From Buxus sempervirens (lineage: Eukaryota; Streptophyta; Magnoliopsida; Buxales; Buxaceae): 64,000 bases of DNA. Below the pieces are notes generated by a model, which searched no databases, was not told where the DNA came from, and worked only from the letters and a program-made list of their open reading frames with translations. The stretch is from the NCBI GenBank assembly GCA_947561395.2, contig OX387183.1, positions 45,626,890 through 45,690,889 on the forward strand. The letters run 5' to 3'. A program made the position numbers and the translations under genes. Of this stretch, positions 1 through 64,000 are shown one piece after another. Numbering within the stretch: position 1 is the first letter of the stretch; every line of letters starts with the position of its first letter.

Positions 1-114
1 TAGGGAAGGAGAGAGGATCGGTGGGAGAGAGGAAGAGAGATGGAGAGACGGGAAGGGGAAGGATTGAGGGAGGAGGTGATGGTGCTCTATTATATGCAAG
101 AGAGCACCATCACC

Positions 115-1085
115 AGGCACCAGTCTTGCTCTTCCCTTTCTTTGTCTTGCTCCTTTGTAGCTCCACCCAATCCCTACATTTCCAATGTAAGCCTCTCCAG
201 GTCTGTGGCTTCAGTTCAAACCCAAGATTATGGTAATATGAAGGTTCAACCTCGGGAAGAGGATCCTCTGTGAAGCGCTTCACAGAGGATCCTCTGTGAA
301 GCGGGGAGGTACCCCCATAAATGGGGGTACCTCAGGCAATTTATGGGGGTACCTCAGGTACCCCATTGTTTGCTATGAAACAGGAAGGTACCCCCGATTT
401 ATGGGGGGTACCCAAGGCAAACAATGGGGTACCCCATTGTTTATTTGAAGCAGGAAAGTACCCTCGGTTTACGAGGGTACCCTCATAAACCGAGGGTACC
501 TTCCTGCTTCACTAAACAATGGGGTACCTCCTTGTTTGCCTGGGGTACCCCATTGTTTCTCTTGTTTGTCTGAGGTACTCCCATAAATCGAGGGTACCTT
601 CCCGCTTCACAGAGGATCCTCTGTGAAGCGCTTCACAGAGGATCCTGGGCGTCAACCTCGATGGGATTTTTTCTTTCACCAATTTGGCTTGATTCACCAC
701 TTCCAAACTCACTCGATCCGTCGTTGATCCATGGACCACCTTCTTTTCTTCGTGAGTGCTTCCTTCCTGATTTCCTTCTGCTGGACCAATTGCTAGATAA
801 AAGTGGGTTTCTGCATTGCTCTTGCCAAGAAGTTCATCATTTGTTGCTGCCTCAACTCCGTTACTTGCAACCTTTGTTCCATGGCTTGAAGTTAGGCTCT
901 AGTATTCTGCTGCTGTTGCTTGAGCTTCACCGATTCTATCATCAGAACATGCTTACTAAGCTTCAACCTTTCAAACTTTCCTCTCCAACCCGAACCGTCC
1001 TACCTCAACACATTACCCCAAACTTTGCTGAGGAAAGAGGGATTGAGAAGGTGCCCCTTGAGAAATCCTTCATTAGCACAGGTAA
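115..1085 (-). pseudogene. Class A heat-shock transcription factor pseudogene (HSFA2/HSFA6b-like), split by a MITE
   Basis: Read on the minus strand from about 1085 leftward, this begins with the end of an HSF DNA-binding domain (ANEGFLKG). It continues into the HR-A/B oligomerisation coiled coil, with recognisable pieces KHVLMIESVKLKQQQQNTRA, LQAMEQRLQ, RQQQMMNFLARAMQKPTFI and QLVQQKEIRKE, then the basic stretch TKKRR. After the inserted MITE, homology resumes with PIEVEPSYYHNLGFEL and, in another frame, DLERLTLEM and GLGGATKEQ, which match the spacer before the C-terminal activation region of HSFA2/HSFA6b proteins. There are at least three in-frame stops in the HR-A/B part, another after LTLEM, frameshifts near ANEGFLKG and before DLERL, and the insertion. 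The first exon with most of the DNA-binding domain is not visible to the right. Intact class A HSFs are nuclear, trimeric activators of heat-stress genes. The family call is firm; the subgroup is tentative. Confidence 0.85.
255..651. mobile_element. 397-bp foldback MITE, Mutator-type (9-bp TSD), inside the HSF pseudogene
   Basis: The 9-bp sequence TCAACCTCG occurs at 246-254 and again at 652-660, directly flanking the element; this is the target duplication size of Mutator-like elements. The ends are complementary: AGGATCCTCTGTGAAGCG lies near the left end and its reverse complement near the right end. The ends are themselves palindromic (TGTGAAGCGCTTCACA). The interior is a series of nested palindromes built on GGTACCCCCAT / ATGGGGGTACC and AACAATGGGGTACCCCATTG, so the whole element can fold on itself. 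It has no coding capacity. Removing the element and one flank copy restores continuous HSF homology, which confirms the boundaries. Confidence 0.85.
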
Positions 1086-1109
1086 AAAATCTCATGCGCA
1101 TCGCAGTTG

Positions 1110-1290
1110 GAGACAAAGCATCGGACTAAGTGATAGAGAGAGAAGGGAGACAGGATGAGAAAATCGAAACTAAGTGATAAAGAGAGAAGAGAGGTTAGGA
1201 AAGGAGGGAAAGCCTTGGATGCTCGAGGCGGCCACATCAGCCCGAGGCAATCAACCTGAATATAATAGACTAGCAGACAGCCCATGCGAT
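1110..1290. repeat. Dispersed repeat, copy 1 (related to 7215-7370)
   Basis: A purine-rich stretch (GAGAGAAGGGAGACAGG and similar) leads into a GC-rich segment and ends in AATATAATAGAC. The same order, with a shared end close to AATATAATAGA, is seen at about 7215-7370. Similarity is clear only over the last 50 bp or so. It may be the 3' part of a non-LTR element, but I cannot name a family. Confidence 0.35.
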
Positions 1291-1810
1291 GCACAGGTAT
1301 CGCATATCTGTACTATTTATAATGGAAATAGGCTCCTTGGAAAGCATGCCAAACAAAATGTGCAACCTTTCAAAATAGTCCTTACACACCTATTGATAAG
1401 ATTTATTAATTTAAGGGTACAATGGTAAAAAATACCTCAATTTTTTCAAGGAAGGAAGTGGATGTAAGATAAATTACAAACTATTAGAGAAAAAAATTGA
1501 TTTTACATTAGAAATTAATTTTAGATTAAAAATTAAATTTTACCAATAATTAAAATTAATTTAAGCCAATTCAAACAAAAATAATCATAATTTGGATCTT
1601 TTTTAGTTTTTTTAGGGTTTCTAATTTAATTTCCAGAGTTAGAAAAGAGATCATTACTGATTTGGAAGCTATATGTAGGTATTCTTCATCTTCTTCTACA
1701 CGTTACCCTTCGGAAACAAACAACAAACAAATCAAGAGAGAAGGGCTTAAAGGGCTCAAATTTGTGTAATAATGGCTTATTACAAAATATTTTTCATGAG
1801 GATAACTTCG
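1291..1810. other. AT-rich spacer, no gene seen
   Basis: This is an AT-rich stretch between the dispersed repeat and the hAT-like element. No open frame, repeat end or RNA gene is convincing in it. Confidence 0.5.
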
Positions 1811-3185
1811 GCTCTGTTTGGTAATGCTTTTGCTTTCTTGCTTTTGAAAGCAAGAAAGCAAAAAAGTATTTTTCTGCTTTTCAAAAGATCTTTTGTTGAA
1901 GCAAAGCTGTTTGGTAAACTTTTGCTTTGCTGCTAAAAAGCAAAAAAACATGTTTGGTAACTACAATAGGATATAAATTGCTTTTATGCTATCATATAAA
2001 ACTACAGTAAACTATTGATGTATTATACTTAAAAATATACTTGACGTATATTGTAACGGGTTGAGTAATAATCGGGTCGGTTCAAGTTGAATCTATTTAT
2101 TGGTGGGTTGGTTGGGAAAATCTAAAACCAAACCCAACTCGCCAATAATCGAGTTCAACCCACCAACCCGATTAAATTTTTTTTAATTATAAAAAATAAA
2201 CCAATAGAAAATAACATGAATTAGTGATACAATTTAGGGTTAAACAGGTCATTATTGAGTTAAATGGGCCATTATTGAGTTAAATGGGTCATTATCGGGT
2301 TAAACGGATCATTATTGGGTTAAGCGGGTCATTATCAAGTTAAACGAGTCATTATTAGGTTAAACGGGTCATTATCGAGTTAAATGGGCCATTATTGAGT
2401 TAAACGGGTCATTATCATGTTAAATGGATCATTATTAGGTTAAGCGGGTCATTATTGGGTTAAACGAGTCATTATCAGGTTAAACGGATCATTATCGAGT
2501 TAAACGGGGCCATTATCGAGTTAAACGGGTCATTATCGGGTTAAACGGATCATTATCGGGTTAAGCGGGTCATTATCGGGTTAAACGAGTCATTATCAAG
2601 TAAAATGGGCCATTATCGTGTTAAACGGGTCATTATTGTGTTAAACGGGTCATATCGGGTTGAACAAATCATTATCGGGTTAAGCGGGTCATTATTGGGT
2701 TAAACGAATCAATATCAGATTAAATGGACCATTATCGTGTTAAATGGGCCATTATTGTGTTAAACGGGTCATTATCGGGTTGAACGGATCATTATCAGGT
2801 TAAGCGGGTCATTATTGGGGTTAAACGGGTAATTATCGTGTTAAACAAGTCATTATTGAGTTAAACAAATCATTATTGGACTAGATTCAAGTTGACCCGA
2901 ATACGAATGGGTTACTAAATCCCCAACCCCGAAGCCGACCCAACTATTATACGGGTCAACCCGAACCATTGGATTTGTTGAGGGCTTTAGAAGCAAGAAA
3001 GTAAATTTATGGTTAAAGTGAGAAGCAACATTTCTATGCTTCTTTTGAAAAGCAATGAAATTGCTTTTTTGCTTCTTATAAATTGCTTCATGTGTGCATA
3101 ACCAAACAACACTTTTGCTTTCGAAAGCAATTTTTTGCTCTCAAAAGCAAAAAAAACACTTCTAAAAAGCGTTACCAAACGGTAC
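1811..3185. mobile_element. Non-autonomous hAT-like element with an internal minisatellite
   Basis: The left end reads GCTCTGTTTGGTAATGCTTT and the right end, reverse-complemented, GTACCGTTTGGTAACGCTTT, a terminal inverted repeat of the kind common in plant hAT MITEs. The short flank CTTCG is repeated on both sides (1806-1810 and 3186-3190); this is shorter than the 8 bp expected for hAT, so the exact ends may be off by a base or two. Subterminal regions are rich in AAAGCAA / TTGCTTT inverted motifs. The centre is filled by a 20-bp tandem array flanked by CCAACCCG-rich segments. No transposase frame is present. Confidence 0.65.
2240..2880. repeat. Minisatellite, about 20-bp unit GTTAAACGGGTCATTATCGG
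   Basis: About 30 tandem units are visible, with the variable positions mainly in AAACGGG/AAATGGG/AAGCGGG and ATTATC/ATTATT. Unit length is almost constant at 20 bp. The array lies wholly inside the hAT-like element. It is not a telomeric repeat (plant telomere is TTTAGGG). Confidence 0.9.
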
Positions 3186-3323
3186 CTTCGTCTTTTTGTT
3201 ATTGACTTTCCAAAATATATCCTTTAACAAATTCGAAGTCATTAAATATTTCAAACAATTATTCATTTCCTCTTTTACCATGGTATACATAAAATAGAAC
3301 ACCTGGCACCAGCTAGTAATAAT

Positions 3324-6321
3324 TGTAAAACACCGAATTTTCACCAAATAAATAAATAAATAATAAATAAAAGAAAATATGAGTTAAGTCCTAGTTAAAA
3401 TAAAAAGTGAAGATTTAGAGGATAAGTAATTCGAATAAGTCATAAGTTGTAAATAAAGAAATAATTTTAATGAAATTAGCCTAAAAGAGTAAAAAAGGTA
3501 TTTTGGTAATTTTCAGAAAAGGGTAATTATTAAATAGATCATTAAATAATAACTAGAATTTGAAAATAGAAGGAAATAATTTATTTTGACAATTTAGAAA
3601 TTAAAAGGAATTAATAAAAGCCTAAAAGTGGGAAAAAGGGTAATTAGGAGATTTCAAGTCTTAATTTGGAGAAAATAAGGTTTTAGGTGATATTAAGGTT
3701 TAATTAATTATTATGCACGAAAATAGGTTGTAAGTAGGAGTTTAGATGATAAGAGATTTAATTAATAATGTTTTAGTAGAAAAATAAAAGGTGGAAAAAA
3801 AGTAGGAATTAATTAGAATGGGTTAGACTTTAATTAGACCAAGGTTGGGTTAGCCTAAATTAAAGTAGCATATTAGGGTTGGTTTAGGACTTCTGAAGCC
3901 TAATATAAATAGGAGATTAAGGTTAGACAAGAGAGAATTTTCGTGGGTTTATTATTGAGAGAAAAGAGGGAGAGAAAGGAAGAAGGTTGCTAATAGAGAT
4001 GCTTGACCAGCCATCATCAAATCATGATTGGGGAAAATCCGTACAATGGATCGCCTTCAAATTTGGGGGTTTTGTTCATTATTGATGGAAATACAATATG
4101 TACGGTAGATATGTGAATTAGAGAGCTCTACCTTGGTGCATTTGGGAGCAAAAGTAAGGTCCAGAATTAGAAGCTTCAATGGAAGAAGGATTTTAGCGTA
4201 TAAGGCAAGTAGTAACCCTTGGAAAATGTGAGGAACTGCATGATTTCATTTTCTGTGATTTCATATGGATTGAATGGATTAATCGGAACAGTATTTACAT
4301 GGAATCAAATTGTTTATATGTTAGTGATTGATATTCTTGAAGGATTTATTGAAATAAAGAAGAAAACTTGGTTTGATCATGAAATTAATTATAGGATGGT
4401 ATTTAATTGATGGGAATTAGTCTAGAAGGCTTTAGGAATGTTTTAGAATGTTATTAGATTAATTTAGACCAAAGAAACATATAGCAAAAGCATAACAATC
4501 CGAACTTTGCAAATCTGGAAAATTCTGTTAAAAATTGCATGAGCGCCTAGGATCGCCTAGCCCTGTAGCTAGAGGTAGGCGTTCTATGTAAAATTTGCAG
4601 ATTTTGGGGATTTTGTAATATGAATAAATATCCAATAATTTTTCTATTTAGTTAAGCATGTTAGCATCTTTATAAGGACTTAATTAAGGTATAAAAATTA
4701 TAAAATTAAATTGGAAAGATTAATCAATAAATTGAAGGTTATAATGAAAGGGTGTGCATAAAAGGGTCTAAATGGTATGGGATATTGATAGAAATAATTC
4801 TACTGGAATTCCTAGGGTAAAACCATCTCCTAAACTTTATTTTAGGTCTTTAGAACATGCTAGAGAAATAAAATACAGAAAACCTAAATGGAAACTATCT
4901 TAGGTGTTAAGATAGGAAATTGGATTCTAATAAAGGGATTAATAAGGAAAACACTAAGTAAGATTTGATTTACTTTATTTGAGCTTTCAATATGAATGTT
5001 GGCTACTGAAATTGCATAAACTCTGAGTTTTATCAAACATATGATACATGAGTTTTATTTTGAATATATTTGGGAAATTGCATATGTTATTCTGAAAAAG
5101 CCTTTAATTGAATTTGTAAGGATTGAATCATGGTTTTCCCATGGGATGGAATACTTGGGTATGGTTTGGTATGTGGTATGGTGTTGTTCACTTTACTTTT
5201 ACGGTTGGGTGATACGGCTTCTGTGGTTGAGTTGATACTAACTTTTACGGCAGAGATGGGTAATCCTCTGTGTAGAGATGTTTAATCCTTTACGGGTAAA
5301 AGTGTGTATGCCTCCTACATTAGCGTGTCCTCCCGTATGTGGTTTTATCGTGTTTTGTGTCAGTGGGCTTAGCTGTATATGGATCCATAATTTTGGCTGG
5401 TTAGCTAAGTGGTATTTAGTTTGGGTTGAGTTACTCCTATGTGCGAGCGCGCTTCCCTTGCAAATTAGTTTGCTCTGGGAAGGTCCTATGTCTGAAGGGA
5501 TACCCCGATGCGCCGCTGGTGATTCCCTGTACATGTGGATAAGCGACCATCTCCATGTATTGATTCTGGTGCTCCATGCTGGTGGTACATGCCAACTCTG
5601 TTGAGTTCGTGCACAATAAGTCGGTGACTACGACTCTTGTCTAAGCTGCGCTACATGGGGCTTGAGTATCATTAAGTAGCACTGCCTCTAAGTCATACGG
5701 TGGTATAGCATTTAGTCGAGTGTCCTCTCAAATACTTATCATCTTTGTGAGTCCTGAAATGGCACGTGTTTTATCGCTTTTGTCGATTTTACCTCATTAA
5801 CATCCAATTACTGGTATTTGTACATGATCATCTGTTTTTATCGCTTTATTTGGAATTGCTATGGATGACTTGGCTTTCTCGTCTTATCGTGGATTAATCG
5901 AATACCTCATGACTATTTGCTTACATTAGACTGTTTCAAATTGCATGCACCTACTACTTGCTGAGATGTAAATCTCACTTCGTTTTCCCCTATTTTCAAT
6001 TTGCTTGGAGAGATCGCGAAGATGGGGTTTTAAATTGATAGGTAGAATTGTAATTGGCATTAATATCACATGTTGATTAGATAAACCTTATTGTAGACTG
6101 AATTGATATTATTGAATAAAGAATTGTTTTTATTGGCCATCAGAACTATGATGTAATTAATTAGTAAATTTTAAAATTATTGTGAATCTTAGTTTGTATC
6201 TGACCTCAGCTTTGTGGTAACACCTCGAGTTTGGTTGTTGAACTGAACTTGGGTTGTTACAGTAGCGAACCGGGTTTGGGTTGGGTGCCGGTTTGCACTG
6301 ACCCGGGTTCGGGGCGTTACA
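3324..6321 (+). mobile_element. Solo LTR of a Del/Tekay-like chromovirus (Ty3/gypsy), 2,998 bp
   Basis: The unit begins TGTAAAACACC and ends GGGGCGTTACA, giving the TG...CA ends of an LTR. The 5-bp sequence ATAAT flanks it exactly on both sides (3319-3323 and 6322-6326). Its size of about 3 kb and its TGTAACACC-type termini are as in plant Del/Tekay chromoviruses, which have very long LTRs. A promoter-like TATAAATAGG at about 3903-3912 is followed by a purine-rich stretch. There is no internal coding region, so it is a solo LTR left by recombination between two LTRs. Short open frames inside it (for example 5278-5604) look accidental. The perfect duplication suggests a moderate age. Confidence 0.8.
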
Positions 6322-6497
6322 ATAATTAATAAGAAGAAAGTAACCAACAGTTGGCACTTGTGAGATAATGACGCTGGCATTTGCTTGGAAGAGTAAAAAC
6401 GGAACGAAAGGTAAAAATTACAAAACTGTAACATAGAAATTTATTGGTTGCACGTAAACCTAGAGTGGAATGATTTCGTAGTCGGTTGAAGCATTTC

Positions 6498-6905
6498 CTT
6501 TTTTTATTTTTTGGTAGAAAGCCATAACTAGGCAATTTCATTAACAAAAAGTAATAGTACATCATTCAAGATAGGATACATCAAAGAGCACATAAGAAAC
6601 CAAAAAAGAGACCGGATACTCGGGACTAGATAACCAAAGATACCACCACCAACAGACGTGTTAGTATTTGCACCAAACAAAGGAAATTTCAGGCATACGG
6701 CGAAAACCAAACGACCTGATGGATAACCATCAGAAGCGCCTGAAGAAGGGTCCGCTACCTGGCGGATTTTGGGAGTCCACAAAGGGAACAGAGTCGCTAA
6801 CAGAGTTGCGACGGAATAGGGAAGGATCAGGATATCAATCCTCACCGAAGAGAGGCGCAAACACCAGCACATTGTCATGGAAGCACCCTAATACCTATCT
6901 CTGAC
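6498..6905 (-). mobile_element. Non-LTR retroelement tail (LINE/SINE-like fragment)
   Basis: On the minus strand the segment ends with TTTTTGTTAATGAAATTGCC, then TTGGTAGAAAGCC-type sequence in complement, and an A-rich tail (seen as a T-run at about 6498-6512 on the plus strand). This is the usual layout of a plant LINE 3' end. The upstream 350 bp are open in one minus-strand frame (6528-6878), but I recognise no reverse transcriptase or endonuclease motif. No target duplication was found. The family is uncertain. Confidence 0.4.
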
Positions 6906-7214
6906 TATCACAAACACAGACAAAATAAGGCCATCGGCCTTGAGCGGAGCCGAGAGACGGCCAAACCAGATAACACCTATTAACAAGACATGATAATCTA
7001 ACTGATAATCAACATGAACAAAACCCCACATTTTGCCATTGCCAAAATTCAAGAACTGGTTTCTTCCTCGGGCATGAGTGCAGTTCTACAAAGAGGCGCG
7101 TGATTTTCCAATAATCCAACCATCTCTCCAAACACACCTTATGGAAGGAGAGGGCGGATTAGAGGTTCCTAAGACCGGGCTGAAGGGTCGATTTAGGAGT
7201 TGTAGGGCCTTCAA

Positions 7215-7370
7215 TGGGAGAGAGTAGATTAGATAGGGTGAGATAGAGACGGAGAGAAGTATCACGAAGCATGAGAGGAGAGGGCGGATTAGAGGCTCGG
7301 ACACCCGAGGCTGCCCGAAGCAGCCACGACAGCCCAAGGCAGTCAGCCTTAATATAATAGATAGATAGAT
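7215..7370. repeat. Dispersed repeat, copy 2 (related to 1110-1290)
   Basis: It is purine-rich, then GC-rich, and ends in AATATAATAGATAGATAG. It shares the final 50 bp or so with the copy near 1240-1290. The end is a short ATAG microsatellite, as some non-LTR elements have. Identity of the family is unknown. Confidence 0.35.
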
Positions 7371-7689
7371 AAAAGACACCTATCAGATGGATTTAACGGA
7401 ATCAACTGACAAAATTCAAAATTTAAAATTTAAAATTTAAATGCCAATCCCGCTTGAATCGAAATATGAAGGGAAAATTATTGAAAAGGGTACCTTTTCT
7501 AAGTTATTGCTAAAAACATGCCAAAAAAAAATCTTATTGGCAAAAAAATGCACCTTTTGAAGACTAATTGCAAAAGAAGGGGAGCAGGTCATGTCCTATG
7601 CTTTCATCCCCATTTTACCCCATGTCAGCCAGCTCAGCCGTCCAACCTTTTGTCAAAATCAAGCTTTTTTGTATATTGTGTTAGTGCAC

Positions 7690-8352
7690 TAGGGTTGCTT
7701 ACTGGCTGTGCCGGCCCAAGCAAGGCACAGGCGTGCCTAGGGCCCTGCAGGCACAGCCCGCCAGGGCAAGCAGCTCGGCGGGCCGTGGCACGAGTGCCCA
7801 CGGGCCCGCGGCAAAGCTGGCCGCGGCGGGCTGGCCCGCTATGGGGCACGCCTGGGTGGCCCAACTAGCCTAGTTTATTAATTTAACCCAAAAATTGTTG
7901 GTAGTGAGGTTCGAACCTTGCCCAACAGGTGTGAAATTTGTCTCCTTAACCACTCAATCATAGCAACTTCTTGTATCAATAGTATCATAATTAAATTATT
8001 TTAGTTAAAAATTAAGGATACCTATAATTATAGAAGCTCTTACATAATCAATCAAAACTAAGAAAATTATTAGATATAAATAAGCCTAAAAAGCTGTTAT
8101 AAATCTCCAATTAAATATATTTGTTAAGTCCATTGTTTTTAATTAGACTACTTTAAATCTTTAATGGGTGTAATTTATATTTTTTTTGAGCAAAATCAAT
8201 CCCAATAAGTGTAAAACAATTTTGTGAATAATAAAAATATTTTTCAGAATTTTTTGTGAGTTTTTGGATTTTTTTTTTTGTGATTTTTTAGGATTTTTTT
8301 ATTAAAAAAAGGGTTTTAATACCCTGGCACGTGCCGGCCCACGAGCAACCCT
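7690..8352. mobile_element. 663-bp non-autonomous hAT-like insertion in the left MULE arm
   Basis: The ends are TAGGGTTGC and GCAACCCT, followed inward on both sides by the subterminal inverted motif GTGCCGGCCCA. The flank GTGCAC is present on both sides (7684-7689 and 8353-8358). The corresponding place in the right MULE arm (about 33257) lacks the insertion, which proves it arrived after the arm duplication. The outer 150 bp at the left is very GC-rich with repeated GGGC/GCCC motifs; the centre is AT-rich. It has no transposase frame. Confidence 0.75.
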
Positions 8353-8359
8353 GTGCACC

Positions 8360-8700
8360 CATCTGCTCAAAACGAACCTCACACACTGTCTGGTGACCCT
8401 CTCCGACGATCCCTCTTTTAGAAGTGTTCCCCAGTTTGATGCCAACAGTGAATCTCTCATCCTAAAACGCTTCAACTTAGAACTCTCTAGCAATTGATAT
8501 TGTTTCCAACACTCACACCTTCGAATTTTGTTATAGTTTATGAGCGGCCGTTGAATGTATTCTCAAGTGTTACGGTGGACTGGCAAGAGAGGGTGAGAGT
8601 TGAAGATTCAGTTGTCTGATTGTGCTTGATGCCAAAGGCCAAATCCCCAAAGCCTACTATTGCACAAAGACAAGGTAGATCTATGTCTTCTAATTTATCT
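8360..8700 (+). pseudogene. Unidentified gene fragment in the left MULE arm
   Basis: In plus-strand reading the segment gives LLKTNLTHCLV, then PQFDANSESLILKRFNLELS, and further on a second piece similar to DWQE-RVRVEDSVV, ending in CAAGGTAGATC, which resembles an exon end followed by a splice donor. The same fragment is carried on the minus strand of the right arm. I do not recognise the protein family. Stops and frame changes show that it is not functional here. It looks like host coding sequence captured in the arm of the MULE. Confidence 0.5.
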
Positions 8701-9105
8701 TAATCTGTGTTGTTATATTGGGGATTGTTTATGACAATCCTCAAATTCTATATATAAAAGCTTTTTATCGAAGCAAGCATGATCTCGGGGTTGCTCTAAA
8801 CCCATCGAAGATTTAGATAAACAGAGGAACCGAAAGAGGGAATTAATTTATATGTTTAAAGGATCTTCAAACTTTGGGAATGGCATCAATGGCACATGAT
8901 TTTCCTAAGATTATTTCTTCATCATTGTAGGAACATGGGAGGGAAAGAGGACTTTAACAAAATCAAGGTTTTACGTCACATACTTTACTCTTAGTTTTCT
9001 TTTGGCTTATTTTGTATTTTCTCTCCTTTTTTACCCCTTTTTTAAGGATAGTAAGCTGTTTCACTTTTGCTTAAGGATCCAAAACCAACACAGATAATTA
9101 ATCTA

Positions 9106-10794
9106 ATTCTTGTGTTCAGATTATTGAATGTGTTCAATAGTTTAGGGAAAATTATTAAATGTGTTCAGATTATTGAATGTGTTTAGATTAATTTGTGTGT
9201 ATGTCATGATGCCCTAAATTTTGTTTAGTTAGAGTGCCCTGTGTGAGTATGTGTTTGGTTTTGGTCTGCTTTCATTCTCATCTTCATCGCTTTGATAATT
9301 CTGCTGATGTTAATTGGCTTGTAAATTTGATGAAAAAAAAATAGTGTTTACCCTTTGAAACACACATTCAAAAAGAGCATGTTTCAGTCATTCGACCCTT
9401 ATATTGCACAAGGAAATTGCCTACTCTCCAGCTGTTTAGCTGAAATTTGCCAATTGCCATTGTGAATTATTATTATTATTTTCTTTGTTGGGGTTCTTTT
9501 GAGAGATTTGGACCACTTGGTGTTGCTATAATTGAGATTTGTTAGTTACTATAGGATCATACTTACTCTTTAGTCCAAGCTCATGACCTTAGCCCAATAA
9601 AAAAATAAAGATCGCTCCTTCGTCGCCATGCTCAAAAAAACAAAAATCCATGTCACCACCGGTGGAGCCATAAGGCCCATAACATAGAAATACACCCGGT
9701 TTTTGCGGACTCAGATTCTTGTGGGTGTAAATTACCCCTTTGTCACTATCCACAACTTGCCCACTCCCTCTTAGAATCCTACATATGTATGAAAAAGTTC
9801 TATTAATAAATGGAAGTTTCTAACAGTTTGAATATTCAATCAACATCCTTGATGTTTTTGACCCATATTCACCGAATCTGATAAAGCAACCAGGGCTGCT
9901 GACAGAGAGACACAGAATGCCACAAATGAACCCAAACTAGAACCCAAAGGAAGGTCTAAAGTGACAACTACACTTGGAAGCTTACAATTGCCAAATTAAA
10001 GGAACAAAATCAAAATTCTCAAGTGTATAGGAGGATTTTGGAGAGGGCTGGTTCAGTAGAAAATACGAATCTGTACTATGTCTATACCCTTGATGAAAAT
10101 GTATAGCCAGAGAAACGCTGAAACTCTAGCAGCGAGTCCAATATTTGCCTTCGGAATATTCTGTTCACTAACAAGAATGGCAACTGATTTCATAGATTCT
10201 GGTGAGCATGACACGGGCTTTGAAGAGAGAGGTATTGTAACATCTGGTTTTAAGTGTTTCTATAATTTGGATTTACTTTCGATGCTTTGAGGGTTGTCAT
10301 AAATTTTTTGTTAATTATTGGATTAACTACTAAATTAAATATGATTTATTGGTATTTACTAATGGGATTATATATCTTAATTGTGAATTATCTCATATAT
10401 TTTGAATGCATGAATAATTAGAACAATTGTTAGGCTTGTATTGCTCCTTGCTATGATGTGTTATTGGGATTCGTTACCTTAAGTTTTAGGCCTCTTTAGA
10501 TTGTAAATGTAATCTATTTCATTTCTGCATGTAGTATTTATATTTATAATTGGTTATGGTGGAGCTTGACATAGGATTTGGTGAACCCCAAAAACTGATT
10601 TGTAGGATTGTCATAAAAGTCGATGATATTAGTATTGCAAGCTAGATAGAATGATATATCAACACTAACTGACAAATGCCAACACCTATAGGAGTGCATA
10701 ATGATACAAATTTTAAGACCCATGTTAACACCTATATATCTAGTGTTATGTCAACACCTAGGAGGAACACAAGTGCAACTTCTTGTTATGGTTT
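9106..10794. other. MULE interior, no gene recognised
   Basis: This AT-rich DNA includes a small degenerate tandem motif (GATTATTGAATGTGTT) at about 9118-9190. Short open frames such as 10078-10290 have no recognisable domain. Confidence 0.5.
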
Positions 10795-10977
10795 GAGGAT
10801 GAGGAAAGCGGGGAATCAAGAGAATCTTCTGTGAGAAAGAGCACTAGATAAAACCGAAGCATTGTATGGGAGCTCGAACGTTGATTGCTGGAAGAAGAGC
10901 GTGACCATGCAAGAAGGATGTCAGACATCTATCGGCAGTTGCTACAGGACATTGACAATGTGAAGCTAAGGGATTAA
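10795..10977 (+). pseudogene. Unidentified coding remnant with coiled-coil character
   Basis: One plus-strand frame reads ESGESRESSVRKSTR, a stop, NRSIVWELER, a stop, then LLEEERDHARRMSDIYRQLL and QDIDNVKLRD. The heptad-like spacing of Leu/Ile/Met and the high charge suggest the end of a coiled-coil protein. It has two internal stops. It lies in the MULE interior next to the minisatellite and may be the last exon of a gene the element once carried. No family is recognised. Confidence 0.4.
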
Positions 10978-11239
10978 AATGAAATTAATGGACGCCAATG
11001 TTACAAAAATATAGGATAATGAAGAAAAAGAATATAATTTTCTAGGCCTAGACTTCTATTCCAAATCACACAAATTGTATCAATCAAATCATAGAGGACA
11101 AAACTTTTCTAATGAATCCTTTGTATTTGTGACCATGATGACAAAACTCTTTGTTTTTTTTCTTTTTTTTTTGGATCTATTCCATTTGCTTGTCTGGTCA
11201 TAGCTATAAATAATTTGTACAAATGCTTCAATCGGGACA

Positions 11240-11565
11240 CCAACCTTAAGGGGCTCTATTTGATGAAAGATTGTGAGAACATTCTTACAAGAAAAAATGC
11301 ACAAAATTACGATGATACAATCACAATTTCAAGGGGATACGAGCACATTCTTAGTTGGATACAAGCAGGATCTTACGGGGATACAAGTACAATCTTAAGG
11401 GGATACAATAACATTCTTAAGGGGATACATGCAAAATATTAAGGGGATACAAGTACAGTCGTACGAGGATACATGCACAGTCTTAAGGGGATACAATCAC
11501 AGTCTTAATTAAAGGGATACAAGAACATTTTTAAGGGAGATACAAGCATAATCTTGTAGGATACA
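11240..11565. repeat. Minisatellite, unit about 20-21 bp GGGGATACAAGCACAGTCTT (left part)
   Basis: Tandem, slightly degenerate units of the form GGGGATACAA(G/T)(C/A)ACA(G/A)TCTTA. The array is cut at 11565 by the Tat element and resumes at 28172. About 15 units are seen on this side. Confidence 0.9.
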
Positions 11566-12654
11566 TGTTGCTCCAAAAATGGGCCGGTGTGGACACGTGT
11601 CTGTGGTGATGATGTGTCTCTACGCGGGCGTGCCAGTATCGTTTGATACAATGATTTTCGAGTCGATTCCTGACCCCGGGCACCTGTTCCGAATCTGAAC
11701 CGGGATCGGTTCAGTCGTACTGCAAGTCGCCTGTAATAAAATCGGTCAGGCGATGGTATGAAGGCTAGGGGTTCGGTCTTCGTTTCGGGTTCTTGTAAGT
11801 GTTTGAAAGCAAAAGCAACTAACGGCACACAAATCCTTTTATTATAAAATCGGCCAAATAGCCGAAAGCGACAACAGATAATCCTCAAAATAAAAACAAA
11901 AAGTACAAAAGAAAACCGACAAGGCTCGCAGGACCGGCTTGTCCTGGTCTTATAGCCGTAATCGGGTATAAGCGCAGGAGGAAGGGGGCGGCTGCTTACA
12001 AAGTCGATTCAGGGGGTTCACCTTGGATTGCTACTTACCCGAAAATACACAAGTCACCTGGCGTGAACAGAGCGAGTCTCGGGACCGGCTGCTCGGGATT
12101 CTGTAAAGACAGAACTGCGAGTCAGGGGCGGCCTCAAATTACTCTCCGGTGGCAGGATTCTGGTGTTAATCGGAGTAAAGAGGGGTCGAAGATGTCACTG
12201 CGACTGGAAGCAGTGAGAGAAGTCCTAGTTTATCCGTCTGTGTTAGAGGGGATAAAGGATCACGGATGATCAAAATAATATAATAACCGGTTGCGGTTGT
12301 GTGGATTGTGTCCTCGAGCTCTTCGAATTGAGGCCTTTTATAGCCGCTCCTTGACGGTTGCTCAACTTCCTACTCTCGCACGATCTTCATGGCGGTTGTT
12401 TATCTTCAGTTCTCTGTTTCAAAGTGATAACCGCCCGGCCATGATCTAATAATTCTATTCTTGAACGGCCGATGGCACGATCTTCTGATATTTATGGTTT
12501 TGTCTTATTGGCTTGCGTGGCTCGAACCGCATTCTTCTGTATGCGTGCTGACGCGGCCGGCTCAACCCTTCAAAGTCTACGGGCCGTGGCCTAACCAAGC
12601 CACCTAGGCACCACGTGTCCTTCTCTTATTCGTCGGTTATATAGGGTGTAAACA
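11566..12654 (-). repeat. 3' LTR of the 16.6-kb Tat element
   Basis: 1,089 bp, the same length as the right-hand LTR and about 99% identical to it. A TATA-like box is at about 12336-12342 (minus strand). The LTR ends are TG and CA in either orientation. Confidence 0.92.
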
Positions 12655-12672
12655 TTGCCCCCCTACTTACTT
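12655..12672 (-). promoter_or_regulatory. Polypurine tract of the 16.6-kb Tat element
   Basis: Directly inside the 3' LTR the minus strand reads AAGTAAGTAGGGGGGCAA, a purine-rich primer site for plus-strand DNA synthesis. Its position next to the LTR fixes the polarity of the element. Confidence 0.75.
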
Positions 12673-12803
12673 GTGACGCCGTCATCGGCCGGTGTGATGA
12701 GTAAGTATTTTCGGGTTTTTCAAAATTTGTCCGTCGTTTGATGTGAAAAGATCGCGCCGTTTCCCTACGATCGTAATGATGAAACCTTTCGGATTTCGCC
12801 TTC

Positions 12804-12809
12804 TATAAA
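12804..12809 (+). promoter_or_regulatory. TATA box of the first antisense gene
   Basis: TATAAA, preceded by TTC and followed by GTACC, lies 69 bp upstream of the ATG at 12879. The 5' region is pyrimidine-rich (CTTTTTGGCTG, TCTTCCTC), as is common in plant 5' leaders. The promoter sits in the 3' region of the element, next to the polypurine tract. Confidence 0.55.
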
Positions 12810-12878
12810 GTACCACAGCCGAGATTTTACTTTACTCTTTCTTTTTGGCTGTTTGTCTTTTCTTCCTCTTTGTCTTCA

Positions 12879-15800
12879 ATGGCGGGCACTCTCATACACT
12901 ATCCTTCTACAGTCGAAGTTTTCGGCAACTCGATATCTGTAGGCCCCTTCATTTGTGCCAGTAATGCTCCTTTGGAGGCCCCGACTGAGAAAGTGAGGGG
13001 CCCTTTACTCTTTACTGACGAAGAGAATCTCCATTTACCTCTTCGCTTTCGAAATTGGCCGACTGCTTACCCTGAATGGAAAGCTTGGGTTGACCGGATG
13101 AAGGATCGTTTTGCCGTTGTTTGGCGTAAGACAGGTATTTATGACATGATTATCTTTTCCTGTCATTCTATTCCCTGCAATCGCGATCTTCTCTGCGCCA
13201 TGAGTTCATTCTGGAATACTCATACCAACACCTTCAATTTCCCCTGCGGAATGATGACTCCTACTGTCATGGATGTCTGCTTTATTACTGGTTTCTTCGC
13301 GACTGGTCATGAGATCCGGGTCGGTATGGCGGACCTTAAGGATTACCAGCATTTACCTCCGATGGAAGTGGGTGACAAAGGGAAAGAGGTAGAAAAGAAA
13401 CGAAAGCAACCCTCAACGAAGAATAACAGGGCTTTCAAGAAGGCACGATCTTCTCGGCCAAAAGGTATTGTGTTGTCTGAGAATGAACCTCCACCGTCAG
13501 AGAGCGAATCTCCACCAACTTCAATTCATTCTTCTTATCGGTCCTACATCAAGGACTGTGCCAAATTTCGGCCTCCAGCTTATGCAGATGAGGTGGAACA
13601 CTTCTACTTTCTTCTTTATTTTTTCTGCAACTTTGTGTTCTGTTCCAAGGCTCAAGCAGTTACCAAAGAGTATTACTCATTGGTCAAGTTAATTCTGGGT
13701 GAGTATGAAGTTGCCCTTGCTCCTTACTTTTTATCGGTTTTATACCGTTCACTTCAAGAGTTCGTTCATGGCTCCCTTCAGAATCCTAGGGGGCCATTGT
13801 GGTTTCTCCAATTTTGGGCTTATCACTATTTTCCTTCCCAGTTTTATGCTCAAGTACCAATCCCTCCCAACATGCCTTCTGATTTTGGTGGCCACGCCTG
13901 TTTGGCTGCCACTCCAGCTGTTCTATCTTTTTCTGAATGTTTCCGTTTCTTTTTCAATCTTCATAATTTTCCTACTCCTCCTTTTGAAGTTTCCGCAAAT
14001 TCTCCCGGTTTCCTTTCAATGGTGGATGACATAACTGACGAGCAGCATCTCATCTGGGCCAGTTTTCTGAAGGCTCGAAATTTAAATTATGCTGTGAAGT
14101 CAATTAACAAGAAACCGGGGTATGAAGTATACTTACCCAATTGTGTCGGCCGGCAATTTCAATGTGAACAGAGGATCCCCTTATTTGATATAGATGGTTT
14201 GTTCACAATTAATGCCAAATCTGTTGATCGGCCATCTGTCACTGTAGCCGAGGCTGCCGATATGGAAGATGCTTATAGAGTTACTGCCGTTGAATTTCGA
14301 CTTCCCTTTCTTCCTCGTCATCACGACTGTCGCTGTGATTTCCATGTTTGGTGGAAATCTTTGTGGAACAATATCTGCTGTTATTCGGCCGATTATTATC
14401 TGGAAAGGATGGGTCTGTTTGAGCCTCCGGCTTCACCTGTCCAAGAAGGTATATTCTTATCTTTCTTGTTTCTGATCCGCTTGATGTTCACTCAGTTTTT
14501 CTGTCATTAGGTAAAGTTCCGCCTCTAGCTTTGGAGGCTAGTCCATTTGAACTTTTGCCTGAACCTGTCCAAGAAGATATCAGTTCAGCTATTCGGCCAC
14601 CCGGTGAAACGCCGTTTCTTACCTTGGAGGCTCATGCTTCTCCTTCCGGGGAATTGGCCGAAGATGATGCGTTGTCACCAGAATGTCCTCTCTCGATTGT
14701 CCCGTATGAAGATGATGAGGATCCCGATGACGTCCCACTACGACGGCGTCCTCGGAAGGTACTGAATCTTTTTTGCTCATCTTTTTAGTTTTTTTTTTTT
14801 CTGACACCTCATTCTTCTAGGCTTCGAGTTCCTCGGGTCCAACTGCTTTTTCTTCCAATGTCGTGGAATCCTCTTCGGATCTAGTTGTTGATCCTATGTC
14901 TGTTTTTGATTCGGCCAATTTCTCTGTTCCTACCGAAGCATTGGATTCTCCTGGTAGTGTCGCTGCAGCAGCCCCTTTAGCACTTCCTGAAGATCAGGAG
15001 CATTTATCCATTCGAGAGGTTTCTCCAGAAAGAAGTCCGTCTCCCGACTTACCTCCTGGATATGAGCAGAGTGCTGCCCTACCAGTAGTTGGGATTGCAA
15101 CATCTACCATTTCTATCGGGCCTTCCGACCCTTCTGCCTTGGCCGATATTCCTCCTGATTCTCCTGTCGCATCAACGGAAGTTGATATTAATCGGTCGAA
15201 GCAAAATCTTATCGACTTGGGGAGTTCCAGTTCATCGCTTATTCCTTCTTTTGCTGCGGGATCACTCCCTGGTGATGGCCTATTGGACACTATATTGAAC
15301 GATGTCTGTTCTACTCTCTCATCTGATGGTTCATCTGAGCCCTTATCTCCAACGAGTATCCGATCGGAGATTATTCGCCTCCTCTCTCCAGGAATAATTG
15401 GTATTTCCGAAGAGACTCTTACCCGTGTGATGGCATTGGCTGCACAACTTCGGGATCTGTCTTCTGTATCTCCTGAGGTCAAATCGGTGTTCTCTCAACT
15501 TACTCTCCTTTACCCTTATAAAGTTGTCTTTGACCATCTTTCGGCCAAATTACATGAAATGAGTAATACGGCCGATTCTGTTGATGGCCGATATCAACTT
15601 TTGCAACAGTTGAGGAATGAGCGCGAGATTTGTCATCATCAGTTTACTGATGCGGCCCACCGTATAAATATTATTGATGATGACATTTCGGCGGTCGACC
15701 GTCAGATTGCTGAGTTTCAATCTAGAAGGTCTGATCTTGTAAATCAACGAGAGGAACTTCTTCGTACACATAACTCTATTGATGACACCTTGAAAGAGAA

Positions 15801-15957
15801 GACCCGTCAGTGCATCGAGATCTCCCACGAGCTGAAATCGGAGATAGAGTTGGCTCGAGGTTCCTCTCTGCTTCGGTCCACTTTGGTTGAAGAAAGACGG
15901 TCTGCCCAAGAGTCTTTTGACCGTATATATTCTGCCATTTTAAATACTTCTTTGTAA
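12879..15957 (+). CDS. Antisense plant mobile domain (PMD) protein gene A, predicted three exons
   Basis: The ATG at 12879 (MAGTLIHYPST) opens a long frame; the same frame continues a few codons further upstream without an ATG. GT-AG introns of 62 bp are predicted at 14449-14510 and 14759-14820, and both keep the frame, giving a protein of about 984 residues. Residues of about 50-155 carry the first half of a PMD (PF10536-like), with WPTAYPEWKAWVDRM and the signature FPCGMMTPTVMDVCFITGF. A basic insert at about 165-215 (KKRKQ...KKARSSRPK) resembles a bipartite nuclear signal. The second PMD half follows at about 220-340 (ALAPYFLSVLYRSLQEF, WFLQFWAYHYFP). The C-terminal part is acidic and Ser/Pro-rich and ends in a long coiled coil (about 850-975). 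PMD proteins of the MAIN/MAIL group act in the nucleus in silencing and genome stability; the role of an element-borne copy is unknown. Confidence 0.75.
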
Positions 15958-16297
15958 AGCATTTAATGAATTAAACTCTTTTTTGGAATCCATTTTGCCA
16001 ACTGTCCTAGCCGTCAGAATCGGCTCCTTTTTCGACAAAGTCATCTTTTCAATTTGATTCATCCGTATGATCTTTACCCTTAAAAACGCTTTTTTCGAGA
16101 AGATATCGAGCCGCCGTTTCGATTTCTTCGGGAAGGCGATCGTACTATCAACATCTTTTTCGGGAAGACAGCAGTCTTATCAACGCCCTTCTCGATATTT
16201 TGAATCATTACGAGCTCTCCTTCCTGCATACGTTTCCTTGTTTCGTTCCGTCTTCTTCTTCCTTCGAGCTTTTCTTCTCTGGTTTCTGGTATCGATC
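15958..16297 (+). promoter_or_regulatory. Spacer between the two antisense PMD genes; probable promoter and 5' leader of gene B
   Basis: 340 bp separate the stop of gene A from the ATG of gene B. The last 200 bp are pyrimidine-rich, like the leader of gene A. No clear TATA box was found. Confidence 0.35.
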
Positions 16298-19052
16298 ATG
16301 GCGGACGACAACCCTAACGACTTGAATCTGTTCCTTGATGGTGAGGATGGTCCTGTTCTTGGTCCATGCACTGATGACGAGACGGAAAAGGCTCCAAAGG
16401 TCCTGCACTCTTCCTACCACTTGATCAGCGCCTCTGATCCTGTGAGATGGGGTAATCTGATTACTCTTCCTCGCTCCTGGCCTAAGTGTTCCCCTGAGTG
16501 GAACAAATGGGTTGAGCGTTTAGGGTCTTATTATATGGAGACCTGGGTTAGGCTAGGTTTGGCGGAGATGATCTTCTATTCCACCTTCTACATTCCCTTC
16601 AATCCTATTTTGCTTGGGGTGGCCTCATTTTTCTGGTGTCGGGGTTCCAACACCTTCTCCTTTTACCATGGGCCTATGACCCCAACCCTGTTGGATGTTT
16701 GCTGCATCACAGGTCTTTCGGTTCTTGGGGAAGAAATAGATTCTACCCTGTCCGTTTTCTCATCTTCTGTTTTTAACACCGCTCATGCTTCTTCTGCTTT
16801 CGGCACCTTTGTCCGTGCTGAGCGAGTTTCAAATACCGATAATCCTCCTTCCCTTCAAGAGCATTGCTCTTTTTTGCTGTTTTTTCTTTGCCATTTCTTC
16901 TGCTGTGGCCCATCTGCTCAGATGGTAAAGGAGTTTGCCGGTATTGCGGTAGCCCTTGCCCAGGGTCGCCGTTTGGCTCTAGCCCCTTTCTTTCTCAGCC
17001 AGGTCTACCGTGGTTTACACAGTCTGTCTTCCGGCCGATTAGGGGTTGCCAGTGGCCCTCTTTGGTTTTTACAATTCTGGTTTTACGAATACTTCCCCGG
17101 CTTTTTCTGTACAGCCGTAGATAACCCTTTTCCTAATTACTATTATGCCGGCCGTCGCTGGCTTACCGCAACACCCATGCAATTGTCTTTCACGGCTGTT
17201 CTTGATTTCTTCCTGGTAGGTCTACAGGAAAATAATCCTCCTTTATTCCATCACTTTTCTTTAGACCAATTTCATGGGTCTCCCCTTTATGCCGCCATCA
17301 ATTCTTCTCCAGAGGCTCGCCGACGTGCTACGGCCAGTTTTCTTATTGCCCGTGAGCTTCCTTTTGGCTTGCATAACCGAGATGCTCCTGCCACTTCTAG
17401 AAGAGAAGGGGTGGAAATATATCTGCCGCATTTCGTCAGTCGGCAACTTGGTTATGGCCAAGGCATTCCTCTGGTGGTGTTTTCATCTACCAATGGTGGC
17501 TCTCGGTCTGTTTTGAGCCCTAGTTACCTGTCATTAGCAACTTCTCGGTTCCGCGATCTTTCTGATCGTTTCCGCAATTATCCTCTTCCCCGGGAATCCT
17601 CAGTTGAACCTTCCTTTCGTCGATGGTGGTCTCAGCTTTACTCTGACTTTGTCCGGCTTGATGCAGAGTCGTATACTGCACTATTTCGACCGAATGCGGT
17701 CGATATAGCGAGTATAGGCAAACTCCGCGGGTATTATGAGGCCCGTTACCCAGGTAACTTTCTTTTATGTTTTTATAAATTGATCTTCTTTATTCGGTCG
17801 CGTCTGACTTTCTTTTTCTTTATTAGATGATCCTCGATCCTCCCATGTGAAGAGCAAGAAAAAGAAAGCCGAGACGTCGGTCACCTTTAACTGGCGGCGA
17901 CCTTCCAAGGTTTCTGCCAGTCGGAGCAACCCTTCTTCCAAACAGTCGCCTTTGAAAAAACGGAAGATTGGTGAGGTATCGGATGGTCGTGCTTACGTTA
18001 CTCGTTCCAGTTTGCGACTCCGAGTTCAGCATCCAGGTGAGCGTGTCGTCGTGGCTGACGATTCTTCGGACGAGGAAGAAGACATCGATTTATTTCGTCC
18101 TCAGCATGGGCCTCCAGTTCATTCTGGGAGTAGTGGTAGATCAACTCCCATGCCGACTCCTCCTCGTGCATTTCATTATGCTAGTCCCCCAACCTCAACT
18201 CGATTTGTCACTCCTTCGACCGATCCGTTGCCTAGTGCATCTAGGCCGGCTCCTTTCTTCCCTCGTCCCGTGGTTGATGAAGCTGGTCCATCCACTGTTC
18301 CTGGTGCTACTTCCTCTGGTTCTTCTTCTGGTGAATTACCTTCTGAGCCAAAAATTCCTGTGGCCAAGGAAGAAAATTATAGACCCCTCCCTGGTACTTG
18401 CTTCGGATTTGTCAGGTTTTGCTTCATGGAAGTAGACCGTTGTCTTTCATCTCCAGAATTTCATGACCTTCGTCCAGCATTTCTTTCGGATTTTGACAGT
18501 TGGAACGAACTCCGCTCCTTTGTTCTTCGTCGGCCTGAAGAACTTTCTGACGAAGAATTGTCAGAAGTTCGGTTGTTGATATGCAGAGCCGTAGTGATGA
18601 ATTCTCGCGGGGATCGTTCAACCGGAGATCGGCTGATGTCCATGCTTGGTTTTTATAGTGCTGTGCCGCAGCTAAGGGAAGCCATGGACTTTCTCCGTTC
18701 TGTCAACGTGAGATGTTCCGATTTTCGCCAAGAAATTCGTGCTGTATATGGTCATAATCGCCATTTGGAAACTTTGAGGTGGTCTCTTCATAAAAATTCT
18801 CTTGGCCAGGGCTCTATTGCTGGTGACCCATCAGATACTGCTTCGGACGACTTATCTCGGCTACAATCTGAGGAACATCATCTTAAAGAATCTATCCAGA
18901 CTCAGATGCTGCTGATCGAATCGAGCCGTCACCGTTTGGAGGAGCATATGAGGGATGAAAGGGAGGTGGAGGTGCGTCGAGCTGAGATGCAATTATTATT
19001 GGAGCGGGTGAAGTATGATCATGCCCAATTTCAGACTTGGTTCGAAAGGTAA
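16298..19052 (+). CDS. Antisense plant mobile domain (PMD) protein gene B, predicted two exons
   Basis: The ATG at 16298 starts MADDNPNDLNLFLDGEDG. One GT-AG intron of 73 bp is predicted at 17754-17826, in phase 1 and just after the PMD, the same relative place and phase as the first intron of gene A. The predicted protein has about 893 residues. The PMD spans about residues 40-330, with CSPEWNKWVERLGSYYMETW, FYHGPMTPTLLDVCCITGL, ALAPFFLSQVYRGL and WFLQFWFYEYFP. Exon 2 opens with basic clusters (KSKKKKAE, PLKKRKIGE) that look like nuclear signals, then a Ser/Pro-rich part, and a C-terminal coiled coil (SRLQSEEHHLKESIQ through ERVKYDHAQFQTWFER). Genes A and B are diverged tandem relatives. Both run against gag-pol and converge on the end of pol. 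Confidence 0.75.
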
Positions 19053-19880
19053 GGTTATAAAACCTTTTCTAAACAATCATACCGTTTGTTCGGTATTCAC
19101 TTTTTATGATAATGCCATATGGCTGGCATTTTAAACTTTATTCAGCCGACTCCTCGGCTTTTATTAAACGGTAGTTTTTTGCATGCTTTTTGGATGCGTA
19201 ACATACTCGTTTTATTTCATATCTACTGCTCGTCATAGAAAGATTAGAACTAAACAAACAAAATAAGAATGTTTTTATTTCAACATTGATCTTTCATACA
19301 ACCAAAGCCGAGCTCTTCTGGCTCTTTCATACAATCAAGGCCAGATGTATCAGCCGGGGTATGATAATACAACCGGGGCCGATATGCCCCTGAAATTGCT
19401 CCGCACTCCAACCATAGACGGTGTTAGTGAGGGCCAATTCCTTCAAAGGGGCAAGAGGAAAGAGGGGGGGGATGGCGACTATTCCGACCGGCGTAAATGC
19501 TGGTCGGAGGAGAGAACTCTCATCTCTACCCAGAACTTGGTGGGAGAAGACCCACCGTGATGGGGTCAGCGAGAGTAGAGTCGCCTTTTCCGATCCCGCC
19601 CATTCTCATGAAGTCATCGGCTTTGTTGACTTCTTTTTCTCCGATCGTCTCCGACATCGGCTCTTGACTTTTCGCCATCTCTTCTCTTCTTCCCTTTCTT
19701 GAAAGAATGGCGAGCATTGCCTTAGTATTTATAGACCGATCGTTAGAAAGAAGATCAATGGGTCTGAGCGGATCTCGAAGAGATTTCCTATTTTAGTCTA
19801 ATCCGCACTGTATGTCGGCTCCTCGATTTGACAATGCCATTTATTTGGCGTTGCAGGTACCGAACAGTAGATATTTTATT
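19053..19880. other. Convergent region between antisense gene B and the end of pol
   Basis: About 830 bp should hold the 3' ends of two facing transcription units: gene B from the left and gag-pol from the right. The short open frames here (for example 19345-19560) have no recognisable domain. No terminator or poly(A) signal stands out clearly. Confidence 0.4.
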
Positions 19881-22800
19881 TTATTCCTGATTTTCCTCAG
19901 GTTGGTTATTGATTTCGCGGCTTTCCCATAGAGTGGGAAAGTACCGTTTCAAAAACTGGCCGTTGATAATCTTCTTTTCTTGGCCATCCAATGACTGTAT
20001 ATGGTATGCCCCCCCGGGCAATACCTTGCTGACTTGTAATGGTCCTTCCCACGTGGGGGACCATTTTCCATACAAAGAATCCTTTTTCCCTATTGGCAGC
20101 AGGGTTTTCCACACTAAATCTCCTTGAGCGAATGATTTGTGTTTTACTCGGCGATTATAGGATCTTGCAATCCTTTGCTTGAGGGCTCTCTGCCTATCCA
20201 GGGCTAGCCTCCTCATCTCTCCCAAGTCTTCTAATTCAACTAACATTGCTTCCGTGTAATCCTTGGGAGTGAAATTATTCTGAATAGCCACCCTTAACGA
20301 TTTGACCGTGATTTCGGCCGGAATAACTGCCTCATGACCGAAGGTTAAGGCAAAAGGGGTAGTTCCAATAGACGTCTTGTAAGACATTCGATACGCCCAC
20401 AATGCTTCAGATAAGAGTTTATGCCAACTTCTTGGCTTATCCTCAATCATCTTTCTTAGGATATTTTTCAACACCTTATTCGTGGCTTCAGCTTGCCCAT
20501 TTGCCTGTGCGTAATAGGGTGTAGATTGAATCATTCTGATGCCATATGTTTTGGCAAATTCCGTCACTTCTTGTCCTACAAAAACGGTACCTGAATCGGT
20601 CGTAATGGTTTCGGGGATACCGTATCTGTGAATTATCTGTTCTCTGATAAACTCAATCACATCCGATTGTTCCACTTTTTTCAAAGGTTTAGCTTCTACC
20701 CATTTGGTGAAGTAATCGGTGGCCACTATGATGAAGTTGTGTAGACCGGTCGAAGAAGGATACACTTTTCCAATCAAATCCATTGCCCAACCTCTGAAGG
20801 GCCATGGCTTGACTATGGTTTGCAATTCAAATGCCGGCACCCTCTGAACTGGTCCATGTTTCTGACATTCTTGACATCCTGCAGCGAACATCTGACAATC
20901 TTTCAAGATTGATGGCCAGTAATAACCATGCCGACGTAATAACCATCGCATCTTGACTCCTGCTTGGTGTGCGCCACAAATCCCTTCGTGTACTTCGGCC
21001 ATTATTAACATGGCTTCTGTTGGGTTGACACATCTAAGTGGGATGTCCTCAATACTTTTTTTATATAGCTCATAGCCCAGAATAAAATAGTTGGCAGCTT
21101 TCCTTTTGGTCGATCTGCTAGTCTTTATAGTAGGATCTTTAAGATATCCCCAGATCTCACCTCTCCAATCCTGTCTTATTGTCTGGTTACAACATGCTAA
21201 TGAATCCACCAGAAATAGTCTTTTCTCGGAGTTGGGGAGAGATTGTATGGTTACCGTTCTAACTGAATCGCGCAGTCTGAGTCCAGATGCCAACTGGGCT
21301 AGTTCATTAGCTTGGTAGTTTTCCTTCCTTGGCCGATGTTCGAATTCAATTCTATTGAACTGCTGGGCCAAGAATCTCGCCCTTCGTAGCAACAGTACTA
21401 ATGACTCGCTATTGCAGTTATATATGCCCTCCATTTGCTTCAAGACGAGTTGGGAATCTCCAACAATATTAACTGCTCTAGCACCCATTTCCCATAGAAT
21501 TTCCAACCCTATAATTGTAGCTTCAAACTCTGCCTGATTGTTTGTGGATAATTCTTCAAGCTGAAATGCATGTTCGTGCTTGTCACCAGTAGGTGAAGTT
21601 ATTACTACTCCGATCCCAGAAGCAAACTCTGTTTTTGAGCCATCAAATTCCAGTGTCCATGGTTGGAATTCGGCATAACAAAAACTGGCATGAAATACTG
21701 GGATATCCAATTCTTTTTCCTGCACACTAGATGGATGATCGGCCAAAAAATCGGCCAATGCTTGTCCCTTTACCGCTTTCTGCGGTACATATTTAAAGTC
21801 GAATTCCATCAGAGTCAGGGTCCATTTTCCGAGTCTACCACTCACCGTAGGCCGAGTGAGCATGTACTTGACCACGTCAGTGGCTGCTATGACGAAAATT
21901 TCTTTGGCCGACAGGAGATAATGTCGTAATTTGGTAGCTGCATAATAGAGTGTTAGACACAACTTCTCTAGATTAGTGTACCTTTCTTCCACTGGAGTCA
22001 GGAATCTACTGAGGTAATAAATGGCCTGCTCATATCCTTGATCGTTCTCTTGGGCCAACAAGACTCCAACTGAATCGCTCGAAGCCGCTATATAAAGTTT
22101 TAGCGGCCGTTCTTTTGAAGGTGGCACCAAAACCGGTGGGGTTGCCAAATATTGTTTGATGCCTTCAAAAGCGGCTTGATGGTCTTCATTCCAGATAAAC
22201 TCTTCAGTATTCTTGATTTTCAATAATGGGGATAGGACCCTGATCTTCCCGGCCAGGTTTGAAATGAATCTTCTCAAGAAATTCACCTGGCCGAGCAACC
22301 TTTGTAGCTGTTTCTTATTGGCTGGTGGTTTGGCCTCTATGACCGATTTTGCCTTATTTTTATCGACCTCGATTCCTCTCTGGTGTACGAGAAAGCCTAG
22401 GAAATTTCCGGCCGATACACCAAAAGCACACTTTAATGGATTCATTTTCAAACTGTACTTACGAAGTCGTTCAAAAACCTTCTTTAAATGCTGCAAGTGG
22501 CCCATTTCGGTCTGAGACTTTATCACAACATCGTCAATATATACCTCAAGTATTTGACCGATCATGTCATGGAAGATAAGATTCATTGCCCTTTGATAGG
22601 TTGCGCCAGCATTCTTTAATCCGAACGGCATAACCACCCAACAATAAGTTCCTAATGCTCCTGGGCATCGAAACGCCGTTTTAGCTACATCTTCCTCGGC
22701 AATAAAGATTTGATTATATCCGGAGTGGCCGTCCATAAATGACAAAAACTTATGCCGTGATGCATTATCAACTAAGAGGTCTGCGATCGGCATTGGATAT

Positions 22801-23456
22801 TCGTCCTTGGGCGTTGCAAAATTCAGATTGCGGAAGTCAATACATACCCTAATTTGACCATTCTTTTTAATTACGGGTACAACGTTTGAAAGCCACTCGG
22901 CATATCGTATCGGCCTAATAAACCCGGCTGATAAAAGCCGTTCTATTTCAACCTTCACTTTACATACCACGTCGTCACCCATCCTTCTTGAAGGTTGTCT
23001 GAATGGTTTAAATTCTGGCTTGATAGGGAGCCTGTGTTCTACCATTCTTCGGTCCAATCCTGACATCTCTTGATAAGTCCAGGCGAAACAGTCCAAATAT
23101 TCAGTTAACAATAGTCTCATTTCTTGTCTGACCGAAGGTGGTAATAGCTTACTCATGAAAACAGGCTTCTGTTCCGCCTCTGTCCCCAGGTTGATTTCTT
23201 CTAATGGATCTTGGGTATCTACCTTCAGGTCTTCTAATTTGGCTGGTGCTGCTTGTAGGTCGGCGAGAGTAATCTCATTCCGGCCTTGTACCCTTTCATC
23301 TTCTTGTTCATTAATGAATTCGGCCGAGTTTATCATTACCTCGCCGTTTTCCAGCCATTCTTGTTCCTGCTGCAACTTCCCTATCTTTTCTTCCTGCATG
23401 TAAGCCGTCATCTTTCTTAGGACGGCTTCTGCGACTTCTGATGGTTTAACCATCAT
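19881..23456 (-). CDS. pol: Tat pol polyprotein (RT, RNase H, archaeal-type RNase H, integrase)
   Basis: One open frame of 1,191 residues, overlapping the end of gag-protease by a few bases in another frame. Reverse transcriptase covers about residues 160-345, with DFRNLNFATPKDEYPMP and the catalytic YIDD near residue 305. The gypsy RNase H follows (about 430-600). A second, archaeal-type RNase H (about 615-745, FDGSKTEFASGIGVVI, then the NNQAEFEA motif) marks the Tat lineage. Integrase has the HHCC zinc region (HEGICGAHQAG, CQECQKH; about 815-870) and the DDE core with WAMDLIG and TDSGTVFVG (about 885-1000). The domain order is canonical and the frame is open throughout. It makes the DNA copy and inserts it. 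Confidence 0.93.
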   Translation of the reverse strand: MMVKPSEVAEAVLRKMTAYMQEEKIGKLQQEQEWLENGEVMINSAEFINEQEDERVQGRNEITLADLQAAPAKLEDLKVDTQDPLEEINLGTEAEQKPVFMSKLLPPSVRQEMRLLLTEYLDCFAWTYQEMSGLDRRMVEHRLPIKPEFKPFRQPSRRMGDDVVCKVKVEIERLLSAGFIRPIRYAEWLSNVVPVIKKNGQIRVCIDFRNLNFATPKDEYPMPIADLLVDNASRHKFLSFMDGHSGYNQIFIAEEDVAKTAFRCPGALGTYCWVVMPFGLKNAGATYQRAMNLIFHDMIGQILEVYIDDVVIKSQTEMGHLQHLKKVFERLRKYSLKMNPLKCAFGVSAGNFLGFLVHQRGIEVDKNKAKSVIEAKPPANKKQLQRLLGQVNFLRRFISNLAGKIRVLSPLLKIKNTEEFIWNEDHQAAFEGIKQYLATPPVLVPPSKERPLKLYIAASSDSVGVLLAQENDQGYEQAIYYLSRFLTPVEERYTNLEKLCLTLYYAATKLRHYLLSAKEIFVIAATDVVKYMLTRPTVSGRLGKWTLTLMEFDFKYVPQKAVKGQALADFLADHPSSVQEKELDIPVFHASFCYAEFQPWTLEFDGSKTEFASGIGVVITSPTGDKHEHAFQLEELSTNNQAEFEATIIGLEILWEMGARAVNIVGDSQLVLKQMEGIYNCNSESLVLLLRRARFLAQQFNRIEFEHRPRKENYQANELAQLASGLRLRDSVRTVTIQSLPNSEKRLFLVDSLACCNQTIRQDWRGEIWGYLKDPTIKTSRSTKRKAANYFILGYELYKKSIEDIPLRCVNPTEAMLIMAEVHEGICGAHQAGVKMRWLLRRHGYYWPSILKDCQMFAAGCQECQKHGPVQRVPAFELQTIVKPWPFRGWAMDLIGKVYPSSTGLHNFIIVATDYFTKWVEAKPLKKVEQSDVIEFIREQIIHRYGIPETITTDSGTVFVGQEVTEFAKTYGIRMIQSTPYYAQANGQAEATNKVLKNILRKMIEDKPRSWHKLLSEALWAYRMSYKTSIGTTPFALTFGHEAVIPAEITVKSLRVAIQNNFTPKDYTEAMLVELEDLGEMRRLALDRQRALKQRIARSYNRRVKHKSFAQGDLVWKTLLPIGKKDSLYGKWSPTWEGPLQVSKVLPGGAYHIQSLDGQEKKIINGQFLKRYFPTLWESREINNQPEENQE

Positions 23457-26400
23457 TTGGTAGTTCTTTGAGTTCGGCGACTGCGGCTACTTCTGTAATC
23501 TGTAGTTGCGCCGTTTGTAGTATAGCCGAACTTGAAGTGATCGGCTGCCCATTCTTGTCATATCCACTAAATGAAATTGGTTTTACCCCTTCGTTATAAA
23601 GGGATGCATGTGCGGCATTGGAATCCACGGCAAATGGCCGCTGGTCGGCTTTTACTTCTTCGGTCTTGCCATCCTTCCAAAACAGCAACGATTGGTGCAA
23701 AGAAGATGGTACACATTTGTTCGAATGGATCCAATCTCTTCCCAGCAATGCGTTGTATCCGGCGGATGATTCAATTACGAAGAATGCCGTAAGAGACTGC
23801 CGTGTCCCAACCGTTAGTTCGATTGGGAGGATTCCTCTAGTTCCTGTAATACCTCCTGCAAAGTTAGTGACGGTGATCTCGGAAGAAATTAAATCCGAAT
23901 AAGACTTACCTAATTTCTTCAATGTGGATATTGGGATGAAATTTATTGCTGCTCCATTATCAATTAGAATTCTATTGATAGGGATCCCGTTCATGTGCGC
24001 CTTTATAAATAAAGGTTTCAGATGTTGAGTCATGGTTAAGGATGGTTCAACGAAACATACCTCTCCCACCAGACCGATTTTGTCACCATCAGCCGGTTTC
24101 TGATCTTTTTTCTCTTCTTCGAGATGTTCTGGATCAATCACATACAAAGCTACTGGGTCTTCCTCCTCCTGGATCTCCTCTAAACGTGGTAACTCCATGC
24201 TGGCCCCAAAAGTCATAGGTAAAGTGAGGACCATATGACAGTCAAGTGGTATCGGGGGCATCCGACCGAAACAGATTTCGGCGATTGATGCATCCGCACT
24301 CAATGGAGGTTGACTCAGCGACTCACTGATCTCGTCTTTGGGATTTTCGAGCGTCAATTCCTCTGTTATTTCTACCGTAGACGGAGTTGAGATTCTACTG
24401 TACTCTGTTAACATTTGTTCAACTAACAATTGTTCTCCCTCTCCTCCGGCGAAATTGTCTGTCAACTCTTCGTCCGAAACCAACCTTTCGGTCACTGCAT
24501 TGGAATTGTGCTTGGGCGTGGTGTCTGGAGGGATTGGTGAATCAGGCGGGCTCTTTTTGAGCCTTTGTGGCTTCGGAATGCGTCTTTTGGCAACAAACCT
24601 AGACGACCAATATGGCTCGGATGATCCAGTACTCTGTTCCTGGTATCGTCTCTTAGCTTGCTGTCGCTGCCAGCGTCGCTTCTGCGTTCTGGTCAGTTCT
24701 GCGATACTTGCCTGCGCATGAAAAGGAAATTTAGGATGAGTCAATCTTTTCCAGTGACCATCCTGGATAATAGGTGGTTTTACCATCCTGGGTTTGACCC
24801 CGTTTACCATCCTGTATTGCTCGTAAGTCATATAGCCGCTATCCCTAGCGGAGCTATAGGTGGCTGCCGTCCTTGTCGGCGAGCCTACTTGTCTACCAGA
24901 TGTTAAGTACAAGGGTCTCTTGCCCCCCTGAGTGTGGCGTGCATCTTCATGCTTGACTGATTTCCCTTTGTATTGGGAATACCGGTATTCTGCTATCACT
25001 TTTTGCTTGCAGTCTTGGCAAAGGAGGCCTAGTGACATCTCTATTTTCTCCGGAATCTTGCATGATGTATCTTTATTGACGGAAGACTCCTCTGAGGATT
25101 TAGCAACCGTTTCCAGTCGCTTTTTGGTTGCAGCTTGATTGGAAGACAATTCAGAAGGAACCAAAACCAATTTCTTTGTTGTTTTTTCATTGAGCTCTGG
25201 TTTCCTGTCTTCTTCTATTCTGGGTTCGCGTCTGGGCTTATGCCACCATTCACCCCAGATTTCACCTTTCCTCTCTTGATGCCATGACCGTCCTTGTGTA
25301 GGTGGATACCTCCAATGGTTCCTTGGTCGTAAATTCACCTGGTTTTGCACTGGTTGTGCTGTTTTCCCCCATTTCCCTGAGGAAGATCCATCCAGGTCGA
25401 TCTTAACTGCTGGAGTGCGTTTTGGCAACCCAATGGTAACCATATTTGCCAACACCTCTTTAGGGAATGGTTGTGTGTCTACCTGCATCTTTTCTTTGTC
25501 GGTTTCTGCAAACTTCAGGAGCCCTTTATCAATATTCTCCTGTATCACATTACGAAGCACAGTACATTCATTAGTTTCGTGAGTTTTTACCCCGTGCCAT
25601 TTACAAGCTTTACCCTTGGCCGCCACACTGGCTGGGATAAAAGGATGGTCTTTGGTCAATCTGAAGAATCCTTGTTTCAAAAGGTATTCAAATACTTCAG
25701 CCGTCTTATTTATGTCAAAGGAATAATTTCGGCTAAAAGTACTCGTCTCCTTTGTTGCTTCTGTATCCTTGGTTTTTCGGATAAGAATCGGACAGGTGAT
25801 TGATTGTTTTCCCACTACTTCTACAACTCCGTATTCAAAGTTCGGGTCCTTGTAATAAGACCCGTAAGACGAGACTTTCTTTTCGTTGTCTTCCTGTAAT
25901 AGCCACTCGTATTTGGTGGCTCTGGCCGACAACTCAAATAAGTCTTCGAACTGTTCACCTTCGAATTTCTTTCGGAGTTCAAAGTGTAGTCCATTTAAAG
26001 CCAAATTTGCAAATTCCGATTCTGGTAAAAGAATTCGGCATTTGTTTTTCATATATTTAAAGCGAGCAATATATTTATCGGCCGATTCCCCTGGTTGTTG
26101 TCTTAACCGAGCAAGATCAACCATGGTTACTTCGGGCTCCGTACGATAAAATTGGGAGTGGAATTTCTCTTCCATCATTCCCCAATTTGTAACTGAATTG
26201 GCCGGTAAAGTAATATACCATGTAAAAGCCTGTCCGGTCAATGAGTTTCCAAATAGTCTAAGTCTAAGGAAATCATTACCGGATGCTTCTCCACATTGAA
26301 CCGTAAATCGGCCAATGTGTTCAATGGTAGATTGTTGACCTTCTCCTGAAAACAAAGTGAATTCGGGAATTTTGTATCCCCTAGGGAATTCAAATTGTTG

Positions 26401-27033
26401 GTCAATCCAGCCTGGGTAAGGTTTCCTATAAACTGGCCTAGTCATTCGTCGGTGATATTGATCTCCGATCATTTCTTGAATTACATTTTGAATGTAATTA
26501 CGGTTTACGGCCATATTTCTTACCCCGATATCTTCTCTATGGTTCTCCTGTGCTTCCCTTTGTCCCATGGGTCGCACCTCGATTGGAGGCACATTGGGAT
26601 GAACTGGGACACCAGGAGGTATTTCTCCCCTTAAAGCGGCGGTGTTGGCCTGTTCGTGTCGGCCGTTTACACCTAGGTTCATGATTGGTGGCTGCTCCGG
26701 GATATTTATCCTTTCGTGAGCATTTGACCCAGCAGCCGATGTTTCGGCTCGTTCGGTCATCATGACCGGTCTTGCCATTGTAGAGAAACCTTCCTGTAAA
26801 ACCGCTAGGATTCTACCATTATCAGAAGAAATTTTGTTAATACCCTGGCCAAAGCCTGCCATTTGTTGGCTGAGACCTTGTATGGCCTGAATAAGTCGCT
26901 CATTAAGGTCCGGCTGAGAACTCGAAGGTCCTTCTTCCGAGACCTCTGAAGCATAAAGAGGATTTACCTGAGATTCGGCAGGTTCCTCTGGCGCTGCATT
27001 TTCAGCATGCCGAGTACTTCTTCTTGCCGCCAT
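23446..27033 (-). CDS. gag: Tat gag-protease polyprotein
   Basis: The likely start is the Met at 27033 (MAARRSTRHAENAAPEE), about 50 bp inside the 5' LTR boundary, giving about 1,195 residues. The frame stays open further upstream into the LTR, but that part is probably not translated. The retrotransposon gag domain lies around FTLFSGEGQQSTIEHIGRF to LRLFGNSLTGQAFTWY and LARLRQQPGESADKYIARF. A Cys/His motif typical of Tat follows (CKWHGVKTHETNEC). The C-terminal part holds an aspartic protease with ILIDNGAAINFIP and LLGRDWIH. A Pro/Arg-rich spacer separates the two. It forms the particle and processes the polyprotein. Confidence 0.9.
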   Translation of the reverse strand: MAARRSTRHAENAAPEEPAESQVNPLYASEVSEEGPSSSQPDLNERLIQAIQGLSQQMAGFGQGINKISSDNGRILAVLQEGFSTMARPVMMTERAETSAAGSNAHERINIPEQPPIMNLGVNGRHEQANTAALRGEIPPGVPVHPNVPPIEVRPMGQREAQENHREDIGVRNMAVNRNYIQNVIQEMIGDQYHRRMTRPVYRKPYPGWIDQQFEFPRGYKIPEFTLFSGEGQQSTIEHIGRFTVQCGEASGNDFLRLRLFGNSLTGQAFTWYITLPANSVTNWGMMEEKFHSQFYRTEPEVTMVDLARLRQQPGESADKYIARFKYMKNKCRILLPESEFANLALNGLHFELRKKFEGEQFEDLFELSARATKYEWLLQEDNEKKVSSYGSYYKDPNFEYGVVEVVGKQSITCPILIRKTKDTEATKETSTFSRNYSFDINKTAEVFEYLLKQGFFRLTKDHPFIPASVAAKGKACKWHGVKTHETNECTVLRNVIQENIDKGLLKFAETDKEKMQVDTQPFPKEVLANMVTIGLPKRTPAVKIDLDGSSSGKWGKTAQPVQNQVNLRPRNHWRYPPTQGRSWHQERKGEIWGEWWHKPRREPRIEEDRKPELNEKTTKKLVLVPSELSSNQAATKKRLETVAKSSEESSVNKDTSCKIPEKIEMSLGLLCQDCKQKVIAEYRYSQYKGKSVKHEDARHTQGGKRPLYLTSGRQVGSPTRTAATYSSARDSGYMTYEQYRMVNGVKPRMVKPPIIQDGHWKRLTHPKFPFHAQASIAELTRTQKRRWQRQQAKRRYQEQSTGSSEPYWSSRFVAKRRIPKPQRLKKSPPDSPIPPDTTPKHNSNAVTERLVSDEELTDNFAGGEGEQLLVEQMLTEYSRISTPSTVEITEELTLENPKDEISESLSQPPLSADASIAEICFGRMPPIPLDCHMVLTLPMTFGASMELPRLEEIQEEEDPVALYVIDPEHLEEEKKDQKPADGDKIGLVGEVCFVEPSLTMTQHLKPLFIKAHMNGIPINRILIDNGAAINFIPISTLKKLGKSYSDLISSEITVTNFAGGITGTRGILPIELTVGTRQSLTAFFVIESSAGYNALLGRDWIHSNKCVPSSLHQSLLFWKDGKTEEVKADQRPFAVDSNAAHASLYNEGVKPISFSGYDKNGQPITSSSAILQTAQLQITEVAAVAELKELPNDG

Positions 27034-27061
27034 TAGTGCTCTTTCAAAGACTAATGGTCCC

Positions 27062-27082
27062 ACCGGGCGTGCCAAAAAGGGA
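27062..27082 (-). promoter_or_regulatory. Primer-binding-site region of the 16.6-kb Tat element
   Basis: Immediately inside the 5' LTR the minus strand reads ATCCCTTTTTGGCACGCCC. The TGGCACGCCC portion lies a few bases in from the LTR, where a primer tRNA would pair. I could not assign the tRNA. Confidence 0.45.
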
Positions 27083-28171
27083 TGTTGCTCCAAAAATGGG
27101 CCGGTGTGGACACGTGTCTGTGGTGATGATGTGTCTCTACGCGGGCGTGCCAGTATCGTTTGATACAATGATTTTCGAGTCGATTCCTGACCCCGGGCAC
27201 CTGTTCCGAATCTGAACCGGGATCGGTTCAGTCGTACTGCAAGTCGCCTGTAATAAAATCGGTCAGGCGATGGTATGAAGGCTAGGGGTTCGGTCTTCGT
27301 TTCGGGTTCTTGTAAGTGTTTGAAAGCAAAAGCAACTAACGGCACACAAATCCTTTTATTATAAAATCGGCCAAATAGCCGAAAGCGACAACAGATAATC
27401 CTCAAAATGGAAACAAAAAGTACAAAAGAAAACCGACAAGGCTCGCAGGACCGGCCTGTCCTGGTCTTATAGCCGTAATCGGGTATAAGCGCAGGAGGAA
27501 GGGGGCGGCTACTTACAAAGTCGATTCAGGGGGTTCACCTTGGATTGCTGCTTACCCGAAAATACACAAGTCACCTAGCGTGAACAGAGCGAGTCTCGGG
27601 ACCGGCTGCTCGGGATTCTGTAAAGACAGAACTGCGAGTCAGGGGCGGCCTCAACTTACTCTCCGGTGGCAGGATTCTGGTGTTAATCGGAGTAAAGAGG
27701 GGTCGAAGATGTCACTGCGACTGGAAGCAGTGAGAGAAGTCCTAGTTTATCCATCTGTGTTAGAGGGGATAAAGGATCACGGATGATCAAAATAATATAA
27801 TAACCGGTTGCGGTTGTGTGGATTGTGTCCTCGAGCTCTTCGAATTGAGGCCTTTTATAGCCGCTCCTTGACGGTTGCTCAACTTCCTACTCTCGCACGA
27901 TCTTCATGGCGGTTGTTTATCTTCAGTTCTCTGTTTCAAAGTGATAACCGCCCGGCCATGATCTAATAATTCTATTCTTGAACGGCCGATGGCACGATCT
28001 TCTGATATTTATGGTTTTGTCTTATTGGCTTGCGTGGCTCGAACCGCATTCTTCTGTATGCGTGCTGACGCGGCCGGCTCAACCCTTCAAAGTCTACGGG
28101 CCGTGGCCTAACCAAGCCACCTAGGCACCACGTGTCCTTCTCTTATTCGTCGGTTATATAGGGTGTAAACA
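27083..28171 (-). repeat. 5' LTR of the 16.6-kb Tat element
   Basis: 1,089 bp and nearly identical to the left LTR. A TATA-like TATAAAA on the minus strand at 27853-27859 is the likely promoter for gag-pol. Confidence 0.92.
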
Positions 28172-29140
28172 ATTCAAGAACAATATTAAGGGGATACATG
28201 TAGAGTCTTAAAGGGATACAAGCGTAGTCTTAGGGAATACAAGCACAGTCTTACAAGGATACATGAACAATCTTAAGGGGATACAAGCAGTGACTTAAGG
28301 GATAAAAACACAATCTTATAAGATACAACGATAATCTCAAGGGGATACGGGCACATTTTTAGTGGGATACAAATAAAATCTTACGGGGATACAAGCAGGA
28401 TCTTACGGGGATACAAAGGGGATACATGCAGAGTCTTAGGGGGATACAAGCACAGTCTTACGGGGGTACATGCATAATTTTAAGGGGATACAATCACAAC
28501 AAGAACATTTTTAAGGAGGATACAAGCATAATCTTGTAGGGATACAAGAACATTATTAAAGGGATACATGCAGAGTCGGGGGGGGGGGGGGGGGGGGGGG
28601 GGGTGGGGGGTTTACAAGCGTAGTCTTTGGGGATACAAGCACAGTCTTACGAGGATACATAAATAATCTTATGGAGATACAAGCAGTGATTTAGGGGATA
28701 CAAATACAATCTTACGGGATACAACCATAATCTCAAGGGGATACGGGAACATTTTTAGTGGGATACGAACATAATCTTATGGGGATGCAATCACAAAAGG
28801 GATACAAAAACATTACTAAGGGGATACAAGAACATTCTTAAAAGGGATAAATTCACAGTCTTAGGGGCATACAAGCATAGTTTTAGGGGGATACAAGCAC
28901 AGTCTTGAAGGATACAAGAACATTCTTAAGGGGATACAAGTACAATCTTATGAGGATATAAGAACATTATTAATGGGATACATGCAGAATCTTATGGGGA
29001 TACAAGCGTAGTCTCAAGGGATACAATCACAATCTTAAAGGGATACAAGCACACACCTACAGAGATACAATCTTGAAGGGATACAAGCACGCTCGTACAG
29101 GGATACAATCACAATCTTACGGGGATACAAATGTAATTTT
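28172..29140. repeat. Minisatellite, unit about 20-21 bp GGGGATACAAGCACAGTCTT (right part)
   Basis: This continues the array interrupted at 11565, with about 40 more degenerate units. A homopolymer of G (28578-28603), followed by T and six more G, interrupts it. The array fades at about 29140. Confidence 0.9.
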
Positions 29141-29699
29141 TATGGGAATTGTTGTGTATGAGAAGCAATTAGTTGTTTCTGTGTTTAGAATTGCTTAATA
29201 AAGCTTACTTATCCTTATAGCTTTTAAGCACTTTCTAAGCCATGATTTTTAGTGTTAAATGGATAAATTCTATACTCATTTTATGGAAGAGTGCCCATAA
29301 GGGTAAGCTGCACAACTAGATGATGTCATTTTTTTTGGGTAAGGGAGCTAATAGTGTGAAGCATTATTTCATGAGGAAAAAAAAAGAGAAAACTTGGTCG
29401 CTTTATTATGCAGCTTGGTCATCCTAACCTATAAATTTTTATTGCTCGAACCAAACTTCTCCATGTGCTGTCTGAGTCTTGAGGAAGCCATATCCGAGTA
29501 AATTGTTGCTAGAAATTCGGGTCACATATAATTCGGCACACGGTTTGAAACAAGAGGATGGAAAAGTATTCATACAATATAGAATGCAAGGAAGAGACCT
29601 TATTTGGATGGTTACAATCTATGGTTGGTTAGGCCCCTATACATGTCATAAACATAATACACAACTTTGCAACTAGCAATAATTAATGTTCTTTTATGA

Positions 29700-30430
29700 C
29701 CACATCTTCTTGCATATCAGCTACTGTTGTATGTACTGGATCTACATGTATCACCATGTCCCAAATTTCATCCCTAACATCCTCGATGCATAGCTCATAA
29801 TCCCTTCCTTCAGTCCACTTCTGATTCACACCTATATTGCAACAAAGTCAATGAGCTTACCAAAGGAAAAAAAAAAGTATACATGTATCATACGACCACC
29901 ATAGTGTAATGCTTTTGTTTATGTAATGTTGCGACAAATGTTGTGGACCCCAATAAGCAAACATGGTGACTATGAATAGTTCAAGATGTCAAAATTAAGT
30001 CTAGTATGCCGTAATGAAATATTACTTATCATTGCAACAGAGATATATATATTCAAAGAGAAGTTTTTCATCACGTCTAATTAGAGGGAATTTGTACTCC
30101 ACTAGAAAAGGGGAAGAAACCTTTGTTGCTTTCTGATTGATTCATCTTTTCCTGCTTGTTGGTGGACTCATGATGCAAGAGACGTCATGGGGCACATCTA
30201 CCGCTGCCTCATCACAAGTGGTAGGCTCCTCTGTGAGTAGTCCGCCATGATCAAAAGATGAATGCACGGGTGGCGGCGGTCCATCCCCTTCTTGGGGCAC
30301 ATCTATTGCTGATCCCTAGTACGTGGATGGAGTCCTCTCTCTATGTATGAATCAAACTCTGTACAAAAACAGTGCATCTCCCTCGCAGCATCTACCATTC
30401 AACTCAACTGCACCCGTAGGCCCTGCATAC
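29700..30430 (-). pseudogene. Unidentified coding remnants in the MULE interior
   Basis: On the minus strand, separate pieces read like protein. One is GLRVQLS, then MVDAAREMHCFCTEFDSYIE at about 30430-30310. Another, about 30310-30145, includes the repeated element DVPQEGDGPPPP / DVPHDVS and ends SPPTSRKR. A third, at about 29840-29700, reads WTEGRDYELCIEDVRDEIW, then MVIHVDPVHTTVADMQEDVV. Frames change and stops occur between them. They may be exons of one gene that the MULE carried. I recognise no family. Confidence 0.4.
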
Positions 30431-32479
30431 AATATGACATATAGGATTGTTTTTACCTGATAAACAATAGACAACCATCGCTATCCCTAGTACAACCACA
30501 TATATTTTCTCTATGGTCTGCCATACCATTCAATTAAATCTACACAAATATTCAATTTATACGCATCGAATTATACCACATTAATGAACCAATTCTCTTT
30601 TATGAATAGTTAATGTGAATAGTGAACAAAGCGATTGATAATACATTGATAACAAACCCAAAATTTTGAGTTAAATATAACAACAATAAGCACTTAATTT
30701 GTCTACTCAAAACAACACAAAAGTAACACTATTAAATATGAGCTTTTACTAATAACAAGTAGAAATAAGGCAGCAGGTGGAAACAAAGAGGAGCCTAACT
30801 GTCCTTTTATTCATCTCTATAGATCTTACTACAATTTCTTAAAGTTTATGATATGTGCGAGTTTTGATTTATGGATCTCGTTCTGAAGGCCATTTTAGAC
30901 AATGTTTTGTGCTAACACTATTTTACATAGATAGTAATGTGGGTAGAGTCCAAAGACTTGAGAGAGAGAGAGAGAGATTACTGGAAATTATCTCTACCTG
31001 GCCATTTTACCTTTGTTTATGTTACGGACTAGGCCCGTCCTAACTTGTATTTTCTTTCTTTCTCAGTTACATCTGTGCATGTAACTTGGGAGTCAGGCAC
31101 ATGTGATATTTGATCTAGGCAACAAGATAGAGGATATCAGAGAAGCTTCCTCCCTTCTTGCTTCCACAGCCCCCTTCTTTTCTTTTCAAAATTCGATCAA
31201 TTGCAAATGACCTTCTTTATCTCTAGTGTAAGGCATCTTAATTGCAAAATGAAATTCATGAAGGGGTTGAGAGGAAAATGGAGTTCAAAGAAAAATGAAA
31301 CTCTTTCCTCCGTAATTAACACATAATGAGAGCAGTTGGTTATGCACATGTAATTAACAAGTTTTTGATAATCTTAAGTAATTGATACTTAAACAGGAAT
31401 ATTAATAGAATTTTGGTTATGCAAAGCATGACCTGCTGTGATAAGACATCATGAAGTATGCAACCAATGTCAACAAACATTTTCTATTTCCATTTTCCCA
31501 ATTTGTATATTTACTTGCAAATTAGAATCACCCATTTTTATATGAATGCAACAACGTCAGCTAATGGCAATGATTTAGAAAAGAAAAGGAAAATCACAAT
31601 AACCATTGAAATGCAAATTGGATTCATTAAAAATGTTGCGAAAATCCAAAAATTTTGATCCCAGAACTACAACTTGGGATAAACAGATCCTACTAACCAA
31701 GCCTCTCAAGAGCCCACATATTGTTAACCTTAAATGCATATCAATGAGAGCTGGTTTGTTCCCCTTTTAGTATCCCTTGTTCTGTAGGCTGTCAACTAAA
31801 CTCTCCTTCCTATCTTATCAATGTAAGTGTTGCCATTATTTGAAGCTCATCACTACAAAAGTGACCATAATCCATGCTTGATGCTATCAGGAATGTGGGC
31901 TACAGAGTGATGAATGCATTTAAAATCACGGCCTTCCAATCCAGAGTATATGAATGTAATCTATCAGGATTCTGGAAGTTATAAATAATTACAAAATCAC
32001 TGATTGCTATTGTGCACAGACAAATAAAGAAAACAGAATTCCATTATAACATCTAACATATGCGCACCCTAGTAAAGATTAATTGTAGGATTTTGAGCAT
32101 TATAAGGTATCAAGACCGAAAATTTTTTAGTGAAAGACAAGCAGCAAGGCTCCATAAATGAAAGATAAAACCTTGTTATATATAAAGAGCATTCTCTATG
32201 GAAAAACGACCAATGCTAGCTCTATAGTGGAATTTATTTGTTAAACTTCAAAGCCTATTTACAATTGTACAGTAGTTTTGGTGTTGAGACACCTACTACT
32301 GGACCTAGCTCAAAATGACTAAACATGGCATCATTTGATGCCTTTTCTGTATCTCAGTGTTAAACTACTATGGTTAGTCTATAGTGTGTGGATGCAATGC
32401 TTTATGTGCATGTCTTGTTAGTGTTGATGGATGGCTGAATTTAAGGTTGTTTGATATAAAGGCAAAAAAGCTTTGCCCT
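30431..32479. other. MULE interior, AT-rich, no gene seen
   Basis: No convincing frame or repeat end was found. A short (GA)n run lies at about 30961-30976. Confidence 0.5.
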
Positions 32480-33479
32480 AAAATAGATTAATTATCTGTA
32501 TTGGTTTCGGATCCTTAAGCAAAAGTGAAGCAACTTAATATCCTAAAAAAAGCGTAAAAAAAGAGAGAATACAAAATAAGCCAAAAGAAAACTAAGACCA
32601 GAGTATGTGACGGAAAACCTCGATTTTGTTAAAGTCCTCCTTTCCTTTCAATGTTCCTACAATGATGAAGAAATAATCTTAGGAAAATCATGTGCCATTG
32701 ATGCCATTCCCAAAGTTTCCAAGCAAAATTGTTGAAGATCCTTTAAACATATACATTAATTCCCTCTTTCGGTTCCTCTGTTTATCTAAATCTTCGGTGG
32801 GTTTAGAGCAACCCCGAGATCATGCTTGCTTCGATAAAAAGCTTTTATATGTAGAATTTCAGGTTTGTCATAAATAATCCCCAATATAACAACACAGATT
32901 AAGATAAATTAGAAGACATAGACCTACCTTGTATTTGTGCAACAACAGGTTTTGGGGATTTGGCCTCCGACATCAAGCATAATCGAACAACTAAATCTTC
33001 AACTCTTGCACTCTCTTGCCAGTCCATCGTAACCCTTGAGAATAGATTCAACAGCTGCTCATAAACTATAACAAAATTCGAAGGTGTGAATGTTGGAAAC
33101 AATATCAATTGTCAAAGAGCTCTATGTTGAATCGTTTCAGGATAAGAGATTCACCGTTGGCATCAAACTGGAGAGCACTTCTGGAAGAGGGGTCATCGAA
33201 GAAGGTCGCCGGAGAGTCTGTGAGGTTTGTTTTGAGCAGGCGAGCAGTGTTTTCAACGGATGCTCTGACATAATATACAAAAAAGCTTGATTTTGACAAA
33301 AGGTTAAGACGGCTGAGCCGGCTACCATGGGGGTAAAATGGGGATGAAAGCACTGGACATGACCTGCTCCTCTCTCTTGCAACTAGTCTTCAAAAGGTAC
33401 ATTTTTTTGCCAATAAGATTTTTCTTGGCATGTTTTTAACAATAGTTTGGAAAAGATACCCTTTTCAATAATTTTCCCT
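32480..33479 (-). repeat. Right inverted arm of the MULE-like element
   Basis: It is the reverse complement of the left arm over about 1 kb, but without the hAT-like insertion. It ends at the outer terminus ATAATTTTCCCT followed by the 9-bp flank GAATATGAA. Confidence 0.85.
32899..33260 (-). pseudogene. Unidentified gene fragment in the right MULE arm
   Basis: On the minus strand it reads LLKTNLTDSPATFFDDPSSR, then SALQFDANGESLILKRFNIE, and after a frame change VTMDWQESARVEDLVVRLCL and MSEAKSPKPVVAQIQG, followed by GTAGGTC, a good splice donor. This copy is better preserved than its left-arm counterpart. The protein family is not recognised. The fragment is short, and I treat it as captured host sequence. 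Confidence 0.5.
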
Positions 33480-33531
33480 GAATATGAAAGCCTGTCATAA
33501 ATATACTTCGCGTCTTTCTCCCTATTTTATT

Positions 33532-33729
33532 GGAATAGGATCATCTACCGTTGAACTCGTAAATGAGTTCAACCGTACCCCATGGTTGCTTGCCAAGTAA
33601 GCAAGCAATCACCCTCTCTCCTCTGTGTTTACATGAGGAAACGAAAAAGTGGTTTTCACTTTTTCAGGAGGTGGTTGCTTGCTTACTTGGCAAGCAACCA
33701 ACGAGCTCAACCGTAGATGATCCCATTCC
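33532..33729. mobile_element. 198-bp hairpin MITE (8-bp TSD, hAT-like)
   Basis: ATTTTATT flanks it on both sides (33524-33531 and 33730-33737). The terminal inverted repeats are long: the left GGAATAGGATCATCTACCG pairs with the right end of the same sequence with few differences. A second inverted block, GGTTGCTTGCCAAGTAAGCA and its complement, gives an almost continuous hairpin. No coding capacity. Confidence 0.85.
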
Positions 33730-33759
33730 ATTTTATTTCCCTCCTTTTCTTGCAAACAA

Positions 33760-34120
33760 GAAATGGAGGAGATATGGATGACAATCAAGCATTTCGTTCT
33801 AGTAAATGGGGCATGCCATAGAGCTTGGACTTGGTACAAGCTAAAACCTCTGTTGGAATCTACAGGCTACAAGGTCACAGCCATCGACATGGCTGCTTTT
33901 GGGGTCAGCGGGGTAGGTTTTGCCATGAAAATGTTTCAAAACAAGATATTTGTGGCAGTATCCCTCGCCGCTTTCATGCCAAATACAACACCCGAGTTCT
34001 CTTACGTCTTGAGGGATATGGTTGTGTAAGCCGAGTCCATATAGTATGCAAAGAAGATACTCATTGAGGAGTTCTAGCGGTGGCCGATAGAGAACAATCT
34101 AGTGAAAGGTTAAAGGCAAT
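33760..34120 (+). pseudogene. Methylesterase (MES / SABP2-like alpha/beta hydrolase) pseudogene
   Basis: The frame from 33763 reads [20 protein letters not shown] and [20 protein letters not shown], the N-terminal strand and oxyanion region of plant methylesterases (usually HFVLVHGACHGAW). It then jumps to [20 protein letters not shown] and [11 protein letters not shown], which in intact proteins lies about 40 residues further on. The missing stretch includes the nucleophile elbow GHSLGG, so the product could not be catalytic. A later piece in another frame, RVHIVCKEDTH, matches the C-terminal region, and the cap domain is absent. Intact members have about 260 residues and hydrolyse methyl salicylate, methyl jasmonate or methyl-IAA. 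The deletions and frameshift make this a clear pseudogene. Confidence 0.85.
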
Positions 34121-34250
34121 CTAGGATGCAGATCAGAACAGTCCGGTGAAAGGTTGAAGGGGATAGAGAACAATCTATCGCCTCTTGGATGTCGCATCTG
34201 TTGAACAGAAATCCTTCATCTTTCCTGCTACAGTCCGTAGACTCCCCATG

Positions 34251-35429
34251 TAACGCCCCAAAATTCAAGGCGATTTATATATATATAATGAAACTAATAT
34301 GGCTGAACTCTTAAGGAAATATAAGGACGTGAGTGAAAGTGAATAAAGCAATTGAATATAAACCCAGATCTTACTAAATGAGACCAGAAATTCAATACAA
34401 TAAATTTAAAGAATCCTACACATTAATTGCAAATTACACCATCTATTATCACATTTCAGCAATAAAAGCTATTTACTTTCCTACACTAAGTAGGCCAAAC
34501 CAATTTCAAGGTGCGGCGATCAAGGCACAAGTCCACTTCTTCGTATCCTGCTTCTAATCCACACAAACCTCAATCCCTGTAAAATGGTAGGATGAGCAAT
34601 GCCCAGTAGGTTTCATCTTACAGTCCGAGTCCCAAAAAGAACGTCAGACAATAGAATAACACCCTCACAAAAATAATAATAATAGTAATGTAATATTTCA
34701 TAAATAGGCAACATTAATAAGTAAACACCCACAATAATACAAGTTTCTTAATGCATTTCAATCTGTCAGTTACATATTCCACATATAATTTTTCATATGA
34801 TTTTCATTAGTCGCAAAAACTAATTTCATAAACGATAAACAGGAAAATTTCGTATAAAGAAAACATATTCACAAATTTCCAATACGATACCAATAGTGTT
34901 TCCAAAGCAATTTACAACCAGTACCAATTCAATGTGACATAACAGGACTCATGAAACTAGACTTCTTTAAGAGGTCAATTACCCGTTCCAATTGCCACCT
35001 TCCGCCGTATGTGAGCCGAGACACACGGACTATCACATAGGGAGAATCCAACCAGATACAGAATTGGGTTGGCAAGAACAACCCAATCAAACTGCAACAA
35101 TAAACACAAATAAAGACCTCACCGAGATACACGGTGATACGGATTGCTGCAGCTCAACCTGATACAGGAAGGCCTCACCAAGATACATGGTGGTACGCAT
35201 ATATGGACCACGGGATTAACCTAACAAAGACCAGCCCATTTCATTACCTAGCTGACGCATGGATCCATACATAGCTACGCCCGCTAGACACTAAAACCAA
35301 AATCAAAATAACCAATCCATTCCAATAGTGCCAACCATAGCATCAACACCACTCCAAGATACATGGAGGGAAACAAGAATTCATCCCAAGATACCTGGGG
35401 AACCCAAATCATCAATCCAAGTTACATGG
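34251..35429 (-). mobile_element. Del/Tekay-like LTR remnant, cut by the Tat element at 35430
   Basis: On the minus strand it ends in GGGGCGTTACA, the same end type as the solo LTR at 3324-6321, and has similar internal order (for example TGAAACCTACTGGGCATTGC). It is truncated where the second Tat element begins. The rest of this LTR should lie beyond the right edge of that element, outside the window. Confidence 0.65.
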
Positions 35430-37231
35430 TGTGAGACATGGGAAAAAATCAGTCTAATGATTTCCTAAATCATCACACGGGATTTAAATTAAACAAAGAG
35501 TCGCCACCATTCAATTTAGGTGTGAATGGACACCAAAATATTAAATAAGCACAAAAAGCAATTTTAGGGTAAAAACAACCAGAGATGGGTAAGGGGATTA
35601 AGTTATGAACAGGGGAAGGTGTTAGGCACCCCTATTCATCCACACAAGGTGGTTGCTAGGTATTGTTCATGTTAAAATAAAGGAAAAAGCTTGCTATAAA
35701 ATTCATGAAAAATCATAAAAAAAGACAAAATTGTATGGTTTTTTCATACGAATAGTCTGATTGATCCAGAATCTTCAAATATCATCACACCATTCCTAGG
35801 GTTTCATGATCAAAATAAAATTGAGATAAAATCAAATAAAATCAATTTAAAGTGAAAAATCCCAAAAATCTGGCTTCAAGTCAAATTCTAGAAATCTAGA
35901 AAAATATGATTTTTATAAAATATTTCAAAATTGAACTTGAATGATCCAGGATATAGATAAAGCCCAAATTTCACATTAAATCAGAAAATAAAAACCAAAA
36001 ATACCCACGTTGATGAAAAACACCAAAAGGGGAGAATTTAGACCGTAGGGTCTTCTCTCAATAATGAAAAGGATTTAAAATTTATCTCATGAAACCCTAT
36101 AATTTATTTTCAGGCTTCTGGATCTAGATCTACCATATTGATCATGATAGATCCAAAACCTTAGCCTAAAATCACAAAAATCACGAAAACAGTGCTGTAG
36201 GTGCAAAAGTGGTGAAAATCCAAATTTTGGAAAAAAGTGGTGATCTCATGCTATAAACATCATAGATTCATGTTATTCATTCAGATATATCATAAAAAGC
36301 ATTAAAACATGATCAAGATATTTAAAACAGTCACATCTCACAAATTAGAGCACATGGGGGTCTACCCTACGGATCCACCTGTTCCCCTTTCCCCTAGTTC
36401 TCTCTTCACGTTTTACGGCTAGAGAGACTCTTGAGGTACTTAGAGATAGGTTTGGTTACACAAACACAATCACAGGCCTTATTCTATGAAAAAAAGAAAA
36501 AAACAGATATGGGGTTCTATTCTAGGGATCCACCTGTTCCCCTTTTCCCCTAGCTCTCTCTTCAAGTTTTACGGCTAGAGAGACTCTTGAGGTACTTAGA
36601 GACAAGTTTAGGAATACAAAAACAGATATGGCCTTATTCTACAGCAATAGAGATGATCCTATTACATCTAGAATTGAAGACAGAAAATAAAAAGGGATAG
36701 GGGACTTACCTGGATTGAGCAGGCAGGCAGCAGGAGTTCTTTCTCTTCTCTTGGAGCTTCTTAGAATTCCTTGGACTCAAAATTTCGTGGCCCTTAGCTA
36801 GAGGAGAGAGCCTCTATTTATAGACACACCTAGGGGCAAGGCTGGTCCAGAAGGATATGGCCTGGTCTTTAAGATAGAGTGAAATACAGAGATAATGCAC
36901 ATCCATAGCCAACCAAGGTGACTTGAGCGAATAAAATACGTAATTCGTTCATTTAAAGATATATTGGACTACAAATAAAGCTCGGAAATCGAGAGAAGGA
37001 CAAAACTCGCACGTGTCTTTAATGACCGTAAATGCACTACGGTCCAACGGTGACCGTATTTTCACTACGGGCGCGCCCGACCGTAGAGAGATCTCGGGCG
37101 CGACCGGCCCGTGAATGAAATACGGGCAAAGCCTGTTTATTCCATTTTTTATGCAATTTTGACCTATTTTAAGCTCTAATTCCATGTTTTTATTATTTTC
37201 TCATTCTGTAGTGCAATTTGGGGTGTCTACA
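35430..37231 (-). repeat. 3' LTR of the second Tat element, 1,802 bp
   Basis: It runs from TGTGAGACATGGG to GGGGTGTCTACA. A TATA-like TATAAATAGA lies at about 36813-36822 on the minus strand. An internal direct duplication of about 100 bp (about 36352-36450 and 36512-36610, both with GGATCCACCTGTTCCCC and TTTTACGGCTAGAGAGACTC) is shared with the two other LTRs of this family in the window. U3 carries a palindromic half-site array at 37025-37126. Confidence 0.9.
37025..37126. promoter_or_regulatory. Alternating half-site array in U3 (four 19-bp palindromes)
   Basis: Four units of the form MCCGT-N9-ACGGK begin at 37025, 37053, 37080 and 37108. Examples are ACCGT-N9-ACGGT and CCCGT-N9-ACGGG; the third unit ends TCGGG. 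The N9 spacers differ in sequence. The array is about 200 bp upstream of the LTR TATA box in the direction of transcription. Confidence 0.75.
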
Positions 37232-37250
37232 GCTGCCCCCTCTTTGCTGG
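37232..37250 (-). promoter_or_regulatory. Polypurine tract of the second Tat element
   Basis: Directly inside the 3' LTR, the minus strand reads CCAGCAAAGAGGGGGCAGC. The same tract is found next to the 3' LTR of the nested element (42623-42641). Confidence 0.8.
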
Positions 37251-37584
37251 TAATTGGAACCAATTACAAGCAGAGAGCAAAAAGACCCATCAATTGCACT
37301 TTTTGAGATCTTTGTCTAACTAATTGCATTTTGCAAGGATTGAATGGATGAAAAAGGATTTATTGTGGAAGATTGCTAGAAGTCCCTCAACTTAAGGGCC
37401 AAATCCTCCTCTCTCCTCTCACTGAGCTCTCGTGGCTATGAAGTGAGATTTGAGACAAAATTTTTAAGCAAAAGTGGGTAAGGTGGCAATCCTTGCAACT
37501 TACAACTAATATGGACATTAATCTTTTGAAAATTGTGAGAAAATACTAAAATATGCTATTTTTGGCTTCGCCCTTATTTGTATC

Positions 37585-37672
37585 ACGGATCAATGCTACC
37601 CGTAGGTTGTTCACGGGCGACCGGGACCGTATTGCTTTAACGGGCGTCTGATGCCCGTACTGATTTTACGGA
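37585..37672. promoter_or_regulatory. Alternating half-site array upstream of the antisense gene
   Basis: Half-sites in strict alternation: ACGGA (37585), CCCGT (37599), ACGGG (37613), ACCGT (37626), ACGGG (37640), CCCGT (37654), ACGGA (37668). Spacers are 9 bp, with one of 8 bp. It is the same pattern as in the LTR U3 regions. The array ends 23 bp before the TATA box at 37696. Confidence 0.75.
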
Positions 37673-37695
37673 TTTTACTCTCTTACGATTTTTTC

Positions 37696-37703
37696 TATAT
37701 AAA
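37696..37703 (+). promoter_or_regulatory. TATA box of the antisense PMD-like gene
   Basis: TATATAAA lies about 92 bp upstream of the ATG at 37795 and just downstream of the half-site array. Confidence 0.65.
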
Positions 37704-37794
37704 CTCATGGGGAACGTCATTGTGACACTTTTAATAATTTGAAAACTCCCTGAGCACGTCTTTTCTCGCTTTCCTTGGCTTCTTTGGCGCTTCC

Positions 37795-39575
37795 ATGGCT
37801 TCCCCTATGCCGCTTTCTCCTGCCGTTGAATCTCCTCCTGCAAAACAACCTGTTAGATCAAAACCTCCTAATCTCACCAGGCATAACATTGTGGACTCCT
37901 TCTATGATAGGTGGGTTAACTCCATGACCCTTGATGAGGAGATTCGTTGGGATTCCATCCACTTAGGGCATATCCTACACCTCCCTAAAATTCCCTTTAA
38001 GTGGGAAATTATTGAAGCTTTGATTGGACACTGGGTACCTGAACTGAATCTTTTTCGGTTTGATGATAAAGAGATGACTCCTACCATAGAAGAAATTGAA
38101 ACCATCCTTGGCCTAAGATTTTCTGAAAAAGTTGTGAACCCACCCCTAAAGCTTAGTTATAAAAAAGAGGCTTCCACTTTCTTGGGTATAGGGAAGAAGG
38201 ACTTAGGAGATTCTGATGCACTATTGACCTTGTCCAAGACCTTTTTGACTGAAAAACTTTTGAGGAGTGAAGACAAGGATGCCAGGTTTAATGCTTTGAC
38301 TTTGGTAGTGGTCAATCAGCTGCTTTTTCCACGGGGTGATGACCAGGTTGACTTGGCTCTTATCTCAGTTATCTGCCAGGTTAGGGAACGCGAGAGGTTG
38401 GCCCCTATGATCTTAGCAGAGATATACCAGGCCCTTACTAACTGTTATTTCAGGAAGAAGAAACGCTTCCTTGCCTGCACCCCTATCCTACAGGTAAAAA
38501 ATATACATATATATATATATATATTTTTTTTTTCTTCTTCTCTTTTTCTTTTTCTTCCTCTCTTTTTTTTTTCTTTTTTCCTTCTCTCTTTTTTTTTTCC
38601 TTCTCTTTTTTTTTTCTTCTTTTTTTTTTCTTTTTTTTTTTTCTTTTTGGAAATAATTTGAAATACTCCCTTTTTCTGCAGCTTTGGTTGCTTGACCATC
38701 TTAGCCAGGTTGAAGAAATAACTCGCCGCTTCTTTCCAAGATTGAAAGTTCCTGTTTTAATGAACAATAGGGGATGTCCTAACATCCAAGGTGGCAAGCA
38801 ACGCTGATTCACTTTCTTGGGTACTCTCCAGGATGATCAAGTGAGATGGCCTGGCACTTATCAGCCCACTCCAGAGACAGTGATCAGCTTTAGAGATAAA
38901 AACTTTCTGGTCCTAGCAGGCTTGAAATCTGCTGTTCTCTATCTTCCTTTGAGGGTTCTTCGGCAGTTTAGAGCGATCCAGGGGATTATGATCCCTACTG
39001 GATATGAGAGGCTTTTAGGGCCACTTACACCAGCCTCCATGGGGCTAACTGCTCAATTAATGAAAGAGTGGTCCTACGTCCGTTTTCTGCAGGGTTCTGT
39101 CTTTTCAGAGTCCCATGTGAAGGACTATCACTTTTGGATCAAAGAACAGGTGCAGAATCATGCCCCAGTACCAGAAGATCCTCCTGTGGTTCTTCCTCCT
39201 ACTTATGAAGATATTCTGGAGTCAGAAAGGGCAACCCATAAGCGGCTTCAACAAATATGGGTACGGGAGGCTCAAGAACTTAGGATAAAAGTCCTTGTTC
39301 TTGAGAGAAAGCTTGAAGAGTAGAAGTCTGGCCGCATTGCCATGGAGAAGAAACTTGAAGAACAAAGGCAGGCTCGTCGTTTTGAAGTCCGAGTGATGCG
39401 GAAGAAGTATCAGGATTCCTTGGCCGGCCTTAGGGCGTTGAAGATCAAGCTTTCTTTTTCAGATGAGGTCATCTCCTTTTTGAGTGATCCTGATCCAGAG
39501 GGTGCTTCTGGAATCATTGCAACTCAGGCAGCTAGGATTAGGGAGCTTGAGAAGCAGTTAGGGAGTAGGGGTTAG
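37795..39575 (+). pseudogene. Antisense PMD/DUF7745-like gene of the second Tat element
   Basis: The ATG at 37795 (MASPMPLSPAVESPPAKQ) starts a frame with a PMD-like N-terminal half: VDSFYDRWVNSM, IRWDSIHLGHILHLPKIPF, HWVPELNLFRFDDKEMTPT and IEEIETILGLRF. The TPT-x-EEIE-x-x-LGL signature is that of the plant mobile domain group. A GT-AG intron of about 190 bp, mostly T/C-rich, is predicted from about 38493 to 38681. Downstream, LAGLKSAVLYLPLRVLRQF and a long coiled coil (SERATHKRLQQIWVREAQEL, KLEEQRQARRFEVRVMRKKY, AARIRELEKQLGS) complete the protein. The frame is broken in about two places, so this copy is probably dead. The plan (PMD-like domain, intron, coiled coil) matches the two antisense genes of the 16.6-kb element. 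Confidence 0.65.
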
Positions 39576-40565
39576 ATTCTTTTATCTTCTTTTTTTTTTT
39601 TTTCATACTTTCATTCATTCATTTTTTTTTTTTTTTACTTTTATACAAAAGCAAACTCCATTAGTGGAAAGATATTAGATTTAATTCAAAAATATGTTTT
39701 ATATTATTGGCCTCAGAATTCTCAGATGCTTATAAAAACAGAAGTTTTATGAAAAAGTATTTGATTTCTCATCACTGGCCAAAGTATAGTTTTTTTTTTT
39801 TTTTGAAAACTGATCCAAAACACTTAATCACATATAATTAAAGGAATTAAAATCATGTTGAATAATGAAAAGGGTAGTCCAAACAATAGGGAGAGACCAA
39901 ATCTGTCTACCCCGCGACCTTTAGAATCATCCCCTAATGGTTTTACCTTCATGATTGGCCTTGCTAATCTGCTCAGTTTCCAGTGCTCATGCTGATTTGA
40001 AACTTAGACCACATGATCAACTCAACCTTTGAATTTTTTTTCTTTTTCTTCTTTTTTTTTTTTTCTATTCTCTTCTTTTTTTTTTCTTTTTGCCCTTGTT
40101 GTCCCTAGTGCCAATTACGGTTTTCACTAGGGTTGGCCTCTGCATTCCGTCATCACCAATCTTACTCTGAAAGTTGAATGAATATACTAAAATCACCGAG
40201 GTCTTAATAATAGGACGAAACAAAGGCTAAGCTCGGTTTATGAAAGAAAGGTATTAAAGGCTCAAAAATTTTCTAAGTGTGAAAAATGGGTCAACTGGAC
40301 TTACAGTCATGGTAAATTCAATCCCATTCCCCTTCTTTTGTATTTGGCTTTCATTTGCCCCTATTTTTTTCTTTTCTTTTTTTTTCTCATTCTTTCTTTT
40401 TGCCCCTATTGGCTTTGCCCTTATTGGGTTTGCCCCAGTATAAAACTGTAAGTCCAGCTTAGGTTTATCAAAGAAGACGAACAGGCTCAAATTGGCTTGA
40501 CTAGGGATTAAAATTTTTGGGAAATAAGGAAAGATGGCCTCAGATCATTTCCTAGTAATATTCAT
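39576..40565. other. 3' region between pol end and antisense gene, T/C-rich tracts
   Basis: About 1 kb of low-complexity pyrimidine runs and non-coding sequence. It is homologous to about 43900-45300 in the nested element, with shared landmarks such as TGGCCTCAGAATTCTC, GAATTAAAATCA and GGACGAAAC. Confidence 0.55.
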
Positions 40566-40798
40566 TCAAGGAAAATATTTCTTTACTGCATCAGAGTTAA
40601 TTGGCTCAGGAAAATCTTTCCCATCCATTTCTGTTAAGATGAGAGCACCCCCTGACAGGACCTTCTTGACCACATAAGGTCCTTCCCAATTTGGTTTGAA
40701 TTTTCCACGAGGGTCTTCCAAAAAGGGTAAGATTTTCTTCAATACTAAATTTCCTTCTTGGAAAGTTCTGGGCTTCACCTTCTTATTGTAAGCCCTGG
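40566..40798 (-). CDS. C-terminal end of the second Tat element's pol (integrase tail)
   Basis: On the minus strand it reads AYNKKVKPRTFQEGNLVLKK and NWEGPYVVKKVLSGGALIL, the conserved region after the integrase core in plant gypsy elements. It is separated from the rest of pol only by the nested element, whose target duplication CCTGG lies at this junction (40794-40798 and 52775-52779). Confidence 0.8.
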
Positions 40799-42622
40799 TG
40801 TGAGACATGGGAAAAAATCAATCTAATGATTTCCTCAATCATCACACGGGATTATATTAAACAAAGAGTCGCCACCATTCAATTTAGGTGTGAATGGACA
40901 CCAAAATATCAAATAAGCACAAAAGGCAAATTTTAGGGCAAAATATCCCTCCTAAAAAAAACAACCAGAGATGGGTAAGGGGATTAGGTTATGAACAGGG
41001 GAAGGTGTTAGGCACCCCTATTCATCCACACAAGGTGGTTGCCAGGTATTTGTTCATGTTAAAATAAAGGAAAAAGCTTGCTATAAAAATCACACGAAAT
41101 CACAAAAAAGAAAAATATATGGTTTTTTCATATGAATAGTCTGATTGATCCAGAACTATCAAACATGATCATACCATTCCTAGGGTTTCATGATCAAAAT
41201 AAAATTGAGATAAAATCAAATAAAATCAATTTAAAGTGAAAAATCCAAAAATCTGGCTTCAAGTCAAAATTCTATAAATCTAGAAAAATATGATTTTTAT
41301 AAAATATTTCAAAATTGAACTTGAATAGTCCAGGACATAGATAAAGCCCAAATTTTACATTAAATCTGAAAATCAAAACCAAAAATACCCACATTGATGA
41401 AGAACACCAAAAGGGGAGAATTTAGACCGTAGGGTCTTCTCTCAATAATGAAAAACAATTTAAAAACAACTTCATGAAACCCTAGAATTTACTTTCAGGC
41501 TTCTGGATCCAAATCTACCATATTGATCATGATAAATCCAGGATCCTAGCCTAAAATCACAAAAATCGCAAAAACAGTGCTGTAGGTGCAAAAGTGGCAA
41601 AAATCCAAATTTTAGCAAAAAGTGGGGATCTCATGCTATAAAAATCATAGATTCATGTTATTCATTCAGATATATCATAAAAGCATTAAAACATGATCAA
41701 GATATTTAAAATAGCCACATCTCACAAATTAGAGCACATGGGGGTCTACCCTACGGATCCACCTGTTCTCTTTTCCCCTAGTTTTCTCTTCACGTTTTAC
41801 GGCTAGAGAGACTCTTGAGGTACTTAGAGATAGGTTTGGTTACACAAACACAATCACAGGCCTTATTCTATGAAAAAAAGAAAAAAACAGATATGGGGTT
41901 CTATTCTAGGGATCCACCTGTTCCCCTTTCCCCTAGTTCTCTCTTCACGTTTTACGGCTAGAGAGACCCTTGAGGTACTTAAAGACAAGTTTAGGAATAC
42001 AAAAACAGATATGGCCTTATTCTACAGCAATAGAGATGATCCTATTACATCTAGAATTGAAGACAGAAAATAAAAAGGGATAGGGAACTTACCTGGATTG
42101 AGCAGGCAGGCAGCAGGAGTTCTTCTCTTCTCTTGGAGCTTCTTAGAATTCCTTGAACTTCAAATTTTCGTGGCCTTTTGCTAGATGAGAGACCCTCTAT
42201 TTATAAGCAGAGCTAGGGGTATGGTTGGTCCAAAGGTTTGGCAAGATAGAGTTTCAGATTGAGTTAAACACAAGGATAATGCTAATCCTTGGCCAACAAG
42301 GATAAATGAGATAATTCGAATAGATAAATAAGAGAATTCGCTTATCCAAGATAGATATTTGTGTGCAGATAAGGCTCAAAAATCAAAAAGGTAAAATTCG
42401 TACAAAGACCCCCGTGCCCGTATATATATTACGGTCGCGCCCTGCCCGTATTATTAATACGGGCACGCCGTGACCGTATATCAACTGCAGGTATGACCAG
42501 ACCATAAACAAAATACGGTCATGATTAGTTTGGCCAGATTTTACACTTTTTTGACCTGTTTCAAATCCCAATTAATATTTTCAATTATTTTCTCATTTTT
42601 AGTGCAATTTGGGGTGTTTACA
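40799..42622 (-). repeat. 3' LTR of the nested element, 1,824 bp
   Basis: TGTGAGACATGGG...GGGGTGTTTACA. The first 430 bp or so are identical by eye to the other LTR of this element, but the last 450 bp (U3) are clearly different. A TATA-like box lies at about 42195-42205 on the minus strand. Confidence 0.9.
42417..42519. promoter_or_regulatory. Alternating half-site array in U3 of the nested element's 3' LTR
   Basis: Units start at 42417, 42445, 42473 and 42501, exactly 28 bp apart. The first two are perfect (CCCGT-N9-ACGGT, CCCGT-N9-ACGGG); the last two have one decayed half-site each. The surrounding U3 sequence differs from that of the other LTRs, yet the spacing is kept. Confidence 0.8.
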
Positions 42623-45600
42623 GCTGCCCCCTCTTTGCTGGTGATTGGAACCAATTACGAGCAGAGAGTAAAAAGACCCACAAATTGCACTTTTTGAGAT
42701 CTTTGTCCAACTAATTGCATTTTGCAAGGATTAAATGGATGATTTTGGAAAAATAATTTGTTGCGGAAGATTTGCTAGAAGTCCCTCAGCTTAAGGGCCA
42801 AATCCTCCTCTCTCCTCTCACTGAGCTCTCGTGGCTATGAAGTGAGATTTGAGACAAAAATTTTAAAACAAAAGTGGGTAAGGTGGCAATCCTTGCAAAT
42901 TACAACTAATATAGACATTGATCTCCTGATAAGTGCGGAGAAAATAATAAAAAAAACAATTTTTCTGGGTGGCCTGCAGTTGTAGCACAATGAACAGCAA
43001 AGAACAGACACAACTCAAAATTGCACATTTGAAAAACATCTCATTAATTGAACTTGCTTTGGTCCAACAAAGAAATGATAAAAACATGGATTCGAAGATA
43101 GCCAATGAAACCCCTGCTTGAAGTCTGATGGGGTGGCGTCTCTTCCTTATCTCAGATTTCTTGGAGCTCTCGTGGCTATGAAAAGAAATCTGAGACAAGC
43201 AAATTTTGAAAAGAATGTGGATTTAAAATTGACCACTGCAAACTCAATTGATTTTGATGTTTTTCACTTTTTGAATTTTCCTGATTGATTTTCTTATTTG
43301 ATATACCTGGGTGCCATTTGATGCCCAAACCTGTGCTTGAATATTTTGCAACTTGCTTCTGCTTCTTCATCTTCTTGCTCTCTTAATAACGATGTATGTG
43401 CCTTTACTACCCATAACCTGTCTTCATGCTTTTTAAGTGCCCAAGTGAATGCCCTCATCTTGATTGATGGATCATGATCTGTTGATCTAATCTCATGCCC
43501 TTTACAACCTATGATCTGTCTTTCATGCCTTCTTGCTGCCCCAGTAAAATCCTTCTTCATGATTGAGGAATTGGGAACCCTTGTTTAATGAAGAAAACAT
43601 GCCATTGCTTTGAAGCCTTTTTTTTTTCTTTCAAATTCGAAGAATAAAGCTTGATTGCTTCTTTCAGATGTTGGAATTCATTCCAATGAAAACCCAGAAG
43701 GAAAGACACTGAGCATGCCTCGGTTTTGATTGTTTGAAGAAGTATTTGCCCCTCAGTAGAGATGATCCTCTTTTTTCCTTTTTCTCTCTTTTTTTTTTCT
43801 TTCTCTCTTTTTTTTTTTCTTTTTCTCTCTTTTTTTTTTCTTCTCTTTCTTTTTCTTTTTTTTTTCTTTTTTTTTTTAACCTTTGCCAAAAAGAAACCCT
43901 AATAGAAGAATGCAAATGCAGACATAAGAAAATATGTTTTATACTAGTGGCCTCAGAATTCTCTAATGCTTGCAAAACCAATGTTTTATGAAAAGATATA
44001 GATTCTCATCATAGGCCAAAAATATATTTTTTTGCTTTTTTGTGTTTTTATATTTTTTTGAAAAAAATGATCCAATCACTTATTAGCATATAGTCCAAAA
44101 GAATTAAAATCAAGTTGAATAATGAGAAGATTATTTCAGAAAATACAGAAAGACCAAAATCAACCTTTGGAACCTTTAGACTCATTCCCATGACCATTGG
44201 TTTGTCAATTGATGCTCCAGATATGACGACTCTTTCAATCTGACTATTTTGTCCCAGTCTAGAAAGACATTTTCCTTTATTCAATTGAAGAGCAATTGTT
44301 TTTCCATTGTATCCATGATATGAGAATTTATGACTTCAACTTCAGCAATAATTTCCTTATGGCAATTTTGATGGCCATCAACTTTTTCACAGAAAATTCA
44401 TATCATAGTTCTGATTATGTTGCTTCAGTCTTGAAAAGAGAATTTTCCTTAATCACTTGAAGAGTGACTGTATCTCAAAATAACCACCAACATGAGGACT
44501 TCACCTGGATCTATACCAATTCTAGACTTTCTTCTCTAATGATTTCCTTCTTGTAGATAGCTGATTATTTGCCATGTAGAGCCCTTCCGGGTTTTCACTA
44601 CATTTCCTTCATTTTTTTCCTTTTTCTTTTTTTTTTCTTCTTTTTTTTCTTTTTATCCTTCATCACCAACAACTATGTAGTCAAAGCTGCCTTAATTCAA
44701 AATTTCTTAATCAAAGAGGACTTATGAATGGGACGAAACGAAGGCTTGGTGTTAGTTTAGAAAGAAAAGGAATAAAAGGCTCAAATACCCTATGATCAAA
44801 TGGGTTAACTGAAATTGTAATTTTTAAGGCATTTCTTCCCTTGGAATGAATACAAAATTGCCCCCAGTAATGAAGTTCTTCCTTCAATTTGATTTCTTCA
44901 TTTGAAACTTATTCTCCAGTATTGAACTTCTTTTTTCCATTCTTTTCTTCACAATTTTGAAGACATTCTCCAAATATCCCATATCATTTGATGAACTCTT
45001 TTTCTTCCTTCTTCTTTTTTCTTTTTCCCTTTTTTTTCTTTCTTTTTCTTCTTTTTTTTTTTTTCATTTCTTTGCCCCATTTTCTGAAAACATATTCAAA
45101 ATCCCTTTTGAACTTTAATAATTGTCCCTTCATTCCCTTTTTTTTATGCCTTAATAAATTTGCCCCAGTGTGGGGTTACAATTCTCAGTTTAGGTTATTT
45201 GGAAAAATGTATCAAGCTCAAAGGGTTTAACTAGGGATTTTAAAATTTTTGGGGATATAAGAAAGAAAGGCCTCTTATCATTTTAAGAAAAATTGAATTT
45301 TTAGACTTGGTAAAGTTGTACTACATGACTGGCTCAGGATTTTTTCTTCTCTTTTTTTTTCTTCTTAATCACCTTCTGTCAAGATAAAAGCATCTTCAAA
45401 TAGAACCTCTGTTATGAACAAGCTCTTCACCTTTTGATCAATCTTTTGAATTTGGATTCTTTCCATCAAATGATGCCCAATTCTATTTCCAACGAAAATG
45501 TCAAATCTTCTCCCATATTTTCAAGTGCAAAGCCCTAAAATTTCTTCAAACAATATTATCAACTTCCCTTTGAACGAATCAGCAAGTAGTGCGATTTTTT

Positions 45601-45992
45601 CTGTATTCTAATGAAGAAACTTCAAATCTTCTTCTATCTTTTCTGTTGAAGACTGTGGGTCATCTTTGGTTCCAAAGGCCATAAAATTGGTCACTTCATA
45701 ATTTTGCAAAATATTCTTCTCATGACATTTAAAAGATTTGAATTTTTGTATAAAATGTCTTTTGCTTCGATTTTGGTCTCAAAATTGAGCCCAATGTCAA
45801 AGTCATATTCAACTCAATGAAATTCAATAAGAGATATGATTCATAAGTAAAAGGACCTTGCTGAAAACTTCTTTTTTTTTTTTCTAGAAAAATGTTAAAG
45901 GGAAAAATCTTTTTTTTTTTTTGAAGAGCCTTTATTAAAATCACTTCCTGAGAACAGGGCTCCTTAGGATCCTCAGGAAATGTGCATTCTTC
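42623..45992. other. 3' internal region of the nested element, no coding capacity recognised
   Basis: It begins with the polypurine tract (42623-42641). A segment containing GAGCTCTCGTGGCTATGAA occurs twice (near 42825 and 43160), an internal duplication. Long T/C-rich runs lie at about 43620-43880, 44610-44660 and 45000-45065. The stretch 43900-45300 is related to the 3' region of the host element (39576-40565). Antisense PMD-like coding sequence is absent. Confidence 0.6.
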
Positions 45993-47672
45993 TTATGCAG
46001 GTTTCTTTTCAGAGAACATGGGAGTTCGAAAACTGCCCTTGTTCTCAAAGGCAAAAATTGACTTTTCTCCCTTTTTCAGATACTTTCTTTCTCCTACTGA
46101 GTAAGGCAAGCCTTCCTGCTCATAACCAAGAGCATTTCTTTCAAGATAAACCCTGACTGTTGGACCAATAGGAGCGATAAGCTGAGAAGGGTCAAATCTT
46201 CTTTCTCCAGAGAAAATTGCCCCTATTGCATTTGAGCTGCCTGCCCCATTGTTATCGGTAGGTGGGATGGGAGTGACTGAATTTAATGATAAAGAGTTAT
46301 TATCTAGCAAATCCTGAATTGCATGCTTTAGGGCCAAGCAACGATCTATGGTATGCCCTGGAGTGCTCATATGATAATCACAGATTGCAGATGAATCATA
46401 ATTCTTCCCCTTGCTTGCATGAGGATTTGGCAACCTCAAAGTCACATAACCCTTCTGAAGTAAGGTAGGCAAAAGTTCAGATGGTCTCATAAGCAGTTTA
46501 GAAAATTCCCTTCTCTTCCTTACTTCTGTTTCCTCCTTCACAGGTTGTGCAGAAGGGACATTAATTTGAATAGGTAGCAAAGGAACTTGATGGGTTGGCT
46601 TGATAGGAGGTGGATGGACATTGATTTGAAAGGGTTCCCTAGGAAGTTGCACCATATTCACTTCTGCTTCTCTCCTTTCTTCATTCTTTCTTCTTCCATT
46701 ACCATTCTCCTTTTTCTGTGTAGAGATAGTGGTGGAATCTTCCTGGTTCAACACTGCAGAGTAATCAGCTATTTTCCCAGACTTGATCCCATCTTCAATT
46801 CTGTCTGCCACTTGCACTAGGGCAGCAAAGTTGGTGGTAGTTTGACCCACCAAGTGACTATAAAATGGTTGCCCCAATGTCATGATGAAAGTTGAAATCA
46901 TTTCTGGTTCTCCCATGGGTGGCTTGACTTGTGCAGCCAACTCCCTCCACCTTTTAGCATATTGCCTTATGGTTTCATCATTTCTCTTTGTCATCCTCAT
47001 CATGTCATACCTATCTAGTATAATCTCAGAGTTGAACCTGTATTGTGCCAAAAAGGAATCTGCTAAATCCTTCCACCTTCTTATTTTCCCATGATCCAAA
47101 GTGGCAAACCACCTCAAAGCAGCTCCAGTTAAACTCCTCTGGAAGAGCTGAATTAGTATGCCGTCATCTCGACCGAATTGGCATAGGGCCCCGCAGTATA
47201 ACTTCAAATGGCTCATTGGGCAGCCAGTGCCATCATATTTATCAAAATCTGGGCATTTAAACTTGGCCGGTAGACATACATCGGGGTATAGGCACAGATC
47301 TTCAAAATTGGTGCCCCCAAAGTTACGTATCCCTTTCACCTCCCTCATTTCATCCTGGATCATCTCCAGCCTGTGCATGAATTTTCTTTCTATTTCATCC
47401 CTCATCTTTTCTTTTTCATTCTCTTTCTCAGACTCAACCATCTCCTCCCTGATCAGTATAGGTTCAGGGGTAGGTTCAGAAATGGGTTCAGGAATAGGTT
47501 GAACCGGAGGTGGGATATTGATTGGAAGTGGAGGTGCTTGGTTCTGGGCTTGAACTTGTTGGGCCTGCACCGATAGTATGTTCTCTAGCATTCGGGCTAG
47601 TCCTGCCACTTGCTCCTGAAGCAGGACAAGATCTGGGTTAGGAGCATCAGCTTCAGTCTCAATGGGATTCAT
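45993..47672 (-). CDS. gag: Gag of the nested Tat element
   Basis: 559 residues starting MNPIETEADAPNPDLVLLQE. The Pro-rich N-terminal part and a short coiled coil (KEKMRDEIERKFMHRLEMI) precede the gag domain (CLPAKFKCPDFDKYDGTGCP, LIQLFQRSLTGAALRWFATL, ETIRQYAKRWRELAAQVKPP). A Cys/His motif follows (CDYHMSTPGHTIDRC). It is roughly 80% identical by eye to the gag of the surrounding element but ends before the protease. An open gag without pol suggests that the element can still contribute, or once contributed, its own particle protein. Confidence 0.85.
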   Translation of the reverse strand: MNPIETEADAPNPDLVLLQEQVAGLARMLENILSVQAQQVQAQNQAPPLPINIPPPVQPIPEPISEPTPEPILIREEMVESEKENEKEKMRDEIERKFMHRLEMIQDEMREVKGIRNFGGTNFEDLCLYPDVCLPAKFKCPDFDKYDGTGCPMSHLKLYCGALCQFGRDDGILIQLFQRSLTGAALRWFATLDHGKIRRWKDLADSFLAQYRFNSEIILDRYDMMRMTKRNDETIRQYAKRWRELAAQVKPPMGEPEMISTFIMTLGQPFYSHLVGQTTTNFAALVQVADRIEDGIKSGKIADYSAVLNQEDSTTISTQKKENGNGRRKNEERREAEVNMVQLPREPFQINVHPPPIKPTHQVPLLPIQINVPSAQPVKEETEVRKRREFSKLLMRPSELLPTLLQKGYVTLRLPNPHASKGKNYDSSAICDYHMSTPGHTIDRCLALKHAIQDLLDNNSLSLNSVTPIPPTDNNGAGSSNAIGAIFSGERRFDPSQLIAPIGPTVRVYLERNALGYEQEGLPYSVGERKYLKKGEKSIFAFENKGSFRTPMFSEKKPA

Positions 47673-47904
47673 GGTGTGAGCTCTTGATCTGGTTACAGGA
47701 GCTATGATAGCAAGTGTATTGGTACCTGGAAATAAAGGAAAGAAATATCAGTGCCAATTTAATCTCATTCACATACCTACGTATGCCTATGTGCAAGCTG
47801 GGTGAACACGAGTTTGGATTTGTTTCTTTCTTTATTTGCTTCTTTTCTTTTTTTTTTTGAATTGAATTGTTGGAATATTCTAGGGCTTCCAACAGGTCCT
47901 ACAA

Positions 47905-49450
47905 AAAGACAAAAAGATCTGAAATTCAAAGGCTTTCAGAGGCCCAGGGATATTTTTGGAAAAAGTCTGAAATTCAAAGGCTTTCAGAGGCCCAGGGATA
48001 TTTTTGAAAAAAGTCTGAAATTCAAAGGCTTTCAGAGGCCCAGGGATATTTTTGAAAAAAATCTGAAATTCAAAGGCTTTCAGAGGCCCAGGGATATTTT
48101 TGAAAAAAAAAAATCTGAAATTCAAAGGCTTTCAGAGGCCCAAGGATATTTTTGAAAAAAGTCTGAAATTCAAAGGCTTTCAGAGGCCCAAAGGATATGT
48201 GTCTATAATTCAGAGGCTTATAGACGGCCCAAAGAAATGATTTGTCTAAAATTCAGAGGCTTTTAGACAGCCCAAAGGAATGATTTGTCTAAAATTCAGA
48301 GGCTTTTAGACGGCCCATAAAATTATTTGTCTAAAATTCAGAGGCTTTTAGATGGCCCAAAGAAATGATTGTCTAAAATTCAGAGGCTTTTAGACGGCCC
48401 AAAGGATATGTGTCTATAATTCAGAGGCTTATAGACGGCCCAAAGAAAAGGTTTGTCTAAAATTCAGAGGCTTTTAGACGGCCCAAAGAAAAGGTTTGTC
48501 TAAAATTCAGAGGCTTTTAGACGGCCCAAAAAGGATATGTGTCTATAATTCAGAGGCTTATAGACGGCCCAAAAAGGAGAAAGATCTGAAATTCAAAGGC
48601 TTTCAGAGGCCCAAAGGAAAAAGATCTGAAATTCAAAGGCTTTCAGAGGCCCAGGGATTTTTTAAAAAGGTCTGAAATTCAAAGGCTTTCAGAGGCCCAA
48701 GGAGTTTATTGAAAAAAAGTCTGAAATTCAAAGGCTTTCAGAAGCCCAAGGAGTTTTTGAGAAAAAGTCTGAAATTCAAAGGCTTTCAGAGGCCTAGGGA
48801 TTTTTGAAAAATCTGAAATTCAAAGGCTTTCAGAGGCCCAAGGATTTTTGAAAAATCTGAAATTCAAAGGCTTTCAGAGGGAGTTTTTGAGAAAAAGTCT
48901 GAAATTCAAAGGCTTTCAGAGGCCCAAGGATTTTTGAAAAATCTGAAACTCAAAGGCTTTCAGAGGCCCAAAAGAAAAAGGTCTGAAATTCAAAGGCTTT
49001 CAGAGGCCCAAAAGATCTGAAATTCAAAGGCTTTCAGAGGCCCAAAAGAAAAAGGTCTGAAATTCAAAGGCTTTCAGAGGCCCAAAAGTTCTGAAATTCA
49101 AAGGCTTTCAGAGCCCAAAAGAAAAAGGTCTGAAATTCAAAGGCTTTCAGAGGCCCAAAAGTTCTGAAATTCAAAGCCTTTCAGAGGCCCAAAAGAAAAA
49201 GGTCTGAAATTCAAAGGCTTTCAGAAGCCCAAAAGATCTGAAATTCAAAGGATTTCAGAAGCCCCAGGACTTTTTGAAAAATCTGAAATTCAAAGGCTTT
49301 CAGAGGCCCGAGGATTTTTTTGAGAAAAAAAGTCTGAAATTCAAAGGCTTTCAGTGGCCCGAGGATTTTTTGAAAAATCTAAAATTCAAAGGCTTTCAGA
49401 GGCCCAGGAGTTTTGAAAAAGTATGAAATTCAAAGGCTTTCAGAAGCCCA
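47905..49450 (-). repeat. Leader hairpin array of the nested element (about three dozen units)
   Basis: Each unit holds a short perfect inverted repeat around a 9-nt loop. Most are TCTGAAA-TTCAAAGGC-TTTCAGA. A central block of nine (about 48205-48570) has GTCTAAAA-TTCAGAGGC-TTTTAGAC or GTCTATAA-TTCAGAGGC-TTATAGAC. Units are joined by variable linkers of about 8-25 bp, usually starting GGCCCA. In the transcript each unit would fold into a stem-loop. Confidence 0.9.
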
Positions 49451-49610
49451 AGGAACCTTTCTCTCACATTTTTTTTTTCAATTATTTTGTTTTTGTTTTT
49501 GTTTTTTTTTTTGAAGCATTTTATTCAAACTTGTTTCCCTTTATCATTATTTAAAGGTTAAAGGAAGATTTTAGTGGGAAAAACTGATTAAAGTTGAATT
49601 TTCCGAGAAA

Positions 49611-49741
49611 ACCGTATATTCACCACGGTCCGGCCTTGCCCGTATTCATATTACGAGCAAGCCGTGACCGTATGACCAACACGGGCGCGCTCAGCCCGTA
49701 TACCCAATACGGGCGAGCCCAGCCCGTGTACTAAATACGGT
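49611..49741. promoter_or_regulatory. Alternating half-site array in the leader of the nested element (five units)
   Basis: Units start at 49611, 49639, 49667, 49695 and 49723, exactly 28 bp apart. All are MCCGT-N9-ACGRK. The N9 cores differ (for example ATATTCACC, ATACCCAAT). This is the longest and most regular array in the window. Confidence 0.85.
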
Positions 49742-50950
49742 TTTACGGAGCTCTTTTAAATTTTTTCAGTTTTTACATGGTTTGATCACTTTGATTGCTC
49801 ATCCAAACATACGGTTCACCCATTGCAGAGCTTCTAAACTGTCCCAAAGTGGACCTTGGCCTTTTTGCTAAAACACATGTTTAGGAAGGCACATGTACCT
49901 TCCAAATTGACACCATACTCAAGAATTAGGTACCCTTTTTGTTGCCTCTTGTGTGTACATAGGGTAGGATTGATTCTAAACAGAGTTAGAGACTCTTCCT
50001 ATGGGCTGCACCAATTTTAAAAACATGCATATTTTGGGACCAATTTTATCCCGAACCAATGGGCACCATGACACCCCTATGACATGAAAATAATGCAAAA
50101 CAATAGGATTACCTTGTTACCTTGTTTACCTTCCATATGGCATCCGCATTATGCCCTGGTTTGTAAGCCATGCACACGGCCTTCCCACAATCATACAAAC
50201 CCATATTCCCACGTAATTGTGTACTTTAGCAAAAAACGTGTAACTCCACCTTCAAGCGTAGGGGTTTTGGGTTTTGGCTTAATGGCAACCTAGCACTCAA
50301 GCCTAGTGATGACCAGAATCCCAGATCCACGTTATCATCACATCATTAGCTCAAAGTTCTAAGGTGAATGTTTTCACTTTCGCTTTCCGAAGTATCGACC
50401 TCGTTGCGCCAAGCTACACACATTCGGGTTCAACTTCCTATAGGTTAAGGGTAGGCTGTGTAAAAAAAATAAAAGGTGCACAGTGCATTGTAAAAATAGG
50501 GTGCATTCACAACGTCCCAAACCCTTGCCACTCTTTTCGCAGCCATGCATAAACAAACCAAGGCATAATAGGAAATCATATTTAAAATAAACAAGTAACT
50601 AAAGCAATCCTATAGCACCTAAAACATGCTCATAAAAAAAATCATCTATCATGCAAACATATGATCATGTTATACACCCAAAATCATCATGGAGATCATG
50701 CTGAAAATTAAAACATGCTATTATAAAAAATATAGCAAAAAATAAGCATAGTTCATCTAAACGGACCTCCCCTACGCATGTTTGTAGAAATAATCCTATA
50801 AATCAAAATTAAGCATGTTTCTACCCCCATGGATTCTTAAGCAATCATTCAGATTTAAAACATGTTCAACATGCTTAAGAACACAAAATAGCAAGCAAAT
50901 CAAAAAAATCAAAAACATGAACAAACACCAAAAGGCTCAAATCCACAAGT

Positions 50951-50969
50951 CCCCAGCATAGTCGCCAGT
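50951..50969 (-). promoter_or_regulatory. Primer-binding site of the nested element
   Basis: Next to the 5' LTR the minus strand reads ACTGGCGACTATGCTGGGG. TGGCGACT...GCTGGGG resembles the tRNA-Arg-type primer site I recall for Ogre/Tat elements. It fixes the right-hand LTR as the 5' LTR. Confidence 0.7.
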
Positions 50970-52774
50970 TGTGAGACATGGGAAAAAATCAATCTAATGA
51001 TTTCCTCAATCATCACACGGGATTATATTAAACAAAGAGTCGCCACCATTCAATTTAGGTGTGAATGGACACCAAAATATCAAATAAGCACAAAAGGCAA
51101 ATTTTAGGGCAAAATATCCCTCCTAAAAAAAACAACCAGAGATGGGTAAGGGGATTAGGTTATGAACAGGGGAAGGTGTTAGGCACCCCTATTCATCCAC
51201 ACAAGGTGGTTGCCAGGTATTTGTTCATGTTAAAATAAAGGAAAAAGCTTGCTATAAAAATCACACGAAATCACAAAAAAGAAAAATATATGGTTTTTTC
51301 ATATGAATAGTCTGATTGATCCAGAACTATCAAACATGATCATACCATTCCTAGGGTTTCATGATCAAAATAAAATTGAGATAAAATCAAATAAAATCAA
51401 TTTAAATTGAAAAATCCAAAAATCTGGCTTCAAGTCAAAATTCTATAAATCTAGAAAAATATGATTTTTATAAAATATTTTAAAATTGAACTTGAATAAT
51501 CCAGGACATAGATAAAGCCCAAATTTCACATTAAATCTGAAAATCAAAACCAAAAATACCCACATTGATGAAAAACACCAAAAGGGGAGAATTTAGACCG
51601 TAGGGTCTTCTCTCAATAATGGAAAACGATTTAAAAACCACATCATGAAACCCTAGAATTTATTTTCAGGCTTCTGGATTCAGATCTATCATATTGATCA
51701 TGATAGATCCAAGATCCTAGCCTAAAATCACAAAAATCACGAAAACAGTGCTGTAGGTGCAAAAGTGGCAAAAATCCAAATTTTGTCAAAAAGTGGGGAT
51801 CTCATGCTATAAACATCATAGATTCATGTGATTCATTCAGATTCATCATAAAAACCATTAAACATGTTCAGGATATTCAAAATAGCCACATCTCACAAAT
51901 TAGAGCACATGGGGGTCTACCCTACGGATCCACCTGTTCTCTTTTCCCCTAGTTCTCTCTTCACGTTTTACGGCTAGAGAGACTCTTGGAGTACTTAGAG
52001 ATAGGTTTGGGTACACAAACACAATCAAAGGCTTTATTCTAGAAAAAAAGAAAAAAACAGATATGGGGTTCTATTCTAGGGATCCACCTGTTCCCCTTTC
52101 CCCTAGTTCTCTCTTCACGTTTTACGGCTAGAGAGACCCTTGAGGTACTTGGAGACAAGTTTAGGGATACAAAATAGATATGGCCTTATTCTACAGCAAT
52201 AGAGATGATCCTATTACATCTAGAATTGAAGACAGAAAATAACAAGGGATAGGGGACTTACCTGGATTGAGCAGGCAGAGCAGCAGGGATTCCTTTCCTT
52301 CTCTTGGAGCTTTTGATTCTTCAAAATTTCGTGGCCCTTAGCTAGAGGAATGAGCCTCTATTTATAGACACACACAGGGGTATGGTTGGTCCAAAAAGAT
52401 ATAGCATGATCCTCAGGATAGAGAGAAAGTTGGAGATAATGCCCATCCATAGCCAACCAAGGTGGCCTCAGCGAATAAAAGACATAATCCGCTCGTTTAA
52501 AGATATATTGGACTTCAAATAAAGCTCGGAAATCGAGAGGATGACAAAACTTGCACGTGTCTTTAATGCCCGTAAATACACTACGGTCCAACGGGGACCG
52601 TATAGATACTACGGGCGCGCCTGCCCGTAGATATTTTGCGGGCGAGATCGGCCCGTGAAGCCAATACGGGCAAAGCCTGTTCATTCTATTTTTAGGCCTT
52701 TTTGACCTGTTTTAAGCTCTAATTACATGTTTTTATTATTTTCTCATTTTGTAGTGCAATTTGGGGTGTCTACA
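50970..52774 (-). repeat. 5' LTR of the nested element, 1,805 bp
   Basis: TGTGAGACATGGG...GGGGTGTCTACA. Its U3 end (right part) is more like the LTR at 35430-37231 than like its own partner LTR at 40799-42622. A TATA-like box lies at about 52357-52366 on the minus strand. Confidence 0.9.
52569..52670. promoter_or_regulatory. Alternating half-site array in U3 of the nested element's 5' LTR
   Basis: Four units start at 52569, 52597, 52624 and 52652, with one 8-bp spacer in the same place as in the 37025-37126 array. Confidence 0.8.
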
Positions 52775-55700
52775 CCTGGCCATTCTCTTCTGATACAATT
52801 GGCCATGACAAAGCGCTTTTAATCGCTTTTCCTCTATTAGATTGAGTTGATCATGTCTTGATTGTATCCATTCGGCTTCTTCTAATTCTGCTTCCATTAG
52901 CACTCTTAATGAAGGTATTTCCACTTCCACTGGTAAAACTGCTTCCATTCCATATACTAAGGAGTACGGGGTTGCCCCTGTAGAAGTTCGAATTGAGGTT
53001 CTGTAAGCATGCAGAGCAAGTGGCAGCATTTCATGCCAATCTTTAAAACTCACTACCATCTTCTGAATGATCTTCTTTATATTCTTATTCGCTGCTTCCA
53101 CTACCCCATTCATCTTTGGTCTATAAGGAGCTGACTTATGATGGGTAATCTGAAATTGTTCACACATCTTCCTCATGTCTTTGTTCTTAAGGTTTGAAGC
53201 ATTGTCTGTTACTATGGCACTTGGCAAACCGTAGCGACAAATGATATTGTGCTTCACGAATTTCAAAACGTGGCTACTTGTAATGTTTGCATATGAAGCT
53301 GCCTCTACCCACTTGGTGAAGTAATCAATTGCTACAAGTATAAACCTGTGTCCATTTGATGCCTTTGGAGAGATCATTCCAATGACATCTATACCCCACA
53401 TAGAAAAAGGCCACGGAGATGTCATACTGTGTAATTCACTTGGGGGTGCATTCTTGTTATCCGCGTACACTTGGCATAAATGACACCTTTTAACGTGTAT
53501 ATAGCAATCATGCTCCATAATCGACCAGTAATATCCCAATCGCAGAATCTTCTTGGCAAGCATATGCCCATTCATATGGGGTCCACACACTCCTCCATGT
53601 ATCGTTTCAACTATCCTTTCTGACTCAGTCTTTGCAACACATCTGAGTAGTATATCATTGTGTGATCTTTTGTACAACTGACCACTACTTAGTAAGAACT
53701 GTCCTGCCAGCCTCTGTATTGTTCTTTTCTCTGTAGAGGTGACATTTTCTGGCAAACTTCGATCATTTAGGAAGTTCTTAATGTCTTGAAACCATGGTAC
53801 ATCTTCTTCTGGGGTTTCTTCTAAAACAAGGCAATAAGCTGGTTCATCTCTGACTTCAATTTCCAGTGGTCTAATATCAACACCTTCTGGCATACTGACC
53901 ATTGAAGCCAATGTTGCTAGAGCATCTGCAAACTGATTTTTGGCCCTTGGCATATAATTGAAAGAAATTCGAGTAAATTTATTGCTTATTTCTTCCAAAT
54001 ACTGGTGATAGGGGATCAATTTGTGATCCTTGGTTTTTCATTCACCAGTTGTTTGGAAGATGATAAGACTCGAATCCCCATATACGTCAAGTTCCTCTAC
54101 TTCATGGTCTAAGGCAGTTTGCAACCCAATTATGCATGCTTCATACTCTGCTATATTGTTCGTGCATTGGAACCTTAACTTCACTGCGATCGGGATATGT
54201 GCCCCATCTGGCTTGATCAGAACAGCCCCTATTCCATTTCCATTCATATTGGCGGCCCCATCAAAAAACATTTGCCATGAGCTTTCACCTTCTTCCTCTT
54301 CAGCAAACAGGATTGCCTCATCAGGGAAGTTGGTCTTTAAGGGTTGGTATTCTGGTAAAGGGTGCGCAGCTAAGTGATCTGCTATGGCTTGACCCTTAAT
54401 GGCCTTCTGTGTGATATAGGTGAGGTCAAATTCAGAGAGTAACAACTGCCACTTTGCTGTTCTGCCAGTTAAAGCCGGTTTCTCAAATAGATACTTCAAA
54501 GGGTCCATTCGGGATATTAATAATGTGGCGTATTTGAGTTGCCCACACTAATGCACAACAAGTCTTTTCCAAGGGGGAATACTTTGCTTCATATTCTGTA
54601 AACTTCTTGCTTAGGTAGTAAATCGCCCTCTCCTTTCTGCCTGTATCATCATGCTGTCCCAAGACACACCCCATTGATGTCTCCAAAACTGACAAGTATA
54701 AGATCAATGGTCTCCCTGGAGTTGGTGGCACTAGTACAGGTGGGTTCAATAAGTATTCCTTTATTGTGTCAAAGGCTTCTTGGCAATCGTCATTCCAGAC
54801 TGTCGGGTTGTTCTTTCTTAGAAGTTTGAAAATTGGTTCACAGATGGTGGTGAGCTGTGCTATGAACCGGCTTATGTACTGAATCCTTCCAAGAAAACCC
54901 CAAACTTCCCTCTCGGTTCTAGGTGATGGCATTTCAATGATTGCTTTAGCTTTAGCTGGGTCTATCTCAATTCCCCTTCTACTTACTATAAAGCCCAATA
55001 ATTTTCCTGATGTAGCCCCAAAGACGCATTTCGCAGGGTTGAGCCTTAGACTGTATTTCCTAAGCCGGTCAAATACCTTCTTCAAGTTAATCAAGTGGTC
55101 TTCTTCTTCACATGATTTGGCTATCATGTCATCCACATAAACCTCCATCTCCTTATGGATCATATCATGGAATAAGGCTGTCATGGCCCGCTGGTAGGTT
55201 GCCCCAGCATTCTTAAGTCCAAATGGCATGACAGTGTAGTGGAAGGTACCCCAAGGGGTGATAAAGGCTGTCTTCTCTTGGTCTTCCTTAGCCATCTTAA
55301 TTTGATTGTATCCAGAAAACCCGTCCATGAATGAGAATAGACTATGTACAGCAGTGTTGTCCACCAAGATGTCAATATGTGGAAGTGGAAAATCATCCTT
55401 TGGACTTGCCTTATTCAAGTCTCTGTAATCTACGCACATTCTGACCTTTCCATCCTTCTTTGGTACTGGCACTATATTTGCAAGCCATTCAGGGTACGTG
55501 GAGACTGCTAAGAATCCGGCTTGGAATTGTTTAACCACTTCATCTTTGACCTTCAATGTCCATTCAGGTTTTAACCTTCTCAGTTTCTGTTTAACTGGCT
55601 TAGCATCTGGTAGAATAGGTAGCCTGTGCACCACCATATCTGTGTCTAACCTTGGCATATCCCGATGCGACCATGCAAATACATCTTCATAGTCGGCTAA

Positions 55701-56852
55701 GAACCGTATCATTTCTTCCCGCTGTACCTCAGATAGACATACCCCAATCTTCACTATTTTTGGGTCATCTTCAGTCCCTAGGTTTATTGATATGGTCTCT
55801 TCAATATTGGGTTGGACCCCCTTTTCATGACGCTCTAATTGATATGTGATTTCTTTTGGAACGTCGTCTTCTTCGTCCTCGGTCTCTTCCTCAACCCCCA
55901 TTAGGTCAAAGTCGAGCTCAAGGTCGAAGTCATATTCATCCTGATCCAATTCCGTTTGCTTATATGGTTCATAAATGGTTTGGACCTTTTTGAAAAATTT
56001 ATCTTTTCTAGAAAAAAATGGAAAATCTTTTTGTGTTTTTTGAGAGCCTTCTACAAAATCTTTCCCTGAAGACGAAGGCTCATTAAAACCTTCAGGGGAA
56101 GGGCATTCCACTAATGGAGTTTTTTTTTTGGAAGCCATGTTTGTTTGCCAAACAAACGCGGCTTCAAAAGTAAGAGGAGTTTCCTCCCAATTATTCAGAA
56201 TAAAAGAATCTGGGGCAGGGATACAAGCCTGCTCCTCAAGCTCAGGGTCTGCGTCTAAAATCACCAATACTGGGTGAGTTGCATCGCCTGCTTCTTCTGT
56301 AGGGCTAGTTCCAAATGGAACTTCTACTGCAGCCCAATCAATAAAGGGTAGCTCCTCTGCTACTTCTTCTTGCTTGCCTTCTGTCATGGCAAAGAATGCT
56401 CCAATGTCCTCTGAAAAGTCCTGTTCTTGTTCTGCCTGTGGCCCAGGCCCACCCGATGCTTGTGGAGGTGGAGATGGAACATATGGTTGTACGGTTGAGG
56501 ATTTAGGTTTCTGGAATGGATTGATATTGTAGTATGGAGGTTTGGACTGATCCTCAGGAGGAGACAGTTGAATCATGTGAGAAATCCTTGGAAAAGTTTC
56601 CCTGATATGAGGGAATTTCATGGTTTCTATCTGCCCCAGTCTTCTCCATTTCCTTGGCTTGGACCCCAACCCTGCTCTGTGAACCATCTTCTTAACCTGT
56701 ACCGGTTCTATCCTTCCTTGTAGGTTAACCCCCAGACCTTTTCCAGGGTGAAAATGGTACTTTTCTAGCACATTCTTGACCATTTTCTCAGCACAGGTCA
56801 ATTTTCCTTCTTTTTCCTGATACCCCCCCAGGTATATAATTAACCGTTTCAA
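52775..56852 (-). pseudogene. pol: Pol of the second Tat element (RT, RNase H, archaeal-type RNase H, integrase)
   Basis: In transcription order from 56852, a Glu/Asp-rich N-terminal part leads to the reverse transcriptase (MCVDYRDLNKASPKDDFPLP, YVDDMIAKS near 55130), then the gypsy RNase H, then the archaeal-type RNase H (FFDGAANMNGNGIGAVLIK, NNIAEYEACIIGL). Integrase follows, with its zinc region (HGGVCGPHMNG, CHLCQVY) and DDE core (WGIDVIG, TDNASN, GVVEAANKN). The last part of pol is at 40566-40798, across the nested insertion. The frame is broken in about two or three places, so the gene is dead, but all catalytic domains are recognisable. The start overlaps the end of gag-protease. Confidence 0.88.
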
Positions 56853-59800
56853 ATTGGAAAGAGTGAAATGTCATCTTATCAGCAGTCATTTCCATGTTAA
56901 TACAGGGTACATCAGGGGACCACATGGGGGGAACCAAATTTTCAGCTAGGACAGTAATCACCTTTTGCCCTCTAATATATTTGACTCTTTGGTGGAGGGT
57001 AGATGGTATGGCCCTAGCTGTATGAATCCACGGCCTTCCTAGGAGTAGGTTGAAAGCTGCAGGTATATCCATCACCTCAAATGTGATGTTAAAAATATAC
57101 GGTCCAATTGTGACCGGCAGTTCAACCTCCCCTAGGGAGTGTGTTTTAGAGCTATCAAATGCTCTTATGATTCTTCCATTTTGTTTTATTTTGTTTCGCT
57201 CCAAATTGAGCTTAACAAAGGTTACTAACGGGCAGACATTGAGAGCCGACCCATTATCAATCAAGACCCAGGCTATCATGCAACCCTTACTGAGTACAGC
57301 TATGTGCAATGGGTCAACATGATGGTACCCTGCTGGGCTGATCTCGGTCTCTGAAAAAGTTATCACATTGTGGGATAAAATTTGACCAACCATCCGGCCT
57401 AGTTGGTCTGGTTCAATGTTTTTAGGCACATGGGCCCCCTGGAGTATCCTTAACAAGGAGTCCCTATGTTTTTCAGAATTTAACAAAAGGCCCAGTATTG
57501 AGATCTGGGCAGGGACCTTGTTCAACTGTTCGATAACATTGAACTCACTCTTTTTTATTATCTTCATGAGGTCAGCAGCCTCACTGTTAGTTACCTGAGG
57601 GGCCTCTTCCCCTACCTTGGCCTTGCCTTTATTTTTTTCTTCTTCTTTCTTTTCTTTCTCTGTCTCTTTTTGTTTTTCTTCCACCCCTACACATTTTCCT
57701 GACCTCATCATGAGGTTTACTTCTTCCTTGCTTTCAGCTGCAGGGCATGTAGTGGTAAAAGCTTCACTGTAGTTCCATGGTACAGCCGATTCAGAGTAGG
57801 AAGGCTTGGGGACATTTACCACTAATGGAGGAAGTTTGGACTTGGATGCGGAAGTCTGGGTAAATGGAACATTAATAACCAGAGGTGGAAGTTGCTTTGA
57901 TGGAGAAACATTAACAACCGAAGGTGGAAGTTGTTTTGATTGAGGGGTTGTAGAAGTGACTGATGCACTAAGGGGGTCACAGTTTATGACCAATGGTGGT
58001 TTAGCATGAATGGGTGGAGTAAAAGTGGATGGATTGTAATTAATGACCAAAGGTGGATTGGCGATGTTCATCTGGGCCATGAGGGATGAGACCCGGTCCA
58101 AAGATGAGCTAATGTTCTTTGCAGCACTATCATTCCCCTTTGAAATCATATTTACCTCTTTGTCTTCATTTCTCCTGTCAAAATATACTTTGACCGTTGT
58201 CCCTATGGGAGCAATTAATTGAGATGGGTCAAAGGTTATTTTGTCAGAAGAGATGACTCCTATGACATTAGATGGGCCTACCCCGTGATGCTGGGGCAGT
58301 GGGTTTTGTCCAATATCAGTTCTTGGAGGATTGGGAGCCCCTGTATTGAAAGACAGGGTATTCTGGTCCAGTAAATCCTGAATGGCATGTTTCAAAGGCC
58401 AGCACTTGTCAGTAGGGTGCCCAGGTGCACCCATGTGGTAATCACAAGTGGTGGAGGGGTCAAAATTTCTCCCCTTGGGTGCATTCGGATTGGGTTCTCT
58501 TAGAGTGATATACCCTCCTTGCAATAAAGTGGGCAGCAATTGAGAAGGAGTCATTGGAATAGGGGTGAAAACCCTATTTCTCCTTGCTGCAAAATAGGCA
58601 TCCTTTTCCTCCTTAGTAAAAACCCTTTTTTGGTCTGAAGGTGCTGCTGGAACATTAACCCTCATGGGGGCTGGGGTAGATGGAGCAGGTGGAGTAGGAA
58701 AATGAGCTGGTATGTTGATTTGTATGGGCTTGTTAGGGCCAGATGGTGGCTGTACCATGTTTACCTCACCCTCCTTCTTGTTCCCATTCTTTTTTATCCC
58801 GCTTCCTTTCTTCAGATTAGGGTCTTGCTGATTGACCATAGCAGAGTGGTCAATTATTTTACCCGACCTGATTCCGTCTTCGATTCGGTCGGCCACTTGT
58901 ACCAAGGCAGCAAAATTGGTGGTGGTCTGACCCACCAGGTGGCTGTAGAATAGTTGACCCAAAGTGCTGATGAAAGTAGAAATCATTTCCTGTTCTAGCA
59001 TGGGTGGCCTGACCTGGGAGGCCGTCTCCCTCCACCTCTTGGCATATTGCCTTACAGTCTCATCCCTTCCTTTGCTCATTCTCATGACGTCGTACCTGTC
59101 TGGCACGATCTCTGAATTGAACCGGTATTGAGCCAGGAATGCATCGGCTAGGTCCTTCCATCTTTTGATCTTTCCATGGTCCAGAGTAGCGAACCATCTT
59201 AATGCGGTTCCAGTCAGGCTCCTTTGGAAAAGTTGAATCAAGATACCCTCATCCTGTCCGAACTGGCATAGGGCACCGCAATACAACTTTAGGTGGCTCA
59301 TGGGGCAACCAGTGCCATCATACTTGTCCAAGTCTGGGCACTTAAACTTAGCCGACAGGTTAACATTGGGGTATAGGCACAGGTCTTCAAAATTGGTGCC
59401 CCCAAAGTTGTTTACCCCTTTGACTTCCCTTAGTTCATCCTGGATCATTTCCAGTCTTTGCATGAACTTCTTTTCCATTTCTTCCCTCATTTTTTCCTTT
59501 TCCTTAGCCTTTTCTGATTCAACTGTTTCATCCCTGGTCAGTATAGGTTCAGGGGTAGGTTCATAGACGGGTTCAGGAGTTGGTTGCACTGGAGGTGGAA
59601 TGTTGACTTGGGGTGGAGGTGTAGGGTTAGATGTGGATGCCTGGTTCTGGGCCTGCATTTGTTGGGCCTGCACTTGTTGGGCCTGTACTGACAGTATGTT
59701 CTCTAACATTCGGGCTAGTCCTGCTACTTGTTCTTGGAGTAGAACAACATCTGGATGAGGAGCATCAGCTTCATCTTCAATGGAATTCATGGCGCGAGCT

Positions 59801-59880
59801 CTTGATCTGGTTACAGGAGCTATGATTGCAAGTGTATTAGTACCTGGTTTGAAAATAAAGGAAAAGATATCAGTGCCCAA
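56788..59880 (-). CDS. gag: Gag-protease of the second Tat element
   Basis: 1,030 residues are open; the likely start is the internal MNSIEDEADAPHPDVVLLQE, which aligns with the start of the nested element's gag. The gag domain includes LSAKFKCPDLDKYDGTGCP and LIQLFQRSLTGTALRWFATL. The Cys/His motif is CDYHMGAPGHPTDKC. A spacer with repeated Pro-Pro-Leu-Val-(I/V)-Asn motifs (PPLVINYNPS, PPLVINCDP, PPLVINVPF, PPLVVNVP) is unusual. The aspartic protease at the C-terminal end has WVLIDNGSALNVCP and LLLGRPWIH. The frame is intact, unlike pol. Confidence 0.88.
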   Translation of the reverse strand: MGTDIFSFIFKPGTNTLAIIAPVTRSRARAMNSIEDEADAPHPDVVLLQEQVAGLARMLENILSVQAQQVQAQQMQAQNQASTSNPTPPPQVNIPPPVQPTPEPVYEPTPEPILTRDETVESEKAKEKEKMREEMEKKFMQRLEMIQDELREVKGVNNFGGTNFEDLCLYPNVNLSAKFKCPDLDKYDGTGCPMSHLKLYCGALCQFGQDEGILIQLFQRSLTGTALRWFATLDHGKIKRWKDLADAFLAQYRFNSEIVPDRYDVMRMSKGRDETVRQYAKRWRETASQVRPPMLEQEMISTFISTLGQLFYSHLVGQTTTNFAALVQVADRIEDGIRSGKIIDHSAMVNQQDPNLKKGSGIKKNGNKKEGEVNMVQPPSGPNKPIQINIPAHFPTPPAPSTPAPMRVNVPAAPSDQKRVFTKEEKDAYFAARRNRVFTPIPMTPSQLLPTLLQGGYITLREPNPNAPKGRNFDPSTTCDYHMGAPGHPTDKCWPLKHAIQDLLDQNTLSFNTGAPNPPRTDIGQNPLPQHHGVGPSNVIGVISSDKITFDPSQLIAPIGTTVKVYFDRRNEDKEVNMISKGNDSAAKNISSSLDRVSSLMAQMNIANPPLVINYNPSTFTPPIHAKPPLVINCDPLSASVTSTTPQSKQLPPSVVNVSPSKQLPPLVINVPFTQTSASKSKLPPLVVNVPKPSYSESAVPWNYSEAFTTTCPAAESKEEVNLMMRSGKCVGVEEKQKETEKEKKEEEKNKGKAKVGEEAPQVTNSEAADLMKIIKKSEFNVIEQLNKVPAQISILGLLLNSEKHRDSLLRILQGAHVPKNIEPDQLGRMVGQILSHNVITFSETEISPAGYHHVDPLHIAVLSKGCMIAWVLIDNGSALNVCPLVTFVKLNLERNKIKQNGRIIRAFDSSKTHSLGEVELPVTIGPYIFNITFEVMDIPAAFNLLLGRPWIHTARAIPSTLHQRVKYIRGQKVITVLAENLVPPMWSPDVPCINMEMTADKMTFHSFQFETVNYIPGGVSGKRRKIDLC

Positions 59881-59960
59881 TTAACCTCATTCACATGCCT
59901 AGGAATGCCTATGTGCAAGCTGGGTGAACACGAGTTTGGATTTTTTTTTTATTTGCTTCT

Positions 59961-59991
<31 letters not shown>

Positions 59992-60044
59992 TTTTGAATT
60001 GAATTGTTGGACTATTCTAGGGCTTCCAACAGGTCCCACAAAAG

Positions 60045-61010
60045 AGAGAAAGATCTGAAATTCAAAGGCTTTCAGAGGCCCGGGGGTTTTTTGAAAAAGG
60101 TCTGAAATTCAAAGGCTTTTATACGCCCAGGGATATTTTTGGAAAAGGTCTGAAATTCAAAGGCTTTCAGATGCCCAGGGATATTTTTGGAAAAGGTCTG
60201 AAACTCAAAGGCTTTCAGATGCCCAGGGATATTTTTGGAAAAGGTCTGAAATTCAAAGGCTTTCAGAGGCCAGAGGATTTTTGATGAAAGTCTGAAATTC
60301 AAAGGCTTTCAGAGGCCCAAAAAAATCTGAAATTCAAAGGCTTTCAGAGGCCCAAAGGAAAAAAGGTCTGAAATTCAAAGGCTTTCAGAGGCCCAAAAGA
60401 AAAAGGTCTGAAATTCAAAGGCTTTCAGAGGCCCAAAAGGAAAAGGTCTGAAATTCAAAGGCTTTCAGAGGCCCAAAAGTTCTGAAATTCAAAGGCTTTC
60501 AGAGGCCCAAAAGAAAAAGGTCTGAAATTCAAAGGCTTTCAGAGGCCCGAAGATCTGAAATTCAAAGGCTTTCAGAGGCCCAGGATTTTTGAAAAATCTG
60601 AAATTCAAAGGCTTTCAGAGGCCCAAGAGTTTTTTGAGAAAAAAAGTCTGAAATTCAAAGGCTTTTAGAGGCCCAAAAGTTCTGAAATTCAAAGGCTTTC
60701 AGAGGCCCAAAAGAAAAAGGTCTGAAATTCAAAGGCTTTCAGAGGCCCGAAGATCTGAAATTCAAAGGCTTTCAGAGGCCCAGGATTTTTGAAAAATCTG
60801 AAATTCAAAGGCTTTCAAAGGCCCAAGAGTTTTTTGAGAAAAAAAGTCTGAAATTCAAAGGCTTTCAGAGGCCCGAGGATTTTTTTGAAAAGTCTGAAAT
60901 TCAAAGGCTTTCAGAGGCCCAGGATTTTTTGAAAAATCTGAAATTCAAAGGCTTTCAGAAGCCCAAGAGTTTTGAAAAAGTCTGAAATTCAAAAGCTTTC
61001 AGAAGCCCAA
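60045..61010 (-). repeat. Leader hairpin array of the second Tat element (about two dozen units)
   Basis: Tandem TCTGAAA-TTCAAAGGC-TTTCAGA units with linkers starting mostly GGCCC. All are of the one stem type; the TAAAA/TATAA stem variants of the nested element's array are not seen here. A T-rich run precedes it (59941-59995). Confidence 0.9.
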
Positions 61011-61070
61011 GGAACCTTTCTCTCACATTTTTTTTTATTCAATTATTTTCTTCTTTTTTTTTTTTTTTTT

Positions 61071-62381
61071 TTGAAGCATTTTATTCAAACTTGTTTCCCT
61101 TTATCATTATTTAAAGGTTAAAGGAAGATTTTAGTGGGAAAAACTGATTAAAGTTGAATTTTCCGAGAAAACCGTATATTCACCACGGTCCGGCCTTGCC
61201 CGTATTCATATTACGAGCAAGCCGTGACCGTATGACCAACACGGGCGCGCTCAGCCCGTATACCCAATACGGGCGAGCCCAGCCCGTGTACTAAATACGG
61301 TTTTACGGAGCTCTTTTAAATTTTTTCAGTTTTTACATGGTTTGATCACTTTGATTGCTCATCCAAACATACGGTTCACCCATTGCAGAGCTTCTAAACT
61401 GTCCCAAAGTGGACCTTGGCCTTTTTGCTAAAACACATGTTTAGGAAGGCACATGTACCTTCCAAATTGACACCATACTCAAGAATTAGGTACCCTTTTT
61501 GTTGCCTCTTGTGTGTACATAGGGTAGGATTGATTCTAAACAGAGTTAGAGACTCTTCCTATGGGCTGCACCAATTTTAAAAACATGCATATTTTGGGAC
61601 CAATTTTATCCCGAACCAATGGGCACCATGACACCCCTATGACATGAAAATAATGCAAAACAATAGGATTACCTTGTTACCTTGTTTACCTTCCATATGG
61701 CATCCGCATTATGCCCTGGTTTGTAAGCCATGCACACGGCCTTCCCACAATCATACAAACCCATATTCCCACGTAATTGTGTACTTTAGCAAAAAACGTG
61801 TAACTCCACCTTCAAGCGTAGGGGTTTTGGGTTTTGGCTTAATGGCAACCTAGCACTCAAGCCTAGTGATGACCAGAATCCCAGATCCACGTTATCATCA
61901 CATCATTAGCTCAAAGTTCTAAGGTGAATGTTTTCACTTTCGCTTTCCGAAGTATCGACCTCGTTGCGCCAAGCTACACACATTCGGGTTCAACTTCCTA
62001 TAGGTTAAGGGTAGGCTGTGTAAAAAATAAAAGGTGCACAGTGCATTGTAAAAATAAGGTGCATTCACAACGTCCCAAACCCTTGCCACTCTTTTCGCAG
62101 CCATGCATAAACAAACCAAGGCATAATATGAAGGCATATTTAAAGTAAACAAATACACAAAACAATCCTATGGCATCTAAAACATGCTCATAAAAAAATT
62201 ATCTAATCATGCAAACATATGATCATGTTATACACCAAAAATCATCATGGAGATCATGCTGAAAATTAAAACATGCTATCATAAAAATATAGCAAGAAAT
62301 AAGCATAGTTCATCAAAACGAACCTCCCCTACGCATGTTTGTAGAAACAATCCTATAAATCAAAATTAAGCATGTTTCTAC
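61071..62381 (-). other. 5' leader of the second Tat element, cut at 62381
   Basis: Nearly identical to 49513-50560 over its first 1.05 kb, then more diverged. The half-site array is at 61171-61301. The leader stops where another LTR-type sequence starts, corresponding to position 50830 or so in the nested element. Confidence 0.75.
61171..61301. promoter_or_regulatory. Alternating half-site array in the leader of the second Tat element (five units)
   Basis: Same five-unit array as at 49611-49741, with exact 28-bp spacing (starts 61171, 61199, 61227, 61255, 61283). Confidence 0.85.
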
Positions 62382-64000
62382 CTGTGCGCACCTAAACCTA
62401 GCCTAGATCGCACACCGGGCGCACCTTTGGTGCGTGCCTCGAGACATTCAGAGTCGCCACTGCCTGAGAGTGCAGGCAGACACGGTTTTGCCCTAATCAG
62501 GTCTAGGTCTGGTCTGCGGCTTTTCAGAGTTCTAGCTAAGTCCTCGGTTACGATCCGGGGAAGTCCTAAAGACACCCCGGTCCGCCCCGTTGGTTTGACG
62601 GGTCCCTCGGGTCTCCCTAGTTTTTGAGTCAAGTTCACCCTTCCTAGACCAGCATGCTGTTTATTGGGTCTGGCGGGGCCCTCTGAAGGTGTGGGTCCCT
62701 TTTATTTGATTTTATCTTTTTATTTATTTGAGTGAAGTGGGTCGGACCCGGGTCCCGTTGGAAGACCCGCGGGTTGCCATGGTTGGGCCTTGGGCCCAGT
62801 TGGGTTATTGGGTAACCCATTTGATTATCCTATTTATTTACACATTTTATGGGCTTAGTGGGCTTGGATTTGGCCCATTAGCCAAGATTCAAGGGGCCAG
62901 GACCTGTTTATTGAAAACAGGCCTGGTATGGGCCGGTCTAAAATGGGCCCCACTAGTGGGCCAAAGGGGTCTTGATGGGCCAATCTAGGTCCAAAGTCAA
63001 AAAATGGGCTTAAAATAGCCCAAATGGTTTAAGGGAGTGGTTCAAGCCGGCTTAGGCCGGGTCAGGCCCAACCGAACCAAGAAATTACATTTTTTAAGTT
63101 ACATTTATATTGGACCGTGTTTTCTATACGGTCCATTGTCGCCCGTAGATGAAATCCGGTTCACCTTGCCCGTGAAGTAAACACGGTCCAGACGGGACCG
63201 TTCTGAGTTTACGGGCTTCTTCAGCTTTGCATTTTGGCCGCCGATTCTGCCTGGGATCAATTCCGTGGCCTCTTCAAGTGTTCTGGTAATTCCAGTGGGT
63301 TTCTTCAGATCCTCCAGATGCTTCATTTTGTCTCATTTGGCATAAAAAGCCATTTATCTCCTCTTTTGCAATTTCTGAATGACTAGGCCTTCTTTTAATC
63401 ACTTGTGGCCATTGTTAAGAAGGGAAGAAGGGGGAGATTACAAGGGTATAACCGGCTTTCACAAGCACCTAAAATTCTTTGTAATGATGAACAAAATGGA
63501 TTGCCAAAATTAGCCCAAATATTAGTTAAAGTGTCCTTTTAACTTAAGACACTCCCCTTCCTTCTTGATGGAAACCGCCAACTTGAATTAAATTTCTCAT
63601 GATGTGCACCAATCAACAAATTGGTTAGAAAGGTTAGGGTAAAATCAGAATATAAAAAGAAATTCAAATAGATATTAGAGAAATCACATTTTTGCTTATG
63701 TTTATAAAAATACTTACAATACAACTCCTTTGCTTGTTTTTGTACTTCGTGGTTCTCCGGAGATTCCGGCAGCGCTTCCGCACTCTCCAAGGTTTGCTGG
63801 GATGAAATGGGAAGAGCTTGGTTATAAAATGGGGTTTAAAAGAAGGTATGAGGAGGTTCAAACATGGTTTTAGGATGGTGAGGGCATTTTGGGCATTATG
63901 TTGGCTTGGGTAGGGTGGTGGCAACTAGGCAGGACTTGGCCGTGGGAAGCACCAGGAGGGAGAGGGGGTAGGCCAAAGAGGGATGGCTTGTTCAAATGAA
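62382..64000 (-). mobile_element. LTR-type element inserted in the leader, running off the window (probably Tat)
   Basis: It begins TGTGCGCACCTAAACC at the point where the leader sequence stops. It shares the element AGAGTCGCCAC near its start with the other Tat LTRs here (62449-62459; compare 35498-35508), although the rest differs. It contains a half-site array. The other end, any TSD and the internal region lie outside the window, so the limits and family are tentative. The short frames within it have no recognisable domain. Confidence 0.5.
63114..63215. promoter_or_regulatory. Alternating half-site array in the last element (four units)
   Basis: Units start at 63114, 63142, 63169 and 63197: ACCGT-N9-ACGGT, CCCGT-N9-CCGGT, CCCGT-N9-ACGGT, ACCGT-N9-ACGGG. 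The single 8-bp spacer is between the second and third units, as in the U3 arrays at 37025 and 52569. Confidence 0.8.

Follow-up and report, generated by a model that had tools for sequence, protein, structure and literature searches.

Rows of short inverted half-sites, spaced with great regularity, recur across a stretch of retrotransposon sequence from Buxus sempervirens. This raises the question of what reads them. A first-pass annotation of this 64-kb stretch (64,000 nucleotides, hereafter the window) had reported seven arrays in which the half-sites MCCGT and ACGGK alternate every 14 bp. We searched the window for exact MCCGT-N9-ACGGK and recovered all seven. The pattern occurred 21 times, whereas 100 shuffles averaged 0.03 occurrences and never gave more than 1, and all 21 occurrences fell within the seven arrays, with none elsewhere in the window. 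We then shuffled the sequence region by region for six arrays, omitting the copy at 61171 as identical to that at 49611. For each of the six, the observed count was equalled in 0 of 2000 shuffles, so the spacing does not appear at the chance rate.

Phased palindromes in nested Tat-type elements

The window holds nested minus-strand Tat-type retrotransposons, with element B inserted in the integrase region of element A and LTR D in the leader of A. The 3' LTR of A lies at 35430..37231 (minus strand) and its 5' LTR at 64982-66762 in window coordinates, beyond the window end; the two are 97.9% identical, and the TSD CATGG stands on both sides. On the minus strand, A carries a gag ORF (56788..59880), a pol ORF with G-patch, RT and RNase H (54483..56870), a second RNase H (RVT_3, 54041-54547, E 6e-10) and an integrase ORF interrupted by the B insertion (52736..54037). 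The second, archaeal-type RNase H after RT-RNase H points to the Tat lineage, in agreement with the Tat setting proposed in the annotation. A also has a further Tat/Ogre feature, an antisense PMD-bearing extra ORF between pol and the 3' LTR.

Element B is a gag-only element that spans 40799-52774, with the TSD CCTGG at both ends. Its 3' LTR (40799..42622), gag ORF (45993..47747), PBS (ACTGGCGACTATGCTGGGGA, 50950..50969) and 5' LTR (50970..52774) are all on the minus strand. The sequence ACTGGCGACT adjoins the 5' LTR of B, as its PBS, and also the 5' LTR of A; it may be complementary to tRNA-Arg. The available part of PMC9289625 gives tRNA-Arg as the PBS complement in the Tat/Ogre lineage. The two LTRs of B (40799-42622 versus 50970-52774) are near-identical over the first 450 alignment columns (the U5 end) and about 93-98% identical further on, and their U3 regions are only about 61-67% identical, though the TSD matches. 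This mismatch may go back to gene conversion or a swap of U3 that followed the insertion. LTR D (minus strand, TSD CTACC) runs from 62383 to 64000 and on to 64832 past the window end, and its relatives flank gag-only interiors. Other repeats were also seen. Leader tandem repeats (TCTGAAATTCAAAGGCTTTCAGAGGCCC) at 47911-49454 and 60049-61013 contain an inverted pair, TCTGAAA-N9-TTTCAGA, which has a 9-bp spacer too, but a conserved one. A 20-bp repeat (GGGTTAAACGGGTCATTATC) at 2237-2866 recurs at 2237-3037 of a locus elsewhere in the genome (L074), near a D-type LTR.

The seven arrays were assigned to these elements. Those at 37025..37126 (3' LTR of A), 52569..52670 (5' LTR of B) and 42417..42519 (3' LTR of B, of a diverged U3 type) are in the U3 regions of homologous LTRs, which comprise two diverged U3 types. 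The leader of B, between PBS and gag, holds an array of five palindromes at 49611..49741, and that in the leader of A at 61171..61301 is identical to it. The array at 37585..37672 lies in the putative promoter of an antisense (plus-strand) DUF7745/PMD gene, and that at 63114..63215 inside the inserted LTR D; past the window end, D has another array at 64067-64250. All seven are thus present, but they are not independent, because several are homologous or identical copies. The independent contexts are U3 (two diverged types), the leader, the internal antisense-promoter array at 37585 and the LTR D array at 63114.

To describe the unit, we derived a consensus from 25 palindromes, in which degenerate units and homologous U3 copies were kept and the identical 61171 array was left out. 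The result was GMCCGTRnWnnnWnYACGGKC, a 21-bp palindrome. The conserved motif extends beyond the 19-bp unit MCCGT-N9-ACGGK of the annotation: a G precedes M, an R follows T, and position 7 is W. Some units are degenerate, for example with ACGAG at 49653. Inside palindromes, half-site starts were 14 bp apart in 120 of the 120 pairs at distance 13-15; these comprised 56 pairs from 30 loci chosen by protein, 21 from the window and 43 from loci fetched by place, with the five palindromes of locus L042, which is the window's own, counted twice. Between palindromes, the start distance was 14 in 84 cases and 13 in 13 cases, never 15. The alternation every 14 bp with a rare 8-bp spacer therefore holds overall, with the refinement that the 8-bp spacer occurs only between palindromes and never inside one. 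An inner distance that is always 14 and an outer distance of 14 or 13 point to an inflexible dimer site, with little more freedom in the step from one dimer to the next. The M and K positions combined freely in window units (A-T 3, A-G 5, C-G 5, C-T 4), and antisense-promoter units gave C-G 25, T-G 23, C-A 21, C-T 21, A-G 3, A-A 2 and T-A 1. This lack of covariation is not what an RNA stem would give; it favours two DNA contacts made independently.

We scanned the 676.5-Mb plant assembly for the triple MCCGT-N9-ACGGK-N9-MCCGT. The results showed 25,502 matches (12,795 forward and 12,707 reverse), compared with 7 for the reversed pattern (5 and 2). The first 30 triple-match loci represent 11 distinct places, the first on one contig and a non-random sample, and all 11 are in A/B-type or D-type LTR-like sequence. 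Several carriers were then read. L075-L076 and L077-L078 were each taken as one D-type element because matching arrays stand about 10-12 kb apart. Neither in these two, nor in the B interior, nor in the B-type element L079 was RT, RNase H or integrase matched (tblastn, E 0.01) or DUF7745 exon 1 found. Matches to gag were obtained in the B interior, L075, L076, L078 and L079, and a match to the pre-RT piece of pol in L079. These gag-only elements keep arrays in the LTR (B in the leader too), and no antisense-promoter array was seen in those read. In L080, a copy of the A type, pol and integrase are present, and exon 1 is represented by no more than its last 19 residues. In other collections, the pattern had 0 matches in viral_contigs, and the 5' LTR of B had no match among phages. 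Prokaryote genomes gave 11 matches to the four-half-site pattern, 8 of which are by eye simple tandem repeats. In Marinitenerispora sediminis (L004, L007), a 28-bp tandem repeat fits the pattern through its unit, and its spacers are conserved.

Half-site constraint and promoter positions

The annotation had suggested selection on the half-sites and on their phase. We compared half-sites with spacers across copies, and half-sites diverged less in all three contexts examined (U3, leader and antisense promoter). Between the U3 regions of the A 3' LTR and the B 5' LTR, half-sites, taken as 6 columns wide, differed at 3 of 48 positions and spacers at 16 of 56 (Fisher p 0.004), with 128 of 1679 positions differing in the rest of the LTR. 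Between the leaders of B and L073, half-sites, here 5 columns wide, differed at 2 of 50 positions and spacers at 15 of 81 (p 0.017); the latter split into 8/45 for inner and 7/36 for outer spacers, and the flank differed at 16/313. Pooling U3 and leader gave a Fisher p of 1.8e-4.

For the antisense promoter, diversity was measured in 27 of the 30 protein-chosen copies, leaving out L042 (rearranged array), L052 (deletion) and L065 (insertion). Pi was 0.044 in the core, 0.057 at M/K, 0.129 in inner spacers and 0.189 in outer spacers; from the array downstream to the ATG it was 0.055. The permutation p-value was 1e-4, with columns, not copies, as units and all 27 copies belonging to one young family. 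The quiet positions within the 19 bp were 0-5, 7 and 13-18. In the same copies, exon 1 had a pi of 0.0395 over all positions versus 0.097 at third positions, indicating that the exon-1 protein is under constraint. Core CpG columns were slightly more variable than other core columns (0.051 versus 0.036). Against the diverged U3 of the B 3' LTR, half-site CpGs were kept in only 6 of 10, so the half-site constraint is not absolute. The diverged U3 types retain both the array and its position. In the window's own antisense-promoter array, most spacers are unlike those of relatives, with half-sites and phase retained, even though the exon 1 of the window shares 96-97.6% identity with three copies set beside it. 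These comparisons support selection on half-sites and phase, as would be expected for a multimeric DNA-binding protein.

We then located the arrays relative to TATA boxes. In 9 of 12 cases, the distance from the U3 array of an A/B-type LTR to the downstream TATA on the LTR strand is 202-203 bp, and it is unchanged in L073, whose longer U3 array has an additional unit. The remaining three are the 42417 array at 212 bp, that of L021 at 240 bp with one exact unit left, and that of L039, which is without an exact TATA. The corresponding minus-strand TATAAAT motifs in the window are at 36822 for array 37025 (203 bp), 42205 for array 42417 and 52366 for array 52569 (203 bp). In D-type LTRs, the 64067-type array lies 44 or 16 bp from the TATA in 6 of 7 copies, a difference of one 28-bp unit, and 114 bp from it in L013; the second array of the window's LTR D (64067-64250) is 44 bp from another TATAAAT. 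The 63114 array is 5 bp from a minus-strand TATAAAT at 63109 in the window copy, and no TATA was found close to 63114-type arrays in other D-type copies. The antisense array (37585-37672) ends 24 bp before a TATATAA at 37696. Leader arrays had no TATA match within 300 bp.

The antisense DUF7745 gene and its half-site types

The antisense gene lies between the PPT, on the 3' LTR side, and pol of element A. Exon 1 occupies 37795..38493 on the plus strand, within an ORF (37795-38661) that matches DUF7745 (PF24924, E 4.9e-21) and PMD (PF10536, E 2.1e-12). A putative exon 2 at 38682..39575 (plus strand) would follow a GT...AG intron, with the GT donor at 38494, the acceptor just before 38682 and an in-frame join; the window copy has two stops in it. 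The C-terminal stretch of exon 2 looks by eye like a coiled coil, which would suit a dimer. The AlphaFold model of exon 1, built from 4 sequences, was poor (pLDDT 48), and a protein search with the spliced DUF7745 gave one distant match. To our knowledge, no DNA-binding domain has been described in DUF7745. Among 30 DUF7745 loci of one family, chosen by protein alone, 29 carried one or more exact palindromes before the ATG, and the remaining locus (L045) had none there.

To look beyond this family, we searched with PF24924, which yielded 118 scored genes, all over the cut-off, from 5751 first-look candidates. Fourteen of the 118 were sampled to cover the ORF-length groups, and about 1.1 kb upstream of each was read. 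Phased palindromes were present in 7 of the 14. The other seven (L081-L083, L087-L090), mostly from a group with a single ORF of about 498 aa, had no array in this region, and their upstream regions are partly alike; these genes are a different kind of carrier. The seven array-bearing genes have a common frame, xCCG-N11-CGGx, with differing flanks, and CCG-N11-CGG occurred 18 times in them, compared with 15 for ten other gaps together.

Four half-site types were distinguished. L093 is of the MCCGT type, and its exon 1 is 91% identical to the window protein. The Y type (L084, L085, L086) has AACCG-N11-CGGTT, with steps of 28, 41 and 28 in L085; L092 has a weaker AACCG-like row, with one exact CCG-N11-CGG and the rest, mainly near-matches, assigned by eye. 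The S91 type (L091) has AACCGAA-N7-TTCGGTT with steps of 38 and 39, and the S94 type (L094) has CCGCA-N7-TGCGG in four 28-bp steps, with one unit exact and four carrying one or two mismatches. Exon-1 identity to the window protein was 76% for S91, 76% for S94 and 72% for Y. Between the four types, DUF7745 exon 1 was 72-79% identical, as judged from one gene per type and two for the MCCGT type. In the S91 antisense promoter (L091+L096, 2739-2816), the steps exceed 28 by about one helical turn.

We next asked, from further sequence at four places, whether the LTR carries the same half-site as the antisense promoter. In one Y element, AACCG-N11-CGGTT occurred 10 times, compared with 0 in the shuffle and one occurrence each for gaps of 10 and 12. 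Five of the sites are in the LTR, whose end was judged from TGTCTACA plus a GCCCCC tract, one is internal and four are in the antisense promoter. MCCGT-N9-ACGGK is absent from this element, and the AACCG form is absent from the entire window. LTR and antisense promoter have thus switched half-site together in this Y element, the only one followed as far as its LTR. Another AACCG row, with 28-bp steps, stands 1.6 kb upstream in S91. For S94, a stretch of 3.3 kb contained no matching LTR array, and at the L093 place the 2 kb before the promoter contained no array. Genome-wide, AACCG-N11-CGGTT gave 19,195 matches versus 1,691 for the reversed pattern, a count that takes in D-type AACCGT...ACGGTT sites and other-looking sites (AACCGGCAACTCAGGCCGGTT). 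The placing of an array in the antisense-gene promoter and the half-site switch go beyond the first-pass annotation, and the switch is invisible within the window.

The window holds another autonomous Tat-type element, element 2 (11565-28171), with LTRs 99.3% identical, pol and a second RNase H. It has four antisense ORFs at 12870-19052, two with PMD and two without a Pfam family over the cut-off, and no phased MCCGT array. Its PMD had no match in the protein search, and no solved structure was found for it. A 22-bp tandem array (GGGGATACAAGCACAATCTTAA type) flanks element 2 at 11314-11564 and 28172-29130, and element 2 seems to have inserted into it. We rejected this array as an operator of element 2, since it lies outside the LTRs.

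Candidate readers of the arrays and related systems

That the arrays are protein binding sites is well supported; which protein binds them we infer. In our preferred reading, to which we give somewhat better than even credence, they would serve as operators at which a dimeric protein, most likely the antisense-encoded DUF7745, binds DNA and controls both promoters. Rigid inverted half-sites, free spacers, gain and loss of whole units and promoter positions make such a protein the plain reading. As cis-regulatory operators of Tat/Ogre-type LTR retrotransposons, the arrays would take one dimer of a sequence-specific protein per 21-bp palindrome, and each array would seat three to five neighbouring dimers at intervals of 27-28 bp (about 2 2/3 helical turns). 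Because the same code stands before the LTR promoter, in the leader and before the antisense gene, one factor may govern the transcription of genomic RNA and feed back on the antisense gene. The DUF7745/PMD-type protein of that gene is the most likely factor, and the joint switch of LTR and antisense promoter, which follows the DUF7745 subfamily, is as expected if DUF7745 reads the arrays. Related subfamilies with diverged DUF7745 would use the same array geometry with other half-sites, and gag-only elements (B, D) would borrow the factor by keeping arrays. Activation or anti-silencing appears likelier than repression: in most cases a TATA box lies downstream of the array, gag-only elements have preserved the arrays, and VANC, discussed below, offers an analogy.

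A wider proposal, which we put forward tentatively and at just under an even chance, is that antisense DUF7745/PMD proteins are dimeric sequence-specific DNA-binding regulators, with each array-bearing subfamily reading its own phased array and the protein coevolving with the arrays in LTR, leader and antisense promoter. The frame xCCG-N11-CGGx would be fixed, with steps of 28 bp or one helical turn longer; the bases beside CCG would be a changeable code, and gag-only families would live by copying it. The array-free DUF7745 genes (7 of 14), the PMD of element 2, the single Y element and S94 argue against a general rule.

The main rival, which we consider unlikely, is that a host transcription factor, most probably a NAC-type dimer, binds the arrays, a host regulatory site having been captured. 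According to the accessible text of PMC4081100, NAC proteins bind CGT[G/A] as dimers, and palindromic CGTN7-8ACG sites have been published. The array half-site contains CGTR in inverted pairs, which fits this core: position 5 of the 25 units is A in 19, G in 5 and T in 1. A host factor would also fit the arrays kept by gag-only elements without the antisense gene. The annotation knew of no described factor with this site, and for spacing and flank this stands, but not for the core, to which the dimeric, inverted NAC site is related (PMC4081100, as far as available). The arrays have N9 in all 120 pairs rather than N7-8; a distance of 12 (N7) was seen once, in the window, and in neither of the other two sets, so that CGT-N7-8-ACG spacing is not what the arrays show. 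Their conserved flank is GMC, compared with TTN for NAC, and rows of three to five phased sites do not appear in the available text of PMC4081100. In the other DUF7745 subfamilies, the bases beside CCG are altered (A, C or Y for T) and the geometry is kept. The joint change of LTR and antisense promoter in the Y element has no evident reason under a host factor.

It is more doubtful still that a host silencing factor reads the arrays, or that another element protein (gag or integrase) binds them. A related gag is common to the A-, B- and D-type elements read and is the sole gene seen in all three. However, constrained sites in the element's own promoters argue against purely harmful recognition, and gag or integrase has no evident need of sites upstream of the antisense gene. 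Functionless tandem-repeat turnover of a 28-bp unit is very improbable. Whole 28-bp units have indeed been gained and lost (44 versus 16 bp to the TATA; the longer U3 array in L073), and the 8 of 11 prokaryotic matches look like simple tandem repeats. Neutral turnover nevertheless predicts equal decay of half-sites and spacers, the opposite of what was found in three contexts, and diverged U3 types retain the array and its position; a simple satellite was rejected on the half-site constraint. Least credible is a role at the RNA level, with every palindrome a transcript hairpin: the inverted repeats could pair as 5-6 bp stems, but arrays upstream of a TATA are not expected in a transcript starting there, and we rejected the hairpin because M and K do not covary in window or antisense-promoter units.

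The preferred reading, an operator read by the antisense-encoded DUF7745, was then set against known systems. In the open-licence literature, we found neither the array sites as literal sequence, nor DUF7745, nor a description of a shared, phased, subfamily-specific operator. With a defined operator present in LTR, leader and antisense promoter, and varying in step with the protein subfamily, the function of the antisense gene becomes a simple question of binding. Such an operator would also illustrate how separate regulatory networks arise among retrotransposon families and by what route gag-only families enter one.

In HTLV-type retroviruses, an antisense-encoded regulator acts on its own LTR; the logic is analogous, and we claim no sequence relation. 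HTLV-type antisense genes are mentioned in the available parts of PMC11963269 and PMC7264820, which deal with Grande gene23/TRP28 of Tat/Retand elements. As in element A, that antisense gene lies between pol and the 3' LTR and tandem arrays are common; gene23 has its own promoter and a nuclear protein, for which a regulatory role was proposed (PMC11963269, PMC7264820, same parts). In contrast, the antisense gene here is DUF7745/PMD, not TRP28, and the text available from these two papers describes no operator-like array common to LTR and antisense promoter. PMD is present in 57% of Ogre elements according to the accessible portion of PMC6317226; such elements resemble element A in the PMD match and the second RNase H, and no DNA target or arrays are described for them in that portion. 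Antisense genes in Tat/Retand, PMD in Ogre and tandem arrays are thus already known from what is available of PMC11963269, PMC7264820 and PMC6317226, and the function of the antisense accessory gene in plant Tat/Retand-type elements was called unknown there in 2020 and 2025 (PMC7264820, PMC11963269).

The VANC/VANDAL system offers a parallel to a code that changes with its protein. As described in the available part of PMC5735166, short repeated non-coding motifs are linked to the elements and differ between related families with related proteins, and the VANC6 motifs extend to AT9TSD1, an unrelated element. VANDALs are DNA transposons, and each VANC21 or VANC6 motif is one word of 8-9 bases rather than a phased palindrome; VANC binding and anti-silencing were shown by experiment (PMC5735166, same part), whereas protein binding to the arrays here is predicted. 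The trait of a motif that differs between families with diverged proteins is found here as well, in the four half-site types. If the proposed explanation is true, the arrays would give a function to unexplained antisense genes and make them a retrotransposon counterpart of VANC.
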